Both the position numbers and the translations under genes were made by a program. A stretch of DNA of 64,000 nt. It comes from an uncultured Bacteroidales bacterium. GTDB taxonomy: Bacteria; Bacteroidota; Bacteroidia; Bacteroidales; Muribaculaceae. Below are positions 1 through 64,000 of the stretch, piece after piece. The notes under the pieces were generated by a model that saw nothing but the letters and a program-made list of their open reading frames with translations, did not search any database and was not told the DNA's origin. Where the stretch lies: contig CACYRK010000021.1 of NCBI GenBank assembly GCA_902776835.1, positions 1-64,000 on the forward strand, given 5' to 3'. The stretch's first letter is position 1. Each line of letters starts with the position of its first letter.

Positions 1-102
1 AAAAACGAGACATGTTACGGAGAAAACAAAAAAATCACAGCATAACGAAAAAAAATCCGCGTTTTACTTGCACAGGAACATAGAATGCCGTCCCTTTGAT
101 TT

Positions 103-702
103 TTAGAGGATGCGGCCGGCGCATTGGAAGTGTTCAACCCAGTAGTTCTGGTTGAGGTCGCTGACCATCACGCCTCGCGACGATGAGGCGTGGACAAACT
201 TGTTGTCACGCAGGTAGATGCCAACATGTGTGATGCGGCTCGACTTGCCGTTGTTGAAAAATACCAAGTCGGCCTCCTGGAGTTCGTTGCGCTTTACGGG
301 TTTGCAGTTTTTTTCGAATATCCGGGCTGAATTGCGCTCAATGTCGATGTTGTACACATTTCGATACACCATCATGACCATTCCCGAGCAGTCGGTGCCC
401 ACGCCACACTCCTGGGCGGCATATTTATATGGCGTGCCGAGCCATCGCTTCAGTTCGGCGTACAACACCTTGTTGTCGCCGCGACGCAGTTTGATGTTCA
501 AGGTTTTCCAATCGTCGTCGGCATTTTGCTTGTCGTTGTCGTCGTGGCCGTGTCGGCCGCTGTCGTCGTTGCGCGCATGTCGGTGGCGAGGATATTTACC
601 ATGGTTAGAGGTGTTGATGCCCTTGTGACACGACGCCTGCGCCAGCATCAGCAACAGCAAAGCCAGCCACAAGCACAATCGGTTGTTTTTCACAGCGCGC
701 AT
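103..702 (-). CDS. NlpC/P60 family cell-wall hydrolase, lipoprotein
   Basis: Predicted peptidoglycan hydrolase of the NlpC/P60 (C40) cysteine-peptidase family, anchored in the envelope. The N-terminus has a hydrophobic run (residues 10-22) followed by AQASC, making Cys25 the likely lipidated residue. Residues 26-70 are a His/Asp/Arg-rich linker. The catalytic domain covers about 75-199, with Cys105 in GTDCSG, His159 in THVG and His171 in FVHAS as the likely triad. Length (199 aa) fits a stand-alone domain plus linker. The gene follows the DUF5606 gene, but a terminator-like hairpin separates them, so it may have its own transcript. Bond specificity cannot be read from the sequence. Confidence 0.9.
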   Translation of the reverse strand: MRAVKNNRLCLWLALLLLMLAQASCHKGINTSNHGKYPRHRHARNDDSGRHGHDDNDKQNADDDWKTLNIKLRRGDNKVLYAELKRWLGTPYKYAAQECGVGTDCSGMVMMVYRNVYNIDIERNSARIFEKNCKPVKRNELQEADLVFFNNGKSSRITHVGIYLRDNKFVHASSSRGVMVSDLNQNYWVEHFQCAGRIL

Positions 703-709
703 GAGTTAT

Positions 710-749
710 AAAAGATCAAGTTCTGAGGCTGTAATCGCCCCAGAACTTG
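710..749 (-). terminator. Hairpin terminator after the DUF5606 gene
   Basis: Inverted repeat CAAGTTCTG (717-725) / CAGAACTTG (741-749). Read on the minus strand it is followed by ATCTTTT. It sits between the DUF5606 stop and the NlpC/P60 start and probably ends the nusB-DUF5606 transcript. Confidence 0.6.
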
Positions 750-758
750 AATGTGGAT

Positions 759-1199
759 TTACTCGTCTTTCTTTTCGTCGGCATTGTCGCCCTCGGGCGT
801 TTCCTCTTTCTCAGGGAGGAACGAGGTGTATCCGGCACCCACGAGCAGGTTGTACCAGTTGATTACTTTCTTGATGTCGCTCTTGTAGACACGATCCTGG
901 TCATAGTCAGGCAACACCTGGATGAAGAAATCGTGGATTTGCTCAGCGGTCTCGTACTTCTTGGTGTCGATTGCCTTGCCGTCGAACTTGTCGAAAATCG
1001 ACTGCATGACCTGCCCCAGAGGCACGTCGTCGCCAGTGGTGTACATCGAGATGTCGCCCAGCGAGATAATCTTGTCGCGCGAGTAAGCCGGCAGGCGTTT
1101 TCCGTCGACCAGGCTCTTGAGCACGATCATATTTTTACCATAAGAAATCAACTCGTATAATCCCGATTTTCCCGAGATTGCCAATACTTTTTTCAGCAT
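759..1199 (-). CDS. DUF5606 domain protein
   Basis: Small cytoplasmic protein (146 aa) of a family found throughout Bacteroidetes, annotated as DUF5606; function unknown. The conserved part is residues 1-120, opening with MLKKVLAISGKSGLYEL. The last 20 residues are an acidic tail rich in Glu, Asp and Lys. There is no signal peptide or membrane segment. It is the last gene of the run nusB - yajC - YbbR - coaE - DUF5606, which share strand and short spacing, so it is probably co-transcribed with them. Family assignment is from recognition of the conserved N-terminus. Confidence 0.85.
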   Translation of the reverse strand: MLKKVLAISGKSGLYELISYGKNMIVLKSLVDGKRLPAYSRDKIISLGDISMYTTGDDVPLGQVMQSIFDKFDGKAIDTKKYETAEQIHDFFIQVLPDYDQDRVYKSDIKKVINWYNLLVGAGYTSFLPEKEETPEGDNADEKKDE

Positions 1200-1250
1200 A
1201 ATAAGTTTCTAATATTTAATAAATTATAATACAAATTCTCGTGTAATGCT

Positions 1251-1823
1251 TTAGCGGTCTTTTTGGCCAAGCAAAGCCATCACTTGTGGCAACACGGCCG
1301 TGTTGCCGTCGTTGACGATGCGGCAGAAATCAGGGCTCGGCGTCTCGACGCTCTGTGCCTGCATGCGCTGCCTGACGCGGCTCTCGTCGACACCGTTGCG
1401 CGCCATCACGCGCTTGATGCGCACGTCGATGGGCGCGTCGACCCACCATACGCGGTTAGCCACCTTGTCGAGTCGGCTGGTGCGCACAATTGCCGTTTCG
1501 GCAAAGCATAGCGCGCCGTCTTGGCTGTCGCGCCACCGCTGCAAGTCGCGCGCCACGGCGGGGTGCACAGCGGCGTTGATTGCGGCCAGCAAAGCCGCAT
1601 CGCCGAAGATGCGGCGGCTCACGTAGTCACGGTCGAGACGGCCGTCGCGGTAAGCCTCGGCGCCGAGCAACTGGGTGAGCGCGTCGCGCAGGTCGCCGTC
1701 GTGCTCCATGAGCCACTTGGCGCGGCTGTCGCAGTCGTAGACGGGATAGCCCATCACCTCGACCATGCGCGAGACCACACTTTTTCCGCTTCCTATTCCG
1801 CCAGCAATAACTATCAGTTCCAC
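1251..1823 (-). CDS. coaE: Dephospho-CoA kinase
   Basis: Last step of coenzyme A biosynthesis: ATP-dependent phosphorylation of the 3'-hydroxyl of dephospho-CoA in the cytoplasm. The P-loop GGIGSGKS lies at residues 8-15. The region DCDSRAK near residue 30 fits the substrate-binding part of the family, and a lid-like segment with RVMARNGVDESRVRQRM follows at about 138-155. The 190-aa length is typical. It begins 6 bp after the YbbR gene stop, consistent with translational coupling in one operon. Confidence 0.93.
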   Translation of the reverse strand: MELIVIAGGIGSGKSVVSRMVEVMGYPVYDCDSRAKWLMEHDGDLRDALTQLLGAEAYRDGRLDRDYVSRRIFGDAALLAAINAAVHPAVARDLQRWRDSQDGALCFAETAIVRTSRLDKVANRVWWVDAPIDVRIKRVMARNGVDESRVRQRMQAQSVETPSPDFCRIVNDGNTAVLPQVMALLGQKDR

Positions 1824-1829
1824 AACGCG

Positions 1830-2804
1830 TTATTGTTTCTCAATCATATATTCCACGCTGTCGAGCGCCAGTCGCACATCCTGATAAGAGCCGGGCGACT
1901 CCCCTACTCCGATGGCCACCTTACGGTTGCCGGGCACGATGCTGTTGTAGTCGACCACGGCGGTAATCTCGTCGTTATGGTTGCGGGCGGCACTCATGGG
2001 CGCACGGAAACTCACATCGACGCTCGACGGGAAGACGATTACGCGAATGCCGTTAGGCACGTTGCGCACCGAAACGGGAATGCGCTGCGTGTGGGTAATC
2101 ATCTTCTCGATGGGCACCATGATGTCGATATATCGCGGCTCGATGACGACACCCTTGATTGGCGACACGGTGACGCGCCGATGCAGTGTGTCGGTCAGGT
2201 CGTTGAGTTTGACGTGATAGGTGTAGACTTCGGTAATTTCTTGCAGCGACGCCTTGTCGCCATAGACCACCACCGAGTCGGCACTGCGCTCAATCACACC
2301 GTTTTGCGCATATAGCATCGCCGGATTAACTTCGATATCAAGCACCACAGGCACGAGTTTTCCGGGCAAGTCGGTGAACTTTGCCGTTATGCTCTCGGGC
2401 AGGATGGTGAGTGTCGACGGATTGCGGTTAAGCAGCCGGCTGACGAGTTTGCGCATATTGCTGGCATCGACGCGAAACTGGCTGATGCCGTCGCTATAGT
2501 CGCCAAAGCGCAACTCGAGTTTCGGCGTTTCCCAAAACATGTACTTGATGAAACTCGTGCCGCGGTCGTTGACGTTGACGGTTATAGTGTCGGGGATGTT
2601 GTTGAGGAAGCGCACGTTTTGGGGTATGCCAGTGATCACCACCGGCACCTCGACGTCGACGTTAATCGAGTTGTTGAACGTGAGAAAGCCCCAAAAGATA
2701 GCCGAAATCAGCACAAAGAACAGGTAAAGCAGCACCGAGCGGGTGCGGCTGTCCTTGACGCGGAACGCGGTGATGCGCTTGAAGAAATCGGCTATTCGGC
2801 TCAT
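1830..2804 (-). CDS. YbbR-like domain protein
   Basis: Membrane-anchored protein with one N-terminal transmembrane segment (about residues 24-43) and an extracytoplasmic part built of YbbR-type beta-rich repeats (about 50-320), recognisable from VPVVITGIP, GKLVPVVLDIEV and RIPVSVRNVPNGIRV. In Firmicutes the YbbR protein CdaR modulates the cyclic-di-AMP synthase CdaA. No cyclase gene is adjacent here, so that role is not shown. It lies between yajC (15-bp gap) and coaE (6-bp gap), a common Bacteroidetes arrangement. Length 324 aa. Confidence 0.85.
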   Translation of the reverse strand: MSRIADFFKRITAFRVKDSRTRSVLLYLFFVLISAIFWGFLTFNNSINVDVEVPVVITGIPQNVRFLNNIPDTITVNVNDRGTSFIKYMFWETPKLELRFGDYSDGISQFRVDASNMRKLVSRLLNRNPSTLTILPESITAKFTDLPGKLVPVVLDIEVNPAMLYAQNGVIERSADSVVVYGDKASLQEITEVYTYHVKLNDLTDTLHRRVTVSPIKGVVIEPRYIDIMVPIEKMITHTQRIPVSVRNVPNGIRVIVFPSSVDVSFRAPMSAARNHNDEITAVVDYNSIVPGNRKVAIGVGESPGSYQDVRLALDSVEYMIEKQ

Positions 2805-2819
2805 CGTGTAGCGATTAAA

Positions 2820-3164
2820 TTACTTGCCAGGCTCAGCGCCGGTTTCGGCCACCTCCTGTGCAGTTTGGTAAATCATTGCCTTGTCGATGGTGATACGCAC
2901 ACCGTCGGCAACCTCAAGAATCACAGTGCTGTCCTTGATGGTCACGATGCGTCCGTAGATGCCACCGGCAGTCATCACCTTGTCGCCTTTCTTCAGGCTC
3001 GAGCGGAACTCGTTGATCTTCTTCTGCTTCTGCTGTTGCGGGCGAATCATGAAGAAATAGAAGATTGCGATAAGGGCAACAATCATAATCAGACTGCTAT
3101 AGTCGGCTATACCGCCACTGGGTGCAGCACCTTGTGCCGCTTGCAAAAGAATCGTTGATAACAT
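2820..3164 (-). CDS. yajC: Preprotein translocase subunit YajC
   Basis: Small accessory subunit of the SecDF-YajC complex that assists protein export at the inner membrane. One transmembrane helix spans about residues 22-41 and is followed by the signature FFMIRPQQQKQKK, then the basic and beta-rich cytoplasmic domain (KKGDKVMTAGGIYGRI). The 114-aa length is normal. It is the second gene of the nusB operon. Confidence 0.95.
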   Translation of the reverse strand: MLSTILLQAAQGAAPSGGIADYSSLIMIVALIAIFYFFMIRPQQQKQKKINEFRSSLKKGDKVMTAGGIYGRIVTIKDSTVILEVADGVRITIDKAMIYQTAQEVAETGAEPGK

Positions 3165-3198
3165 AATAATGTGTGTATTTGTTTATGAATAATTGTTC

Positions 3199-4143
3199 TT
3201 ATTTTTTTGGCTTTGCCCCGCGCGGGAGGTCGAGGCTGTGAGCGATGCCGTTGAGCACACCGTTGACAAACTGTCCGCTGTTGGGCGTGCTGAATATCTT
3301 TGCCAACTCGATGTACTCGTTAAGGGTTACGCTCACGGGGATGGTGAGGTAATAGTGGCGCATCTCGCTGATTGCGGCGCACATGATGATGCGGTCCATC
3401 AAGGCCACACGCTCGTGGCTCCAGCGCGAGGTGTCGACGGCCTTGTCGATGAGCATGTTGTTCTCCTCCATCTCGTCGATGGCCCAGCCGAAAAGGTCCT
3501 CGCCGAAGCGGGCATCCTCCTCGTCTTTGTACATGGGCATGATGGGCTTGTCGTCGCCCGTCTCAAAGCGCCGGATGGTCTTGATGGCAAACTGGCTCAT
3601 CACGTCGCAGTCTTCGATGCTCCAATGCACCGACATGTTCTCGATATGGTCGATAAAGTCCTCGTCGTTGGCCAGGAGGTTCTTGATCAGGTTGCGCCAC
3701 AGTTCGCAGTCGTCGCCCAAGGTGGTATCCTGCTCGCCGCGCTGCATGTAAGCCTTGTAGTAATCGCTGTTGAGCACCTTGTCGAGCAGCAAGCGCATGA
3801 ACACGATGTCGTCGGTCCACGACACGTTGTGGTGTTCGCAATACTCGCTGAAGTCCTCGTTGGCGTTAAGCAGTTTCACCAAGCGGTTGTCGATAAACCG
3901 GGTGTCGGGATTCATCTCCTCCTCGGTGGGCAAGAACTTGTTGCGCGCGTCGTCGAGTCGGCGATCCTGCATGCTGGTGAGTTCGACAATCAGTTGCAAG
4001 AAGTAAAAATACAACTCGTAAGACTTGTCGAAACTGTTCTGCAGTTCATGCACGGCTTGCTTCACGGTGCGGTCGGGGCGGTTGAGCACATAACTGTAGA
4101 GAGCCTGAATGACCTTTACCCTAATCAAAAAACGGTTAATCAT
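3199..4143 (-). CDS. nusB: Transcription antitermination factor NusB, long form
   Basis: NusB binds BoxA RNA with NusE (S10) to protect rRNA transcripts from premature termination. The C-terminal part (about 170-305) carries the classic helical NusB domain with RVALMDRIIMCAAISEM and PVSVTLNEYIELAKIFSTPNSGQFVNGVL, shown here in pieces shorter than the run. The N-terminus starts MINRFLIRVKVIQALYSY, also NusB-like. At 314 aa it is about twice the E. coli protein, as is usual in Bacteroidetes, the extra being a middle insertion. It heads the operon to yajC and coaE; a promoter and leader hairpin lie upstream. Confidence 0.92.
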   Translation of the reverse strand: MINRFLIRVKVIQALYSYVLNRPDRTVKQAVHELQNSFDKSYELYFYFLQLIVELTSMQDRRLDDARNKFLPTEEEMNPDTRFIDNRLVKLLNANEDFSEYCEHHNVSWTDDIVFMRLLLDKVLNSDYYKAYMQRGEQDTTLGDDCELWRNLIKNLLANDEDFIDHIENMSVHWSIEDCDVMSQFAIKTIRRFETGDDKPIMPMYKDEEDARFGEDLFGWAIDEMEENNMLIDKAVDTSRWSHERVALMDRIIMCAAISEMRHYYLTIPVSVTLNEYIELAKIFSTPNSGQFVNGVLNGIAHSLDLPRGAKPKK

Positions 4144-4208
4144 ATCTTTTAAATCACATTTTATTTCTTTGCCAGCGACAGCGCCGCGAGCAAAAAAGAA
4201 TACAAACT

Positions 4209-4239
4209 AAAAGATGGCCACGAGCGTTAACTCGCCATC
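4209..4239 (-). promoter_or_regulatory. Hairpin with U-run in the nusB leader
   Basis: Imperfect inverted repeat at 4213-4239: GATGGCGAG pairs with CTCG-TG-GCCATC as read on the minus strand, followed directly by TTTT. It lies between the predicted nusB promoter (4311-4343) and the nusB start, 66 bases ahead of it. It could attenuate nusB or end the upstream 4400-4933 transcript. Confidence 0.4.
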
Positions 4240-4310
4240 AATCAAGAAGTTAACCCACTCACAATGATTACCGGCGGCAAAATGTGAGCCACGGCACAAT
4301 TTCTTGAGTA

Positions 4311-4343
4311 CAAAATTAGTGAAATTTTCGTTACGAGCGGCAA
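4311..4343 (-). promoter_or_regulatory. Predicted promoter for the nusB operon
   Basis: On the minus strand TAATTTTG (4311-4318) matches the Bacteroidetes -7 element TAnnTTTG. A TTG at 4341-4343 sits 22 nt upstream as the -33 element. The implied leader is about 160 nt. Confidence 0.5.
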
Positions 4344-4399
4344 TTTTTGGGCAACATTTTGCTGCACCGTCTTTGCGAGAAAGAGTTTTTGCCGTCGCG

Positions 4400-4933
4400 T
4401 CAGCCCATCTTCACCATGTGATAGCCCATGCGCTTGAGTTGCACCGCCGAGCCCATCAGGTACAGTTGGCTCAGGCAGGCCACGTAAGCCTCGAGGGCCT
4501 CGCGCGTCCCGGGCTCGATGTTTTGGTGCATCAAGGTGTTGTAGACCCTTGCCGAGCACTCCCCCACCAACTTTTCGGTCGCCGCGATGTCGTCGCCGCG
4601 CAGCAAAAGCACATCGTTGAGGATGTACTCATCGAGGTTGTCGTAGCCGCGCTTGTCGCGCATATAGGCGTAGAGGTCGTCGATGTTTGAGTAGATTTCC
4701 CACTCGGCGTCCCAATACTTAGCCACCGCCATGCCGATGTACATCATCCATCCGAGCGACGCGGTGGGGAAATCCTGAAACTCGCGGATGCCGTCGGGCA
4801 GGTAGGCATTGGCAATTTCGGGCCACTTTTGCTCCACGTCGGGGCAGTCGGGGATGCGCTCGTCCACCTCGTTCATCATCAGCAGAAACTGATGCAGGTC
4901 GCGGCCCAAGTTTTTTTCGAATATCTCGTTCAT
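4400..4933 (-). CDS. Conserved Bacteroidales protein of unknown function
   Basis: 177-aa soluble, acidic, mainly helical protein that I do not recognise beyond a general resemblance to conserved Bacteroidales hypotheticals. No signal peptide or membrane segment is seen. Aromatic-rich stretches include GWMMYIGMAVAKYWDAEW (about 61-78) and LYAYMRDKRGYDNLDEYIL. It is transcribed divergently from the DUF169 gene, with back-to-back TAnnTTTG elements in the 81-bp gap. A reading frame with a clear codon bias and its own promoter supports it as a real gene. Confidence 0.7.
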   Translation of the reverse strand: MNEIFEKNLGRDLHQFLLMMNEVDERIPDCPDVEQKWPEIANAYLPDGIREFQDFPTASLGWMMYIGMAVAKYWDAEWEIYSNIDDLYAYMRDKRGYDNLDEYILNDVLLLRGDDIAATEKLVGECSARVYNTLMHQNIEPGTREALEAYVACLSQLYLMGSAVQLKRMGYHMVKMG

Positions 4934-4958
4934 AATCCTCGGTCAATTGTTTAGACCA

Positions 4959-4966
4959 CAAAATTA
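4959..4966 (-). promoter_or_regulatory. Predicted -7 promoter element for the 4400-4933 gene
   Basis: CAAAATTA on the plus strand is TAATTTTG on the minus strand, a match to TAnnTTTG 26 bases before the start codon. No clear -33 TTG was found at normal spacing. Confidence 0.4.
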
Positions 4967-4988
4967 CTCAGAATTGGCGAAAAAACAC

Positions 4989-4996
4989 TATATTTG
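4989..4996 (+). promoter_or_regulatory. Predicted -7 promoter element for the DUF169 gene
   Basis: TATATTTG matches TAnnTTTG. It overlaps the TTG codon at 4994, which argues that translation starts at the downstream ATG (5015) and not at that TTG. Confidence 0.5.
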
Positions 4997-5014
4997 TCCC
5001 CAAAAAAGAATGTT

Positions 5015-5725
5015 ATGGAGATAAAGGAATTCATTCAAAACTACCGTGAGGCCTTCGGCAGTAAGGCGTCGCTGCCGCTGCTGTTCGGCTACAGCGACAC
5101 GGCGGTTGCCGACACTGCAAAAATAGGCGGCTGCTTCTTCAAGGGGCTGCAAGCGGCGCGCGAGGGCCAGCCCGTCGCCCTTAGCGTCGACGTCATTGGC
5201 TGTGGCGGCGGCAAACTCTACACCGGATTTAGCGACATGCCCCAGCATGTGCCGGGCTTTGTGTCGCTGAAGGAGAAGTACAAGAAAACGCCCGAGATAG
5301 TTGTGGACTACGTGAACGCCCTGGGCATCACACGCGCCACAAAGCCGTATCTGAACTTCATAAGAATCGACCAGGCCGAGTCGTTCGAGGGCACCGAGGG
5401 CATCCTGTTTTTTGCCACGCCCGACATGCTTTCGGGCCTGTGCGGATGGGCATTCTACGACAGCAACGAGCCCGATGCCGTGGTGTCGCAATTCGGCTCG
5501 GGATGCAGCACGGTGGTGTCGATGGCAGTGAGTGAAAACGCCAAGTGCGGACATCGCTGCTTCCTCGGGCTTTTCGACCCGTCGGTGCGCCCCTGGGTCG
5601 GCAAGGACGAACTGAGTTTCACCATCCCCTACAGTCGCTTCACCACGATGGTCGAAACGATGAAGCAGTGCTTCCTCTTCGACTCGCACGCATGGACAAT
5701 GATTAAACAACAATTGGAGGAATGA
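5015..5725 (+). CDS. DUF169 domain protein
   Basis: Cytoplasmic protein of the DUF169 (COG2043) family; molecular function unknown. Conserved features include the glycine/cysteine-rich DVIGCGGGK (about 60-68) and the region AVVSQFGSGCSTVVSMAVS (about 155-173). I chose the ATG at 5015 (MEIKEFIQNYREAFG) because an upstream in-frame TTG at 4994 lies inside the predicted -7 promoter element. The product has 236 aa. The stop overlaps the next start by ATGA, so it is translationally coupled to the FKBP gene. Confidence 0.8.
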   Translation: MEIKEFIQNYREAFGSKASLPLLFGYSDTAVADTAKIGGCFFKGLQAAREGQPVALSVDVIGCGGGKLYTGFSDMPQHVPGFVSLKEKYKKTPEIVVDYVNALGITRATKPYLNFIRIDQAESFEGTEGILFFATPDMLSGLCGWAFYDSNEPDAVVSQFGSGCSTVVSMAVSENAKCGHRCFLGLFDPSVRPWVGKDELSFTIPYSRFTTMVETMKQCFLFDSHAWTMIKQQLEE

Positions 5726-6126
5726 AAATTACAAAGCAAGAATACTACCAAGCAAACAAGGACTGGCTCGCCGCCAAGTCGCAAGAGCCCGGGGTGAAAG
5801 CCCTCGCTAAAGGCGTTTATTACAAGGTGCTTGCCGAGGGCGATGCCGCAAGCGCCCAGCCCACCCTGCGCAGCGTCATCACCGCGCACTATACCGGCAA
5901 GACCATCGACGGCAAGCAGTTCGACAGCAGCCGTGGCGGCGCACCATTAGCATGCCGCCTATTCAACCTGATTGAAGGCTGGGTGGTCGCCATGCAGCAG
6001 ATGCACATCGGCGACAAATGGGAGGTGTACATCCCTGCCGAGATGGGCTACGGCAAGCACTCGCAACCCGGCATCCCCGGCGGCTCAACCCTGATTTTCG
6101 AAATCGAACTCTTGGGCATAGCGTAA
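5722..6126 (+). CDS. FKBP-type peptidyl-prolyl cis-trans isomerase
   Basis: Catalyses prolyl isomerisation in protein folding. The FKBP domain fills about residues 30-134: HYTGKTIDGKQFDSS, an EGWVVAMQQMHIGDKWEVYIP segment in shortened form, and YGKHSQPGIPGGSTLIFEIELL. No signal peptide is present, so it is probably cytoplasmic, unlike the exported FKBPs common in this phylum. Its start overlaps the DUF169 stop by four bases. Confidence 0.9.
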   Translation: MKITKQEYYQANKDWLAAKSQEPGVKALAKGVYYKVLAEGDAASAQPTLRSVITAHYTGKTIDGKQFDSSRGGAPLACRLFNLIEGWVVAMQQMHIGDKWEVYIPAEMGYGKHSQPGIPGGSTLIFEIELLGIA

Positions 6127-6144
6127 GTTTTCTCTACAGTTTGT

Positions 6145-6294
6145 TTTCTGCGCGAAGCGCACTCACATCGCGTAAAGGAGTGCGCTCTAACGGGCGGAAA
6201 TTTATGAAAATTAAAAATTACACGACTAATTATTTAAAATAACGTCAGGTCGTGCAATTTTCTTAATTCTAAAATTTCTGCGTGAAGCGCACTC
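6145..6294. repeat. Intergenic palindromic repeat element
   Basis: This gap between convergent genes holds an imperfect palindrome with arms 6197-6225 and 6249-6279 (ending ACACGAC / GTCGTG), bracketed by outer modules GGAGTGCGCT (about 6177) and AAGCGCACTC (6285-6294). The right module (6274-6294) is identical over 21 bases, reversed, to 26224-26244. The stretch 6145-6164 is identical over 20 bases, reversed, to 26355-26374. It therefore belongs to the same dispersed family as the tandem array at 26.2 kb. Confidence 0.7.
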
Positions 6295-6337
6295 TTTTCA
6301 TGCAACCTATTGCACTATGAATAAGGTGCTTACATTG

Positions 6338-6763
6338 TTAGGGTTTCCAGAGGAACAGGCCTTCGGATGATGCTATTTGGCGGAGGATTGACAGGGTGTC
6401 GTCATCGGGGTTGTAGATCGTCATGTAAGTGTCGTCGCGGTCGGCCACAATCATGGCGTCGGCGCCTTTCAGCAACACATACACCGGGCGGCGGTGGCAC
6501 AACCACTCATGGAGCAAAGCCGGGGCTGGGTTGAGCGTCCACTCGCCTTCAGCAATGCCCACGTCGATGTCGTCGTAGCAGTTGAGTTTGAGCAGCACAT
6601 TGGCAAACTTCTCGCTTAACTTGGCCATGCGACTCTCGGTGCGGAAGTACTCCTCGACACGGAAATACTGCCCTCGACTGCCTTTTGGCACCTGCTTGGG
6701 CAAGATGTCGACGACCCAATAGGGTTTCTCGAGATATTGGTCAATAATATTGCTATAATCCAT
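6338..6763 (-). CDS. Conserved protein of unknown function
   Basis: 141-aa cytoplasmic protein, not assigned to a family. It opens with MDYSNIIDQYLEKPYWVVDILP and has mixed alpha/beta character with no motif I can name. It follows the methyltransferase gene by 6 bp and is the last gene of the run msrA - PPOX - methyltransferase - this gene, so co-transcription is likely. Confidence 0.7.
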   Translation of the reverse strand: MDYSNIIDQYLEKPYWVVDILPKQVPKGSRGQYFRVEEYFRTESRMAKLSEKFANVLLKLNCYDDIDVGIAEGEWTLNPAPALLHEWLCHRRPVYVLLKGADAMIVADRDDTYMTIYNPDDDTLSILRQIASSEGLFLWKP

Positions 6764-6769
6764 TGTGAT

Positions 6770-7477
6770 TCAAAGTTTTGCGAGACGCGCGAGGTAGTCG
6801 TAGTGCTCGCCCTCGGCAACAACGTCCATTCGGTAACCAGCCTGGCGGGCCGCGGCCGCCAATGTGTCATGGTCAATGAATAGCCAGGGAAAAGGCTCGC
6901 CCACCGTGTCGCCATACTGCATGCGGTAGACGAGTTCGCCATAGTAGCCCTCGCCGGGATAGTCGAGCACGCCGTCGTCGTCGCGAAACACGTAACTGAT
7001 GTCCGATGAGTCGCAGAGCACCTGTCCGCCTGGGGCGAGGACGCGGTCGAGGTGGGCAAAAAATTGCGGCAGGCGGTCGAGCGTGCCCACGATGCCGATG
7101 CCATTCATCAGCATCAAGATGGTGTCGTAACTCTCGTTGAGGTCGAAGAAATCGCTCTCGACCGCTTTTTTCACGCCCCGCTGGCGCATGGTGGCCACGG
7201 CGAGCGGCGAGATGTCGACCGCGGTGACATCGATGCCTCGCCGCTGCAACTCCAGGGTGTGGCATCCGGCGCCAGCGCCCACGTCGAGAGTGCGCCCGCG
7301 AGCCTTGTCGAGGGCGCAGCGTTCCAGCACGGGCATGTCGTCAACCTGGCGGAAAAGCATGTCGACGGGAATCTCGTCCTCGTCGAACATTGGTGAGAAC
7401 ACCCTGAGCGTCGATGCCGTGCCGCGACGGTGGAAATCGGCAATAGCCTGACCCATAGGGTCGACAGTGGCTCTCAT
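6770..7477 (-). CDS. Class I SAM-dependent methyltransferase
   Basis: Rossmann-fold methyltransferase; substrate unknown. SAM-binding motif I is LDVGAGAGCHTLELQRRG (about 65-82). The acidic residue of motif II follows in VTAVDISPLA, and the post-motif region has FFDLNESYDTILMLMNGIG. The N-terminal 55 residues and the C-terminal part (YGELVYRMQYGD) probably shape the substrate site. Length 235 aa. One base separates it from the PPOX gene upstream. Confidence 0.88.
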   Translation of the reverse strand: MRATVDPMGQAIADFHRRGTASTLRVFSPMFDEDEIPVDMLFRQVDDMPVLERCALDKARGRTLDVGAGAGCHTLELQRRGIDVTAVDISPLAVATMRQRGVKKAVESDFFDLNESYDTILMLMNGIGIVGTLDRLPQFFAHLDRVLAPGGQVLCDSSDISYVFRDDDGVLDYPGEGYYGELVYRMQYGDTVGEPFPWLFIDHDTLAAAARQAGYRMDVVAEGEHYDYLARLAKL

Positions 7478-7478
7478 G

Positions 7479-8006
7479 TCAGAAGTGGATAGTGCGCTCG
7501 GGCGCGCCGAACGAGAAGAATCGTGCCGTGGCGTTGATGACTTGCAGCAAGGCGGTGTTGTCGTCGTCGGCGCTGTACATCGACTTGAGCATCTCGTTGC
7601 GGTTCAGGAACTCTTCCTTGACCGCTATCGAGTTCTCGTCGACAAGCGTGCCGCTCAGTCGCATCCACTCGCTGCCCGAGGGCTTGAGCGCGCAGATCTC
7701 AAACTTGCCATTGGCCTTGATTTGCTTGTACACGTCCTTGCGCTTGCCCGTCTGGATGTAAAAGCGGCCGTCGATGATTTCCGACACGCCGAAGGGGCGC
7801 ACGTGTGGCTGGTCGCCATCGACCGTGGCGATGAAGAACGCGCTGCACTCTTTGAGGAAATTCTGCACCTCTTGCATGTTTTGTTCCATAGTCGCTTTGC
7901 AGATTGTGTCGGTTGCCTGGCAGCAGTCGCCCACCGGGGGCAACGGTGTGCCGGCGCTGAGCGTGAGCGCCGTGAGAGCAACCAGTGTGAATAATATGTG
8001 TTTCAT
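7479..8006 (-). CDS. Exported pyridoxamine 5'-phosphate oxidase-like flavoprotein
   Basis: The C-terminal two thirds (about residues 40-175) resemble the PPOX-like split-barrel flavin-binding fold: FFIATVDGDQPHVRPFGV, FYIQTGKRKDVYKQIKANG and EWMRLSGTLV. Before it lies a typical signal peptide (MKHILFTLVALTALTLSAG) and a short Cys-containing segment (GDCCQATDTIC). Most PPOX-like proteins are cytoplasmic, so the export signal is unusual. The gene sits between msrA and the methyltransferase. Substrate and flavin cannot be determined from sequence. Confidence 0.82.
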   Translation of the reverse strand: MKHILFTLVALTALTLSAGTPLPPVGDCCQATDTICKATMEQNMQEVQNFLKECSAFFIATVDGDQPHVRPFGVSEIIDGRFYIQTGKRKDVYKQIKANGKFEICALKPSGSEWMRLSGTLVDENSIAVKEEFLNRNEMLKSMYSADDDNTALLQVINATARFFSFGAPERTIHF

Positions 8007-8051
8007 TACTATTGTGATGAGTGTGATTAATTATCTTGGCAGTCGCACGCG

Positions 8052-8564
8052 TCAGTCGGGACACGGTGTAGCCTCCTTGGCCATCTTGAACAGTGCCAGC
8101 GGCAGGTGGCAGTAGCCGTCGGGGTTCTTGTCGAGGTAGTCCTGGTGATAGTCCTCGGCGGGGAAGAAATTCTCCAGAGGTTGATTCTCCACGGCAAAAA
8201 GTTCGGAACACTTGGCCTGCTCAGCCTGGTAGACCTCGTCGATGACAGCGCGGTCGGCAGGGTCGACATAATAGATGCCAGTGCGATACTGCGTGCCCAC
8301 ATCGCCGCCCTGCTTGTTGACGCTGACCGGGTCGATGGCCGCAAAGTACATCTTCAGCAGGAAGCGAAGCCCCACTTTGTCGGGGTCGTAGACCACGCGC
8401 ACCGTCTCGGCAGCGTGTGTCGCCGAGGTGCACACCTCTTGATACGTGGGGTTCTCGGTGACGCTGTTGGCATAGCCCACCTGTGTCTCCACTACCCCGT
8501 CGATTTGTTTAAAGAAGTGCTCTGTTCCCCAGAAGCACCCTCCAGCAAGATATATCTCCTTCAT
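8052..8564 (-). CDS. msrA: Peptide-methionine (S)-S-oxide reductase
   Basis: Repairs methionine-S-sulfoxide in proteins. The catalytic motif GCFWG is at residues 8-12 of the chosen start, followed by the MsrA core (GVVETQVGYANS, TYQEVCTSATHAAETVRVVYDP). I chose the ATG at 8564 (MKEIYLAGGCFWG) because an in-frame ATG nine codons upstream would add residues not seen in the family. The product has 170 aa. Together with the downstream PPOX gene it suggests a small oxidative-damage operon. Confidence 0.93.
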   Translation of the reverse strand: MKEIYLAGGCFWGTEHFFKQIDGVVETQVGYANSVTENPTYQEVCTSATHAAETVRVVYDPDKVGLRFLLKMYFAAIDPVSVNKQGGDVGTQYRTGIYYVDPADRAVIDEVYQAEQAKCSELFAVENQPLENFFPAEDYHQDYLDKNPDGYCHLPLALFKMAKEATPCPD

Positions 8565-8638
8565 AATCAAATATTTATTTACAACCGCCAAACTTATGGC
8601 CAGGCCATAACAGCGGGTGACGAATTATCAAAATATGT

Positions 8639-9985
8639 TCAACTCACAGTTGCTTCACCCTCAGGAAGCATCATCAACAACTTATCAAGCCATCCAGCCA
8701 ATGGTGAAGGACTGCTGATAAGCCCTCCGTTATACTGAAGATTCAGCATTGAGAACCGTATGCGGCACTGTGGGTTATACTTTTTGCTATATACCGAGAG
8801 GCTATTGCCGCTTATATTGCCTTCGGCCTTGACCTCAATAGGGATAATCTGCGTCCCCCACTGGATGACAAACTCAACTTCAGCCTTCGCGTCGGATGTC
8901 CAATAACTTGGTACTTGCCCGTCCATTAAGGGTATCACCGATTGCAAAACGGCATTCTCGGCCAGCGCGCCTTTAAACTCGGTGTAGTTAGCAATGGGGT
9001 CGGTAACGACCGTGGCAGGCAGGTGTGCCAATCGCCGAAGTAAACCGCAGTCGCAAGCATAGACCTTGAATGCATTTGTCTCGCGATAGGCCGAAAGCGG
9101 CATTCCAGGCTTACTGATGTCGTACACCCTGTAAATCATCCCAGCCTCCTCCAGCCACATCAACGCATCTTCGTAATCCTTGCTGCGGGCGCCACTCTTA
9201 ATAACGCGGTAAATAAACTTCCGGTTCTCTTTTGAGAGTTGTGCTGGCAGTGAGTGCCAGATGGCATGGATGCGTGGTATCTCAAGAGCCTCGGCATACT
9301 TGGCAAAGTCGAGTTCATAGAGGTCGAGGATGTCCTGAAGTTTGGACTCCACCACCCCCACGCCTTTGTCCTCAAGCAAAGCCACAATGGGTTCAGGCAT
9401 TCCTCCTGACACTTGATATCGGCGATACTCTGTAGCCAACTTGTTCAAGATAATTTCTGGCAAGTGCCGTATCTCGTGCAAAGCATCAATATACTCAAAA
9501 GTTTTTGGGTCACTGACGCGAAGAAACTCCTTAAATGTAACGGGTGACATCCTCACAACCTGTACTTTGCCCACTGGGACGGCCAACGCACGCTTTTTCA
9601 CCGCAACGCCAAGCAAGGACCCTGCGGCAATGATATGATACTGGGGTGCATCCTCGCAGAAATACTTCAAACTGTTGAGGGCTTCCTCGCATTCCTGAAT
9701 CTCATCAAATATCATCAATGTCTTGCCCGGAACGATAGGTTGATCGCAGTAAAGAGTCAATTCTTTGACCAGGCGATCAGGCGATTTTGTTATCTGAAAA
9801 ACAGACTTCAACTCAGGCTGACGGTCAAAGTCAAACTTCACACAGTAATCAAAGGATTCCTGGCCAAACGCTTGCATGGCCCATGTCTTACCAATCTGAC
9901 GTGCGCCTTTTAGCAGCAGAGGCTTCCTGTCGGGGTTGTCTTTCCACTGCCGGAAGAAACTGATTATATCTCGCTCTATTCTCAT
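8639..9985 (-). CDS. AAA ATPase with C-terminal DUF4143 domain
   Basis: ATP-binding protein of the AAA_14/DUF4143 family; cellular role unknown, often variable between strains. Walker A is GARQIGKT (about residues 27-34 from the chosen start), Walker B is LMIFDEIQE, and a sensor-like IIAAGSLLGVA follows. The DUF4143 part covers about 200-370 with an endonuclease-like end (SYWTSDAKAEVEFVIQWG ... IPIEVKAEG) reminiscent of PD-(D/E)XK folds. I chose ATG 9985 (MRIERDIISFFRQW); the frame is open for 57 more codons upstream but that stretch is low quality. It neighbours tRNA-Ser and broken tRNA copies, suggesting acquisition. Confidence 0.85.
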   Translation of the reverse strand: MRIERDIISFFRQWKDNPDRKPLLLKGARQIGKTWAMQAFGQESFDYCVKFDFDRQPELKSVFQITKSPDRLVKELTLYCDQPIVPGKTLMIFDEIQECEEALNSLKYFCEDAPQYHIIAAGSLLGVAVKKRALAVPVGKVQVVRMSPVTFKEFLRVSDPKTFEYIDALHEIRHLPEIILNKLATEYRRYQVSGGMPEPIVALLEDKGVGVVESKLQDILDLYELDFAKYAEALEIPRIHAIWHSLPAQLSKENRKFIYRVIKSGARSKDYEDALMWLEEAGMIYRVYDISKPGMPLSAYRETNAFKVYACDCGLLRRLAHLPATVVTDPIANYTEFKGALAENAVLQSVIPLMDGQVPSYWTSDAKAEVEFVIQWGTQIIPIEVKAEGNISGNSLSVYSKKYNPQCRIRFSMLNLQYNGGLISSPSPLAGWLDKLLMMLPEGEATVS

Positions 9986-10133
9986 AAAACACAAAATAGT
10001 TCGATTTTGTGTGCAAGTAATACACTTTTCCGAACTTTCGCCTGCAAATTTAGCCTTATTTTTTGAATTGGCCAAAAGATTTTGCAACCAAATATCATTA
10101 TTTTGAAAATGGCGAACGAGATGTGGATGGTGG

Positions 10134-10221
10134 GGAGAGGGATTCGCTGCGCGCAATCATGCGGCGGTTCCGAAAAACAAAACAAGTTTTGCTTTTTCTA
10201 AACCGAGAGAGGGATTCGCTG
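10134..10221. repeat. Broken copies of the tRNA-Ser 3' region
   Basis: GAGAGAGGGATTCG occurs at 10205-10218 and again inside the tRNA gene (10390-10403) in the same orientation; a shortened copy GGAGAGGGATTCGCTG is at 10134-10149. The two partial copies share the following CTG, which the tRNA lacks. The pattern fits remnants of integration at a tRNA attachment site. Confidence 0.5.
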
Positions 10222-10254
10222 TGGCGCATCCCTTGCGCCCCCGCGGGGCCGCTG

Positions 10255-10385
10255 CCAGATGATGACTAACGGGCTTCGCCCATCTCGTTTTTTCATTGCG
10301 CCACGATTTTGAGAGCATGCTCTCACATCGCGGCACAATGAAAAAACGACTGAGACTTTCGTCTCAGCCGTTAGTCATCATCTGG
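10255..10385. repeat. Nested inverted repeat beside tRNA-Ser
   Basis: Outer arms CCAGATGATGACTAACGG (10255-10272) and its exact reverse complement (10368-10385, which includes the tRNA CCA end); inner arms CGTTTTTTCATTG (10286-10298) and its exact complement (10336-10348); centre TGAGAGCATGCTCTCA, a perfect 16-base palindrome (10310-10325). The plus-strand half holds its own GGGC-TTC-GCCC hairpin before a T-run, so each half looks like a tRNA 3' flank with terminator. Confidence 0.75.
10341..10367 (-). terminator. Intrinsic terminator of tRNA-Ser
   Basis: On the minus strand CTGAGAC-GAAA-GTCTCAG (10367-10350) is followed by TCGTTTTTT, 16 bases after the tRNA CCA end. Confidence 0.7.
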
Positions 10386-10471
10386 CGGAGAGAGAGGGAT
10401 TCGAACCCACGGTACGCAAAGCGTACAACGGTTTTCGAGACCGCCCCGATCGACCACTCCGGCATCTCTCC
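10383..10471 (-). tRNA. tRNA-Ser (anticodon CGA, reads UCG)
   Basis: Acceptor stem GGAGAGA / TCTCTCC (10465-10471 with 10387-10393), discriminator G, and an encoded CCA (10383-10385). The anticodon stem GCGGT/ACCGT closes the loop CTCGAAA, giving anticodon CGA (10435-10437). A long variable arm GTACGC-TTT-GCGTAC marks a class II tRNA as expected for serine. The T arm carries GGTTCGAATCC, with one apparent T-T mismatch in the stem. Confidence 0.93.
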
Positions 10472-10509
10472 TGGTCGTGAAAATGGGCTTGTGGCCCTTT
10501 TTGCGGGTG

Positions 10510-10540
10510 CAAAATTACAACAAACTTTTGACACTCGCAA
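10510..10540 (-). promoter_or_regulatory. Predicted promoter for tRNA-Ser
   Basis: On the minus strand TAATTTTG (10510-10517) preceded at 20 nt by TTG (10538-10540). It lies 39 bases upstream of the mature tRNA 5' end. Confidence 0.5.
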
Positions 10541-10592
10541 GATTGTGCCGCAATTTTTTTTATTTTTGTCAAAAATGACGCGCCAAAAACGC

Positions 10593-11237
10593 CTACAGAG
10601 CCGCAAGGGTAGAGATGGCCTGCAAAGGGTCGGCAGCCTTAAAGACATAGTTGCCAGCGACAACCATTTCGGCACCCTGCTCGGCAAGTTGACGGCCAGT
10701 GACATCGTTCACGCCGCCGTCAACTTCGATGATGGCATGCGAGCCCGTCTCGGCAATAAGTTGCTTCAACTCAGCAACTTTGCGCAGTGTGCCTGGTATA
10801 AACTTCTGTCCGCCAAAGCCGGGATTCACCGACATGAGAAGCACCAGGTCGAGGTCGGCTACGATGTCGCGCAGCATATGCACCGGGGTGGCAGGGTTGA
10901 TGGTCACGCCGGCCTGCATGCCCGCGCTCTTGATTTGCTGTACCACGCGGTGCAGGTGTGGGCACACTTCGTAATGGACGTTCATAATCGTGGCGCCGGT
11001 GTCGCGCACCTGGCTGACGAACTTCTGCGGCTCGACAATCATCAGATGCACATCCAGTGGCTTTTTGCACAGCCGTTGCACATATTCGATCACGGGAAAG
11101 CCGAATGAGATGTTCGGCACGAACACGCCGTCCATAATGTCGAGGTGGAGCATAGCGGCCTCGCTGCGGTTAATCATGTCGAGGTCGTGCTCCAGGTTGC
11201 CAAAGTTGGCGCTGAGCAGTGAGGGGGCTACTTTCAT
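10593..11237 (-). CDS. rpe: Ribulose-phosphate 3-epimerase
   Basis: Interconverts ribulose-5-phosphate and xylulose-5-phosphate in the pentose phosphate pathway. The TIM-barrel enzyme shows MKVAPSLLSANF at the start, the metal-binding HLDIMDGVFVPN (about 32-43), LMSVNPGFGGQKFI (about 139-152) and the phosphate-binding EVDGGV (about 177-182). Length 214 aa is typical. Its start overlaps the DedA gene stop by four bases. Confidence 0.95.
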   Translation of the reverse strand: MKVAPSLLSANFGNLEHDLDMINRSEAAMLHLDIMDGVFVPNISFGFPVIEYVQRLCKKPLDVHLMIVEPQKFVSQVRDTGATIMNVHYEVCPHLHRVVQQIKSAGMQAGVTINPATPVHMLRDIVADLDLVLLMSVNPGFGGQKFIPGTLRKVAELKQLIAETGSHAIIEVDGGVNDVTGRQLAEQGAEMVVAGNYVFKAADPLQAISTLAAL

Positions 11238-11974
11238 GGTTTGTCGGTAGATTTTTTGATTTTATATTTATAAATAAGGTATGCCGCTACGGCAGCGAGC
11301 AGCGCAAAGCCCGCAATCTTGATGTAGAGGCTGTAATGCTCGAGTTGGTCGAAGAGCAGCCGGTCGTCGGGCACGACGAGATAGAGCAGATAGCCCAGCG
11401 CAGCGAGCACCACGTTCCATAGCCCGGCACCGAGAATGGTGTAGAGGCAGAAGGTGGGCAGATGCATGCGCGCCAGTCCGGCCGGTATTGAGATGAGGTG
11501 TCGCACCACGGGCAGCAGTCGGCCGATGAAAATCGACACCGCGCCACGCTTGCGGAAGAACTCCTCAGCATGGTCGAGTTTCTTGGCGCTGAGGCGCAAA
11601 AAGTGACCCAGCCTACTCTCAGCGAAGGCATAGATGATAGGTCGCCCGAGCAGTACCGAGAGGCCATAGTTTATCGCCGAGCCAATGAAGGCGCCGAGCG
11701 TTGCCGCCGCGATGACCCACCCGAAGTTCAGCGGCGAGTCGGCCTGCAGCGAGAAATAAGCGGCCGGCGGCACCACCACCTCGCTTGGCAAGGGAATGAT
11801 GGAACTTTCGATGGCCATCAGCAGCAAGATTGTGCCATAATTCATGTGGCTCTTGAACCACATGTACAAGTCGTAACTCCACGAGCCAGCATGAGCCGAT
11901 GCGGTGGCATCCTGGGCCATAGCCGCGACAGCCACCAGCGATAATGCTATGAATATTAGATATTTACGTTTCAT
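11234..11974 (-). CDS. DedA/SNARE-associated family membrane protein with signal peptide
   Basis: Polytopic inner-membrane protein of the DedA family, whose members include polyprenyl-phosphate and phospholipid flippases. Key motifs are ESSIIPLPSEVVVPPAAYFS (about 53-72) and GRLLPVVRHLISIPAGLARM (about 145-164), both carrying the conserved charged residues of the family. An extra N-terminal cleavable signal (MKRKYLIFIALSLVAVAAMA) precedes the domain, a form seen in Bacteroidetes. Length 246 aa. It overlaps both neighbours (rpe by 4 bp, the glycosylase gene by 11 bp). Confidence 0.88.
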   Translation of the reverse strand: MKRKYLIFIALSLVAVAAMAQDATASAHAGSWSYDLYMWFKSHMNYGTILLLMAIESSIIPLPSEVVVPPAAYFSLQADSPLNFGWVIAAATLGAFIGSAINYGLSVLLGRPIIYAFAESRLGHFLRLSAKKLDHAEEFFRKRGAVSIFIGRLLPVVRHLISIPAGLARMHLPTFCLYTILGAGLWNVVLAALGYLLYLVVPDDRLLFDQLEHYSLYIKIAGFALLAAVAAYLIYKYKIKKSTDKP

Positions 11975-12554
11975 TTACACAATTAAATACTTTAGCATAG
12001 GCTTGCGCCTTTTTCTCGAGAGCGAGCGGATAAGCGCGCGACGACGATGGCATGCGCCACAGCGTGAATTGGTGGCCACCCACGCAGCACGGCGTACCCT
12101 GCCCCACCGCCGGCGTGTCGACACCGGCCTGGCGCGCCACCACCGAGGTGGCTTTCTCGCCAGCGGTGATCACCGTGGTGATAGTGGGATTTTCGCGCAG
12201 CAGCGTTGCCAGGTCGATTTCCTCGACGATTTCGAGGAATTTGTCGCTGGCATTATCGCGCAGTCGCCGCACAGCCATCGCGGTGTCCCACAGCGCAATA
12301 CGCTTGTCGGTGAGCAGTTGCTGGATGCGCGGCAGGTCGAAGCCACCACGGCCGTCGTCCCAAAAGTGGTTCTTGTCGCCGTGGAAGATGAGCCCCATTA
12401 TTCGCCACATGTCGTTGATTCGGTTGGGATAATAGAACTCCATAGCCCATCGCTCGCGCTTGGGCGGGAAGGTGCCCAGCATGAGGATGCGCGCCTGTGG
12501 CGGCATGAATGGTAGCCAGGGATGCCGCTCGACGGGTATGCTCGCTTGTTTCAC
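11964..12554 (-). CDS. Uracil-DNA glycosylase superfamily protein
   Basis: Predicted DNA base-excision enzyme. The start region ILMLGTFPPKRERWAMEFYY (about 23-42) corresponds to UDG motif 1, followed by PNRINDMWRIMG; the segment ALWDTAMAVRR matches the family middle, and GQGTPCCVGG ... LWRMPSSSRAY fits the C-terminal motif. It resembles the hypoxanthine/mismatch-type branch rather than classical Ung, but the substrate base is not certain. Length 196 aa. It leads the operon with DedA and rpe. Confidence 0.82.
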   Translation of the reverse strand: MKQASIPVERHPWLPFMPPQARILMLGTFPPKRERWAMEFYYPNRINDMWRIMGLIFHGDKNHFWDDGRGGFDLPRIQQLLTDKRIALWDTAMAVRRLRDNASDKFLEIVEEIDLATLLRENPTITTVITAGEKATSVVARQAGVDTPAVGQGTPCCVGGHQFTLWRMPSSSRAYPLALEKKAQAYAKVFNCVNET

Positions 12555-12559
12555 GTAGA

Positions 12560-12567
12560 CAAAGGTA
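12560..12567 (-). promoter_or_regulatory. Predicted -7 promoter element for the UDG-DedA-rpe operon
   Basis: TACCTTTG on the minus strand, ending six bases before the start codon. The nearest TTTG (12592-12595) is 24 nt upstream, a little wide, so the call is tentative. Confidence 0.35.
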
Positions 12568-12662
12568 TGAAGAATTTTCTAAACTTCAGGGCAAAAAGAC
12601 ACAAAAAGTGGCACTACATGAATTTTTATCTGCCGATGGATGGTGAATTGGATAATTTTTAC

Positions 12663-12670
12663 TAATTTTG
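12663..12670 (+). promoter_or_regulatory. Predicted -7 promoter element for the Wza-like gene
   Basis: TAATTTTG matches TAnnTTTG 40 bases before the ATG. No -33 element at standard spacing was found. Confidence 0.4.
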
Positions 12671-12710
12671 CCTCGATAATGCAGGAAAATAAATCAAAAA
12701 CGCTTAACAT

Positions 12711-13514
12711 ATGAAAATCAAGAATTTACTTGCCATTTTGGCAGTTGGCCTGTTACTTGCCAGTTGCAACACCTCAAAGGAAATCCCGTATCTTATCGAT
12801 GCCAACACGCTCTCGCAGGAGTCGCTGCGTGCCGCCGCGCGTGCCGCCGACCCCGTGCTGATGCCCGGCGACTTGCTGCGCATCAACGTGTCGGGCCCCG
12901 ATGCGGAGGCTGTGAAACCGTTTAACAAAGACGAATACGTGTCGTCGCAAGGCAGCAACAACATCAACAACCAGGAGAACTCAATATTCTACTACCTGGT
13001 TGACAACCAGGGTGATATCGAGTTCCCACTCGTTGGCAAACTGCACTTGGGCGGCATCACCATCAGCGCCGCCGAGCAACTGATTGCTTCGCAAATCTAC
13101 CCGCGTTACCTTACGGTGATGCCCGGCGTGGAGGTGCGTCTGCAGAACTTCCGCGTGACCACGATGGGCGAGGTTAAGAACCCCGGCGTCATCAAGTCGC
13201 CCAACGGCCGCCTGACCATTCTTGAGGCACTTGCCCAATCGGGCGACCTGACCATTCAGGGCCGCCGCGACAACGTAATGATTGTTCGCACCAATGCCGA
13301 CGGCAGCCGCCAAGTGCGCACCGTCAACCTTAACGACAAGAACCTGCTGGTGTCGCCCGACTTCTACCTCCAGCAGAACGACGTGATTTACGTCGAGCCA
13401 AACGCCAGCAAGGCACGCTCATCGTGGCAAGTGCCGCCCGCGCTCACTCTGGGAATGAGTTCGGTGGGTACGCTCATCAGCATCGCCACCCTCATCGTCA
13501 CCCTCACCAAGTAA
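12711..13514 (+). CDS. Polysaccharide export lipoprotein, Wza-like
   Basis: Outer-membrane polysaccharide biosynthesis/export protein. The N-terminus is a lipoprotein signal with LLASC, Cys19 as lipid site. The Poly_export domain is near residues 45-130 (MPGDLLRINVSGPDAEAV ... FPLVGKLHLGGITISAAEQL), followed by one SLBB domain (about 138-215: VTTMGEVKNPGVIK, TILEALAQSGDL). A C-terminal hydrophobic segment (about 243-265) matches the helix that crosses the outer membrane in Wza. It is monocistronic and no chain-length regulator or glycosyltransferase cluster adjoins it. Length 267 aa. Confidence 0.9.
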   Translation: MKIKNLLAILAVGLLLASCNTSKEIPYLIDANTLSQESLRAAARAADPVLMPGDLLRINVSGPDAEAVKPFNKDEYVSSQGSNNINNQENSIFYYLVDNQGDIEFPLVGKLHLGGITISAAEQLIASQIYPRYLTVMPGVEVRLQNFRVTTMGEVKNPGVIKSPNGRLTILEALAQSGDLTIQGRRDNVMIVRTNADGSRQVRTVNLNDKNLLVSPDFYLQQNDVIYVEPNASKARSSWQVPPALTLGMSSVGTLISIATLIVTLTK

Positions 13515-13542
13515 CACGGCTGAGAGCAGACCGAAGTTAAAG

Positions 13543-13609
13543 CCCACGGATTATCTGATACTCTGATGTTTATCATCGAGAACCGTCAGATAATCCGTGG
13601 GACTTTTTT
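13543..13609 (+). terminator. Long-loop hairpin terminator after the Wza-like gene
   Basis: Perfect 16-base arms CCCACGGATTATCTGA (13543-13558) and its complement (13586-13601), followed by ACTTTTTTAG. The loop is 27 nt, much longer than in a normal intrinsic terminator. Confidence 0.65.
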
Positions 13610-13671
13610 AGCGCGTTTTCGGTCCTTGGGCATGAAGCCACACTGCAAAAATGTAAAAAAATGGATTGAAT

Positions 13672-13703
13672 TTTGAAAAATTAAAAAAATATCACTACTT
13701 TTG
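13672..13703 (+). promoter_or_regulatory. Predicted promoter for the exonuclease - M3 peptidase operon
   Basis: TTTG (13672-13675), 20-nt spacer, TACTTTTG (13696-13703): an excellent match to the Bacteroidetes consensus. The start codon is at 13712, so the transcript is nearly leaderless. Confidence 0.65.
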
Positions 13704-13711
13704 TCAGTGAA

Positions 13712-14341
13712 ATGAAATACACGATTACAATCGACAAAGAGCAGGTGAACAAAATGCCCGTCGTAAGTTTCGAAGGCGAAATAATCGTTGTTGACACATT
13801 GTCAAAGGTTAACAGCGCTGTGGCCCACCTTCGCAAACTTCCGCTTGTGGGCTTCGACACCGAGACCCGCCCGTCGTTCAAGCGTGGCGAGCGTCACCCT
13901 GTGGCGCTGCTACAGTTGGGCGGCGAAGATTTGTGCTTCCTGTTCAGGATGTGCAAGATAGGGATGCCGGAATCGCTGAAGAATTATCTGGAAGACGCCT
14001 CGTGCGCCAAGGTGGGCCTGTCGACCCACGACGACTTCAACGTGATGCACCGCAGTTACGACTTTACCCCGGCGGGATTTATCGAACTTCAGGAGATGGT
14101 GAAACAGTACAACATCGCCGAGTTGGGTCTGCAAAAACTCTATTCGATACTTTTCAACGAGAAAATCAGCAAGGGGCAGCGCCTCACCAACTGGGAGGTG
14201 GCTGAACTCAGCCCGAGCCAGCAGCGCTATGCCGCCACCGACGCCTGGGCCTGCTTGCGCATTTACCACCGTCTAACCGACGGCAGTTTCGACCCGGAAC
14301 TGTCGCCCTACAAACACGAGATTACCGATGAAGAAACTTAA
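13712..14341 (+). CDS. 3'-5' exonuclease, DEDD superfamily
   Basis: RNase D/WRN-type nuclease domain. The first acidic pair is in VGFDTETRP (about 46-54), the middle aspartate in STHDDFNVMH, and the last in YAATDAWACLRIY (about 171-183), matching the DEDDy pattern. The protein has 209 aa, essentially one nuclease domain without HRDC, so whether it acts on RNA or DNA is open. It is the first gene after a strong promoter and overlaps the next gene by 14 bp. Confidence 0.88.
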   Translation: MKYTITIDKEQVNKMPVVSFEGEIIVVDTLSKVNSAVAHLRKLPLVGFDTETRPSFKRGERHPVALLQLGGEDLCFLFRMCKIGMPESLKNYLEDASCAKVGLSTHDDFNVMHRSYDFTPAGFIELQEMVKQYNIAELGLQKLYSILFNEKISKGQRLTNWEVAELSPSQQRYAATDAWACLRIYHRLTDGSFDPELSPYKHEITDEET

Positions 14342-14609
14342 ACGCTCCACCGTGATACCGCTGTGCCTGCTCATCTACCTGGCCGTAATGGCCTGGATGG
14401 GCCGCGCCCGCCTGGCCGACGGCGAATACCTGTACTACTTCGGGGTGCTGGGCATCTCGCTACTCATCATCGTGGCGCTTTACTGGTCGCTGCGCCGCAA
14501 GGAGAAACTGCGTGAGCAACACGACGAGGACCTCTACGGCACCTATGCCGACAAGGAGCCGAGCGACAGCGATGACGAGACCAACGACACCGACAACAAC
14601 AACGAGTAA
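14328..14609 (+). CDS. Small two-helix membrane protein of unknown function
   Basis: 93-aa protein with two predicted transmembrane segments (about residues 9-25 and 36-53), a basic turn after the second (RRKEKLREQ), and an acidic cytoplasmic-type tail rich in Asp, Glu and Asn. No family recognised. It overlaps the exonuclease gene by 14 bp, which supports translation from this frame. Confidence 0.65.
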   Translation: MKKLKRSTVIPLCLLIYLAVMAWMGRARLADGEYLYYFGVLGISLLIIVALYWSLRRKEKLREQHDEDLYGTYADKEPSDSDDETNDTDNNNE

Positions 14610-14636
14610 TACTAATTATCACTAAAACTATAAATT

Positions 14637-15041
14637 ATGAAAAAGATTCTTCTCACACTTTTGCTGGCCATTTGCGCCACAACCATGTTTGCTGAAATCA
14701 GTTTCTATAAGGCAACTTCTTATGCATACAAGTATGTAGATAGCGACACCGACGAGTGGGTCGACTGGACCGACTGGATCGACTGCAACGTGAAAGTGTC
14801 GTTTAACTTCGACGATGACATCATCAAGATCTACAGCAACGAGCAACAGACCTACGTCATCACCGAATACGGCGATGAAAAAGACGACGGCCAGGGCGGC
14901 CGCATGTGGTCGCTCGACGTTATTGACCAGGACGGCGACAAAGGCACCGTCAGGCTCCGCATCGAGAAAGGCGGCAACTCACAACTATACGTTGACTTTG
15001 CCAATGTGATGTGGGTGTACAATGTAACGAGTATCAATTAA
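14637..15041 (+). CDS. Small secreted acidic protein of unknown function
   Basis: 134-aa protein with a clear signal peptide (MKKILLTLLLAICATTMFA) and a beta-rich mature part with many Asp, Trp and Tyr residues. No family recognised. It stands 27 bp after the small membrane protein and 13 bp before the M3 peptidase gene, so it probably shares their transcript and acts in the periplasm or outside. Confidence 0.7.
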   Translation: MKKILLTLLLAICATTMFAEISFYKATSYAYKYVDSDTDEWVDWTDWIDCNVKVSFNFDDDIIKIYSNEQQTYVITEYGDEKDDGQGGRMWSLDVIDQDGDKGTVRLRIEKGGNSQLYVDFANVMWVYNVTSIN

Positions 15042-15054
15042 AATCAAATAACTA

Positions 15055-17184
15055 ATGATTAAAAAACTTATTTCTTTTGGAATGGCAGCAGTAGTGGTAG
15101 TGGCTGGAATGACACAACTCACCGCATGTAAGCAAGATGTCAGCAACAACCCATTGCTGCAAGAAAGCACCCTGCCCTATGGTGCGCCCGACTTCAGTAA
15201 AATCCAGGAAAAGGACTATCTGCCCGCCCTGGAGGAAGCGATCAAGCAAAAACGCGCCGAGATAGCCAAGATTGTCGAGAACAAAGACTCGGCAACCTTC
15301 GAGAACACCATCCTCGCCTACGAGGAGAGCGGCAAGTTGCTGGACCGCGTGAGCCGCATTTTCTTCGCGCTCGTCGAGGCCGACAAGACTCCGGTCATCA
15401 GCGAGACCGAGAAGAAGGTGATGCCGATGCTCACCGACCTGGAGAACGAGATATCGTTCAACAAACCGCTGTTTGAGCGCATCAAGCAAGTCTACGACCG
15501 CGACCACGACCGCCTGCAGGGCGAGGACCAGAAGTTGCTCGAAGAGGTCTATAAGGACTTTGTGCGCAACGGTGCCCTGCTGAACGACGAGCAGATGAAG
15601 CGCATGAAGGAAATCAACCTGAAGATTGCCGACCTGCAGCAGAAATGGGGCGACCTGGTGCCCGATGCCACCAACGACGCCGTGGTGTGGGTCGACAAGA
15701 AGGAAGACCTGGCCGGACTCAGCGCCGCCGACCTGGCACAGTGTGCCAAGGACGCCGAGAACCTGGGCAAGAAAGCGCCCTATGCCATCGTGATTGTCAA
15801 CACCACGCAGCAGCCGCTGCTGGCAAGCCTCGACAACCGCGACCTGCGCAAAAAGGTGTATGAGGCCTCGATCAACCGCTCTAACGGCACCAACAAGTAC
15901 AACTCCTACCCCATCGTGGTGGAGATTGCCAAGTTGCGCGCCGAGCAGGCTGAACTCATGGGCTACAAGAACTTCGCCTCTTACTCGCTCGAGAACACCA
16001 TGGCCAAGACGCCCGACAACGTGTATGCCTTCTTGAAGAACCTGATTGCGGCTTACACCCCCAAGGCCGATGCCGAGACCAAGGCCATTGAGGAATATGC
16101 ACAGAAGACCATGGGTCCCGACTTCAAACTCGAGCCCTACGACCGCTTCTATTACAGCGCCAAGATGAAGAAGGAGATGCTCAACATCTCGGACGAGGAA
16201 ATCAAGCCCTACTTCAATGTCGACAGCGTGCTCATCAACGGTGTGTTCTATGCCGCCAATCGCGTCTACGGCCTGACATTCAAGGAGCGTACCGACATCC
16301 CGACCTACCATGCCGACATGCGCGTGTTTGAGGTGCTGGACAAGGAAGGCAAGCCCAAAGCGCTGTTCTATTGCGACTACTTCCGTCGCCCGACCAAGCG
16401 CGGTGGCGCGTGGATGGACGGCTTCGCTAAGCAGAGCCACCTGCGCAACCAACTGCCTATCATCTACAACGTGTGCAACAATGCCAAGGCTCCCGAAGGT
16501 GAGCCATCGCTGCTGACCTGGGATGAGGTGACCACGATGTTCCACGAGTTTGGTCACGCTCTGCACGGCATCCTGTCGGACTGCAAGTACAACTACCTGA
16601 GCGGCACATCGGTAGCCCGTGACTTTGTGGAGATGCCGTCGCAGTTCAACGAGTCGTTTGCCTCGATTCCCGAGGTGTTTGACAACTATGCACGCCATTA
16701 CAAGACTGGCGAGCCGATGCCTGCTGAACTGAAGGAGCGCATGCTCAAGTCGATCAACTTCCAGTCGGCTTACGCTTTGGGCGAGAATTTGGGCGCCACC
16801 TGTGCCGACTTGGCTTGGCACATGTTGTCGTCGAAGGAGATCCCCACTGCCGACAAGGCTGGCGAGTTTGAGGCTCAGGCCCTGCAGCAAATCGGCCTGC
16901 TCAACCCGCAGATTCCGCCTCGCTACTACACCAGTTACTTCAACCACGTGTGGGGCGGCGGCTATGCAGCCGGCTACTACAGTTACTTGTGGACCGAGGT
17001 GCTGGCCGTGAACATCGCCGACGTGTTTGCTAAGCGCGGACCGCTGCTGCCGGCCACCGGCCAGGACTTCTGCGACAAGGTGCTGAGCCGCGGCAACACC
17101 GGTGACCTGATGAAGATGTTCAGCGACTTCACCGGCATGGAACAGCCCGATGCCAGCGCACTGCTCAAGGCTCGCGGCCTGTAA
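15055..17184 (+). CDS. M3 family metallopeptidase (oligopeptidase / dipeptidyl carboxypeptidase), lipoprotein
   Basis: Zinc peptidase of the thimet oligopeptidase family that degrades short peptides. The zinc motif HEFGH is in TTMFHEFGHALHG (about 495-507), with the third ligand expected in NESFASIPEVF. The N-terminus is a lipoprotein signal ending in LTAC, so the enzyme is anchored in the envelope; this separates it from cytoplasmic E. coli Dcp. Length 709 aa is as expected. A strong terminator follows at 17208-17244. Confidence 0.93.
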   Translation: MIKKLISFGMAAVVVVAGMTQLTACKQDVSNNPLLQESTLPYGAPDFSKIQEKDYLPALEEAIKQKRAEIAKIVENKDSATFENTILAYEESGKLLDRVSRIFFALVEADKTPVISETEKKVMPMLTDLENEISFNKPLFERIKQVYDRDHDRLQGEDQKLLEEVYKDFVRNGALLNDEQMKRMKEINLKIADLQQKWGDLVPDATNDAVVWVDKKEDLAGLSAADLAQCAKDAENLGKKAPYAIVIVNTTQQPLLASLDNRDLRKKVYEASINRSNGTNKYNSYPIVVEIAKLRAEQAELMGYKNFASYSLENTMAKTPDNVYAFLKNLIAAYTPKADAETKAIEEYAQKTMGPDFKLEPYDRFYYSAKMKKEMLNISDEEIKPYFNVDSVLINGVFYAANRVYGLTFKERTDIPTYHADMRVFEVLDKEGKPKALFYCDYFRRPTKRGGAWMDGFAKQSHLRNQLPIIYNVCNNAKAPEGEPSLLTWDEVTTMFHEFGHALHGILSDCKYNYLSGTSVARDFVEMPSQFNESFASIPEVFDNYARHYKTGEPMPAELKERMLKSINFQSAYALGENLGATCADLAWHMLSSKEIPTADKAGEFEAQALQQIGLLNPQIPPRYYTSYFNHVWGGGYAAGYYSYLWTEVLAVNIADVFAKRGPLLPATGQDFCDKVLSRGNTGDLMKMFSDFTGMEQPDASALLKARGL

Positions 17185-17207
17185 TCCATTATTACACAAA
17201 AAAATGA

Positions 17208-17244
17208 CCTGGATAACCTCGTGAGGCTATCCAGGCTTTTTTTT
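17208..17244 (+). terminator. Intrinsic terminator after the M3 peptidase
   Basis: CCTGGATA (17208-17215) / TATCCAGG (17228-17235), extended inside by CCTC/GAGG, followed by CTTTTTTTT. Confidence 0.85.
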
Positions 17245-17281
17245 CACTTTTAGGATAGGGGATATATGATAGGTGTGTGGA

Positions 17282-17944
17282 TTATTTTTTGGGAAGGAAG
17301 CGGCGTATGTAACTGGTTTTGAACACCCAGCAGGTGTTTTTCTCAAGGCGCTGCCGCAGTTGTATGGTTGTCGGGGTGTAGCCAGTGAGCCCCTGCGGCA
17401 GTTCGTAATAGTCGCGCCCCATGGTCAGGATGCCATAAAGTTTGTCGCCACGAAACACGGGGCAGCCACTGGCGCCATGCGTGATGGGCTGCACAGTCGA
17501 CATGCGCAAATACCCGTCCTCCTCGCCGCGACCCAGGCACAGGCATGACGATTTCACCTGCTGAATCTTGCCGCCAGGCATCATCTGCCAGCACACCAGT
17601 TCCAACTCGTCGCCCTGCTCCACCTCGTCGTCGGCCCACGTGAGCGGGCTCGGCAGTCCCTCGGTGGGATACATCGCCACGTCCCACTCGAGTTTGCTCT
17701 CGGCGGGCAACTGCTTGGGAATCCAGTTTTCCCACGCCAGCGGATAACTGTGTCCGCCGGTGTACAGATAATAGGTCTTGTTGTGGTCAATCACATGTCC
17801 GGCAGTGACCAGGTAACCGTCGATAAGAAAAGCCGTTCCCGCAAAGGAGCGCTCGTTATCTGGCTCACGCAGCAAGGGGAAGACGTAGCGGCCGATGGCC
17901 TTGTTATCATTATCGTTTTGTGTCATGATAAAGTGCAGTGGCAA
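17282..17944 (-). CDS. Trypsin-like serine peptidase, cytoplasmic
   Basis: Chymotrypsin-fold protease with His in YLVTAGHVID (about 45-54), Asp in LEWDVAMYP, and Ser in HGASGCPVFRG (about 155-165), in place of the usual GDSGG. No signal peptide or PDZ domain is seen, so it is probably cytoplasmic. The start may be the first Met or the internal one at 17926 (MTQNDNDNKAIGRYVF). It is transcribed divergently from the P-type ATPase gene across a 123-bp gap with two palindromic operators, so a shared metal-responsive control is possible. Length up to 220 aa. Confidence 0.8.
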   Translation of the reverse strand: MPLHFIMTQNDNDNKAIGRYVFPLLREPDNERSFAGTAFLIDGYLVTAGHVIDHNKTYYLYTGGHSYPLAWENWIPKQLPAESKLEWDVAMYPTEGLPSPLTWADDEVEQGDELELVCWQMMPGGKIQQVKSSCLCLGRGEEDGYLRMSTVQPITHGASGCPVFRGDKLYGILTMGRDYYELPQGLTGYTPTTIQLRQRLEKNTCWVFKTSYIRRFLPKK

Positions 17945-17970
17945 TTACCGTGCCACAGCAGCGTGATTTC

Positions 17971-17985
17971 TGCAACCCAGTTGCA
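17971..17985. promoter_or_regulatory. Palindromic operator 1, TGCAAC-N3-GTTGCA
   Basis: Perfect 6-base half sites TGCAAC and GTTGCA around CCA. It lies 26 bases from the protease start codon, on that side of the divergent gap. Confidence 0.65.
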
Positions 17986-18007
17986 AAAACGCCGTATATA
18001 GTGCATT

Positions 18008-18022
18008 TGCAACCAGGTTGCA
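18008..18022. promoter_or_regulatory. Palindromic operator 2, TGCAACC-A-GGTTGCA
   Basis: Seven-base half sites around one base; same 15-base pattern as operator 1 and 37 bases from it centre to centre. It sits just ahead of the ATPase -7 element, where a bound repressor would block transcription. The pattern resembles Fur/Zur-family operators, which is an inference. Confidence 0.65.
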
Positions 18023-18034
18023 GAAGATTAGCAG

Positions 18035-18042
18035 TAATTTTG
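18035..18042 (+). promoter_or_regulatory. Predicted -7 promoter element for the P-type ATPase gene
   Basis: TAATTTTG matches TAnnTTTG, 25 bases before the ATG. The nearest TTTG (18006-18009) is 25 nt upstream and overlaps operator 2. Confidence 0.5.
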
Positions 18043-18067
18043 CCAGCAAATAAAACGACACGACATT

Positions 18068-20065
18068 ATGGCACACAACCACAACCACGAGTGCTGCGAG
18101 CACCATCACGAGCACGAGCACAAGCATGAGCACCATCACGAGTGCTGCGAGCATCACCACGAACACGAGCACCATCATGAGCATGGCTCGCTTGGCCGCC
18201 AACTGACAATCATCATAGTCGCCGCGCTGCTGCTGGCCGCCGCTTATTGCGTTGAACGCCACTGCAACCTGTCCACGTGGCAACTGCTGCTGGTGTATCT
18301 GGTGCCATATCTTCTGGTGGGCCACCGCACCATCATCGAGGCCGTCGAGGGACTGCTGCACGGCGAGATGCTCAACGAGCACTTCCTGATGACCGTAGCC
18401 ACCGTGGGAGCGCTGTGCATCGGCTTTCTGCCCGGTGCCGAGAACGAATTTCCCGAGGCGGTGTTTGTGATGCTGTTTTTCCAGGTTGGCGAACTCTTTG
18501 AGGGCTATGCCGAGGGCAAGAGCCGCGCCAGCATCGCTCACCTGATGGACATACGACCCGACGTGGCCCATGTGCTGCGCGACGGCACCGAGGTCGACGT
18601 GTCGCCGCAGGAGGTGACGGCGGGCGACATGCTGATAGTCAAGCCTGGCGAAAAAGTGCCTGTCGACGGCATAATCGTCGAGGGGCGCTCGGCGCTCAAC
18701 ACCGTGGCGCTTACCGGCGAGAGTCAGCCGCGCGACGTGGGCGAGGACGACGAGGTGGCGTCGGGGTGCATCAACCTTAGCGGCGTACTCACCCTTCGCG
18801 CCACGCACAACTATGGCGAGAGCACCGTGGCAAAGATTATCGAACTGATTGAGCACGCTGGCGAGCGGAAGTCGCGCAGCGAGGCCTTTATCACGCGTTT
18901 CTCGCGCGTCTACACGCCCGTGGTTGTCGTCGGTGCCCTGCTGCTGGCCCTTGTGGTACCTCTGCTCAGCGGCCACTTTGCCGACACGTTCCCCACGTGG
19001 CTCTACCGCGCACTGATGTTCCTTATCGTGTCGTGCCCCTGCGCACTTGTCATCAGCATCCCGCTCACCTTTTTCGGCGGCATCGGCGGTGCGTCGCGTC
19101 ATGGCATCCTGGTCAAGGGAGCCAGCTACATCGACGTGCTGGCCCGCACCGGCGTGGTGGTTTTCGACAAGACGGGCACGCTCACCCGCGGCGAGTTTGC
19201 CGTCACGGCCGTCCACCCGTCGAGTTGCGACGAGCGCCACTTGCTGCATCTGGCGGCGCACGTCGAGCACTACAGCACCCACCCCATCGGCGCCGCGCTG
19301 CGCCAGGCATTCCCCGAGGCAGTGGGCGATGGCTGCAAGGTGAGCGAAGTGACCGAGACGGCGGGCGAAGGCATCACAGCGCGCGTGGGCGACAACACAG
19401 TGAGCGTGGGCAACACAAAACTCATGGAGCGCGTGGGTGCCAAGTGGACTCCCTGCGAGCACCTGGGAACCATCATCCATGTGGCCATCGATGGCGAGTA
19501 TGCCGGGCACATTGTCATCAACGACCAGGTGAAGGCCGACAGTGCCAGCGCCATCGCGCAACTGAAAGAACTGGGCGTGGAGCGCACGGTGATGCTTACT
19601 GGCGACCGCGACGAGGTGGCCAAGCACGTAGCCGAGCAACTTCATGTGGATGAATACTTCAGCGAATTGCTACCCGATGCCAAGGTGGCTCATGTGGAAC
19701 GCCTGCTGGAGTCGAAACCGGCCGGCAAGCACTTGGCAATGGTGGGCGACGGCATCAACGACGCACCGGTGCTGAGCCGCGCCGACGTGGGCATCGCCAT
19801 GGGCGCCCTTGGCAGCGAGGCGGCCATCGAGGCGGCCGACGTGGTGCTCATGGACGACCAGCCGTCGAAGATTGCCCGCGCCATAGGCATCGCACGCCGC
19901 ACGCTGGGCATCGCGCGCCAAAACACCGCGCTGGCAATCGGCGTAAAGGTGGCGGTGCTCGTGCTGGCCACCGTGGGCCTGGGCACGATGTGGATGGCTG
20001 TCTTTGCCGACGTGGGCGTGACGGTGCTTGCCGTGCTCAACGCCATGCGTGCCCTGCGCTCCTAA
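18068..20065 (+). CDS. Heavy-metal P1B-type ATPase, zinc/cadmium exporter type
   Basis: ATP-driven metal efflux pump. TGES (216-219), the membrane CPC metal site (323-325), the phosphorylation site DKTGT (367-371) and GDGINDAP (about 559-566) are all present. There is no N-terminal HMA domain; instead residues 1-40 contain 20 His, 10 Glu and 4 Cys, arranged in repeats of CCEHHHEHEH type, a likely metal-sensing or binding tail. Length 665 aa. Operators upstream suggest metal-dependent repression. Zn/Cd/Co preference is inferred from the CPC-type core and His-rich tail. Confidence 0.92.
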   Translation: MAHNHNHECCEHHHEHEHKHEHHHECCEHHHEHEHHHEHGSLGRQLTIIIVAALLLAAAYCVERHCNLSTWQLLLVYLVPYLLVGHRTIIEAVEGLLHGEMLNEHFLMTVATVGALCIGFLPGAENEFPEAVFVMLFFQVGELFEGYAEGKSRASIAHLMDIRPDVAHVLRDGTEVDVSPQEVTAGDMLIVKPGEKVPVDGIIVEGRSALNTVALTGESQPRDVGEDDEVASGCINLSGVLTLRATHNYGESTVAKIIELIEHAGERKSRSEAFITRFSRVYTPVVVVGALLLALVVPLLSGHFADTFPTWLYRALMFLIVSCPCALVISIPLTFFGGIGGASRHGILVKGASYIDVLARTGVVVFDKTGTLTRGEFAVTAVHPSSCDERHLLHLAAHVEHYSTHPIGAALRQAFPEAVGDGCKVSEVTETAGEGITARVGDNTVSVGNTKLMERVGAKWTPCEHLGTIIHVAIDGEYAGHIVINDQVKADSASAIAQLKELGVERTVMLTGDRDEVAKHVAEQLHVDEYFSELLPDAKVAHVERLLESKPAGKHLAMVGDGINDAPVLSRADVGIAMGALGSEAAIEAADVVLMDDQPSKIARAIGIARRTLGIARQNTALAIGVKVAVLVLATVGLGTMWMAVFADVGVTVLAVLNAMRALRS

Positions 20066-20400
20066 CACCAAGCAACAACCAACCGCCAAGTAAGCAACAT
20101 TTAAAAACAGCAAAAACGCCATCAAAGGGGGCTTTTGATGGCGCTTGCGCTCTGCGTGTCGGTTTGTATTGCGAGACGGTGTCTCGTATGGGCATCTCTT
20201 CATCCCATTGCACTTCGCGCATGGGCTTTGCCCAGCGGCTCAGCAGAAGGTTGCGCTTGCCGGTCATCTTGCTCGTGCGGTGGCTTTAACTCTTTTAAGC
20301 AGAGAAAATTTTGTGGGGTGGTAAAAATTTAGGAAATTTGCAGATTGTAATTGCCAGCGTGGCACACATGGTGTGCCGTGGTGGCGCTAACTTCTTGATT
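20066..20400. other. Gene-free gap with several hairpins
   Basis: No gene is supported. It holds CGCCATCAAA / TTTGATGGCG (20117-20126, 20134-20143), a probable transcription end for the ATPase although no T-run follows; GCGAGAC-GGT-GTCTCGT (20171-20187); and CCCAT / ATGGG (about 20204-20225). Short open frames here have no start signals or family resemblance. Confidence 0.5.
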
Positions 20401-21762
20401 ATGAAACTGAAATACATATTCACATTTTTCTTAATGGCTGTGGTGGCAAGCGCCATGGCACAAAGCAACGTTGCCGAGGAGGTGGCGTGGGTGGTTGGCG
20501 ACGAGCCAATTTTCAAGAGCGACATCGAGGAGCAATACCTGAACATGCAGAGCGAGCGCGCCTATATCGACGGCAACCCCTACTGCGTGATTCCCGAGCA
20601 GATGGCTATCGACAAACTGTTTCTGCACCAGGCAGCAATCGACACTATCGAGATACAGGAGTCGGCAATCAACAAGGAGGTTGACTCTCGTCTTAACTAC
20701 TTCATCGCCAACTTAGGCTCGAAGGAGAAGGTTGAAGAGTATTTCCACAAGCCGATGCCCGTGCTTCGCGAGAAACTGGCCGACATGGTGCGTGAGCAGA
20801 ACGCCATCCAGCAGGTGCAGTACAACCTGACGAAGAAAGTGAAGGCCACGCCTGCCGAGGTGCGCAAGTTCTACAACACGCTGCCGAAGGACTCGCTGCC
20901 CTTCATCCCGCGGCAAGTGGAGGTGCAGATTATCACCATCAACCCCATCATCCCGCAGCAGGAGATCGACGAGGTGAAATCGCGCCTGCGCAACTATGCC
21001 CAGCAGGTGACCAACGGGGAGACGGAGTTTTCGACGCTCGCCATCCTCTACAGCGAGGACAAGCCGACCTCGATGTACGGCGGCGAGACGGGCTTCCAGA
21101 GCCGCTCGGTGCTGCTGCCCGAATATGCCACGGCGGCATTCAACCTTAACGACCCGAAGAAGGTGTCGAACATCGTGGAGACCGACGACGGCTACCACAT
21201 CATCCAGTTGATTGAGAAGCGCGGCGACCGCATCAACACGCGCCACATCCTGCTGCGTCCCAAGGTGAGCGACGCCGACCTGACCGACGCCATCCACCGC
21301 CTGGACACGCTGCGCACCGATATCGTCGACGGCAAGTACACCTTTGAGCAGTCGGCGCTCTACGTGTCGCAGGACAAGGACTCTCGCAACAACAACGGTA
21401 TGATGCTCAACGAGAAGAGCCACAGCAACCGCTTTGAGATGGCCGATCTCCCCGCCGAGGTTGCCAAGGTTGTCGACAAACTTCAGGAGGGCGACATCAG
21501 CGAGCCCTTTGTGATGCTCAACCCCAAGACTCAGCGCGAACAGGTGGCCATCGTGCGCCTGAACAAGCGCATCGACGGACACCGCGCCGACCTGGCCGAC
21601 GACTACCAGACGCTGAAGGCGCTGTACGAGAACCAGAAAAAGGGCGACATCATCGAGAATTGGGTCAAGGAGAAGCAACGCACCACCTACGTCTACATCG
21701 AGGAGGGCTGGCGCGACTGCGAGTTCCGCTACGACTGGCTCAACAACCAGAGTCCCAAGTAA
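20401..21762 (+). CDS. SurA-like periplasmic peptidyl-prolyl isomerase
   Basis: Periplasmic parvulin-type chaperone for outer-membrane proteins. I chose ATG 20401, where MKLKYIFTFFLMAVVASAMA is a clean signal peptide; the frame is open 30 codons further up without one. The N-terminal chaperone region (about 20-170) precedes two PpiC domains (about 175-280, with STLAILYSEDKPTSMYGGE, and 285-390, with TRHILLRPKVSDADL). Product 453 aa, similar to SurA. It is followed after 19 bp by the OstA-like gene, so the two probably share a role in outer-membrane biogenesis. Confidence 0.9.
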   Translation: MKLKYIFTFFLMAVVASAMAQSNVAEEVAWVVGDEPIFKSDIEEQYLNMQSERAYIDGNPYCVIPEQMAIDKLFLHQAAIDTIEIQESAINKEVDSRLNYFIANLGSKEKVEEYFHKPMPVLREKLADMVREQNAIQQVQYNLTKKVKATPAEVRKFYNTLPKDSLPFIPRQVEVQIITINPIIPQQEIDEVKSRLRNYAQQVTNGETEFSTLAILYSEDKPTSMYGGETGFQSRSVLLPEYATAAFNLNDPKKVSNIVETDDGYHIIQLIEKRGDRINTRHILLRPKVSDADLTDAIHRLDTLRTDIVDGKYTFEQSALYVSQDKDSRNNNGMMLNEKSHSNRFEMADLPAEVAKVVDKLQEGDISEPFVMLNPKTQREQVAIVRLNKRIDGHRADLADDYQTLKALYENQKKGDIIENWVKEKQRTTYVYIEEGWRDCEFRYDWLNNQSPK

Positions 21763-21781
21763 TATTTCCTGACCGTCAACA

Positions 21782-23497
21782 ATGACCAGTAACAGGCTTG
21801 ACCGACGACTTGCCGCGCTGCTGCGCCGCCATGTGTGCGCAGTGGCCGTGGTGGCTCTTGCCTTCGGCCCCACCGTGGTGCTGAATGCGTGGGGTGCCAA
21901 CCCGCGCCAGCCGGTGCGCGCCGCCAAGGCCGGTGCCAAGCCCAAGCCAAAGGCCGACGCGAAAATCAAGCCGCAAATCCCCGGTGCCAACCGCTACCAG
22001 CCCGGCAAGGTGTTTCTCGAGAACGCCGACTCGCTGACCGCCAGCGAGCCCACCAGCACCGAGTATCAGGTGCTTCACGGCAATGTGCGTTTTCGCCGCG
22101 GCGACATGTACATGTTCTGCGACAGCGCATATTTCTACGAGAAGACCAGTTCGCTCGACGCCTTTGGCCACGTGCGCATGACGCAGGGCGACACGCTCAC
22201 GGTAAATGCCGAGATTCTGCATTATTACGGCGACCAGCAGTATGCCGAGTTGCGCCGCAACGTGCGCTTGGAGAACCGGTCGACCACGCTGTTCACCGAC
22301 AGTCTGGACTACAACCTCACCACCGACGAGGGCTACTACCTGTACGGCGGCACCATCGTCGACAACCGCAACAACATCGAACTTCGCTCGCGCGAGGGCC
22401 GCTACGACATGCGCACCAAGGACGCCAACTTTTACACCGACGTGATTCTGATAAACGACAAGGACAACTATCAGATGCGCACCAACCACCTGCGGTACAA
22501 CATGCACACTCACCAGGCCACCATCACCAGCGAAACCACCATCGTTAGCGACAGCGGCACCATCGTCACGTCGAACGGGCGCTACAACACCAGCATCAAC
22601 GACGCCACGCTCTACGACCGCTCGCTGGTGCGCGCCAAGAAAGGCGAGACGCTGACGGGCGACACGGTGTACTACAACCGCAACCGCAACTACGGCTGGG
22701 CGCGCGGCGATGTGGAAATCACCGACCCCAACAACAAGGTGATCCTGAACGGCGACTACGGCGAGCACCATGGCGAGACGCGCTACAGTTACGTCACCGG
22801 CCATGCCCGTGCCCGCGAATACTCGCAGGACGACACGCTGTACGTTCACGCCGACACCCTGCTCACGCTCATCGAGTACGACTCGATACGCGTGATGAAG
22901 GCGCTGAACTACTCCCGCTTCTACCGTAGCGACCTGCAGGGCGTGTGCGACTCGCTCATCGTCTCGCAGGCCGACTCAATCCTCAACCTCTACCACCACG
23001 CCGTGCTGTGGAACGAGAACCGCCAAATCAGCGGCGAGGAAATCAATATCCACCTCAACGACAGCACCGCCGACTGGGCCACCCTGCCCCAGCGCGGCCT
23101 CGTGGTGGAGCATCTGGGCGAGAACTACTACGACCAACTCACGGGCAAGTCGATGAAGGCATTTTTTGCCGATAAGGAGTTGCGGCGCCTGGAGGTCGAC
23201 GGCAACGTGACGGTGATCATGTATCCCCAGGAAGACGACTCGACCTACAACAAGATGGTGAATGCCGAGGCGAGTTATCTGCGCTTGTGGCTCAAGCCCA
23301 AGCAGGAGATTGACAAAATCACGATGTGGCCCGACGTCAGCGGCTCGGTGACACCGCTCTACCTGGCCAAGCGCCAGCAGATGTTCCTGCCACAATTTGT
23401 GTGGCTCGACGCGCTGCGCCCGCGCTCTCCCGAGGAGTTGGAGCCCATCAGCGAGCCCTTGCGTGAATACATGAACAGCACAGTGAGCACAAAATGA
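21782..23497 (+). CDS. OstA-like (LptA/LptD N-terminal family) protein
   Basis: Extracytoplasmic protein of the OstA_2 group, related to the lipopolysaccharide-transport beta-jellyroll proteins. A basic N-terminus and hydrophobic stretch (about 18-38) form the signal, then a Lys/Ala/Pro linker. Repeated beta-jellyroll strands occupy about 70-400 (YQVLHGNVRFRRGDMYMFCD, LDAFGHVRMTQGDTL, NYGWARGDVEITDPNN). Length 571 aa. It lies between surA and mutL and its stop overlaps the mutL start by ATGA. Confidence 0.87.
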   Translation: MTSNRLDRRLAALLRRHVCAVAVVALAFGPTVVLNAWGANPRQPVRAAKAGAKPKPKADAKIKPQIPGANRYQPGKVFLENADSLTASEPTSTEYQVLHGNVRFRRGDMYMFCDSAYFYEKTSSLDAFGHVRMTQGDTLTVNAEILHYYGDQQYAELRRNVRLENRSTTLFTDSLDYNLTTDEGYYLYGGTIVDNRNNIELRSREGRYDMRTKDANFYTDVILINDKDNYQMRTNHLRYNMHTHQATITSETTIVSDSGTIVTSNGRYNTSINDATLYDRSLVRAKKGETLTGDTVYYNRNRNYGWARGDVEITDPNNKVILNGDYGEHHGETRYSYVTGHARAREYSQDDTLYVHADTLLTLIEYDSIRVMKALNYSRFYRSDLQGVCDSLIVSQADSILNLYHHAVLWNENRQISGEEINIHLNDSTADWATLPQRGLVVEHLGENYYDQLTGKSMKAFFADKELRRLEVDGNVTVIMYPQEDDSTYNKMVNAEASYLRLWLKPKQEIDKITMWPDVSGSVTPLYLAKRQQMFLPQFVWLDALRPRSPEELEPISEPLREYMNSTVSTK

Positions 23498-25374
23498 GCG
23501 ACGTCATAAAATTGCTGCCCGACTCAGTGGCCAACCAGATTGCCGCCGGCGAAGTGATTCAGCGTCCCGCCTCGGTGGTTAAGGAGTTGATGGAGAACGC
23601 CATCGACGCCCATGCCACGAGCATCCAGGTGATTCTGAAAGACGCCGGCCGCACGCTGATACAAATCATCGACAACGGCGTGGGCATGACCGACACCGAC
23701 GCCCGCCTGGCCTTTGAGCGCCACAGCACGAGCAAGATCCGCAAGGCCGACGACCTGTTCACGCTGCATACCATGGGGTTCCGCGGCGAGGCCTTGGCGT
23801 CGATAGCCGCCATCTCGCAGGTGGAACTGCGCACGCGCCAAGCCGATAGCCAACTGGGCACGAAACTCATCATCAACGCGTCGACCTGCGAGAGCCAGGA
23901 GCCCATCGCCTGTCCGCCTGGGTCGAACTTCATGATTAAGAACCTCTTTTTCAACGTGCCGGCACGCCGCAAGTTCCTCAAGAGCAACCAGGTGGAGATG
24001 AGCAACATCATCAAGGAGTTTGAGAAAATTGCTATGATTAACCACAACGTGGAGTTCACGCTCACGCATAACGGCACGGTGATTTTCAAACTCAACCCCA
24101 ACACTATGCTCAAGCGCATCGGCGCTCTGATGGGCCACAACCTCGACGAGCAACTCATGCCGCTGAACATCGACACCACGCTGGTGCGCATCACGGGCTT
24201 CATCGGCAAGCCGGCCCACGCCCGCAAGCGCGGCGCCATGCAGTTTCTCTTTGCCAACGACCGCTACATGCGCCACCCCTACTTCCACAAGGCCATCATG
24301 GCGTGCTACGAGCAACTTATCCCCGCCGGCGAGCAGCCCAACTACTTCCTGAGTTTCCACGTCGACCCAGAAACCATCGACGTGAACATACACCCCACCA
24401 AGACCGAGATAAAGTTCGAGAACGAGAAGCCCATCTGGCAGATTCTCGCCGCCGGGGTGCGCGAGACGCTGGGTCGCTTCAACGAGGTGCCGAGCATCGA
24501 CTTCGACATGGCCGACGCTCCCGTCATCCCGGCCTACGCCCCCGGCGAGATGCCCGCCGAGCCGAGCGATGGCGCCGACCACAGTTACAACCCCTTCAAG
24601 CAGGGCGGCAACAGTGGCCACAGCCACGTCGACACCAACTGGGAGGAACTTTACGCCAACTTCGAGAAGAAGAAAAACCTGTCGATGCAGCCGTCGCCGG
24701 CGAGCGACGCTGCCGCCGATGCCGACTTCCTCACGCCCCACCCTGCCGAGGAAGCCACCATCGAGGTTGAGACGCCCACCGAGTCGCTCTCGCTCGTCGA
24801 CACGCCGCAGCAGGGCCCGCTGTACCTGCAGATGAAGGGGCGCTACATCCTGTCGCCCATCAAGTCGGGGCTGATGATTATCGACCAGCACCGCGCCCAC
24901 GAGCGCATCCTCTTTGAGCGCTATATGAGCCAACTGACCGACCGCAGCGTGGCGTCGCAGACGCTGCTCTTCCCCGAGGTCATCACCCTGGAGCACAGCC
25001 AGAGCCAACTGCTCGTGGGCCTGCTCGACGACCTGGAGCAGATGGGATTCACGCTGTCGCAACTCAGCGGCGACGACTGGGCGGTGAACTCGGTGCCCAC
25101 CGGCGTAGAGATTGGGCAGGTGAAAGAGACTATCATGCAAATCATCGACTCGGTGGAGCACGGCGGCGACACGCTGAAGCGACAACTGCTGCAGCGCATC
25201 GCACTCACCGTTGCCAAGACCGCCGCCATACCCTACGGGCGCAGCCTGACGCAGGAGGAGATGGACGTGCTGGTGTCGGAGTTGCTGCGGCTCACCGACC
25301 CCAACTACACCCCTGAGGGCAAACTGATTATCTCCACCATCACTATGGATCAAATGAGCAAAATGTTTTCGTGA
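23494..25374 (+). CDS. mutL: DNA mismatch repair protein MutL
   Basis: Matchmaker ATPase of mismatch repair. The GHKL ATPase domain has IAAGEVIQRPASVVKELMEN (about 13-32), DNGVGM and GFRGEALASI. A low-complexity linker covers about 340-435. The C-terminal domain carries DQHRAHERILFERY, which fits the DQHx2(E)x4E pattern of endonuclease-type MutL. Length 626 aa. It overlaps the OstA-like gene and is followed one base later by the histidinol-phosphatase gene. Confidence 0.96.
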   Translation: MSDVIKLLPDSVANQIAAGEVIQRPASVVKELMENAIDAHATSIQVILKDAGRTLIQIIDNGVGMTDTDARLAFERHSTSKIRKADDLFTLHTMGFRGEALASIAAISQVELRTRQADSQLGTKLIINASTCESQEPIACPPGSNFMIKNLFFNVPARRKFLKSNQVEMSNIIKEFEKIAMINHNVEFTLTHNGTVIFKLNPNTMLKRIGALMGHNLDEQLMPLNIDTTLVRITGFIGKPAHARKRGAMQFLFANDRYMRHPYFHKAIMACYEQLIPAGEQPNYFLSFHVDPETIDVNIHPTKTEIKFENEKPIWQILAAGVRETLGRFNEVPSIDFDMADAPVIPAYAPGEMPAEPSDGADHSYNPFKQGGNSGHSHVDTNWEELYANFEKKKNLSMQPSPASDAAADADFLTPHPAEEATIEVETPTESLSLVDTPQQGPLYLQMKGRYILSPIKSGLMIIDQHRAHERILFERYMSQLTDRSVASQTLLFPEVITLEHSQSQLLVGLLDDLEQMGFTLSQLSGDDWAVNSVPTGVEIGQVKETIMQIIDSVEHGGDTLKRQLLQRIALTVAKTAAIPYGRSLTQEEMDVLVSELLRLTDPNYTPEGKLIISTITMDQMSKMFS

Positions 25375-25375
25375 C

Positions 25376-26188
25376 ATGATCGACTTCAAACGACTCACAC
25401 AACACACCTTCAACTATAATCTCCACACCCACACGCCCTATTGCGACGGGCGCGCCAGCATCGAAGCATTTGTAACCGAGGCCATTGCCCGCGGCTACAA
25501 GTACCTTGGGTTTACGCCTCACAGCCCCATCCCCTTTGAATCATCGTGCAACATGGCCGCCGAGAAAGTCGATGAATACCTGGGCGAGATAGCACGATTG
25601 CGAGCGCTCTACGGCCAGCAACTGCACATCTATGCCGGCATGGAGATTGACTACACCGGCGATTGGGGCCCGACGGCCGGCTATTTCGGGTCGGTGCCGC
25701 TCGACTACAGCATAGGCTCGGTGCACTTCATCCCGTCGTTCAGTCACGAGGGCGAGATGGTCGACATCGATGGGCGTTACGAGAATTTCAAGGTTAAGAT
25801 GAGCGAGCACTTCGGCGGTGATATTGAGGCTGTTGTGCGCATGTTCTTCAAGCAAATGTTGAACATGGTAGAAAGTGGCGGCTTCGACATCGTGGGGCAC
25901 CTCGACAAGATTGGTTACAACGCCAGTTGCTATCGCCCCGGCATCGACCGCGAGCCGTGGTACGAGACGCTAGTCGTCGAACTCATCGACGCCATCATGG
26001 ACATCGGCTACGTCATCGAAATCAACACCAAGGCTTGGGAGACCAAGCATCGCTTCTTCCCCCACGAGCGCTACTTCGCGCGGCTGAAACGCTACGGCGC
26101 CCCCATCGTCATCAACAGCGACGCCCACGAGCCGGCCCTGCTCAGCGCCGGCCGCGACACCGCCCGCAACCTCTGGCTCAAAGCCTAA
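25376..26188 (+). CDS. PHP-family histidinol-phosphatase
   Basis: Predicted to dephosphorylate histidinol phosphate in histidine biosynthesis. The PHP metal motif is NLHTHTPYCDG (about 14-24); further ligands fit GFTPHSP (about 45-51), EIDYTG (about 89-94), SIGSVHF, GHLDKIG and NSDAHEPA (about 247-254). Length 270 aa fits the HisK type. Other PHP phosphatases look alike, so substrate is likely but not proven. It ends the surA - OstA - mutL run. Confidence 0.86.
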   Translation: MIDFKRLTQHTFNYNLHTHTPYCDGRASIEAFVTEAIARGYKYLGFTPHSPIPFESSCNMAAEKVDEYLGEIARLRALYGQQLHIYAGMEIDYTGDWGPTAGYFGSVPLDYSIGSVHFIPSFSHEGEMVDIDGRYENFKVKMSEHFGGDIEAVVRMFFKQMLNMVESGGFDIVGHLDKIGYNASCYRPGIDREPWYETLVVELIDAIMDIGYVIEINTKAWETKHRFFPHERYFARLKRYGAPIVINSDAHEPALLSAGRDTARNLWLKA

Positions 26189-26202
26189 GCCCCGCCCACC
26201 AA

Positions 26203-26635
26203 GCGCCCTTTCTGCCACGGAGGGAGTGCGCTTCACGCAGAAATCTATCAAAATCTATTCAAATCAAACAAAATAATATATTTCCTGCCAATGTGAGATT
26301 TTGTTTAGATTTGTTTGATTTCCGCCCGTCAGGGCGCCTTTTTTGCTGCAGAGGGAGTGCGCTTCGCGCAGAAATCTATCAAATCTATTCAAATCAAACA
26401 AAATAATTTAATTTCTTCCAATGTGAGATTTTGTTTAGATTTGTTTGATTTCTCGCCGCCAGGGCGCCCTTTCTGCCACGGAGGGAGTTTCGCTGACGCG
26501 AAAGAAATCTATCAAATCTATTCAAATCAAACAAAATAATTTAATTTCTTCCAATGTGAGATTTTGTTTAGATTTGTTTGATTTCTCGCCGCCAGGCGAC
26601 TCCTTTGCTGCAGAGGGAGTGCCCGTGACGGCGCA
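26203..26635. repeat. Tandem array of 130-bp palindromic intergenic units
   Basis: Three full units starting with GCGCC at 26203, 26334 and 26464 (periods 131 and 130) and a partial fourth from about 26595. Each has the module GGAGTGCGCTT...CGCAGAAAT, then an AT-rich hairpin whose arms follow GAAATC-N4-AAATCT-(9-nt insertion on one side)-AAACAAAAT, with the mirror arm ATTTTGTTTAGATTTGTTTG. Units 2 and 3 are almost identical inside the hairpin. No gene is supported in 26189-26751. The end module also occurs near 6.2 kb. Confidence 0.85.
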
Positions 26636-26689
26636 CTCGCACTCTACAACTCGCACTCAATACGATTCAAAAGCGATTTTCGGGGTATT

Positions 26690-26723
26690 TTTGCCTGCGA
26701 CTGAGTTTTTTATTGTAAATTTG
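26690..26723 (+). promoter_or_regulatory. Predicted promoter for ftsY
   Basis: TTTG (26690-26693), 22-nt spacer, TAAATTTG (26716-26723), 28 bases before the ftsY start. Confidence 0.6.
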
Positions 26724-26751
26724 CAGATTATTTAAGACAAAACATAATAGT

Positions 26752-27855
26752 ATGGCATTATTCAACATATTCAAGAGTGACAAGGGCGAGAAAGCCCCTG
26801 AACAGCCACAAGAGCAGGCACAAGAACAAACAGTGAACGAGATTAACGAGGCAGCGCCCGAGGCGCAGCCCGCAGCCGAGGCCGAGCCCGAGAAGAAAAA
26901 GGGCTTTTTCGGACGTTTTTTCTCGCGTGAGAAAAAAGAGACGCTCGACCGCGGTCTCGAAAAGACCAAGCAGGGTTTCTTCGACAAAATCGCACATGTG
27001 GTGGCCGGCAAATCGACCATCGACGACGACATGCTCGACGAACTCGAGGAAGTTTTCATCTCGAGCGATGTGGGCGTCGACACCACGCTGAAAATCATCG
27101 ACCGCATCCAGAAACGCGTGTCGCGCGACAAATACGTGGGCACCGGCGAACTCAACGACATGCTGTGCGAGGAGATTGCCGACATGCTTGCCGACAACAA
27201 CAACGCCGACCTCGACGATTTTGTCGTCGCCACCGACAAGCGCCCCTACGTCATCATGGTGGTGGGCGTGAATGGCGTGGGCAAGACCACGACCATCGGC
27301 AAACTGGCCTACAACTTCAAGAAGGCTGGCAACAAAGTGGTGCTTGGCGCCGCCGACACCTACCGTGCCGCTGCCGACGAGCAGATCGAGATTTGGGGCG
27401 AGCGCGTGGGTGTGCCCGTCATCAAGCACAAGATGGGCACCGACCCGGCCAGCGTGGCATTCGACGCGGTGTCGAGCGCCAAAGCGCAGAACGCCGACGT
27501 GGTGATCATCGACACCGCAGGCCGACTGCACAACAACAAGGGCTTGATGAATGAGTTGACGAAAATCAAAAAGGTGATGCAAAAGGTGCTTCCTGATGCG
27601 CCCAACGAGGTGCTGCTGATTCTCGACGGCTCCACGGGCCAGAACGCCTTTGAGCAGGCCAAGCAGTTTGTCGCGGCTACCGAGGTCAACGCCCTGGCCA
27701 TCACCAAACTCGATGGCACCGCCAAGGGCGGCGTAGTGATTGGCATCAGCGACCAGTTTAACATCCCGGTGAAATACATTGGCCTGGGCGAAGGCATCGA
27801 AGACCTGCAAATCTTCCGCAAGGAGGAATATGTGAAATCGTTATTCGGCAAATGA
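26752..27855 (+). CDS. ftsY: Signal recognition particle receptor FtsY
   Basis: GTPase that docks SRP-ribosome complexes at the membrane. The N-terminal acidic A region (about 10-65, Glu/Gln/Ala-rich) is followed by the helical N domain and the G domain with GVNGVGKTTTIGKLA (about 169-183), DTYRAAADEQ, DTAGR and TKLDGTAKGG. Length 367 aa. The stop overlaps the rimO start (ATGATG), so they form an operon. Confidence 0.96.
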   Translation: MALFNIFKSDKGEKAPEQPQEQAQEQTVNEINEAAPEAQPAAEAEPEKKKGFFGRFFSREKKETLDRGLEKTKQGFFDKIAHVVAGKSTIDDDMLDELEEVFISSDVGVDTTLKIIDRIQKRVSRDKYVGTGELNDMLCEEIADMLADNNNADLDDFVVATDKRPYVIMVVGVNGVGKTTTIGKLAYNFKKAGNKVVLGAADTYRAAADEQIEIWGERVGVPVIKHKMGTDPASVAFDAVSSAKAQNADVVIIDTAGRLHNNKGLMNELTKIKKVMQKVLPDAPNEVLLILDGSTGQNAFEQAKQFVAATEVNALAITKLDGTAKGGVVIGISDQFNIPVKYIGLGEGIEDLQIFRKEEYVKSLFGK

Positions 27856-29144
27856 TGAGAACCGTCGATGTCATTTCGCTTGGGTGCAGCAAGAACCTGG
27901 TCGACAGCGAGAAGTTGCTGCGGCAATTTGAGGCCGCCGGCTTCACCATCCGCCACAACCCGCACGAGGTCAGCGGCGAGATTGTGGTGGTGAACACGTG
28001 CGGCTTTATCGCCGACGCCCAAGAGGAGTCGATTAACACCATTCTGTCGCTTGGCCAACTCAAGCGCGAGGGCCGCATCGAGCGCCTGTACGTCATGGGG
28101 TGCCTCGCCGAGCGCTTTATGGCCGACCTTGTGGCCGAACTGCCTGAGGTCGACAAGTTTTACGGCAAATTCGACTGGCCACGGCTGCTCACCGACCTGG
28201 GCGAGAGTTATCGTGCCGACTTGGCCCGTGAGCGCGTGCTGACCACGCTTCCACACACCGCCTACCTGAAGATTTCGGAGGGCTGCAACCGCTTTTGCGC
28301 CTTTTGCGCCATCCCGCTCATCACCGGGCGCCACACCTCGGTGCCCATCGACGCGCTGCTCGAAGAGAGCCGCAACCTGGTGGCCAAGGGGGTAAAGGAA
28401 ATCAACGTCATCGCCCAAGACCTGTCGTCGTACGGCCTCGACCTTTATGGCGAGATGAGGCTGGCCGAACTCGTCGAGCGCATGGCGGCCATCGACGGCC
28501 TGCAGTGGATTAGGCTGCACTACGCCTACCCCACCCAGTTCCCGTGGGACATCCTGCCCGTGATGGCCAGCCACGACAATGTGTGCAAATACCTCGACAT
28601 CGCCCTGCAGCACATCAGTGACCCCGTGCTGACGGCCATGCGCCGCCACATCACGCGCGAGCAGACGCTCGAACTGATTGACCGCATGCGCCGCGAAGTG
28701 CCGGGCCTGCACCTGCGCACCACGCTCATGGTGGGCTTCCCTGGCGAGGGCGAGCGGGAGTTTGAAGAACTGAAGGACTTTGTGCGCCAAGCGCGCTTCG
28801 AGCGCATGGGCGCCTTTGCCTACAGCGAGGAGGCCGGCACTTACGCTGCCGAGCATTACAGCGACGACATCCCCGACGACGTGAAGCAGGCACGCCTGCA
28901 AGAAATCATGGAATTGCAGGAAGGCATCGCCCTCGAGCAGCAAGAGGCCAAGGTGGGCCAGCGGCTGTGCGTGCTCATCGACAGCGACGACGGTGAGTAC
29001 TACGTGGGGCGCACGCAATGGGACTCGCCCGAAGTCGACCCCGAGGTGCTGGTGAGAAAGACGCGCCAGTTGACCGTGGGAGAATTTTACGACGTCGACA
29101 TCGAGGAGGCAATGCCATTCGAACTGATTGGAACAGCAAAATAA
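27852..29144 (+). CDS. rimO: Ribosomal protein uS12 methylthiotransferase RimO
   Basis: Radical-SAM enzyme that methylthiolates an Asp of ribosomal protein S12. The UPF0004 domain opens with SLGCSKNLVDSE (about 8-19), with further cluster cysteines in VNTCGF and MGCLAER. The radical-SAM triad is CNRFCAFC (about 143-150). A TRAM domain ends the protein (about 365-430). Length 430 aa. A second in-frame ATG lies directly after the first. It is co-transcribed with ftsY. Confidence 0.95.
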   Translation: MMRTVDVISLGCSKNLVDSEKLLRQFEAAGFTIRHNPHEVSGEIVVVNTCGFIADAQEESINTILSLGQLKREGRIERLYVMGCLAERFMADLVAELPEVDKFYGKFDWPRLLTDLGESYRADLARERVLTTLPHTAYLKISEGCNRFCAFCAIPLITGRHTSVPIDALLEESRNLVAKGVKEINVIAQDLSSYGLDLYGEMRLAELVERMAAIDGLQWIRLHYAYPTQFPWDILPVMASHDNVCKYLDIALQHISDPVLTAMRRHITREQTLELIDRMRREVPGLHLRTTLMVGFPGEGEREFEELKDFVRQARFERMGAFAYSEEAGTYAAEHYSDDIPDDVKQARLQEIMELQEGIALEQQEAKVGQRLCVLIDSDDGEYYVGRTQWDSPEVDPEVLVRKTRQLTVGEFYDVDIEEAMPFELIGTAK

Positions 29145-29168
29145 CATAACTCTCATAAATCTAATGCC

Positions 29169-31793
29169 ATGAAAAAGATAATACTTCTCTCACTTATTGT
29201 GACGGCGCTCACGGCTTTTGCCGAGACAACGACACAAACGGTTGCCATCGATGAGTTCCGTTATCAACTCACCTTGACGGCCGACAATGGCAATGTGAGC
29301 AGTGCCACGGCCACCGTGCTGGGCTTCAGCAACCAGGGAGTTGCCGAGGCAATGATTCCTGCCAGTGTTCAGTACGAGGGTCAGAGTTATACCGTGCAGA
29401 CCGTTGCCAGCGAGGCATTTAAAGGCAACAGCACGATTACCAGCCTCACCATTCCGGCTTCGGTAAGCAACCTCAACGATTACAGTTTAGTAGACGACTG
29501 CCCCAACCTCACCGCAATATATGTGGCAAGCGGCAACAGTTACTTCTCGAGTTACAACGGGGCGTTGTGCAACAAGACCAGCACCGAACTGTACCGCATT
29601 CCGGAGGGAATAACCAGTTACACGTTCAACGCGAAACTGAAAACCATCGGCAGCCATGCCGCGCGCAACTGCGCCATCACAACGGTCTTGCTACCCTACG
29701 GCATCACGACAATCGGCGAACAGGCGTTCTACGGCTGCACCAATCTGGTGCAAATAGTAGTTCCCGGCACCATTACGACCATCGGGACCGACGCATTCGC
29801 CCAGTGCACAGCCTTGGAGCATTTCTACCTCAATAAGAAGACCAACCCCATCATCAACCCCGCTACGCTGTTTACCGACGTCAACACGGCAAACGTCAAC
29901 CTCCACGTCCCCGCCGACCGCATCACGCAATACACCCAGGCTGGCTGGATCGGTTTCAAGACGGTCAACGACCAGAACGTTCCGGCCTACGACGCCGAGT
30001 ACCCAAACAATAACAACTTCCGCGTGAACATTGTCACAGATAATGCCGAGTTGATTCTTAACGACCTTTTTGACGGCCGCGCGATGATTGTCAAGACCTA
30101 TTGGAACAACACGTTATCAACGTTTACAGTGCCTGATTACGTGACGATTAACAGCAAGAAATACGCTATTGCGACCATTGGCGACCACGCATTCGAGGGT
30201 TGCTCAAACCTCACCGAGGTGAAACTCAGCATGCACCTCAAAGGCATCGCCGAGGAAGCGTTCAAGAATTCCGGCATCTCCGGCACGCTGGCGCTGCCCT
30301 ATGGGCTTAACGACATTGGCGCCAACGCCTTCGAGAACACCCAACTCTACAGGCTCGTGCTTCCGGCCTCGGTGGGTGCCGGCACGACTTACGACCCGGT
30401 GCATGTGCAATTCCTCAATGGCATGACCCACCTCAAAGACCTGGTGGTAAACGCCAGCACCAGCCGTATGCTCAGCGCTAAGCAGTGGAACTTGAGTTCG
30501 CTGCCCGCCGACTGCCGCATCCTGGTGCCGATGGACTTTGTGTCGCAATACAAGAGCCACAGCGTGTGGGGCCAACGCAGCGACTACATCCAGCCGGGAG
30601 CCTACGACTTTGTGACTTCCAACAGTTATCCAAGCCGCACCCCGCAAGAGAACTATGACGATGACAGCAACTTCTTGCACGTAGTCATAATCTCAACACA
30701 GTCAACTACTTACAACAACACATCGTATCGCGGCACTTGCCGCTACGTCTATCACCCGTCGATAGCACAGAACACCAACCCACCGATTAGGCTGTTTGAA
30801 GTGGACCGCACGTGCGAGGGCAAGCATCAACTGCTGGTGGTAGAAATCGGCGACTCGTGCTTTGCCGGCTCACCGTTCACCAGCCTGAGCCTGCCGAAGT
30901 CGGTCAAGAAAATCGGTCATCACGCCTTCTACAACAGCCAGATTTCAGGCCACATTGTAGTTCCGTCGAACATTTGGAGCATCGGCCGCGACGCCTTCTC
31001 GTGGTGCGGCAACCTGAACTCGCTCACTTTCGAGGATCGCAACGTGCCCTTTACCGAGCAAATCTTTGGCGCCAATGACTATAGTTTCGAGTTCATCGTG
31101 CCGCTTGACCGCATCAACGATTACTACACCACGATGACCGACTGGATTAACTATGACAACAGTCCCAAGCCGCCGCGCGACCACCTGGTGCCCTACTTCT
31201 CTACCGACCAGTCCTCGCGCATGTTCAGCACCGTAGTTCCCGTTGACTTCAGCAGCACGTACCTCGATGAGGCTTACATCGCCACCGGCTTTAACGCGAG
31301 CACCAACACGGTGACGCTCGAGAAGGTCGACAAAATCCCGGCCAACACCGGCGTACTGCTTACCGGATTACAGGACTACAGGACGTACGTTCTTCACCAG
31401 CCTGCCGAGGTTCCCGCCGCACCCAGTGTCAACCACTTTGTGGCGGCTGCCATGGAGCCGGTGGACGTGTTCACTCAGGAAGGCGGCTACTACTGGAACG
31501 GCGACAACAACTTTGTGCGCCCCACCAGTTCGTACACCGTCGAGGCCACCTACGCCTATCTGCGCCTCGACAATGCCCAAGCGGGCGACATCGAAGTGAA
31601 GTTCAAGGGCGGCATTCCCGGCGACATCAACAACGATGGCGTGGTCGACGGCATCGACCTTAACATCATGGTGTCGATACTGCTGGGTCACGACGATGCC
31701 GAGAACTACGACGGCCGTGCCGACGTCAACGAAAACAACGAGATTGACGCCGTGGACCTGAACTGCATCATCAACATCATCCTGGGCAATTAA
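29169..31793 (+). CDS. Secreted BspA-like leucine-rich repeat protein with dockerin domain
   Basis: Extracellular or surface protein with a signal peptide (MKKIILLSLIVTALTAFA) and LRR_5 (BspA-type) repeats, such as AFKGNSTITSLTIPASVSNL, IGEQAFYGCTNLVQIVVPG, and IGDHAFEGCSNLTEVKLS. The last 61 residues (about 814-874) form a dockerin-like pair of calcium-loop repeats (GDINNDGVVDGIDLN ... ADVNENNEIDAVDLN). BspA-like proteins often bind host proteins or other bacteria, but ligand here is unknown. Length 874 aa. It follows rimO by 24 bp and ends at a strong terminator. Confidence 0.9.
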   Translation: MKKIILLSLIVTALTAFAETTTQTVAIDEFRYQLTLTADNGNVSSATATVLGFSNQGVAEAMIPASVQYEGQSYTVQTVASEAFKGNSTITSLTIPASVSNLNDYSLVDDCPNLTAIYVASGNSYFSSYNGALCNKTSTELYRIPEGITSYTFNAKLKTIGSHAARNCAITTVLLPYGITTIGEQAFYGCTNLVQIVVPGTITTIGTDAFAQCTALEHFYLNKKTNPIINPATLFTDVNTANVNLHVPADRITQYTQAGWIGFKTVNDQNVPAYDAEYPNNNNFRVNIVTDNAELILNDLFDGRAMIVKTYWNNTLSTFTVPDYVTINSKKYAIATIGDHAFEGCSNLTEVKLSMHLKGIAEEAFKNSGISGTLALPYGLNDIGANAFENTQLYRLVLPASVGAGTTYDPVHVQFLNGMTHLKDLVVNASTSRMLSAKQWNLSSLPADCRILVPMDFVSQYKSHSVWGQRSDYIQPGAYDFVTSNSYPSRTPQENYDDDSNFLHVVIISTQSTTYNNTSYRGTCRYVYHPSIAQNTNPPIRLFEVDRTCEGKHQLLVVEIGDSCFAGSPFTSLSLPKSVKKIGHHAFYNSQISGHIVVPSNIWSIGRDAFSWCGNLNSLTFEDRNVPFTEQIFGANDYSFEFIVPLDRINDYYTTMTDWINYDNSPKPPRDHLVPYFSTDQSSRMFSTVVPVDFSSTYLDEAYIATGFNASTNTVTLEKVDKIPANTGVLLTGLQDYRTYVLHQPAEVPAAPSVNHFVAAAMEPVDVFTQEGGYYWNGDNNFVRPTSSYTVEATYAYLRLDNAQAGDIEVKFKGGIPGDINNDGVVDGIDLNIMVSILLGHDDAENYDGRADVNENNEIDAVDLNCIINIILGN

Positions 31794-31831
31794 TCCCGAA
31801 TAAGGTTAATTGGTGCCAAGCATCATAAAGA

Positions 31832-31856
31832 AGAGGGTCGCAAGGCCCTCTTTTTT
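31832..31856 (+). terminator. Intrinsic terminator after the LRR-dockerin gene
   Basis: AGAGGGTC-GCAA-GGCCCTCT (one G-T pair) followed by TTTTT. Confidence 0.88.
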
Positions 31857-31995
31857 CGTCGTCAGGCGGCAAGGTGAAAAGGTTGTAGGGGTGAACGGCC
31901 ACCTTAACCCTAACGGTTTTACCGACGGTGGGCTGAGCGCCATAGTTGAAAAATCATTAAATACCCGATTATAATGGAAATTTTTCTTTAAATGT

Positions 31996-32026
31996 TTTGT
32001 CAGGTGAGAAATAATGCCTACTTTTG
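31996..32026 (+). promoter_or_regulatory. Predicted promoter of the citrate lyase operon
   Basis: TTTG (31996-31999), 19-nt spacer, TACTTTTG (32019-32026). It fits the Bacteroidetes consensus and is 95 bases before citD. Confidence 0.65.
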
Positions 32027-32121
32027 ACGCATAATAAAAAGCAAAGTTTTTTTGCGGCTCCGCAAGGTGTCGCAATAACCTTCTAACGTAACAAAATTAC
32101 AGTAAAAAAAATTACAAATTT

Positions 32122-32403
32122 ATGGAGATTAAGAATGCCGTCGCCGGGACTTTAGAGTCGGGCGACATCCTCATTCAGATTGCCCCAACCGACACGTCGG
32201 GGCTTCAGATTGAACTTGAGAGCAGCGTTATGTATCAATTTGGCGCTCAAATCAAGAATGTCATCACCGAGACCTTAACTGCGCTGGGCGTAACCGACGC
32301 CGCTGTGAAGGCCACCGACAAGGGTGCGCTGGACTGCACGATTCGCGCCCGCGTGACCGCCGCCGCAGTGCGCGCCACTGGCAAGGATGTGTGGGCCGAC
32401 TGA
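32122..32403 (+). CDS. citD: Citrate lyase acyl carrier protein (gamma subunit)
   Basis: Small subunit that carries the 2'-(5''-triphosphoribosyl)-3'-dephospho-CoA group. AGTLESGD (about 8-15) holds the serine that is modified in the family. The rest (QIELESSVMYQFGAQIK) is typical of CitD. Length 93 aa matches. It is the first gene of the citD-E-F-X-CG run. Confidence 0.93.
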   Translation: MEIKNAVAGTLESGDILIQIAPTDTSGLQIELESSVMYQFGAQIKNVITETLTALGVTDAAVKATDKGALDCTIRARVTAAAVRATGKDVWAD

Positions 32404-32456
32404 TGCCACGCACGAGAGATTTTAACATTCAAATCCACAAATCACACACACACGAC

Positions 32457-33347
32457 ATGCAACGATTAAGAAGAACAATGATGTTCGTCCCCGGTAACAA
32501 CCCGGGAATGATGCAGGACGCATTCATCTACGGTCCTGACTCGATCATGCTCGACCTGGAAGATTCAGTCACCATGGCCGAAAAAGACACCGCACGCTTG
32601 CTGGTGCACAACGCACTTAAGACCATCGACTACGGAAACACCGAGATGGTGGTGCGCATTAACCCCCTGAATACTCCTTACGGAAAGAAAGATATTGAGG
32701 CCGTCGTCAAGGCTGGCGTACACGTGATTCGCATGCCGAAGACCGAGACTGCCGACGAAGTTCGCGAGGTAGAAGCCGAGATTGAGAAAGTGGAGCGCGA
32801 GATTGGTTGCTTGGGCCGCACTCAAATCATGGCTGCCATCGAGAGCACGCTGGGCGTTATCAACGCCTACGACATCGCTGTGGCATCGAAGCGCATGATG
32901 GGTATCGCCCTTGGCGCCGAGGACTACAGTGCCAACCTGAAGACGCAACGCTCGCCCGAAGGCATGGAACTGCTGCTGGCCCGCCAGACCATCGTGGTTG
33001 CCGCCCGCGCCGCAGGCATCGATGCCCTGGACACCGTTTACAGCAACCTCAACGACATGGAAACCTTCCGCAAGGAGGTGGAACTGATTAAGCAGTTGGG
33101 CTTCGACGGCAAGTCGATTATCAACCCGCGCCAAATCGAGGTCGTCAACGAGGTGTTCGCTCCCAAGGAGAAGGACATCCAGAAGTCGCTCACCATCCTG
33201 GCCGCCATCAAGGAGGCCGAGAAGCGCGGCAGTGGCGTGATTGCCGTCAACGGAAAGATGGTTGACCGCCCAGTAGTGATCAGAGCACAACGTACCATCG
33301 ACCTGGCTATTGCGTCGGGCATAATCAAGAAGGAGGACATCGCATGA
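32457..33347 (+). CDS. citE: Citrate lyase beta subunit (citryl-CoA lyase)
   Basis: Splits the citryl thioester to oxaloacetate and acetyl-thioester. The TIM-barrel starts MQRLRRTMMFVPGNNPGMM, with the metal-binding DLEDSV (about 32-37) and a VVRINPLNTPYG segment. I chose ATG 32457 because an in-frame ATG farther up would start inside citD. Product 296 aa, typical. The stop overlaps citF by ATGA. Confidence 0.95.
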   Translation: MQRLRRTMMFVPGNNPGMMQDAFIYGPDSIMLDLEDSVTMAEKDTARLLVHNALKTIDYGNTEMVVRINPLNTPYGKKDIEAVVKAGVHVIRMPKTETADEVREVEAEIEKVEREIGCLGRTQIMAAIESTLGVINAYDIAVASKRMMGIALGAEDYSANLKTQRSPEGMELLLARQTIVVAARAAGIDALDTVYSNLNDMETFRKEVELIKQLGFDGKSIINPRQIEVVNEVFAPKEKDIQKSLTILAAIKEAEKRGSGVIAVNGKMVDRPVVIRAQRTIDLAIASGIIKKEDIA

Positions 33348-34882
33348 ATACCATCAAAGATAGAGCAGCGCTGATTGCCGAGGCTGCAAAGAAGATGAAC
33401 AAGGAAGTCTACAACGACTCCGAAGTGAAGAAAAACATCACCCCGCGCCATGAGTTGCAGCGCAAGAGTAGCAAGGTGGTCACCCTCGAGGAAGCCATCA
33501 AGAAGAGCGGCTTGAAGAACGGCATGACCATCTCGTTCCACCACCACTTCCGTGGCGGCGACAAGGTGATCAACATGGTGGTGGCCAAGTTGGCCGAAAT
33601 GGGCTTCAAAGACCTGCACCTGGCCTCGTCGAGCCTTATCGACGTTCACGAGCCTCTGATTGAGCACATCAGAAACGGTGTGATCACCCAGATCTCGACT
33701 TCGGGTCTGCGCGGCGCTCTAGCCAACGAGATTTCTCACGGCCTGATGAAGGAGCCCGTGGTGTTCCGTTCGCACGGCTCGCGCGGCTACGCCATCAAGA
33801 GCGGTGAACTGCACATCGACGTCGCCTTCCTGGGCGCCTCGTCGAGCGACCCCCTGGGTAACGCTGCCGGCTTCTCGACCAGCGAGAACGCCAAGAGCAT
33901 CTGCGGCTCACTGGGCTATGCACTTCCCGACGCAAAATATGCCGACCACACCATCATCCTCACCGACGACCTGGTGGACTATCCCAACCAGCACAACGCG
34001 ATCAGCGAGGCCGATGTAGAGTTTGTCGTGGTTGTTGACAGCGTGGGCGACTCGAGCAAGATTTCTTCGGGCGCCATCCGCGACACCAAGAACCCGCGCG
34101 ACATCCTGCTCGCCAAGCAGGCTGCCAAGGTGGTGATGAACAGCGGTTACTTCGAGAATGGCTTCTCGCTGCAGACCGGCTCGGGCGGCGCTTCGCTGGC
34201 CGTGACCAAATATCTGCGCCAGGGCATGATCGACAAGGGCATCAAGGCCAGTTTTGCACTGGGTGGCATCACCAGCCACATGGTGAAACTGCACCAGGAG
34301 GGTCTGATTGGCCGTCTGATCGACGTACAATCGTTTGACAAGGTGGCTGCCGAGTCGCTGATGAACGATCCTCTGCACAAGAGCGTGTCGGCCAACGAAT
34401 ACGCCGCTATGCTCGAGCCGGGTTCGGCAACCCACTTCCTGGATGTCGTGATCCTGTCGGCTCTCGAGGTTGACGTGAACTTCAACGTGAACGTGCTTGT
34501 GGGTAGCGACGGCATCATCCGTGGCGCCATCGGTGGTCACCCCGACACCGCTGCCGACTCGGCACTGTCGGTGATTGTGTGCCCGCTGCTTCGCGGCCGC
34601 ATCCCCTGCGTTGTCGACGAGGTCACCACGCTGATCACTCCGGGCAGCAACGTCGACGTCGTGGTCACTGAGTACGGTATCGCCGTGAACCCCAAACGCC
34701 CCGAAATCAAGGAGCGCCTGCTGGCTGCCGGCCTGAATATCGTCGACATCCACGAGTTGGCCGAGAAGGCACGCAGCATCATCGGCAACCCCGCTCCCCT
34801 GCCCTTCGGCGACAAGGTGGTGGGCATCGTGCTCAACCGCGATGGCTCGGTACAAGACGTAATCAAGAACATCACCGAGTAA
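33344..34882 (+). CDS. citF: Citrate lyase alpha subunit (citrate:acetyl-ACP transferase)
   Basis: Exchanges acetyl for citrate on the acyl carrier subunit. The CoA-transferase fold is seen in TISFHHHFRGGDKVINMV (about 64-81) and GAIGGHPDTAADSALSVIV (about 395-413), both typical of CitF. Length 512 aa is standard. It overlaps citE by 4 bp. A GC hairpin (34897-34926) follows the stop and may stabilise the upstream message relative to citX. Confidence 0.95.
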   Translation: MNTIKDRAALIAEAAKKMNKEVYNDSEVKKNITPRHELQRKSSKVVTLEEAIKKSGLKNGMTISFHHHFRGGDKVINMVVAKLAEMGFKDLHLASSSLIDVHEPLIEHIRNGVITQISTSGLRGALANEISHGLMKEPVVFRSHGSRGYAIKSGELHIDVAFLGASSSDPLGNAAGFSTSENAKSICGSLGYALPDAKYADHTIILTDDLVDYPNQHNAISEADVEFVVVVDSVGDSSKISSGAIRDTKNPRDILLAKQAAKVVMNSGYFENGFSLQTGSGGASLAVTKYLRQGMIDKGIKASFALGGITSHMVKLHQEGLIGRLIDVQSFDKVAAESLMNDPLHKSVSANEYAAMLEPGSATHFLDVVILSALEVDVNFNVNVLVGSDGIIRGAIGGHPDTAADSALSVIVCPLLRGRIPCVVDEVTTLITPGSNVDVVVTEYGIAVNPKRPEIKERLLAAGLNIVDIHELAEKARSIIGNPAPLPFGDKVVGIVLNRDGSVQDVIKNITE

Positions 34883-34896
34883 AACAGTGAACACCG

Positions 34897-34926
34897 GCGA
34901 GGGTCGTGGCACCCCATGACCCTCAC
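34897..34926 (+). other. Intra-operon hairpin between citF and citX
   Basis: GAGGGTC (34899-34905) / GACCCTC (34918-34924) with a GC-rich loop and no T-run. It is more likely an RNA-stability element than a terminator. Confidence 0.45.
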
Positions 34927-34954
34927 CATTATAAAATAACGACGCACAACGAGA

Positions 34955-35458
34955 ATGGAAATTACGCTTGACCAGTTGCTGGTGAGCCGTGAGAATCGAC
35001 ATGCGAAGCAGTTGGCGCTATTAAGCGACCACCCTGCTCTCACACTTGTATGCCTCACGGTAATTATGCCGGGATCGGTAAAACGTAATTCCCATTCTCT
35101 TATTGTTGCTAACGCTGCCATTACGGCAGTGTTAGAGCGTTTTATCGGCACCCTGTCGCTGGTTACGGCACGCGACCTGGTCACGGGCTACGAAGGCTAT
35201 TTCATGACTACGCTCAGCCCGCGCGATGCCAAGTTGCTGGCCTGCGAAATCGAGGACACCCACCCGCTGGGCCGCCTCTTCGACCTGGACGTGATCGCAG
35301 CCGACGGCACTCCGCTGTCGCGGCACGAGGTGGGGCAACCCGCCCGGCGCTGCCTGCTGTGCGACCATGAGGCACGCTACTGCATGCGCAACCACACGCA
35401 CACCCAGGAAGAACTGCAACGCCACATCAGTGAGATGATCGACCAATATGTACAGTGA
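34955..35458 (+). CDS. citX: Apo-citrate lyase phosphoribosyl-dephospho-CoA transferase
   Basis: Attaches the prosthetic group to apo-CitD. Family motifs EIEDTHPLGRLFDLDVI (about 97-113) and RRCLLCDHEARYC (about 131-143) are present. Length 167 aa matches stand-alone CitX. It overlaps the citC-citG fusion gene by 11 bp, so the two maturation steps are translationally coupled. Confidence 0.92.
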   Translation: MEITLDQLLVSRENRHAKQLALLSDHPALTLVCLTVIMPGSVKRNSHSLIVANAAITAVLERFIGTLSLVTARDLVTGYEGYFMTTLSPRDAKLLACEIEDTHPLGRLFDLDVIAADGTPLSRHEVGQPARRCLLCDHEARYCMRNHTHTQEELQRHISEMIDQYVQ

Positions 35459-37166
35459 GTACGAAATACAGAACGTGCCCCTCACGCTGAAGTCGTCGCG
35501 ACAAGGCGTTGAGCGGTTTCTCGACCGCAACGGACTCCGGCTCGACGACGTCGACACGTATGCCGTGGTCACACGCATCGACGGCGACGAGATTTTGGCT
35601 GGCGGCGGCTTGCAAGGCAACGTGATTAAGTGCCTTGCCGTCGACGAGACGCTGCGCGGCACCGGCATGATGCAACGCCTGATTTCGCACTTGCTGAGCA
35701 TGGCCCACGACCGCGGCCACAACTGCGTGCGCGTGTTCACCAAGCCGGAGAACCGCGACATCTTCGAGAGTCTGAGTTTCACCACACTCGCCACGGCGCC
35801 CCGCGCCATATTCATGGAGCATGGCATGCCGGGCATCGGCGCCTACACCGCTTATCTGCGCTCGCTGCGTCGCGAAGGCACGTCGGGGCTGATTGTGATG
35901 AACGCCAACCCATTCACCCTGGGTCATCGCGCCCTGGTGGAATGGGCTGCGCAGCAGGTCGATACGCTCTACGTGATGGTAGTAAGGGAAGATGTGTCGC
36001 AATTTCGCTATGCCGACCGCCTGGCGATGGTGCGCAGCGGATGCCGCGACATCACGAACGTCGTGGTGGTCGAGGGCAGCGACTATGCCATCTCGGCAAC
36101 CACCTTCCCATCCTATTTTATAAAGGAGCGCACCGCCGTCACCGATGCCCAGATTGCGCTTGACCTCGACGTGTGTGCAAATCATCTGATGCCGGCCTTG
36201 GGCGCCACGGTGCGCCTGGTGGGCGACGAACCGCTGGACGCACTCACGGCCCGCTACGTCGAACTGATGCAGACCATACTGCCCGCCCACGGCCTCGATG
36301 TGAAGGTGATGCCACGATTGCGTCACGGCGACAGCGTGGTGAGCGCCTCGCTGGTGCGTAAGTACCTTGCCGACGGCCACCTGGCTCAAGCGGCACAGTT
36401 GGTTCCACAATCGACCGTGCCCTCGCTCATAGCCCAACTTGCTACACGTGCACTCACCATCGAACTCGACACCACACCCAAGCCGGGGCTGGTCGACAAG
36501 GTCGACAATGGCGCGCATCGCGACATGGACTATGGCATTATGGCTCAGAGCATTGCCGCGCTGCAACCCATCTTCACACAGTTGGCCCACCTGCCACAGG
36601 CACCGGCCAGCGCCATCGTGGAACTGGGCAAGCAAGGCGAGCAAGTGATGCTTCATGCCACCGGAGGGGTTAACACCCACCGCGGCGCGCTGTTTTCGCT
36701 GGGTCTTGCCGTGGTTGCCGCCACGCGATGCACAGTGCTCGACGCCACATCGCTTCAGCGCCACATCGCCGACGTGGCTCAGGAGATACCCGGCACGCAC
36801 GGCACTCATGGCGCCGCCGCCGTGGCCCAGCACAAAGTGGCTGGTGCATTGGCAATGGCACAAGGAGGCTACAAAATGCTGTTCGACAGTTGGTTGCCTT
36901 GTTACGACGCCCTCGCAGGCGACCCGTGGCAAGCCCACAAGACGCTGATGCACATCATGAGCACGCTCGACGACACCAACGTGATTCACCGCGTGGGTTA
37001 CGACCGGGCACAAGAGGTCAAGGCCGAAGCTAAGGCCCTGCTGAGCGACTTCACTGAGCAGGGGCTCCGCACGCTCAACGCAACTTACATCGAGCACAAC
37101 ATCTCGCCCGGCGGAGCCGCCGACATGCTGTCGCTCACCGTCCTCATCCACTCGTTATTACACTGA
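35448..37166 (+). CDS. citC/citG: Fusion of citrate lyase ligase (CitC) and triphosphoribosyl-dephospho-CoA synthase (CitG)
   Basis: A two-enzyme fusion for maturing citrate lyase. Residues 1-130 are a GNAT-like domain and 145-315 a nucleotidyltransferase with MNANPFTLGHR (151-161) and SASLVRK (299-305); together they form CitC, which acetylates the prosthetic group using ATP. Residues about 325-572 are CitG, making the prosthetic group from dephospho-CoA and ATP, with TTPKPGLVDKVDNGAH (342-356) and GGVNTHRGALFSLG (406-419). The CitG part is shorter than usual. The frame is continuous with no sign of a frameshift. Length 572 aa. Confidence 0.92.
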   Translation: MYSEYEIQNVPLTLKSSRQGVERFLDRNGLRLDDVDTYAVVTRIDGDEILAGGGLQGNVIKCLAVDETLRGTGMMQRLISHLLSMAHDRGHNCVRVFTKPENRDIFESLSFTTLATAPRAIFMEHGMPGIGAYTAYLRSLRREGTSGLIVMNANPFTLGHRALVEWAAQQVDTLYVMVVREDVSQFRYADRLAMVRSGCRDITNVVVVEGSDYAISATTFPSYFIKERTAVTDAQIALDLDVCANHLMPALGATVRLVGDEPLDALTARYVELMQTILPAHGLDVKVMPRLRHGDSVVSASLVRKYLADGHLAQAAQLVPQSTVPSLIAQLATRALTIELDTTPKPGLVDKVDNGAHRDMDYGIMAQSIAALQPIFTQLAHLPQAPASAIVELGKQGEQVMLHATGGVNTHRGALFSLGLAVVAATRCTVLDATSLQRHIADVAQEIPGTHGTHGAAAVAQHKVAGALAMAQGGYKMLFDSWLPCYDALAGDPWQAHKTLMHIMSTLDDTNVIHRVGYDRAQEVKAEAKALLSDFTEQGLRTLNATYIEHNISPGGAADMLSLTVLIHSLLH

Positions 37167-37220
37167 AAATTAGAGATTTATAACGCTATAACAAATTAAC
37201 TTATTCTAAAATCACTTATT

Positions 37221-39464
37221 ATGGTTGAACTTATCAATCAAGGAGTTTACCTACTGAACGGTACAGAAATTCGTCGCGACGCCACGGGCATGCCCAGCGC
37301 CGATGAAGCACGTGAAAACACCATTACCTACGGCATCCTGCGCAGCCACGATGTGGACGGCAGCAAGGGCAAGAAGATGCGCATCCGCTTCGACGCTATG
37401 ATGTCGCACGACATCACCTACGTGGGCATTATCCAAACGGCACGCGCCAGCGGCCTGGAGAAATTCCCCCTGCCCTACGCCATGACTAACTGCCACAACT
37501 CGCTGTGCGCCGTTGGCGGCACCATCAACGAGGACGACCACGTGTTCGGTCTGTCGGCAGCCAAGAAGTACGGCGGCATCTACGTTCCCGCCAACCAGGC
37601 TGTGATTCACCAGTATGCCCGCGAGGCCATGGTGAAGTGCGGCAACATGATTCTGGGCAGCGACAGCCACACCCGTTATGGCTCGCTCGGTAACATGGGC
37701 GTAGGCGAAGGCGGCGGTGAGTTGGTTAAGCAACTGCTGCGCAACACTTGGGACATCAACGCTCCCGAGGTGGTGCTCGTATGGCTGGAAGGCGCACCCC
37801 GCAAGGGTGTTGGTCCCCACGACGTAGCAATTTCGCTCGTTAAGGCTACCTTCGAGAGCGGCTTTGTGAAAAACAAAGTCCTTGAGTTTGCCGGCCCTGG
37901 CGTGAAGAACCTGCCTATCGACTTCCGTAATGGCATCGACATCATGACCACCGAGACCACTTGCTTGAGTTCGATTTGGGTTACCGACGATGAGGTTCGC
38001 CACCACTACGAGATTCACAAACGCCCGCAAGACTTCCGCGAGTTGAAGCCAGGCGACGTGGCTTACTACGACGCTATGATTCGCATCGACCTGTCGACCC
38101 AGGAGTCGATGATCGCTCTGCCCTTCCACCCCAGCAACGCCTTCACCATCCACGAGTTGCAGGCCAACCCGGTTGAGATTCTCAAGGCTGTCGAGGAGGA
38201 TACCCGCAAGCGCTTCGGCGACAAGGTACAGGTTGACCTCGTGGATAAGGTAGTCAACGGCAAGGTGATGGCCGACCAGGGTATCATCGCTGGCTGCTCG
38301 GGCGGTACTTACGACAACCTGAGCGCTGCCGCTGCCATCATGAAGGACAAATCGATTGGCAACGACTACTTCACCATGTCGGCCTATCCGCAGTCGGTAC
38401 CCGTCTACATGGCCGCTACCCGCAGTGGCATCACCGAGGAACTGCTTGAGACCGGTTGCATCATCAAGCCCGCATTCTGCGGCCCGTGCTTCGGTGCTGG
38501 CGACGTTCCCTCGAACAATGGTCTGAGTATTCGCCACACCACCCGTAACTTCCCCAACCGCGAGGGTTCTAAGCCCGGCCAGGGTCAGATTTCGCTGGTT
38601 GCCCTGATGGATGCCCGCTCGATTGCCGCTACGGCAGCCAACGGCGGCGTGATCACCGCAGCCACCGATGTCGACTACACCGACACCCACAAGCCCTACG
38701 ACTTCGACGAGCGCATCTACGCCCGCCGCGTCTACAACGGCTATGAGAAGGCTAACCCCGCCGAGGAACTGAAGTATGGTCCCAACATCAAGGATTGGCC
38801 CAAGATGTACGCTATGCAGGACAACATGCTGCTCGAACTCGCCGCTGTTATCCACGACCCCGTGACCACGACCGACGAGTTGATTCCTTCGGGCGAGACC
38901 TCGAGTTACCGTTCTAACCCGCTGAAGTTGTCGGAGTTCGCTCTGTCGCGCCGCGTGCCTGAGTACGTGGGCATTAGCAAGCGCATCCAGGCTCAAGACC
39001 TGGAGCGTCGCGCCGGCAACTGCCCCGCCAACGTGAAGGCCGCTCTCGACCAGGTGGGTGCTACCCCCGAGAGCACATCGTTCGGCTCGTGCGTCTTCGC
39101 TAACCGTCCTGGCGACGGCTCGGCTCGTGAGCAGGCCGCTTCGTGCCAGAAGGTGCTCGGTGGCGATGCCAACATCTGCTATGAGTACGCTACCAAGCGC
39201 TATCGCAGCAACTGCATCAACTGGGGTATCGTGCCCTTCACCATCGACAAGGACACCGCCTTCGACTATGAGCCCGGCGACTTCGTGTTTATCCCCGGCA
39301 TCCGCGAGGCCATCCTCGGCGGCAAGGAGGAAATCGACGCTAAGGTCATCACCAAGAACGGCGTGAAGGACATCCACCTGTTCTTCCAGAACCTCACCGC
39401 CGACGAGCGTCAAATTCTGGCCGACGGTTGCTTGATGAACTACTACGCAGCACAAAACAAATAA
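37221..39464 (+). CDS. Aconitate hydratase
   Basis: Iron-sulfur enzyme that interconverts citrate and isocitrate. Cluster cysteines fit GCSGGTYDN (about 353-361) and AFCGPCFGAGD (about 416-426); SDSHTRYGSLGNMG lies near residue 150 and NRPGDGSAREQAAS near 630, both in the swivel/active-site regions. Length 747 aa matches the mitochondrial-type group. It follows the citC-citG fusion after 54 bp and precedes isocitrate dehydrogenase, so it forms a citrate-isocitrate-2-oxoglutarate block. Confidence 0.94.
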   Translation: MVELINQGVYLLNGTEIRRDATGMPSADEARENTITYGILRSHDVDGSKGKKMRIRFDAMMSHDITYVGIIQTARASGLEKFPLPYAMTNCHNSLCAVGGTINEDDHVFGLSAAKKYGGIYVPANQAVIHQYAREAMVKCGNMILGSDSHTRYGSLGNMGVGEGGGELVKQLLRNTWDINAPEVVLVWLEGAPRKGVGPHDVAISLVKATFESGFVKNKVLEFAGPGVKNLPIDFRNGIDIMTTETTCLSSIWVTDDEVRHHYEIHKRPQDFRELKPGDVAYYDAMIRIDLSTQESMIALPFHPSNAFTIHELQANPVEILKAVEEDTRKRFGDKVQVDLVDKVVNGKVMADQGIIAGCSGGTYDNLSAAAAIMKDKSIGNDYFTMSAYPQSVPVYMAATRSGITEELLETGCIIKPAFCGPCFGAGDVPSNNGLSIRHTTRNFPNREGSKPGQGQISLVALMDARSIAATAANGGVITAATDVDYTDTHKPYDFDERIYARRVYNGYEKANPAEELKYGPNIKDWPKMYAMQDNMLLELAAVIHDPVTTTDELIPSGETSSYRSNPLKLSEFALSRRVPEYVGISKRIQAQDLERRAGNCPANVKAALDQVGATPESTSFGSCVFANRPGDGSAREQAASCQKVLGGDANICYEYATKRYRSNCINWGIVPFTIDKDTAFDYEPGDFVFIPGIREAILGGKEEIDAKVITKNGVKDIHLFFQNLTADERQILADGCLMNYYAAQNK

Positions 39465-39546
39465 TTTAATATATTAAATAATGTGGCGTGGGTGGGCATA
39501 ACACCCCACCCCACCACTTTCAAAATCAACACACAAAAAACCAATC

Positions 39547-40761
39547 ATGATTGAGAAAATTAAAATGACCACGCCCATCGTCGAGATGGACGGCGACGAG
39601 ATGACCCGCATCCTGTGGAAGATGATCAAGGACGAACTCATCCTCCCCTTCGTTGACCTGAAGAGCGAGTATTACGACCTGGGCCTTGTCAAGCGCGACG
39701 AGACCCGCGACCAAATCACCATCGACGCTGCTGAGGCAACCAAGAAGTACGGCGTGGCCGTGAAGTGCGCAACCATCACTCCGAACCTCAAACGCATGGA
39801 CGAGTACAAGTTGCACGAGATGTGGAAGAGCCCCAACGGCACCATCCGTTCGATTCTCGACGGCACCGTGTTCCGCGCTCCCATCACCCTGCCGAGCATC
39901 AAGCCCGCAGTGCGCAACTGGGAAAAGCCCATCACCATTGCCCGTCACGCCTATGGCGACGTGTACAAGAGTGTTGAGTTGCGCGCCGACGAGCCCGGCG
40001 TGGCCAAACTTGTCTTCGACGGCGAGAGTGGCAAGCACGAGGAGGTCGTGATCCACAACTTCAAGGGCGCTGGCGTGCTGCAAGGCATGCACAACCTCGA
40101 CAAGTCGATCCGCTCGTTCGCTCACAGTTGCTTCAAGTTTGCCATCGACACCAAGCAAGACCTGTGGTTCTCGACCAAGGACACCATCAGCAAGAAGTAC
40201 GATGCTCAGTTCCGCATCATCTTCGAGGAGGTGTACGAGGAGAACTACAAGGCTGAGTTTGAGAAACTCGGTCTGGAGTACTTCTACACCCTGATCGACG
40301 ACGCTGTGGCACGCGTGATTCGCAGCAAGGGCGGCTACATCTGGGCTTGCAAGAACTACGACGGCGACGTGATGAGCGACATGGTGTCGACCGCATTCGG
40401 CTCACTGGCTATGATGACCAGCGTGCTCGTCAGCCCCGACGGCAACTACGAGTATGAGGCTGCTCACGGCACCGTGACCCGCCACTACTACAAGTATCTG
40501 GCAGGCGAAGAGACCTCGACCAACCCCATTGCCACCATCTTTGCATGGAGCGGCGCACTGCGCAAACGCGGTGAGAAGGACGGCATCGACGCTCTGGTGA
40601 ACTTTGGCAACCAACTCGAGGGCGCTTGCTTCGACACGCTGAACGCCGGCACCGTCACCAAGGACCTGGTGAACCTGATGGAAGGCGTTGACGCCAAGGC
40701 TGTCAACAGCGCCGACTTCATCAAGGCTATCCGCACCAACCTTGAGAAGCGCCTCGGCTAA
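39547..40761 (+). CDS. icd: NADP-dependent isocitrate dehydrogenase, eukaryotic-type
   Basis: Oxidative decarboxylation of isocitrate to 2-oxoglutarate, or the reverse under reducing conditions. It starts [21 protein letters not shown] and carries [17 protein letters not shown] (about 97-113) and [22 protein letters not shown], the signatures of the homodimeric 400-aa IDH group close to eukaryotic IDH1. Length 404 aa. A G/C-rich hairpin lies in the 82-bp gap before it; a strong terminator follows. Confidence 0.95.
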
Positions 40762-40786
40762 TTAGCCGCCGCAAGGCACAACATCA

Positions 40787-40828
40787 ATGCCTCTAAACGC
40801 GCCACACGGCCGTTTAGAGGCATTTTTT
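40787..40828 (+). terminator. Intrinsic terminator of the cit-acn-icd block
   Basis: ATGCCTCTAAACG (40787-40799) / CGTTTAGAGGCAT (40811-40823), perfect 13-base arms followed by TTTTT. Confidence 0.9.
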
Positions 40829-40907
40829 AGTGCAATGGGTCTTAATATCCAATGTTTCTGTAATCTGTTGAAACCTCACGCAGATTAAGCAGATTGAGCA
40901 GATTATA

Positions 40908-41069
40908 TTATCTGTTATCTGTAATCTGTTATCTGTAATCTGTTATCTGTAATCTATAATCTGTAATCTATAATCTGTAATCTATAATCTGTAATCTATA
41001 ATCTGTAATCTATAATCTGTAATCTATAATCTGTAATCTATAAATCTATAATCTGTAATCTATAATCTA
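40908..41069. repeat. Heptamer tandem repeat, TAATCTG/TAATCTA
   Basis: About 23 uninterrupted heptamers of form T(A/T)ATCT(G/A), with one 8-base unit at 41041-41048. The first units are mostly TTATCTG/TAATCTG, then a regular alternation of TAATCTG and TAATCTA. Three inverse copies (CAGATTA-like) precede it at about 40880-40905. A short 3-4 unit version occurs at 43330-43356 downstream of the neighbouring paralogue. Confidence 0.92.
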
Positions 41070-41078
41070 CATGCTTGT

Positions 41079-41118
41079 CAACATAATCTTGGCAAGTTAC
41101 TTGCCTAAGATTATGTTG
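41079..41118 (-). terminator. Hairpin overlapping the stop codon of the 41097-43298 gene
   Basis: Arms CAACATAATCTTGGCAAG (41079-41096) and CTTGCCTAAGATTATGTTG (41100-41118), differing by one bulged base, with the stop codon in the loop. The last codons are mirrored after the stop; no clear T-run follows, so termination is possible but not certain. Confidence 0.55.
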
Positions 41119-43298
41119 ATGAGCATGTTAAGGTCGCTGCCGTCGATGCCGCCCTGGCCGTCGATGTTAGGATTGCCCTTGACCGTCTGATCGGTTGGCT
41201 CCAAATTGCCCAACATGATGTTGATGAGCATGTTCAGGTCGTTGCCGTCGACCTTGCCGCTGCCATCGATGTCGCCAGCGGCATAAACCGGTGCAGCCTC
41301 CTTAAACGTGGCGCTGACGGTCACTGCTGCTGCGGGCATCTGGAAGGTGTAGGTGTTCAACTCGGTGCCGGCAGTGAACGCTACGGAGACTCCGCCATTC
41401 GTAACGGTGAGCGTGTCAAGCACATAGCCGTTGTCGGGCGTGACGGTGAGCGTCACCGTATCGCCCTCGGCGGCTTCCGTTTTGTCGGCAGCCACCGTGC
41501 CGTGCTCTGCATTGTTGACAATCACCGCATATTTAGCCTCCCAGCCGGCATAAAGCGTCGTGTCACAATAAATGCGATTTTCAAAATTAAACTTATTGTC
41601 ACTGGTGCAGGCTTTCTCGGTATACCAGCCAGTGAAATTGTAGCCTGTGGCTGTGGGAGGGGCGGGTTCTGAAGCCCACTCATGCCATCGCCAAATACCC
41701 GTCTGTGGCGCGGGAGCCGTGCCGTGGCCGTTGGCGTCAAAGGTCACCGTGCAACGCCAACGCTCAGTGAAAGCGTTCGCCCCGCTTTTCCAAAGACTGT
41801 CGCGCTCCATTTTGTTCCATTGCTCCTGAGTGCCTTCAAACCAAAGATTAGCCAAATTTGTGCAACCATCGAATGCCTTTGCACCAATCGCTTTGAGAGA
41901 TGAATCTGTATATACGGTTTTAAGGGTATCGCAACCCTGGAATGCTTTCTCCCCTATTCCGTAAACTCGATTCATGTGGATTGTTCCAATATGGTGATCT
42001 TCTTTTTTTACGTGTTTCCAACCTCTCGAACCGATAACTTGCGCCTGAGGGTAAAGATCGTAATAACCGTCGTCACCGCAAGTGATAGTCAGGTCATGAC
42101 TTTCCAACGTCCATGACAGGCAGTTGTTCGCAATAGTGTCGCCGCACCAGCCCATGAACCAAGAGTCATATTTCTCCTTAACAATCACATTCGGCGAATG
42201 ATGAAACCGCTTATAATCCCATTTGTCAATTGAGCCAGGATAAATAACCACGCAACTGTCGCTATGGATATTGGCAAAAGCGTTTTCGCCGATATATGCT
42301 TCTTTCTCAAATTTTACACGTTGGAGGCTGTCGCAGCCTTCAAACACACCTACAAGGCCATCAGGCACGTTTGTCACACTGCTCATCAGGAGCGTCTTGA
42401 TGGCGGTGCCGGCAAATGCGCGCGTATGAAGAGTTATCATGCTTGAAGGAAGTTCATCATAATATATTATGTCATTGTTAAGCAAACGATTGACATGCTT
42501 GAACTTCTTGAGGCCCGCGAGCGAAGGCATCTCTTCAATTAAAGTATTGCTGTAGAAGTTCAACGTCTCAAGGTTTGTGAAACCGCTGAAGTCCATTGTG
42601 TAGTTAAAACTGAGCACTTTCGAGCCGTTAATAGTTGTAGGGACGGTGAGTACAGTGAATTCATCCTGCTTGCCATTAAAGCCCGTGATGCGGCATTGAC
42701 GCTGGGCTACATCCACGTAGGTCCAACCTACCCTGTCGGTGCCGAAGTGCATATAGATGTAGTCGCTCGACGAGCCGCAACCGGCGTTCAAGTCATAGCC
42801 CGTGTTGCCGCCGTTCTTGCCCACAGCGCCTGCCTGAACGTCGTTGAAGCTGATGCCAGTCACAGCATGACCACTGGGATAGGCATCGCGGGTGATGTAC
42901 AGGTGGATGTAGTCACCGCCAGCGTTGCTGTTCAGGTCGCCCTTCAGCTGGGTGAAGCGGCTGCCGCCTTCGTAAGGCACAAGAGCAAAATTGCGGCCGT
43001 CGTAAGTGATGTTGTCGGACGCCGTACCGCTCTTGTTGCTGAGGTAAAAGCCGGTGACGTAGCCGCTGTTAACATAGTCCGACTTGTAGAGCAGGTAGAT
43101 GATGTCGCTGCCCGACTTGCAACTGGAATTCAAATTCTGGTCGACTAACGTCCACCCTTGGGCGGTGAGAGTAGTCTTAAGGGTGTTCACCTCGCTTTGG
43201 GTGCCACCAATTACCATCACATCAGTGATAAATTTCACATTTGCCCATGCCCCGATGGAGAAGAGTAATGCCACTAATAAGAGTATATACTTTTTCAT
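41097..43298 (-). CDS. Secreted LRR-dockerin protein with MABP-like N-terminal repeats (copy 1)
   Basis: 733-aa secreted protein. A signal peptide (residues 1-19) is followed by three repeats of about 60 residues (about 20-205), each with a core like DLNSNAGGDYIHLYITRD or SSCKSGSDIIYLLYKSD; this DLN-G-YIYL pattern resembles MABP beta-prism repeats. Then come BspA-type LRR_5 repeats (about 210-535), one Listeria-Bacteroides repeat (about 543-615, TFDANGHGTAP ... GYNFTGWYTE), an Ig-like beta region, and a dockerin-like tail (about 672-733). It is 66 bp downstream of its paralogue. Binding partner unknown. Confidence 0.87.
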   Translation of the reverse strand: MKKYILLLVALLFSIGAWANVKFITDVMVIGGTQSEVNTLKTTLTAQGWTLVDQNLNSSCKSGSDIIYLLYKSDYVNSGYVTGFYLSNKSGTASDNITYDGRNFALVPYEGGSRFTQLKGDLNSNAGGDYIHLYITRDAYPSGHAVTGISFNDVQAGAVGKNGGNTGYDLNAGCGSSSDYIYMHFGTDRVGWTYVDVAQRQCRITGFNGKQDEFTVLTVPTTINGSKVLSFNYTMDFSGFTNLETLNFYSNTLIEEMPSLAGLKKFKHVNRLLNNDIIYYDELPSSMITLHTRAFAGTAIKTLLMSSVTNVPDGLVGVFEGCDSLQRVKFEKEAYIGENAFANIHSDSCVVIYPGSIDKWDYKRFHHSPNVIVKEKYDSWFMGWCGDTIANNCLSWTLESHDLTITCGDDGYYDLYPQAQVIGSRGWKHVKKEDHHIGTIHMNRVYGIGEKAFQGCDTLKTVYTDSSLKAIGAKAFDGCTNLANLWFEGTQEQWNKMERDSLWKSGANAFTERWRCTVTFDANGHGTAPAPQTGIWRWHEWASEPAPPTATGYNFTGWYTEKACTSDNKFNFENRIYCDTTLYAGWEAKYAVIVNNAEHGTVAADKTEAAEGDTVTLTVTPDNGYVLDTLTVTNGGVSVAFTAGTELNTYTFQMPAAAVTVSATFKEAAPVYAAGDIDGSGKVDGNDLNMLINIMLGNLEPTDQTVKGNPNIDGQGGIDGSDLNMLINIILGK

Positions 43299-43363
43299 AA
43301 TTTCTTATGTTTACAGTTAATATCCAATGAATCTGTCATCTGTTATCTGTTATCTACAAACTC

Positions 43364-43406
43364 ATCAATATAATCTTGGCAAGTTATTTGCCAAGATTAT
43401 ATTGAT
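43364..43406 (-). terminator. Perfect hairpin inside the 3' end of the 43365-45401 gene
   Basis: Arms ATCAATATAATCTTGGCAA (43364-43382) and its exact complement (43388-43406), loop of 5 nt. It corresponds to the hairpin of the paralogue but is now translated, because a one-base deletion shifted the frame past the old stop. Confidence 0.6.
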
Positions 43407-45401
43407 CAGTTTGTTTAAGTCGGTGCCGTCGATGCCGCCCTCGCCGTCAACGTTTTCACGCCCGGCGTAGTCGTTGGTGTCCTTGCCCAGCAAGATGTTG
43501 ATAAGGATGTTCAGGTCGTTGCCGTCGACCTCGCCGTTGCCATCGATGTCGCCAGTAACGTAAATCTTCTGCCAACCGGCATATAGCGTCATGTCGCCGG
43601 GAATGACGTCGTCGAAATTCCACCGGTTGGTGCAGGCGGCATCCCTGTACCAACCCGTGAAGTTGTAGCCCTCGGCCGACGGCGCGGTGGGCACGGCCGC
43701 CTGGTCTTGATTGCTCCATTCAATGCTTTGTGGGTCGGGCGCTGTGCCATGGCCGTTGGAGTTGAAGGTAACAGTACAATGCCAGTGCACCGTGGTGGTA
43801 TCGGGCTTCCAGCCATCCCCTTTAGCAACCTCACGAGTCCACTGCTCATGCGAGCCGTCGAAATAAATATCAGTCAAGGAATTGCAATCCAAGAATGCAT
43901 AGGCTCCGATAGACTTCAAGCATGAGGGAAGATTCACTCGCTTGAGTTTGGGACAAGCAACAACACCTGAATCACCTATACTTCTCAACCCAGATACAAT
44001 GTCCACAGTTTCAAGATTGGTAAAACCGTAAAACTCGCGATTCCGAATGCTGTCAACATGCTCAATTGTTATTTTATTAATGCTCAAAATACCAATGGCA
44101 CGTTCCCAAGTTTTGGTGTTGATGACCTGCTCTTGAGGATGGTCTTCCCACACGTTGCTATAGCAATTGATTTTCAATTGATTTTGTTCAAAAATCCAGT
44201 AGAGATTGTTATGGCTTTCTTCATTGTCTCCACCACACCAACCGCATGCCCACAAATCTCCTCCCCCGGGACGGAACTCAGATAAATACAAGTTCGGCGA
44301 ATAAATGAAAATACTGGGATCCAGGTCGTTCAAGCGTCCTCTAATTTTAACACTGCCCATCCCTTTTATGTTGGCGAAAGCATAAGAGTTGATAATAATG
44401 TCAGCATTTAATAAAGAGACCTCCTTCAGGCTGTCGCAACCATCAAACGCAAAACTCTCTATTTCAATTTGGCTCGGTATTTCAATCTTCTCTATGGCAG
44501 TTCCAGCAAATGCATAATGTGGGATAGTTTTTATTGAAAAAGGAATCATGAATTGTTCGTTAATCGCAAATTGAGAATTACGTTCGCTGGTACCGACACG
44601 TTTGAATTTGGAACAGCCCCGTAAAGAGGGCATTCGATCAAATATACATGCATCATGAAAATCCATCGTCTCAAGGTTTGTGAACTCACTGAAGACCGGA
44701 TCTTTGACGTATAACACTTCCGCGCCGTCGACCGAAGTCGGAATCACGACTGACTTAATAAACTCTTTGGGACCGTCGAGGCCTGTGATATAACACTGGG
44801 TGCGAGAAGAGTTCATGTAGACATTCCATCCCTGAGTCTTGTCGGTGTGCATGTAGATATAGTCACCGCCGGCACCATCGTTGAAGTCGCAGAAATTCGA
44901 GTTATCATCGACTACTGCGCCGTCCTTTTTGTTGTTGAAGTTGATGGATGTAACGATACAGCAACGGTCATCTTTTTCGGTCGTTGTGTAGTAAAGGTGT
45001 AAGTTTGCGCTTCCTGAACGGCAGTTGCTGTTCAGGTCACCCTGAACGCTCTTGAAATGTTCTCCGCCATCATAGGGGACAAGGTAATAGGTGCAGCCAT
45101 TATTTATAAAGGTGTTGGCTACCTCGCCTTCTACGGTGCTGATTACGAAGTCGGTGACGAAATTATGACCAATAGAATCGCTAAGATTCTTGTAGAGCAG
45201 GTAGATGTAGTCGCTGCTGGAGCCACAGCCCTTATTCAAATCCTTGTTGATGACCGTCCAGCCCTGCTCGGTGTACAAGGCCTTCAGGAGGTTAACCTCG
45301 CTTTGTGTGCCGCCAATGAGCATTACGTCGGTGATATAATCCTCGGCGCATACGCTCATTCCGGCAAGCAATGCCACGAAAAGAAGTATATACTTTTTCA
45401 T
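43365..45401 (-). CDS. Secreted LRR-dockerin protein with MABP-like N-terminal repeats (copy 2)
   Basis: 678-aa paralogue of the adjacent gene with the same order: signal peptide (1-19), three MABP-like repeats (NKGCGSSSDYIYLLYKN, NSNCRSGSANLHLYYTT, GAGGDYIYMHTDKT), LRR_5 repeats, one Listeria-Bacteroides repeat (GYNFTGWYRD) and a dockerin-like tail (about 614-670). Relative to its sister, a one-base deletion near the end replaces the GK-stop ending by ANNLPRLY. A promoter lies 249 bases upstream of the start, giving a long leader. The pair arose by tandem duplication that included the 3' flank. Confidence 0.87.
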   Translation of the reverse strand: MKKYILLFVALLAGMSVCAEDYITDVMLIGGTQSEVNLLKALYTEQGWTVINKDLNKGCGSSSDYIYLLYKNLSDSIGHNFVTDFVISTVEGEVANTFINNGCTYYLVPYDGGEHFKSVQGDLNSNCRSGSANLHLYYTTTEKDDRCCIVTSINFNNKKDGAVVDDNSNFCDFNDGAGGDYIYMHTDKTQGWNVYMNSSRTQCYITGLDGPKEFIKSVVIPTSVDGAEVLYVKDPVFSEFTNLETMDFHDACIFDRMPSLRGCSKFKRVGTSERNSQFAINEQFMIPFSIKTIPHYAFAGTAIEKIEIPSQIEIESFAFDGCDSLKEVSLLNADIIINSYAFANIKGMGSVKIRGRLNDLDPSIFIYSPNLYLSEFRPGGGDLWACGWCGGDNEESHNNLYWIFEQNQLKINCYSNVWEDHPQEQVINTKTWERAIGILSINKITIEHVDSIRNREFYGFTNLETVDIVSGLRSIGDSGVVACPKLKRVNLPSCLKSIGAYAFLDCNSLTDIYFDGSHEQWTREVAKGDGWKPDTTTVHWHCTVTFNSNGHGTAPDPQSIEWSNQDQAAVPTAPSAEGYNFTGWYRDAACTNRWNFDDVIPGDMTLYAGWQKIYVTGDIDGNGEVDGNDLNILINILLGKDTNDYAGRENVDGEGGIDGTDLNKLINIILANNLPRLY

Positions 45402-45649
45402 AATTCCTTATGTTTTTTGGTTAGTAATAATTGCAAAAGCAAGCGGCACATCCCAGCCGAAACCGAAATGTGCCGCACGTTATGGTGTTGCGAACGAGCC
45501 GCAATCTATTTTGTCCTCGAAATCACAGGCAGGCAACGCATCGTTTGGCGGCAACAACGCGTTAATCCTCAATGAATTGCAAAATCCACCGAGACTCCTT
45601 GCCGATATTTTTTTGCCCATCATCACTGCACACGCCCATTTTCAATTTA
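45402..45649 (-). promoter_or_regulatory. Long 5' leader of the LRR-dockerin pair
   Basis: About 240 nt separate the predicted transcription start (about 45643) from the ATG at 45401. It contains a 25-codon ORF (45562-45639), a hairpin TTGCG-N7-CGCAA (45488-45504) and a hairpin with arms GCGGCACAT / ATGTGCCGC (45443-45451, 45468-45476). The layout suggests a leader that senses or controls translation. No known riboswitch was recognised. Confidence 0.45.
45562..45639 (-). CDS. Possible 25-aa leader peptide
   Basis: Short ORF opening with MGVCSDDGQKN and ending RWILQFIED before TAA, lying at the very start of the predicted transcript (about 4 nt after the expected start site), so it may be translated leaderless. 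It contains Cys4, one Trp and two Phe/Ile-rich positions but no run of a single amino acid typical of attenuator peptides. Support is positional only; translation is unproven. Confidence 0.35.
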   Translation of the reverse strand: MGVCSDDGQKNIGKESRWILQFIED

Positions 45650-45681
45650 CAAATTTACCGCAAAATAATCAAAATTCCAAA
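45650..45681 (-). promoter_or_regulatory. Predicted promoter of the LRR-dockerin pair
   Basis: On the minus strand TTTG (45678-45681), 20-nt spacer, TAAATTTG (45650-45657). Confidence 0.6.
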
Positions 45682-45711
45682 TATTTTGCAGTAAAAATAC
45701 AAAAAATCGAA

Positions 45712-45733
45712 AAAATAGGCGTGAAATAACGCC
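45712..45733 (-). terminator. Terminator of the PAS gene
   Basis: On the minus strand GGCGT-N6-ACGCC followed by TATTTTTT. It lies 66 bases after the PAS stop. Confidence 0.55.
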
Positions 45734-45798
45734 GAGCACCGCCAGATTATCAATCCGACCCTTGCGCTTTCAGGGCCATTTGCTATTGCGTTGGCGGC

Positions 45799-46131
45799 TT
45801 AGCGCTGGTAATGTGGCAGGTCTTCGGGAATCACCATCGAGATTTCCACCATGCCAGCCACCTTGCCGTCGCGCTTCCAGGGCGTTTGATAAATCATCTT
45901 TCGCTGGCCATTCTTGCTGATGGTGTAAGCGTTGATGGTGTCGGTTTCCATCATGTGACGAATCATGGCCTGCGAGCGCTCCTTGTGGCAGGGGAAAAGG
46001 TTCTTGCCCACCATCGATTCGCCATCGCGGTTAAACGTTGCACGCGAACGCTCGTTCATGTAAAGCACCACGCCCTCGGTGTCGCACACCGTGACCGCGC
46101 AATGCATCTGTTCTGCCCAATCAAATTCCAT
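45799..46131 (-). CDS. Small stand-alone PAS domain protein
   Basis: 110-aa cytoplasmic protein that is essentially one PAS domain: AVTVCDTEGVVLYMNERSRA (about 11-30), then MVGKNLFPCHKERSQAMIRHM and YQTPWKRDGKVAGMVEISMV. No kinase or DNA-binding output domain is attached, so it may act by binding a ligand or partner. I chose ATG 46131 (MEFDWAEQMH) since a good promoter lies between it and the longer open frame start at 46209. Confidence 0.82.
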   Translation of the reverse strand: MEFDWAEQMHCAVTVCDTEGVVLYMNERSRATFNRDGESMVGKNLFPCHKERSQAMIRHMMETDTINAYTISKNGQRKMIYQTPWKRDGKVAGMVEISMVIPEDLPHYQR

Positions 46132-46157
46132 AATAATACCATTTTTAAAATTCACCC

Positions 46158-46192
46158 CAAAATTACAACATTTCCCCCAATTAAACCACAAA
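46158..46192 (-). promoter_or_regulatory. Predicted promoter of the PAS gene
   Basis: On the minus strand TTTG (46189-46192), 23-nt spacer, TAATTTTG (46158-46165), 27 bases before the start codon. Confidence 0.5.
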
Positions 46193-46252
46193 TCAAGCAA
46201 ATTGAACACATCTTTGTGGCACTACTGTGCACCTGACTGCGTGGAACCACCT

Positions 46253-46294
46253 GGTCGTGCAATTTTCTTATTAATTTCTCGCGCGGTGGCGCGA
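46253..46294. repeat. Fragment of the intergenic palindromic repeat family
   Basis: GGTCGTGCAATTTTCTTA (46253-46270) is identical to 6248-6265 in the 6.2-kb element. It is followed by ATTTC and the hairpin TCGCGC-GGTG-GCGCGA (46279-46294), which takes the position of the end module. It lies just past the DUF5686 stop, at the 3' end of the lipid operon. Confidence 0.6.
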
Positions 46295-46315
46295 CTCCAT
46301 GTGCAGAAGCGGGGG

Positions 46316-48772
46316 TTAGAAACTTAGGGAAAGTTGGAAGCGGAGGCCGCTGCGCTCTACGTTGGGGACATCGCGATAGTTGAGGCGCCACACATATTGC
46401 AGGCTGAGGATGCGGAACAAGTTCTCTACGCCGAGACCAAACTCCATGTATGGCTTCTTGTCGAGGCGCGTGATGACCTCGGCGGGGAACTGCAGCAACT
46501 CGGGATGCAAGGCGGGATTATTGTTGTCGGTGAGACGTCCCCACAGGCCGCGATAGATGATTACCTCGCGCATTTTCAAGCGTTTAATTAGTGGCACACG
46601 GTTGAGCAGCACACCATTGAGGCGACACTTTACAAACCACGACAGTTGCTCGTCGGCGGCAAACTCCATGACGTTCATCAGCGCGAACGACTCGGGCTGC
46701 AGATTGTAGGTAAGGTCGACGCACGGCATAGGCAAGTCGAAGAAATGCACCCTGTTCCACTGCTTCTCACCCTTGACGATAAAATCCAGGAAGCCCCAGG
46801 CCGGCATCCAGAAGCGCTGGTGGATGCCCAGCACAGTGAGGTTCGACGCCCGCTTGTTGCCCAACGCGTCGGGCACAAACTGGTACGAGAGGATGACCAC
46901 CGTGGCGTCGCCACCCATCGGCGCACGGCCGCTGAGTGTGGCCATGAAACGCTCGTTGTGGGCGTAACGCACGCTCAAGTTCATGCCGGTGGCGCCATAA
47001 TGCGACAAGGCCTCGCCCAGCCCGTTGACAAACGGCACCTTGCGCGACGGCATGAAGCGGTTGTGCTGCAGCGCCAACGACATCAGCCACGAGGCGTTCC
47101 ACTCCTTTTGGTAGGTGAGCGCCGACCGACGCTGATAAATCCACTTGTCGTCGGGCTTGCGCGTGATGGGCAAGAGGAAGTCCTCGCGCGGTGAAAACAG
47201 CCGCTCGCTGCCCAGCAAGTAGGTGTCGTAACTGTGTGACACGGTGATCGAGTGCGTCAAAGCCTCGGAGAAATAGCGCTCCTTGGGCGTGAAAGAGAAC
47301 GTCGCCTGCGCGCCATACTTCAGTTTGTGGTCCTTCCACCCCATTGCCACGTAGCCCGCCAACTCGATCCAGCGACTGAACGCCGTGGTGGTTTGGCCGC
47401 CAATGCGCGTCTTGAAGCCCTCGAGGCTGTTTGAGGAAAAGAAAGAACTTATCGGCCCAAAGTCGAAGCGGCTACTCGACATTCGCTTTGCCGTAGGGAT
47501 AAAATCCTGAATCACAGAGGTTAGCGCAAACTCACCCCAGAAGAAACGCCGGTCGCTGCGCAACTCGGCCACCATCGAGCGCAAGTCATCGCTATGCGCC
47601 AGGCCATCGGCTTGCAACCGCGTAGCGTCGGCCTGCAAGTCGACATCTGGGTTGAGCGTGTAGGCGTCGTAGCGCGAATTCACCTGCGCAAACAGACTTT
47701 GTGCGTTTTTGAACACGGTGAAAACCACCACGATATCCTCGTCGGCGATGGCTTGCAGGTTGTCGCGCACGCGCGTAAATTCCTGCGTAACTGCGATATA
47801 AGTAGCAAAGTTAATGTTCACGCCACGCGGCATAGCCAGGGTGACACGCCTCACGAAGAGCGACGAGTCGCAGGCCACCAGCATGCGCCCCACAAAGCCC
47901 AGGTCCTGCGGGTTGTGCGGAGCGAAGTCGAGTTGCACAAAGCGCTCGCCGTCGACCACCACAGTGTCGCCCAGATAGTAGCGATAGAGTTGCAAGCCGG
48001 CACTCGAGATCGGGCTCGCAAAGCGGTTGTTGAGGCATTGCACACTGCCCTGGAAAATGTCGATGGCACCGATGAGGTTTTCGATATAGGTCTTGATTCC
48101 CGTCTGGTCGTACTCGTCGTCGAGACCGGCATGCGCGGCATGCTGCTGCGACAGACTCGTGGAGTCGCGCCAATGTCGCTCCACGGCAGTGAGTTCGTCG
48201 ACCGAGACCGGCAACACCGGTGTTGCCACGCCGTGGATGCTCAGCGTGTCGGCATAGCGTGCCAAGAACGGGAAACGGTTAAGGATGCTGTTGTCGCTCG
48301 CCGTCTCAAAGCGGTTAAGGCCGTAGGCCACGCGCCGATAACTGGTGCGGGCGTAGTAATCGAGGTTGTCGAGGCGCGCCTGGTCGCGTTTCTCGAGCAG
48401 GCGGCGAATGAGGTCGACGGCAGGGTTGTTTTTCTTGGAGTACTTCTTGCTTCGCACCACAATCTCGCCCAGGACATTGGCCGTGGGCTTGAGGGTGACG
48501 GCAATCGTGGTGGCCTGGCGAGTCACTATCACACGCTGCGCCTCATAGCCTAACGCGCTCACTTGCAGCGAGTCGCCCAGGTGGCAATATATCACAAAAT
48601 TGCCGTCTTCGTCGGCCAGAGTGCCGCTATTATCGCGCAAATTGACGACAGCGGCGCGCTCGACGGGCAGCCCGGTGTCGTCGTCGGTGACCACTCCGGC
48701 AAGCCGAATCTGTGCTTGTGCGGCGAGAGCCATCAGGCAAGCCAACAGCAGATATGTGATTCGCCCGTTCAC
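46316..48772 (-). CDS. DUF5686 outer-membrane protein with carboxypeptidase-regulatory-like domain
   Basis: 818-aa predicted outer-membrane beta-barrel. A signal peptide (1-20) precedes a CarboxypepD_reg-like domain (about 21-105: LAGVVTDDDTGLPVERAAV, VSALGYEAQRVIV), then the DUF5686 region to the end with alternating beta strands and a final aromatic residue (SLSF), typical of barrel proteins. Not TonB-dependent, as no plug or TonB box is seen. Its start overlaps the AMP-ligase stop by one base, so it is the last gene of the lipid operon. It may handle surface display of the product; that is inference. Confidence 0.85.
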   Translation of the reverse strand: MNGRITYLLLACLMALAAQAQIRLAGVVTDDDTGLPVERAAVVNLRDNSGTLADEDGNFVIYCHLGDSLQVSALGYEAQRVIVTRQATTIAVTLKPTANVLGEIVVRSKKYSKKNNPAVDLIRRLLEKRDQARLDNLDYYARTSYRRVAYGLNRFETASDNSILNRFPFLARYADTLSIHGVATPVLPVSVDELTAVERHWRDSTSLSQQHAAHAGLDDEYDQTGIKTYIENLIGAIDIFQGSVQCLNNRFASPISSAGLQLYRYYLGDTVVVDGERFVQLDFAPHNPQDLGFVGRMLVACDSSLFVRRVTLAMPRGVNINFATYIAVTQEFTRVRDNLQAIADEDIVVVFTVFKNAQSLFAQVNSRYDAYTLNPDVDLQADATRLQADGLAHSDDLRSMVAELRSDRRFFWGEFALTSVIQDFIPTAKRMSSSRFDFGPISSFFSSNSLEGFKTRIGGQTTTAFSRWIELAGYVAMGWKDHKLKYGAQATFSFTPKERYFSEALTHSITVSHSYDTYLLGSERLFSPREDFLLPITRKPDDKWIYQRRSALTYQKEWNASWLMSLALQHNRFMPSRKVPFVNGLGEALSHYGATGMNLSVRYAHNERFMATLSGRAPMGGDATVVILSYQFVPDALGNKRASNLTVLGIHQRFWMPAWGFLDFIVKGEKQWNRVHFFDLPMPCVDLTYNLQPESFALMNVMEFAADEQLSWFVKCRLNGVLLNRVPLIKRLKMREVIIYRGLWGRLTDNNNPALHPELLQFPAEVITRLDKKPYMEFGLGVENLFRILSLQYVWRLNYRDVPNVERSGLRFQLSLSF

Positions 48773-50094
48773 TAAATGTTGTTTCGGTAAAACTTACGGT
48801 TGAGTTTGCCATTGAAGGTGCGCTCGATATGGTCGACGGCCTGGTAGGCCTGCGGCACCTTGTAGCCCTCGAGGCGGTCGGCGATGAATCGCGCCAATTC
48901 GCGCCATGTGATGTCGTGACTCCCATCCTTGACGACGAGCAGTTTCAGGCGTTGTCCCAGCACTGGCGAGACATCGCTGACGCAGATGCAATCGTTCACC
49001 CCAGGGCATGCCAGCGCCACATCCTCGACCTCGGTGGGCGCGACTTTGAACCCGCCAATGTTAATCACGTCGTCGATACGCCCCATCAGGCGCAGGCGGC
49101 CCTGCTCGTCGATGCGGCCGTTGTCGGCGGTGAATACCGTGCCGGCGCGCATTACCTGTGCGGTGAGAGCATCGTCGAGAGCATAGCCCGTCATCAACGT
49201 CGGCCCCTGGCAAGCCACCCTACCCTCGTCGGTGATGAAAATGCGGGAGTGCTTCATGGGGCGGCCCAAGCATGCCGGCAGGCACTCGCCGTCGTTGAAG
49301 TTATAGGTTGCGACGATGCCCGTCTCGGTCGAGGCGAAAGTGTTGTACAGCCGCGTGTTAGGCAGTAGCCGGCACAACTCGAGCATATCGCTGTGCGGCA
49401 TGGGCGCTGCCCCAGTCTCGATGAAGTCGAGGCGATGGGCATACTGTGCCAGTCGCGATTTGGCCAACTGCAGCACGATGCGGATGCTCGCCGGCACGAG
49501 AAATGTCGCCACCTTGTCGCAAGGGTAATCCATAGCGTCGAAAAAGGCATTCAAGTCCTTCAAGTTCTCAAGGATGCACAGCGTAGCCCCCATCATAAAG
49601 GTGGGATACACCTTCGAGAGGCTGCCGATGTGGTTGAGCGGGCCATTGACGATAAACAGCAGATTGTGCGAAAAGCCCATGGCGTCGATAAGGTTCTCGG
49701 AGTCGGCAATGATGATGCCGTGACTAATCATAACCCCTTTCGACTTGCCGGTGGTGCCAGTGGTGAAGAGGATGTCGGCCACACCATCGGGCGCGCGAAA
49801 CGCGGCATATTGCTCAGCGATGGCGTCGAAGACGGCCTCGGGAATGTCGTGCTCGAGGGGCATCGCCACCACATCGGCACAATGCATGGCGAAATAGGTC
49901 ACCAAGAAGTCGACCGATTGCGAGGTGCGCAAAACTGCCACACTGCGCGGGGCGTAGCGGGCACGGATTTGCTCGGCTTTCAACTCGATGCGCTGCCACA
50001 ACTCGGCATAAGTCACCCTCTCGCCGCGGCAAATCACAGCTACCTTGTCGGCACAGTGGAAGGCATTATTTCGCAAATAATCTTCGATGGTCAT
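48772..50094 (-). CDS. AMP-dependent acyl/aryl ligase
   Basis: Activates a carboxylic acid with ATP and loads it on CoA or an acyl carrier protein. The AMP-binding motif is LFTTGTTGKSKGVMISH (about 109-125), followed by LYNTFASTETGIVATYN and the hinge LMGRIDDVINIGGFKVAPTE; the catalytic lysine fits FNGKLNR near the end. At 440 aa it is shorter than most family members, as are ligases of aryl-polyene clusters. It overlaps the upstream ACP gene by 4 bp, suggesting direct loading of that ACP. Confidence 0.9.
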   Translation of the reverse strand: MTIEDYLRNNAFHCADKVAVICRGERVTYAELWQRIELKAEQIRARYAPRSVAVLRTSQSVDFLVTYFAMHCADVVAMPLEHDIPEAVFDAIAEQYAAFRAPDGVADILFTTGTTGKSKGVMISHGIIIADSENLIDAMGFSHNLLFIVNGPLNHIGSLSKVYPTFMMGATLCILENLKDLNAFFDAMDYPCDKVATFLVPASIRIVLQLAKSRLAQYAHRLDFIETGAAPMPHSDMLELCRLLPNTRLYNTFASTETGIVATYNFNDGECLPACLGRPMKHSRIFITDEGRVACQGPTLMTGYALDDALTAQVMRAGTVFTADNGRIDEQGRLRLMGRIDDVINIGGFKVAPTEVEDVALACPGVNDCICVSDVSPVLGQRLKLLVVKDGSHDITWRELARFIADRLEGYKVPQAYQAVDHIERTFNGKLNRKFYRNNI

Positions 50095-50315
50095 TTTGCC
50101 TGAAGTTTCGCCTGCACCATGGCAACGATGCTGTCAAGATTTTTGAGGTTTTTCGGTGTGGCGTCGACCACATCGAGGTCGATGCCGTATTCGCTCGAGA
50201 GCAACATCAGTATGGTGGTAACGCCCAGCGAGTCGAGTTCGGCAAACAAGAAATCAGAGTCGATATTTACCAGCGGAAGAGCCTCTTCCAATAATGACTT
50301 AATCTTCTCTTTCAT
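50091..50315 (-). CDS. Acyl carrier protein 1
   Basis: 74-aa carrier protein. The phosphopantetheine serine is in ELDSLGV (about 26-32). Helical pattern and acidic character fit the family. It overlaps the AMP-ligase gene by 4 bp and starts 2 bp after the MMPL gene stop. Confidence 0.88.
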   Translation of the reverse strand: MKEKIKSLLEEALPLVNIDSDFLFAELDSLGVTTILMLLSSEYGIDLDVVDATPKNLKNLDSIVAMVQAKLQAK

Positions 50316-50317
50316 AG

Positions 50318-53300
50318 TTACTTATTAATTATAATGATGTTATATTGTTCATAATCAAGCAGTTGGACCGACGTTGGCTCAACTAAATAGACCACTGCGC
50401 CACTGTGCCGAGCCACGAAGTCGCCAATCATCGCCTTGTCGCCCTCAACGGTAACGCCAGAGCGGCTCGACAGGCACTGCTGTGCCACGGCGGCCTTGTC
50501 GGCATCGCGTTCGACGGCCAGGATGTGCATCTCGGGGTTCAAGAGCGACATCAGCATCGCGCACTCGCCCCAGCCGCAATTCACAATCACGGCGGCGTCA
50601 GGACGATTGTCGGCATCGAGCCACTCGCCGTAGTTCCCGTAGCGCTTGAGGCGCTTTTTCACCTCGCGATATATTTCGATGCCGCGATAGCGGTAGTGGT
50701 CGAGGACATACTGGCGGAAATAAGCCGTCGACTCCTCGGCGCGTCGTCGCTGCTCGCTGCACTTGTGGAGCACAGCAGCGACGTCGGCATCGGCATCGAC
50801 GCGCTCGCCCACCTCGGCGGTCACACGACCGGCATAGAGGCACGCGCTGTGTGGAGGCATCACCATGTCGGTGCCATGCAGCACCAGTGGCAGCACGTCG
50901 GCCTGGGCGGCCGTTGCAACTTTCTTGGCAAAATCGTTGTTGCCGAGCACCGCCACGCTGCATCCTTGACGCATGAGTTCCACGAGCGTGCCGGTTTGCG
51001 CCTCGACGAATCGCAACCGCATCAGTTTCTTTGCCAACGCGCCACACAGCAACTTGCCATCATCGGCAATCACCAGTTTGCACGGCAACGCGCGCAGCAC
51101 GGCCAAATCGAGCGCACTGTTGTGGTCACAGGCCACCACGGCGGGCTTGTCAAAAGCCTCGCCACTGTCAGTCAACAAGTTGAAAGAAACACCATGGATG
51201 TGGCGCACACCGAAAAGTGCGGGTGCCAATCCACCCAAACCCCGCAGCAGCGGCATCAGCGTCACCGGGCGACGGCGTTCGCGGCCTCGCAGCGTCACCA
51301 GCCACTTGAAGATGAGCGGCGGGAACAAGTAGGCCATCAGCACCACTGAGAACATTCCCACGATGGTTACCTGCGCCAGCGAGTGCAACGCGGGATGCTT
51401 GGCAAAAATTAGGCTGCCGATGCCGATAAACATCAGCAGGGCCGACACGATGATGCTGCCCTTGTAGGAGGCCAGCATCTTGCGGCCATAGGCATACTCG
51501 TACTGGCAACCCTCGGTCATAAAGATGGTGTAGTCGTCGCCCTGACCGAAGATAAAGGTGGCCAAAATCACGTTCACCACATTGAACTGGATGCCGAGCA
51601 GCGACATTATGCCGAGAATCCACACCCAACTGATGGCCATCGGCAGGAACGACAACAGAGCCAACTCGATGCTGCCCAGCGAGAACCATAAGAAGAAGAA
51701 CACGATGAGCGCGCACGCCCAACCGATGTAGTTGAAGTCGTCGGAGAGATTGGTGGCAATCGACGAGTTCATGGTCGTGACGTCGAACACCATAGCCCCG
51801 GGCAGGTCGTGCTCAAGTTTCTGCTCCACATCACTTATTGTGCTTGCGTCGGCCACAGTCACGGCATCAATCACATGGCACAAGCCCGCCACGCTGTCGG
51901 TGACCATCTGGCGAGCGCACACTGTCGAGGTGACAGGCTCAAAGAATTGTATTGGCTGCGCATCGAAATGCGTATCAATCAGACTGTTGAAGTTGTCAAA
52001 CGAACCATTGGCAAAGCCCTGCATCGCGGCATTGGCAGCCACTTGCTGCTTGAGTTGCGCCCCATATTTTGCCACGAAGTCGTTCCATCGGTCAAGGCGC
52101 TGCCGCTGCTCGTCGCCAGTGACAACGAGCGAACCGACTGACGAGAAGTTGCCGACTGTGCCACTGCGTTGCATCTGCTCAAGTGCCGGCCGCCCGGCGG
52201 CACTCTTGGCGAGCGCCCCCTCGAGCGTTGTGTCGCTGGCGACCATATAGACGGTAGCCACAGCCGAGTCCTGCTCGGCAATTCGCTGGAAATAAGCCAT
52301 ATCGTCGCGCTGCTGCGCAGTCATATAGTTGATGTGGCTCATATTGGCATCGAACGATGTGTTGAGGCTGAAATAAGCGAAAACTATTGTCAAGACTACC
52401 ACGGCGATGGTGAGCCAGCGATGATTCTCGAGCGAGAGGTCGCTCACGGTGTCGAGCAGAGGCAGGCGGGCATTTGTGGTGCGTCGCGCGGTGAGATGCG
52501 GCAAATATATGAGCACAAACACGATGGTGCCCACCAGCAGCAGGGCGGCAAAAGCGCCAAGGTCGCGCAACGCCACCGACCGTAGCGGCACGAGCGCCAG
52601 GAAAGCACCCACCGTAGTGACATTGCCCACCACCAGCGGCATGACGATTTCCTTGAGAGCCGACTTGACGTCGGCAGTGTGTCTCAAGTGCGCAATCAGA
52701 TGGAGCGGATAGTTTACGGCTATACCCACTATTACCGACGAAATACCGATTACTATCACCGACAGTTCGTTGTGGAACACCGTCAGCAGTCCCATGGCGA
52801 AAAGCCATCCCCACGCTATCGACACGGCAATGAGCAGCAAGTTGCGCACGTTGCGGAACACCCAGAACAGCAAAGCCAGGATGAGCGTCACCGCCACCAG
52901 CAGCGAGAGCAGGCTGTCGTGCTTGATTTGCGATGAGTTGGCCACAGCAATCACCGGGCCACCGACAAAGCGCACGTCGACTTGCGGATGTGCCGCCATC
53001 GTTTCGGCGGCCACCTGCTCGAGCAACGTCAGCAGTTGCGCGTTATGCTCAGTCTCGCTGGCGCCGTAGGGCGACGTCATGGTGGCAAAGGCGCGCGTCA
53101 TGTCGTCGCTGAAGAAATATCCGTCGTAAAGTTCATAATTGACTGCCGGCTGCGAGCCTTGCAGTCGTGCCACCGCCGGCGTGAACAGGTTGAGCGGGTC
53201 GCGCTGCATGTTTTCGGCGAGCAGCCCCGACACGGGGAACAGGAGCATCTGCTTGTCGGCCTCGAGTTGCTCGGCAATGTAGTTGCCGTCGCTGAGCAGG

Positions 53301-53737
53301 CTGTCGAAGCGTGCGTAGTCGGCCTCGGTGAGGAAGTAAGGGATGTTGGAGTAGACAAATTCGGCCACCTGGGCAAACTGCTCAGTGTCGATTTGTGTGG
53401 TCAAAGACGAGGCCATCCCCGCCGTGTCGCGCTCGCTCAAGCGCTGCTCAAAGTGGCTGATGGCAGCCACGACGGTATCGGGCAAGGCGTTGGTCGAGTC
53501 GCCGCATTCAAAGATTGCTATCACACGGTCGGCACCCGAATAGTCCTGATAGACCTTCATTGCCTGCTGATACTTGTTGTTCAGCGGCAGGAAGTCGGAG
53601 ATGTCCTCTTTGTAACTTTGTCGCATCACCAGCAACGCCAACGCCACGGTGAGCACAAGCAGCGACACCAGCATGAGCATGCGGTGCTGGCGCAGATAGT
53701 CAAATATGGCGATAATGGCCTTGGTCATGGCATGCAA
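50318..53737 (-). CDS. MMPL-family exporter fused to acyltransferase-like and Rossmann domains
   Basis: 1139-aa multi-domain protein. Residues 1-810 are an RND/MMPL lipid exporter, with a first helix at about 18-40, a large periplasmic loop, two helix bundles, and the duplicated second half (FGQGDDYTIFMTEG). Residues about 830-1000 resemble a PlsC acyltransferase with HNSALD (H-x4-D, about 871-876), but the usual PEGTR box is replaced by LGNND, so activity is doubtful. Residues about 1045-1139 look like a SAM-type Rossmann half (VIVNCGWGECAML, then AVERD). It is placed between the acyltransferase and ACP genes without gaps, so it probably exports the product. Confidence 0.85.
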   Translation of the reverse strand: MHAMTKAIIAIFDYLRQHRMLMLVSLLVLTVALALLVMRQSYKEDISDFLPLNNKYQQAMKVYQDYSGADRVIAIFECGDSTNALPDTVVAAISHFEQRLSERDTAGMASSLTTQIDTEQFAQVAEFVYSNIPYFLTEADYARFDSLLSDGNYIAEQLEADKQMLLFPVSGLLAENMQRDPLNLFTPAVARLQGSQPAVNYELYDGYFFSDDMTRAFATMTSPYGASETEHNAQLLTLLEQVAAETMAAHPQVDVRFVGGPVIAVANSSQIKHDSLLSLLVAVTLILALLFWVFRNVRNLLLIAVSIAWGWLFAMGLLTVFHNELSVIVIGISSVIVGIAVNYPLHLIAHLRHTADVKSALKEIVMPLVVGNVTTVGAFLALVPLRSVALRDLGAFAALLLVGTIVFVLIYLPHLTARRTTNARLPLLDTVSDLSLENHRWLTIAVVVLTIVFAYFSLNTSFDANMSHINYMTAQQRDDMAYFQRIAEQDSAVATVYMVASDTTLEGALAKSAAGRPALEQMQRSGTVGNFSSVGSLVVTGDEQRQRLDRWNDFVAKYGAQLKQQVAANAAMQGFANGSFDNFNSLIDTHFDAQPIQFFEPVTSTVCARQMVTDSVAGLCHVIDAVTVADASTISDVEQKLEHDLPGAMVFDVTTMNSSIATNLSDDFNYIGWACALIVFFFLWFSLGSIELALLSFLPMAISWVWILGIMSLLGIQFNVVNVILATFIFGQGDDYTIFMTEGCQYEYAYGRKMLASYKGSIIVSALLMFIGIGSLIFAKHPALHSLAQVTIVGMFSVVLMAYLFPPLIFKWLVTLRGRERRRPVTLMPLLRGLGGLAPALFGVRHIHGVSFNLLTDSGEAFDKPAVVACDHNSALDLAVLRALPCKLVIADDGKLLCGALAKKLMRLRFVEAQTGTLVELMRQGCSVAVLGNNDFAKKVATAAQADVLPLVLHGTDMVMPPHSACLYAGRVTAEVGERVDADADVAAVLHKCSEQRRRAEESTAYFRQYVLDHYRYRGIEIYREVKKRLKRYGNYGEWLDADNRPDAAVIVNCGWGECAMLMSLLNPEMHILAVERDADKAAVAQQCLSSRSGVTVEGDKAMIGDFVARHSGAVVYLVEPTSVQLLDYEQYNIIIINK

Positions 53738-54859
53738 TTACTTGTTGTCGACAGGATTAGCGTAAATTCCCAAGAAAATCTCCTTCAACTGCTCGAGGTC
53801 AAACGAATCATAGCGGTTCAGGCACTCCATGTGGGCGACGAAGGCATCGAACTGCTCGTCGGTGTACATGGCCCGATACTTTTGATTGCCGAAGAGGATG
53901 TCGTGGGCAATGTAGTTGTTGGGATAGAGGCGATAAGCGGTGTTGATGCGTGAGTCGATCAGGCGCGCCACAGCACGGTGATACTCCACGTTGGTGAGCC
54001 CCTCGAACGCCATGAGTTCCGAGAGCGAGATGGGCTCGCACAGTTCCATGTGCACCCTACCCTTGTAATGCGTGATGCCCGAGAGGATGCTGTTGAGGTC
54101 CTCGCCCGGCTTTTTCACATAGCGCATAAACTGCGACTCATATAGTTCCAGAGTCTTCAGCACGTCGCACGACTCCCACTCGTAGGACACCGAGATGGGC
54201 ACGATGTGGAGGTCGGCAATGGCCTTGATTTTGTCGTGTTGCTCGCTCAGGCAGAACATCTTGATGATTCCCTGGTCGGTGGCATCGTTGCCGTCTTTGG
54301 TGCGACCGTTGCGCTGGGCAATCCACACCGACTCATGGTTGACCGTGATGGCCTCGCGAATGTATTGCGACAGGTGCAGCGAACCGCGATAAAACTCACG
54401 AATACCGCCGCCGGGGCGCGCCACCTTGAACATCTTGTTCGACTTTCCGAGGTCGACCACCAGCGGATGGGTCATCAGGTTTGCGCCAAAGGTGATTTGC
54501 GTAGTCTCGAAACCTTTACTCACAAGGAAGTATTGCAACAGGCTGGAATCGAGCATGATATCGCGATGATTCGACACGTAGAGGTAAGGCTTGTCCTTGC
54601 TCAGGCGCTCGATGCCCGAGCACGTGAAGGTGTCGATTGACCGCGCAATCACCTGCTCATTGACCTTGTACATGGTGTCGTGCTGAAACTCGCGTATCGT
54701 TTTGAACGAGGTCACACGCTTCACCACGTCGGCCAGCGAAAGTTCGGGATAGACCCATGAGGCAATCATGGGGAACGCCTCATGAGCGACGATGCGCGGA
54801 ATGGCCTCGCGAAACTCAGCATCGGTGTAGGGACGAATGTCGTCGAAGTTGCTATTCAT
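53738..54859 (-). CDS. 1-acyl-glycerol-phosphate acyltransferase-like protein
   Basis: PlsC-related acyltransferase with SNHRDIMLDSSLL (about 110-122, NHx4D) and the second box near RNGRTKDGND. I chose ATG 54859 (MNSNFDDIRPYTDAEF); the frame is open farther up but that part overlaps the esterase gene and has no family match. Product 373 aa. It overlaps the esterase gene by 8 bp and abuts the MMPL gene, so it fits a role in attaching the acyl chain to a lipid carrier. Confidence 0.85.
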   Translation of the reverse strand: MNSNFDDIRPYTDAEFREAIPRIVAHEAFPMIASWVYPELSLADVVKRVTSFKTIREFQHDTMYKVNEQVIARSIDTFTCSGIERLSKDKPYLYVSNHRDIMLDSSLLQYFLVSKGFETTQITFGANLMTHPLVVDLGKSNKMFKVARPGGGIREFYRGSLHLSQYIREAITVNHESVWIAQRNGRTKDGNDATDQGIIKMFCLSEQHDKIKAIADLHIVPISVSYEWESCDVLKTLELYESQFMRYVKKPGEDLNSILSGITHYKGRVHMELCEPISLSELMAFEGLTNVEYHRAVARLIDSRINTAYRLYPNNYIAHDILFGNQKYRAMYTDEQFDAFVAHMECLNRYDSFDLEQLKEIFLGIYANPVDNK

Positions 54860-55703
54860 TATTATAAATTTGTTTAATCCAGTTGATAAAAGCCGCTTTC
54901 CACTGCCGGCACTCACTGGTGCCCTTGGTGTCGCTGGCGCCGAATCCATGGCCGCCGGTGGCATATTGAATGTAGACGTGGCCCACACCTTGCGCGGTAA
55001 GTGCCGAGTCGAGCAGCACCGAGTTGCGATAGTCGACCACCGGGTCGTCCTTGCAGTTGACCAGGAACACCGGTGGGCAGTCGCGTGGCACGTGGCGCTC
55101 GAGCGACAAGAGGTCGCGCAAGGCCTCATCACCAGCCCGCGAGTCGCCTAACAATCCGCGCCGCGAACGCTTGTGCACACACTCGTGGGTCATAGTCACC
55201 ACTGGATACACCGGGACGACAAAGGCTGGGCGCTGGTCGGGCTGAAACAGTTCGGCCGCCGACATCACAAGGTGCCCTCCGGCCGAAAATCCCATCGCAC
55301 CCACGGCGGTGCTGTCGATGCCGTACTCTGCCGCATGGCGTCGCACATAGCGCAGTGCCTGCAGCAAATCGTCCTGAGGATCGGGATAACGGTTGCCGTG
55401 CCACAACAGGCGATAATGTGTGACGAAGGCCATTGGACCCGCCGTGCGATACTTCAGCACGAACGCCGAGATGCCGTTGCTCAGCAGCCAGCGCGCCACA
55501 TCGTGGCCCTCGACATTGATATCGTGCCAGAAATAACTGCCGCCGGGACACACAATCACCGCCATATTGCCCTCGCCTGGAGCCACATAGGGCGTGAGTT
55601 CCACGGCGGTGTGATTAGGCACACCCTCCCAGATGTTGACGGCGGCGCGAGCGCTGAGCACCGTCAAGCAAATCAGCAATATGTGGGTTAACGCTCGGCG
55701 CAT
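54852..55703 (-). CDS. Exported alpha/beta hydrolase (esterase)
   Basis: Secreted hydrolase of the BD-FAE/acetyl-esterase type. Signal peptide MRRALTHILLICLTVLSARA, oxyanion region VIVCPGGSYFWHD (about 49-61), nucleophile GFSAGGH (about 132-138), acid in NCKDDPVV, and His in GGHGFG. I chose ATG 55703, which gives the signal peptide; the upstream open frame overlaps the oxidoreductase gene. Product 283 aa. An envelope esterase within a lipid operon may trim or transfer an acyl group; the substrate is unknown. Confidence 0.85.
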   Translation of the reverse strand: MRRALTHILLICLTVLSARAAVNIWEGVPNHTAVELTPYVAPGEGNMAVIVCPGGSYFWHDINVEGHDVARWLLSNGISAFVLKYRTAGPMAFVTHYRLLWHGNRYPDPQDDLLQALRYVRRHAAEYGIDSTAVGAMGFSAGGHLVMSAAELFQPDQRPAFVVPVYPVVTMTHECVHKRSRRGLLGDSRAGDEALRDLLSLERHVPRDCPPVFLVNCKDDPVVDYRNSVLLDSALTAQGVGHVYIQYATGGHGFGASDTKGTSECRQWKAAFINWIKQIYNNE

Positions 55704-57196
55704 GAGTTGATTTTGTTTATTACGAAATTGCGGCCCAGGAGTGCCTCGGCGGTCTTTATAGCCGTCAGCGGCACGCCACAAAAGCCGTGCAGATTGTTGT
55801 TTTGCCCGGTGAGCAGCAAATTCTTGATTTTTGTGACGATAGGCACCTGCGAGAGTGCCATGTTTCGGCAGTCTTTGCTGAAACCGCTTATGCTGCCTTC
55901 TTTCACGCCGTAGAAGTCGCGTATAGTTAGCGGCGAGGCGGTAATCATCTTGTCGATGCATCGCTCGAATCCTGGATGCATCTCGTCGATGCGCGCGAGC
56001 AGTCGCTGTGCCATCTCACGCTTCCATGCCAAGTAGTCGTCGCCACGACGGCCTGTGGTGGTGTTTTCCCAGCGACGCACCATGTCGAATGGCATGGGTG
56101 CCGTAAGCAATACCTTGCTGGCATATTGGCCTTGACGCGCGTCGGGCGGTGTCATGAACAGGAAACCTAAGGGCCACGGCTTGTCGGCACGCTCAAACTG
56201 CCAAATGTCGTCGTAGCGGCCCATGTAGTACTCCGAGCGGTTGATATACGGGAAGGTGCCGGGTTTCAACTTGATGTAAAGCGAGAAAGCCGAGTAGGCA
56301 TTGGGGATGCTGTCGAGTCGGCTGCGATAAGCCTTAGGCAAGGCTTTCTCGTCCATGATGCGCATCAAAGCACAGGGGTGTATGGCCGAGATGTAGTGCT
56401 GGGCGGTGTATCGCGCCCCGCTGGCGGTGTCGACGTGGTCAATCATGCGGTCGTTGACCTCGACCCAGGTCGCCGCGTCGCCGGCAATCACCTGCCCGCC
56501 GTTGTCACGTATCACGTCGGCAAGCGTAAGCGCAAAGCGGCCAGTGCCGTCGACAAAGCGACTGGTGCCACAGATATATAACACACTGATAATGGCGTGG
56601 ATATAAGCCGGCGTACAGTTCTCGCGCCCACCGTACAACGGGTTCATGTAGGCGATAATGCTGCGCAACTTCGGGTCGCCGATAAACGTGGCGATATAAT
56701 CGTTGGCTGCCATGAGGAAGTTGGGCACATCGGGCATGATGCTAATTACCGACTCGGGACGCAGATTGAAAGCGTCGACCTTCTCGGTGAGGCTGAAAAT
56801 CGCATCCACATATCGCTGCAGGTTTTCCCGCTCATGCGGGAAATGCTGCGCCAGGGAGTCGACAAAGCCCTGCCGCCCCTTGGCAATGGCGTAATGCTTC
56901 TTGTCCTCGGCAAAGTAGAGCAAGTCGGAGCAATCGTCGTCGACGTCGCGCAGCATCATCTTGTCGAGCACACCCAGATAGTTGCATATGCGGCGTATGT
57001 TGCCACCGGGCTGCATACCACCCACCACGTGCATCCCGGTGTCGAAGGTCTCGCCAAAGCGCGTGAACGACTGCAGGCCGCCGCCAATGTTGGCGTTCTT
57101 CTCCAGCACGGTCACCTGAAAGTCCTCCTTGGCCAGGATGGCGCCAGTGAAGAGCCCTCCCAATCCTCCTCCTATTATTACGACGGTTGGTTTCAT
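55688..57196 (-). CDS. CrtI-like NAD(P)/FAD-dependent oxidoreductase 2
   Basis: Flavoprotein of the phytoene-desaturase/isomerase fold. The FAD-binding motif is GGGLGGLFTGAILAKEDF (about 8-25) followed by EKNANIGGGLQSF; the C-terminal motif GQNNNLHGFCGVPLTAIK closes the FAD site. Length 502 aa. It is about equal in length to the adjacent paralogue (57193-58701), which it overlaps by 4 bp. No carotenoid genes are nearby, so a redox step on a polyene or acyl chain is more likely. Confidence 0.87.
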   Translation of the reverse strand: MKPTVVIIGGGLGGLFTGAILAKEDFQVTVLEKNANIGGGLQSFTRFGETFDTGMHVVGGMQPGGNIRRICNYLGVLDKMMLRDVDDDCSDLLYFAEDKKHYAIAKGRQGFVDSLAQHFPHERENLQRYVDAIFSLTEKVDAFNLRPESVISIMPDVPNFLMAANDYIATFIGDPKLRSIIAYMNPLYGGRENCTPAYIHAIISVLYICGTSRFVDGTGRFALTLADVIRDNGGQVIAGDAATWVEVNDRMIDHVDTASGARYTAQHYISAIHPCALMRIMDEKALPKAYRSRLDSIPNAYSAFSLYIKLKPGTFPYINRSEYYMGRYDDIWQFERADKPWPLGFLFMTPPDARQGQYASKVLLTAPMPFDMVRRWENTTTGRRGDDYLAWKREMAQRLLARIDEMHPGFERCIDKMITASPLTIRDFYGVKEGSISGFSKDCRNMALSQVPIVTKIKNLLLTGQNNNLHGFCGVPLTAIKTAEALLGRNFVINKINSCAER

Positions 57197-58701
57197 TGGC
57201 TGGCCTCGACAATTTGGTTATAAATCCTGCTTGCGGTGAGAAACTCGCTACAGGTTACTATTGTACCCACGAGCACGCCGAGCATGCCATGCGAATTGAT
57301 GTTCTGCCCAGTTTGTAACACGTTAGGGATGCGGGTGCGGTGCGGCACACGCGCCACGGCACCAAGTTCGACATCCTTTGCCACGCCGTACATCGAGCCG
57401 TCCTGCGTGCCAGTGTAGTCGCGGTAAGTGAGCGGCGTCGAGGTGTAGTAGTGCTTCACGCTGTCGCGCAGCCCTGGGAAGTGCTTCTCGAGCGAGTCGA
57501 GCAACACCTCGGCCTTTTGGCGCTTGAACGCCTCGTAATCATCGCCACGACGCCCTACCGTAGTGCCGGCCCAGCGCTCCACATCGCTCATTTGCATATA
57601 TGACAATATCACGCCGGTGTGGGCAAACTGCTGCTGTGGCATGTCGCAGAAATGCATATACAGGAAACCCTTGGGCCATGTGAGTTCATCGTATTTCTCG
57701 CAGTCCCACGGCGTGCCGTAATTGTAGCCGTAGTAATTGCTGTTCATATAAGGCACGGTGCCGGGCTTGAACTCCAAGTACACCGAGAAGCCACCCACCG
57801 TTTGCGCCATGCCATTGATTCGTTGCCTGAACGCGGGACGAATGAGTTTGCTGTCGATGAGTTCGAGCGTTCGCATCGGGTGGGCGTCGGAAATCACATA
57901 ATCAGCATCGATGAGGCGCTCGCCATTGACTTCGACTGCCGTGGCGTGCGTGTCGTCGCACACGATGCGTGTGACCTTGTGGCCCGTGAGCACCTGCCCG
58001 CCATACCGCTCAATGACACGCTTCAGGGCAAAAGCCGCGTTGTCGCTGCCGCCAGTTATCCTGTAAGCGCTCTGGTTGTAGAAGTCCATGATGAAAGCAT
58101 GGGTCGAGAACGGCGTCTTGTGCTTCTCGGCGGCATATAGCGGCAAGTTTCCCACCAGCACCCGCGCCAATAGTGGGTCGGTGATGATTTCGTCAATCAC
58201 CTCGTCGATTGGCCGCAACTGATACTCGGTGTTGAGCACGGCATCGCTCTCGGCACTCTTGAGCGAGTGCAGCGACGAGGCGTTGGCCACCTCCTCCACC
58301 AGGCTGAAGTAGCGCGCCAGGTTGTCGCGCTGTTGCGGGAAGAACTGCGCCAGACGGTCGATGAACGCGTCGCGGCCGTTGGCAAAGGGGAATCGCTCAC
58401 CCTCGAGGGCGATGATGTCGTAGCCATTGGGGTCGAGTTGCGAGAGCGTAATCTCGTCACGAATTTCGAGGTAACGCATCAGTCGGTCGAGCGTCTGTCC
58501 TTGAGCGGCACTGCCAATGAAGTGCATCCCGGTCTCGAACTTTGCCCCGCGCCGCATGAAGCACTGCAAGCAGCCACCGAGTTGCGTTCCCTGCTCGAGC
58601 ACAGTGACCTGATAGCCGTTTTTCGCCAAAACCACTCCGCACGACAGGCCACCCAAGCCACTGCCAATTATCACTACTCGCTTGCTACACATCTTGCTCA
58701 A
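57193..58701 (-). CDS. CrtI-like NAD(P)/FAD-dependent oxidoreductase 1
   Basis: Paralogue of the next gene, with FAD motif GSGLGGLSCGVVLAKNGY (about 12-29), EQGTQLGGCLQCF, and the C-terminal GQNINSHGMLGVLVG. The protein has 502 aa. Two such enzymes in tandem suggest a heterodimer or two successive desaturations or isomerisations. It overlaps the glycosyltransferase gene by 17 bp. Confidence 0.87.
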   Translation of the reverse strand: MSKMCSKRVVIIGSGLGGLSCGVVLAKNGYQVTVLEQGTQLGGCLQCFMRRGAKFETGMHFIGSAAQGQTLDRLMRYLEIRDEITLSQLDPNGYDIIALEGERFPFANGRDAFIDRLAQFFPQQRDNLARYFSLVEEVANASSLHSLKSAESDAVLNTEYQLRPIDEVIDEIITDPLLARVLVGNLPLYAAEKHKTPFSTHAFIMDFYNQSAYRITGGSDNAAFALKRVIERYGGQVLTGHKVTRIVCDDTHATAVEVNGERLIDADYVISDAHPMRTLELIDSKLIRPAFRQRINGMAQTVGGFSVYLEFKPGTVPYMNSNYYGYNYGTPWDCEKYDELTWPKGFLYMHFCDMPQQQFAHTGVILSYMQMSDVERWAGTTVGRRGDDYEAFKRQKAEVLLDSLEKHFPGLRDSVKHYYTSTPLTYRDYTGTQDGSMYGVAKDVELGAVARVPHRTRIPNVLQTGQNINSHGMLGVLVGTIVTCSEFLTASRIYNQIVEASQ

Positions 58702-60190
58702 TACGGTTGGCGATTTGTTGATATTTTTCCTGATAGTGCTTTCGCAAGCGCTTGGCCTGCTGCTTCACGTCGCCCATGTCGCGCAACTGCTGCTGCGTGA
58801 TGGGCTCTCCCACTTCGATGTAGATGGGGCTCTTGTGCAACATGTGCGACTTCTTTGGCAACACCTTTCCGGTGCCGTAGAGGTACATGGGCAGGATGTC
58901 GACGCCCAACTGCTCGGCCAGGAAAAACGCGCCCTGGTGAAAGCGCCCGATCTCGCAGTCGCGCGAGCGTGTGCCCTCGGGGAAGAGCGCAATGCTGTAG
59001 CCCTGGGCAATCGACTCCTTGAGGCGCGGCAGAATCTCGTCGATGCCGTTCGACACGGCATGGTAGCCGGCGTTCCTGATGAGGAAGCCGTAGAAGGGGT
59101 TGTTCCACACCCAGTCGTTGGTGAGGAACACAATGTTAGGTGTAAAAATGAGTTGGCACGCCAAGTCGAGGTGCGACTGATGGTTGCAAATAACGATGTG
59201 TGGCGTGTCGAAAGCCGTGGCATCGGCAACCTTGTAACTGAACTTTGCGCCCGGCAGCCCATGCTTGAGCATGATGAATCGCGGAATAAATTGTATGATG
59301 CGATGCAGATTCTGCCGTTTCTTGGGCGTCATTTTGCCGATTTTTACATATAGCCACACCAGCGGCGTGGTGACGAAAATCGAGAAGAACACAAAGGTGA
59401 CAATGGCGTAACCGGTGCGCAGGTATTTCATGAGCCATCGCGCGATGCGCAGCGGCAAGCCGTAGACAATGGCCAGAAAACACAGCAGGGTGTTCAGCGC
59501 GAAGATGCGCGCAAAGTCAACACCGGGCCTGAAGTGACTCACCCGCTCGGCTTGAGGCGGATAATACACGTCGATGGGTATCGACACGAGTTTCACACCA
59601 TGCCACGACGCCAGCACCATCAGGGCCAACTCGGCCTCGTAGCGCGACGGCATCAGGCGCAGATATTTAAGTTTCTTGAGCGGGTAAAGACGGTAGCCCG
59701 TCTGTGTGTCCTTGAGGTTGCGCCCCGTCTGAATGTAGAACCAGAAATTGGAGAACTTGTTGGCGAAACTGCTGCCCTTGGTGCGATCCACGCCCTCGAG
59801 ATTACGCTCGCCCACGATTAGCGCGCCAGGATGCTGCTGGTTGGCTTTCAGAAACTTAGCAATGTCGGCAGGATAGTGTTGCCCATCGGCATCGAGGGTG
59901 ATGGCATAGGCAAAGCCCATCGCCAAAGCCTTCTCAAAGCCGCAGCGCAAGGCATAACCCTTGCCGCGGTTGACCTCGTATTCAACCAGGGTGATGCCCT
60001 CGATTGAGCGCAACGTGGCTGTTGTGGAGTCGGTGCTGCCGTCGTTCACGACAATGACATCGTCGCACATTTCCAGCGTCTCGGCAACGACACGGCCTAT
60101 TGTCCCACCATTGTTGTAGGTGGGGATAATCACACAGATGCCGCGGTCGTGCAGCAACTGTTTTTGACGTATGTTACTGTCACTGTTCAC
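58685..60190 (-). CDS. Glycosyltransferase family 2 - lysophospholipid acyltransferase fusion
   Basis: 501-aa two-domain protein. The GT2 domain (about 17-235) has VIIPTYNNGGT, VVNDGSTDST and the metal-binding DADG (100-103), similar to dolichol-phosphate-mannose synthase types. Hydrophobic helices lie at about 228-248 and 260-282. The acyltransferase domain (about 300-480) has NHQSHLD (336-342) and FPEGTRS (403-409), both intact. The same fusion (ApeJ-type) occurs in aryl-polyene clusters, where it is thought to help build the lipid anchor. Overlaps the dehydratase gene by 11 bp. Confidence 0.9.
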   Translation of the reverse strand: MNSDSNIRQKQLLHDRGICVIIPTYNNGGTIGRVVAETLEMCDDVIVVNDGSTDSTTATLRSIEGITLVEYEVNRGKGYALRCGFEKALAMGFAYAITLDADGQHYPADIAKFLKANQQHPGALIVGERNLEGVDRTKGSSFANKFSNFWFYIQTGRNLKDTQTGYRLYPLKKLKYLRLMPSRYEAELALMVLASWHGVKLVSIPIDVYYPPQAERVSHFRPGVDFARIFALNTLLCFLAIVYGLPLRIARWLMKYLRTGYAIVTFVFFSIFVTTPLVWLYVKIGKMTPKKRQNLHRIIQFIPRFIMLKHGLPGAKFSYKVADATAFDTPHIVICNHQSHLDLACQLIFTPNIVFLTNDWVWNNPFYGFLIRNAGYHAVSNGIDEILPRLKESIAQGYSIALFPEGTRSRDCEIGRFHQGAFFLAEQLGVDILPMYLYGTGKVLPKKSHMLHKSPIYIEVGEPITQQQLRDMGDVKQQAKRLRKHYQEKYQQIANRIEQDV

Positions 60191-60560
60191 TCACATTGCA
60201 TTTAAAAGACAGTTTCGACAGCGCCTTTCCGTCGGGCGACAGGATTTGTGCGCGGCACTCGGCATGCCCGGCGTCGGCAACGATGTGGTCAAGCGTCACG
60301 ACCACCTCAGGCAACTCGGCGGGTGCCACGGGTGCCAGGAATTTCACGTTCTTGATGTGACTGATATCGAGGCGCATGCCGTAGCAGTCCTCGAGCAATT
60401 CTTTAGCGATTTGCAGCAGGCACACACCAGGCGTGATAGGCAAATCGGGGAAATGCGCCCGGTAGATGAAGTGGCCGGCGTTCAACGCTATGGCGTAGCG
60501 TGCCGTATCGGCCTCGGTGTGGCTGTCGACCACTGTATATAAGTCATTGCGTAAGGTCAT
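60180..60560 (-). CDS. 3-hydroxyacyl-ACP dehydratase-like hotdog protein
   Basis: FabZ-like dehydratase of 126 aa. The hotdog signature FIYRAHFPDLPITPGVCLLQ (about 33-52) contains the HFPxxPxxPGV pattern. I chose ATG 60560 (MTLRNDLYTVVD); the frame extends upstream but only over the preceding gene, which it overlaps by 17 bp. In polyene synthesis this step makes each double bond. Confidence 0.87.
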   Translation of the reverse strand: MTLRNDLYTVVDSHTEADTARYAIALNAGHFIYRAHFPDLPITPGVCLLQIAKELLEDCYGMRLDISHIKNVKFLAPVAPAELPEVVVTLDHIVADAGHAECRAQILSPDGKALSKLSFKCNVSEQ

Positions 60561-61032
60561 AATCGTCGTCCTCGTCTGATAAGTTAATGTCGTCGTCACC
60601 GCCCGTGTAGGGAACAAAGGTGTAGGTGATGTGTCGGCGCTGGTTGACATAGGTGGTGTCGCCCTGCTCGAGCGCCTTCATCAGATGCTTTATGTCGCCT
60701 TTCAGCGTGCGCTTGATGTACCACTTGTTGAGCATTGGCAGCACGTCGATGAGTTTCACCTTGCCTTTGTCGGGCTGATAGGTGAAGTTGAGAGCCGTTA
60801 TGCCAAACTCGTTAAACAGGCTGGCTTTCATCATGTTGCCATCGAGCATAACGACGCACATACCGCTCACATAGGCCCGCGGCGTCTCGATGCTGGCCGT
60901 GAAGCGCGTGTGCGCGCCGTCGACGGTCGGCAGCAACGACTGCGCCGATGCCAGCAGTGGCAGCAATGCCAGCAACAAGGTGCTAAGCGACGCTAAACGT
61001 ATTTGCCGGAATCGACACATTGGCTTTGACAT
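60544..61032 (-). CDS. Exported protein of unknown function in the lipid operon
   Basis: 162-aa protein with a hydrophobic signal (about residues 12-30, LASLSTLLLALLPLLASAQ) and a beta-rich mature part that ends in an acidic tail (DDDINLSDEDDDYD). No family is assigned with confidence. It lies between LolA and the dehydratase, the place where small outer-membrane lipoproteins occur in aryl-polyene clusters, but no lipobox is seen. The start could also be 61020. Overlaps the LolA gene by up to 50 bp. Confidence 0.68.
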   Translation of the reverse strand: MSKPMCRFRQIRLASLSTLLLALLPLLASAQSLLPTVDGAHTRFTASIETPRAYVSGMCVVMLDGNMMKASLFNEFGITALNFTYQPDKGKVKLIDVLPMLNKWYIKRTLKGDIKHLMKALEQGDTTYVNQRRHITYTFVPYTGGDDDINLSDEDDDYDLTQ

Positions 61033-61597
61033 TTTTCAGCACTATTACTGTACGGTCGCCGTTTTTCTCGGTCAGTTCCACCTTGGTGACCATCGAGTTT
61101 TGCTTGTTGAAGTAGAGTTTGATGTTCTGGAACATCTGCTTCATCTCCTTGCGCCGCGGCAGAAGTGTTGCCACCCACTCGGTCTTGCCGTCGGCAATGC
61201 TGACTTTGAAACTGCCGGTGTCGGTGAGGCAGTTGCCCACCACGCTGCTCATCATGATGTTGGCAATCTCCTTGAACACCTTGTTGCGCTGAACATTGAT
61301 GACGTCGCTGCGGCGTGGCCCGTTGATTTTCACCTTCGACCCATTGAGAATAAAGGAATACTTGTAAGGCGTGACGTATTCCCAACGGAGTTTGTCGCTG
61401 CGCTGATAGTACATTTTTCCGGTCGACACCACGTTTTGGTTGAGCATCTTCACGTGCTTGGTCTGCACAAAGTCGCACTGCATCGACCGCAACTGTGCTG
61501 CCGCGCGGCTGATTTGCTGCTTGACCTGTGATTGAGTCTGTGCCTCAACCGAGAAGCACATCACGAGCATTATTGCTAAGAAAAATAACTTTTTCAT
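60983..61597 (-). CDS. LolA-like outer-membrane lipoprotein carrier
   Basis: Periplasmic carrier with the LolA fold, 204 aa. Signal peptide MKKLFFLAIMLVMCFSVEA, then QLRSMQCDFVQTKHVKML, TGKMYYQRSDKLRWEYVTPY and a Lys/Val-rich C-terminal strand pair. I chose ATG 61597, which has an AGGA upstream; ATG 61609 overlaps the transporter stop by ATGA and is an alternative. A dedicated LolA occurs in aryl-polyene operons and probably ferries the lipid product across the periplasm. Confidence 0.87.
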   Translation of the reverse strand: MKKLFFLAIMLVMCFSVEAQTQSQVKQQISRAAAQLRSMQCDFVQTKHVKMLNQNVVSTGKMYYQRSDKLRWEYVTPYKYSFILNGSKVKINGPRRSDVINVQRNKVFKEIANIMMSSVVGNCLTDTGSFKVSIADGKTEWVATLLPRRKEMKQMFQNIKLYFNKQNSMVTKVELTEKNGDRTVIVLKNVKANVSIPANTFSVA

Positions 61598-61605
61598 GAT
61601 TCCTT

Positions 61606-61959
61606 TCATTTTACGATTAAAAAACAACCCACGATTATGCAAAACACACCCATCCAGCGAGTCACCGACACCTGCTCGTGAAAGAAGAGCATGGCGGCAA
61701 ACATGCCGAAGACGTAACTCAGGCTCACCATGGGATATGCCACGCTGAAGGGGAACACCTTCACGATATACATCCACAGCAGCGACGCGGCGCCAAACAT
61801 CAGGCCGCTCAGGGCAAACTGCCAGTTGACCAGCATCGCGCCCCAGAACTCCTTGTTCCAGGCGAAAGCCGGCATGCGCATCAGTGCGAACTTGAGAAAC
61901 ACCTGTGCTGCGGTGAGCAAAACGCTCTGCACAATGGCGAAAGGTATTATTTTCAACAT
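61606..61959 (-). CDS. EamA/SMR-like four-helix membrane transporter
   Basis: 117-aa protein with four predicted transmembrane helices, similar to EmrE/ArnE-type small transporters (VFPFSVAYPMVSLSYVFGMF, then FFHEQVSVTRWMGVFCIIVG). Such proteins can dimerise to move small molecules or undecaprenyl-linked lipids. It overlaps the ketosynthase gene by 7 bp, so it belongs to the operon. Its role there is inferred from position. Confidence 0.78.
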   Translation of the reverse strand: MLKIIPFAIVQSVLLTAAQVFLKFALMRMPAFAWNKEFWGAMLVNWQFALSGLMFGAASLLWMYIVKVFPFSVAYPMVSLSYVFGMFAAMLFFHEQVSVTRWMGVFCIIVGCFLIVK

Positions 61960-63725
61960 GATAGAACTATTGCTTTAGAGTGAAACGATGATGGAGCAAC
62001 TTCGATGCCCAGATGCTGGAGCAACTGTCGCAACGTCGGGGTCATCTCGTCGTGCAACCCCACGAGCACGGTCTTGCATCGGCCGCTGCGCAAGAGCATT
62101 TCGGCATCGCGCATGGCCCATTGCAGCGATTGCGCCCCATGCGAGTAGGTCACGTTGTAGCCATGACACTTAAGACGCATGGCGATGTTGCTGCTTATGG
62201 TGTTGTGGGTGCTCTGCATGAAATAAGTGGGCTTGAGGAGCACTTCGCCTTCGTCGCGCAGTTGTTCGAGCAGACGCTCGCTGTATTCCAGGCAACCCCA
62301 AGCCGTGGCGGTGACGATGGCGTCGGGCGTCTCAATGCCCGCCTGCTGCAACGCCTTGAGCGACGCCAGCAACGAACTCTTCATGATTTTGCCCATGCGG
62401 CGCGCCTCCAGCGGCTTGACGTAGTTGCGAATGTCGACAAGTTGCTCATCGTCGGCAATGTCGACCTCGGCAAGCACCTTCACATCCACGTCGGCAAGAG
62501 CGGCATCGGCAGCATTGGTCGCTTGGCGCGAGAACACCAACGACGAGTCGTTGCCGCCGAAACCGAACGAGTTGCACATCACATGGTCGATAACATGGTG
62601 CTCGATGCCCAATGAAGGCGTGATGCCACCCGGCATGGCAGTGGCCCAGCCCAAGTTGGCCGGCACGAAGCCGTGGCGCATAGCCAGCAAGCAAATCACC
62701 GCCTCGATGCTACCGGATGCACTGGTGGTGTGGCCCGTGTAACACTTTGTGCTTGACACGGGCGGCAAGTCGTTGCCGAACACACGCAGCAAGGCGGCGC
62801 TCTCACTCAGGTCGTTGTTTGGCGTGGCGGTACCGTGAGCGTTGACATAATGAATGTCACGCGGCTGAAGCCCAGCCATCTCAAGTGCCTGTGTCATGGC
62901 GCGGTAAGCCCCCTCGCCATCGGGCGACGACGCCGTCTGGTGGAAGGCATCGCAGGCATTGCCGTAGCCTGTGAGGTAGCCGAGCACATGTGCTTGGCGC
63001 GTGGCTGCATCGCCCTCGCGCTCCATCACCACAAATGCCGCTCCCTCGCCCAGATTAAGCCCGGCACGGCTATCGTCGAAAGGCCGACAACGCTGTGTGT
63101 CAAGGATTTGCAACGAGTTAAAGCCATTGAGGTGGAACAGCGACAGGGCCTCGGTGCCACCGGCCACCACCACATCGGCCTGCCCGGCCTCGAGCAGTCG
63201 CGCACCCAAGATGATGGCATTAGCCGCCGAAGAGCACGCTGTGGAGATTGTCGTGGCCTCGTCGAAAAGCCCAATGTGAGCCGCCATCAACTCGGTGCTC
63301 GAGCCGCAGTCGTGCTGACGCAGACTGTCGAGGTGAGTGTAGTCGCCGTCGAGCAACTCGCCAAAATGACGCTCGGTGATGTCCATGCCGCCCACCGTAG
63401 TGCCCGACACAAGCACCACACGCGTGGCCGGCCGCGAGTGCTTCAGGTGGGCAATGCGAGCCTCATCCACTGCCTGTCGCAGGGCCAGCATGCCCATTAG
63501 CGATGTGCGGCTCACCTCGCGCGAGGACTCGATGCCCAGCATTGCTTTCATCTGCTCGTTCGACAGGTCGACCTCGCCCACCGGCAACTCATGGTGCGAC
63601 GAGCCAAGATACCGCATGGGGCCTATGCCCGTGCGGCCATGGCGCAACGCATCCAGCACTGCCTCGGCGCCTATGCCTATTGCCGAAACGATGCCCTGGC
63701 CGGTGATGACGACGTTAGCACTCAT
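61953..63725 (-). CDS. Beta-ketoacyl synthase fused to a chain-length-factor-like domain
   Basis: 590-aa polypeptide. Residues 1-410 are a FabF-type ketosynthase with Cys164 in STACSSAANA, His297 in VNAHGTATPNND, His332 in GHTTSASGS and FGFGG (387-391), so the catalytic triad is intact. Residues about 440-590 resemble the Ketoacyl-synt_2 chain-length factor of aryl-polyene clusters (KPTYFMQSTHNTISSNIAM, HGAQSLQWAMRDAEML, VLVGLHDEMTP), with Gln where a catalytic Cys would stand. In proteobacterial clusters these are separate subunits. It starts 6 bp after the ACP gene. Confidence 0.88.
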   Translation of the reverse strand: MSANVVITGQGIVSAIGIGAEAVLDALRHGRTGIGPMRYLGSSHHELPVGEVDLSNEQMKAMLGIESSREVSRTSLMGMLALRQAVDEARIAHLKHSRPATRVVLVSGTTVGGMDITERHFGELLDGDYTHLDSLRQHDCGSSTELMAAHIGLFDEATTISTACSSAANAIILGARLLEAGQADVVVAGGTEALSLFHLNGFNSLQILDTQRCRPFDDSRAGLNLGEGAAFVVMEREGDAATRQAHVLGYLTGYGNACDAFHQTASSPDGEGAYRAMTQALEMAGLQPRDIHYVNAHGTATPNNDLSESAALLRVFGNDLPPVSSTKCYTGHTTSASGSIEAVICLLAMRHGFVPANLGWATAMPGGITPSLGIEHHVIDHVMCNSFGFGGNDSSLVFSRQATNAADAALADVDVKVLAEVDIADDEQLVDIRNYVKPLEARRMGKIMKSSLLASLKALQQAGIETPDAIVTATAWGCLEYSERLLEQLRDEGEVLLKPTYFMQSTHNTISSNIAMRLKCHGYNVTYSHGAQSLQWAMRDAEMLLRSGRCKTVLVGLHDEMTPTLRQLLQHLGIEVAPSSFHSKAIVLSC

Positions 63726-63731
63726 GACGTA

Positions 63732-63989
63732 TTACTTGGTGCGGTGCTCGCTCACGTAGCGGGCTATGGTTTCAACACTGGCAAATATCGCCTTTCCCTC
63801 GGCGGGATTGGCGAGGCGAATGCCATAATTCTTCTCAAGGAGCACAATCAGTTCGAGGGCGTCGATAGAATCCAGCCCCAGTCCTTCGCCGAACAGCGGT
63901 GCCTGGGCATCGATGTCGTCGGGTGTCATTTCCTCGAGATTGAGCGCGTCGATGATGCGTTCTTTCAGTTCCTGAATCAATTCTTCCAT
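63732..63989 (-). CDS. Acyl carrier protein 2
   Basis: 85-aa carrier protein; the phosphopantetheine serine is in GLGLDSIDALEL (about 36-47). Sequence differs clearly from ACP 1 (ELDSLGV), so the two probably carry different intermediates. It is the first gene of the visible operon, which very likely continues beyond the right edge. ATG at 63989 is 11 bases from the window end. Confidence 0.92.
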   Translation of the reverse strand: MEELIQELKERIIDALNLEEMTPDDIDAQAPLFGEGLGLDSIDALELIVLLEKNYGIRLANPAEGKAIFASVETIARYVSEHRTK

Positions 63990-64000
63990 GATTATTTTTC

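Follow-up and report, generated by a model that had tools for sequence, protein, structure and literature searches.

The 64,000-nucleotide stretch of Bacteroidales DNA analyzed here (the window) carries, at positions 61953-63725 on the minus strand, a gene that very probably encodes a ketosynthase (KS) with its own chain-length factor (CLF) attached. Sequence comparison and a predicted structure suggest that this protein is a one-chain KS:CLF pseudo-heterodimer belonging to an aryl-polyene/flexirubin-type type II polyketide cluster. As the original prediction had it, KS and CLF follow one another in a single reading frame, an unbroken ORF of 590 aa, with the following parts.

62520..63725, minus strand: KS domain, a FabF/ApeO-like condensing enzyme, aa 1-402 (PF00109, E 3.8e-33; PF02801, E 2.1e-32)
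63234..63236, minus strand: catalytic Cys164
62835..62837, minus strand: catalytic His297
62730..62732, minus strand: catalytic His332
62481..62519, minus strand: linker, about aa 403-415 (~13 residues), the gap between the modeled domains
61956..62480, minus strand: half-size CLF domain, aa 416-590 (175 aa), one thiolase half without a catalytic Cys (PF13723; 6QSP_B/7F28_A; the model; Foldseek match to 6RIW over both domains)
62133..62135, minus strand: Ala531, aligned with the KS catalytic Cys (hhalign, CLF half on KS N-half)

The N-terminal part of the protein is a complete KS, as had been proposed. The two Pfam KS domains match residues 4-359, ApeO (6QSP_A) is among the PDB matches of the domain, and FabF structures align with model residues 1-402 at Z 57-58 in VIA-align, whose match lists are filled by KS-only chains and carry no information on C-terminal parts. 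The three predicted active-site residues were all found in place and are the same in all 50 fused homologues. The C-terminal part had been likened to the CLF of aryl polyene ketosynthases, and the searches bear this out. PF13723 (gathering score 25 bits) matches residues 433-565 above that score both in the whole protein (E 1.8e-10) and in the C-terminal piece alone (E 8.5e-12); the same piece alone matches the ApeC chain 6QSP_B in a PDB search (E 5.9e-5), and a profile of relatives matches AbApeC 7F28_A (E 6.7e-9) and 6QSP_B (E 3.2e-7). Together with the Foldseek match to 6RIW, these matches rule out a C-terminal extension unrelated to KS. One detail of the earlier description did not hold, namely Gln in place of the catalytic Cys: in the profile alignment it is Ala531 that occupies the Cys column, with Gln532 as its neighbor outside that column, and neither residue is conserved. 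Among relatives, column 531 holds mainly E13, D13, A7, S6 and K6, column 532 mainly D18, E10, R8 and Q6, and Cys occurs in neither. The direct hhalign comparison behind this placement aligns the CLF half weakly with the N-half of the KS (probability 33, p 8e-5); it suffices to locate the Cys column, but by itself would not establish homology. The key point is that Cys is missing from the CLF half.

The AlphaFold model of the whole 590-aa chain, made with 50 homologues, is of high confidence (pLDDT 94.2, pTM 0.95). In Foldseek comparisons, KS-only chains give a TMq of about 0.63, and the single-chain KS-CLF didomain of PfaC (6RIW) gives 0.80 over 742 columns. Because the KS accounts for 402 of the 590 residues, or 0.68 of the chain, a TMq of 0.80 exceeds that fraction and implies that the CLF half superposes simultaneously. 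The CLF half is predicted to sit about where a CLF sits on its KS, that is, on the KS dimer face, the packing that the original prediction had anticipated. In the mechanism that we propose, the half-CLF would fold back via the ~13-residue linker onto this face and replace the second subunit, one polypeptide thereby forming a pseudo-heterodimer such as ApeO and ApeC make from two. The KS half, as sole bearer of the Cys-His-His site, would catalyze the condensation of malonyl-ACP with the growing polyene, and the CLF half would complete the cavity of the active site and the face on which ACP docks. The condensing activity, the polyene product, pairing in cis in solution and any effect on chain length are what we infer.

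The same halves might also pair in trans, two fused chains lying head to tail with each CLF half on the other's KS, in a domain-swapped dimer with two sites. The prediction is of a monomer, in which pairing in cis and a two-chain swap are indistinguishable, and the linker region, which is variable in length (40-54 residues when measured from a fixed point in the KS to one in the CLF), might permit either; however, the high-confidence monomer model meets the interface in cis, and the modeled arrangement resembles 6RIW, in which both domains belong to one chain. We consider the swap unlikely and favor the pseudo-heterodimer paired in cis. Loss of the second thiolase half, which most split relatives have kept, could also be read as a sign that the C-terminal part is a decayed and functionless remnant. 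This is very improbable, as several observations argue against it. In close pairs, dN/dS was 0.054/0.463 for the CLF vs 0.061/0.580 for the KS, and 0.058/0.912 vs 0.091/0.756; purifying selection on the CLF half is about as strong as on the KS, from which it follows that the CLF half is maintained. Moreover, the QSTHNT motif in the CLF half does not vary over 50 homologues, and ApeC, with a single thiolase fold, is a working CLF of half size (PMC8358021). Between the two domains, dN is high at residues 401-430 (the linker region) in the majority of close pairs, a relaxation not seen in KS and CLF, and the linker behaves simply as a tether.

The same architecture, a KS fused to a half CLF, is common among Prevotella-like bacteria and is present in 58 loci, the window and 57 others from independent assemblies, among them the isolate Prevotella jejuni DSM 26989 (L076). 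An assembly or sequencing artifact might be suspected, since the window comes from a draft genome in 53 contigs, but an architecture shared by so many independently assembled genomes excludes chance or artifact, and the probability that we leave to the latter is negligible. Another species of the window's genus, G008, shares the fusion at 69% identity, and in a further genome of the genus (G010) the KS and CLF genes are separate, with a 4-bp overlap. The 109 usable loci, gathered as best CLF matches and hence enriched for close relatives rather than giving a frequency, comprise 58 that are fused with a half CLF, 14 fused with a full-length CLF, 34 split with a full-length CLF and 3 split with a half CLF. 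The survey of Bacteroidales that had been suggested was carried out on an even draw of 393 genomes of the order: 109 bear a CLF (the agreement with the 109 loci above is coincidental), and in 10 of these, counting the window's own genome, frame inspection showed KS and CLF within a single frame. An even draw of the class contained 51 CLF-bearing genomes from outside the order, and none was found to have a KS in frame with the CLF. Their CLF frames are too short for a KS save in three genomes (G436, G480, G659), where open frames 577-649 aa long surround the CLF; these looked like fusions, but on reading proved to contain no KS in the same frame and were rejected.

On a quick KS tree, on which gain and loss are not separable, the fused-half state needs 2 changes and lies in one Prevotellaceae-rich group, to which the window belongs, plus a small Bacteroides group. 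The fused-full state needs 9, at least 6 of them forced by starred branches, and fused versus split needs 11. These counts imply repeated gain of the fusion or its repeated loss. In relatives farther off, the genes are separate, frequently overlapping by 4 bp, or the CLF is full-length and fused. Within the full-CLF clade the state differs even between very close relatives (L123 split, L130 fused), from which it follows that the tether is not essential. Nor is it strictly required by a half-CLF, since separate half-CLF genes exist outside the main half-CLF group (L039, L126 and, in other Bacteroidales, L213:2141-2899, L214:727-1500 and L215:796-1317).

These data bear on why the fusion exists. 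Overlapping neighbor genes may simply have been joined by small mutations that left function unchanged, the stoichiometry having already been fixed by the overlap, and to this neutral origin we would give close to an even chance. A 4-bp gene overlap is a common sign of translational coupling. The overlaps in split relatives speak for a neutral origin, as do the 11 changes on the tree and the differences between very close full-CLF relatives, whereas the stability of the fusion in the main half-CLF group, in which 55 of 56 rows are fused, speaks against it. The sole exception, L091 (Prevotella histicola JCM 15637, a draft), was scored as split, yet it differs from P. jejuni by a 1-base deletion at L091:5989-6001 that breaks the fused frame at the CLF start, and it was not accepted as a true split; the deletion is either a real mutation or a draft error. 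The related suggestion that a covalent KS-CLF would fix stoichiometry is plausible but names nothing special to the fusion, because the split relatives read in detail overlap by 4 bp and a 1:1 supply of KS and CLF may be assured in them without fusion. A neutral origin concerns the reason for the fusion, not the working of the protein, and can hold together with our reading of the latter as a KS with its own CLF attached.

Of the 14 fused-full relatives, 5 carry an in-frame palindromic REP-like repeat at the KS/CLF junction, and this repeat codes for the linker.

L130:5818-5886: REP-like repeat, arms CTGAGCYTGTCGAAG / CTTCGACARGCTCAG, one arm decayed
L132:5834-5884: REP-like repeat, arms CTGAGCYTGTCGAAG / CTTCGACARGCTCAG
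L138:5834-5884: REP-like repeat, arms CTGAGCYTGTCGAAG / CTTCGACARGCTCAG
L146:5834-5884: REP-like repeat, arms CTGAGCYTGTCGAAG / CTTCGACARGCTCAG, one arm decayed
L149:5845-5870: REP-like repeat, CGTCATTGCGGGCTTGACCCGCAAT

DNA folding at these junctions was far beyond that of shuffles in L132 (z -7.2) and L138 (z -5.9), moderately so in L146 (z -3.1) and L149 (z -2.3), and not beyond shuffles in L130 (z -0.8). The close split relatives L123 and L128 have a 4-bp overlap, ATGA (stop/start), at the position of the repeat. As an origin of the window's own linker the repeat was rejected, its core being absent from the window.

The genes around the fusion include the following.

63732..63989, minus strand: acyl carrier protein (ACP), just upstream in the same operon (PF00550; NF006617 above cut-off)
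61606..61959, minus strand: EamA/ArnE-F-like small membrane protein, overlapping the end of the fusion gene (PF00892)
60983..61597, minus strand: LolA2 of flexirubin-type clusters, LolA2_flexi (NF053544 equivalog, 230.7 bits, cut-off 125)
Contig C21 63999-65714 (L005:3999-5714), minus strand: second fusion, KSb-Cb, read from the window's own genome, its last 3' bases (63999..64000) inside the window
Contig C21 70617-71849 (L005:10617-11849), minus strand: the cluster's third KS, which lacks a CLF-like extension and is possibly the counterpart of ApeR

In all, the cluster holds three KSs, ACPs, LolA2_flexi, a thioesterase, a methyltransferase, acyltransferases, an MMPL exporter and an acyl-CoA ligase. 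LolA2_flexi, ACP, KS and acyltransferases all score above cut-offs; a FabZ-like dehydratase is weakly supported (fabZ E 1.4e-5, below cut-off). This gene content points to a flexirubin/aryl-polyene-type type II polyketide cluster that misses the tyrosine ammonia-lyase trait of flexirubin proper: an aromatic amino-acid lyase is absent from the cluster, and the genome's sole PF00221 gene sits on a different contig (C13). Polyene synthesis requires a ketoreductase, and no reductase or ketoreductase was recognized among the cluster genes examined, from position 46316 to 64000 of the window and on to 71849 of contig C21. Because no lyase lies in the cluster and no reductase was seen, the product is one that we infer. 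At 55688-58701 of the window, on the minus strand, are two tandem 502-aa genes that by eye have the look of phytoene-desaturase-type FAD oxidoreductases, a pair unexpected in an aryl-polyene cluster.

The neighboring KSb-Cb is a protein of 571 aa that combines a KS with a CLF-like half-domain, Cb, of ~175 aa at its C terminus. C139, H268 and H302 of KSb are the same in all 49 homologues. Pfam does not recognize Cb as a CLF: eight members of set A2 gave no significant Pfam match, and a wider set of 16 gave a weak KS-N match in 3 (best 1.4e-4) and a sub-cut-off fabF match in 8 (best 6.2e-8). The best PDB match of Cb is the ishigamide CLF 6KXD_B (8.1e-4, and 2.1e-4 in a second search), and hhalign relates Cb to the ApeC-like CLF (probability 87, p 4e-6). 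For the model of KSb-Cb (pLDDT 94.0, pTM 0.95), Foldseek ranks 6RIW first (TMq 0.78, KS-only chains giving about 0.6). Cb is separate in most other Bacteroidia, and in split relatives it is a gene of its own of about 190-240 aa. In the class draw, 52 genomes have both CLF and Cb, 3 have the CLF alone and 1 has Cb alone, a co-occurrence that makes a second KS:CLF-like pair a regular part of these clusters. Tentatively, we suggest that flexirubin-type clusters of Bacteroidia generally encode two pairs, KSc with an ApeC-like CLF and KSb with Cb, and that both are fused in Prevotella-like bacteria, yielding two self-contained condensing enzymes that might share elongation, for example as early and late rounds.

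These proteins would provide natural single-gene KS-CLF enzymes outside the PUFA synthases, from culturable Prevotella and from a kind of cluster found widely among bacteria of the mouth, gut and rumen. Compared with a complex of two subunits, a fused pair should be simpler to express and mutate, and what the CLF contributes to chain length would become directly testable. In addition, related species offer a natural series of split/full, fused/full, fused/half and split/half CLFs in which the roles of the tether and of the second thiolase half may be addressed, and the unrecognized second CLF-like family may help to explain the many KS-like genes per cluster.

Among known systems, ApeO-ApeC, the heterodimer of KS and CLF that serves in aryl polyene synthesis (PDB 6QSP; A. 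baumannii 7F28, PMC8358021), is like the window's protein in pairing a KS with a half-size CLF of one thiolase fold, and both halves are sequence relatives; unlike its two proteins, the window's pair is one chain. Aryl polyene clusters have already been reported from oral Prevotella (PMC8549736). The flexirubin clusters of Chitinophaga pinensis and Flavobacterium johnsoniae, with several KSs, ACPs, LolA, acyltransferase, glycosyltransferase and exporter (PMC3992019), resemble the window's cluster in gene content. They differ in that the window's cluster has no lyase and that the sampled Bacteroidia outside the order have no single-frame KS and CLF. The ishigamide KS-CLF, Iga11-Iga12 (PDB 6KXD-F), provides the CLF chain that best matches Cb, but it consists of two separate full-length proteins from Actinomycetes, unlike the fused KSb-Cb. 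KS and CLF had been held to be separate proteins in known systems, which is not the case: PfaC-type PUFA synthases hold both in one chain, and the structure has been solved (6RIW; PMC9702510). The PfaC didomain is like the window's protein in having the KS and then the CLF in one chain, with a similar predicted placement of the domains. However, PfaC, 15% identical to the window's protein, is part of a type I multidomain megasynthase and has a full-length CLF, whereas the window's protein is a free-standing type II enzyme of 590 aa with a half CLF and separate ACP genes. In the open-access literature we found no description of a KS-CLF fusion in such clusters, of a free-standing type II KS with a half-CLF or of the second CLF-like family. 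Thus, KS-CLF pairing, as separate proteins and, in PUFA synthases, as a fusion, was already known, and so were half-size CLFs; what appears to be new here is a putatively cis-acting, free-standing type II KS with a half-CLF in flexirubin/aryl-polyene-type clusters, together with a second CLF-like family.
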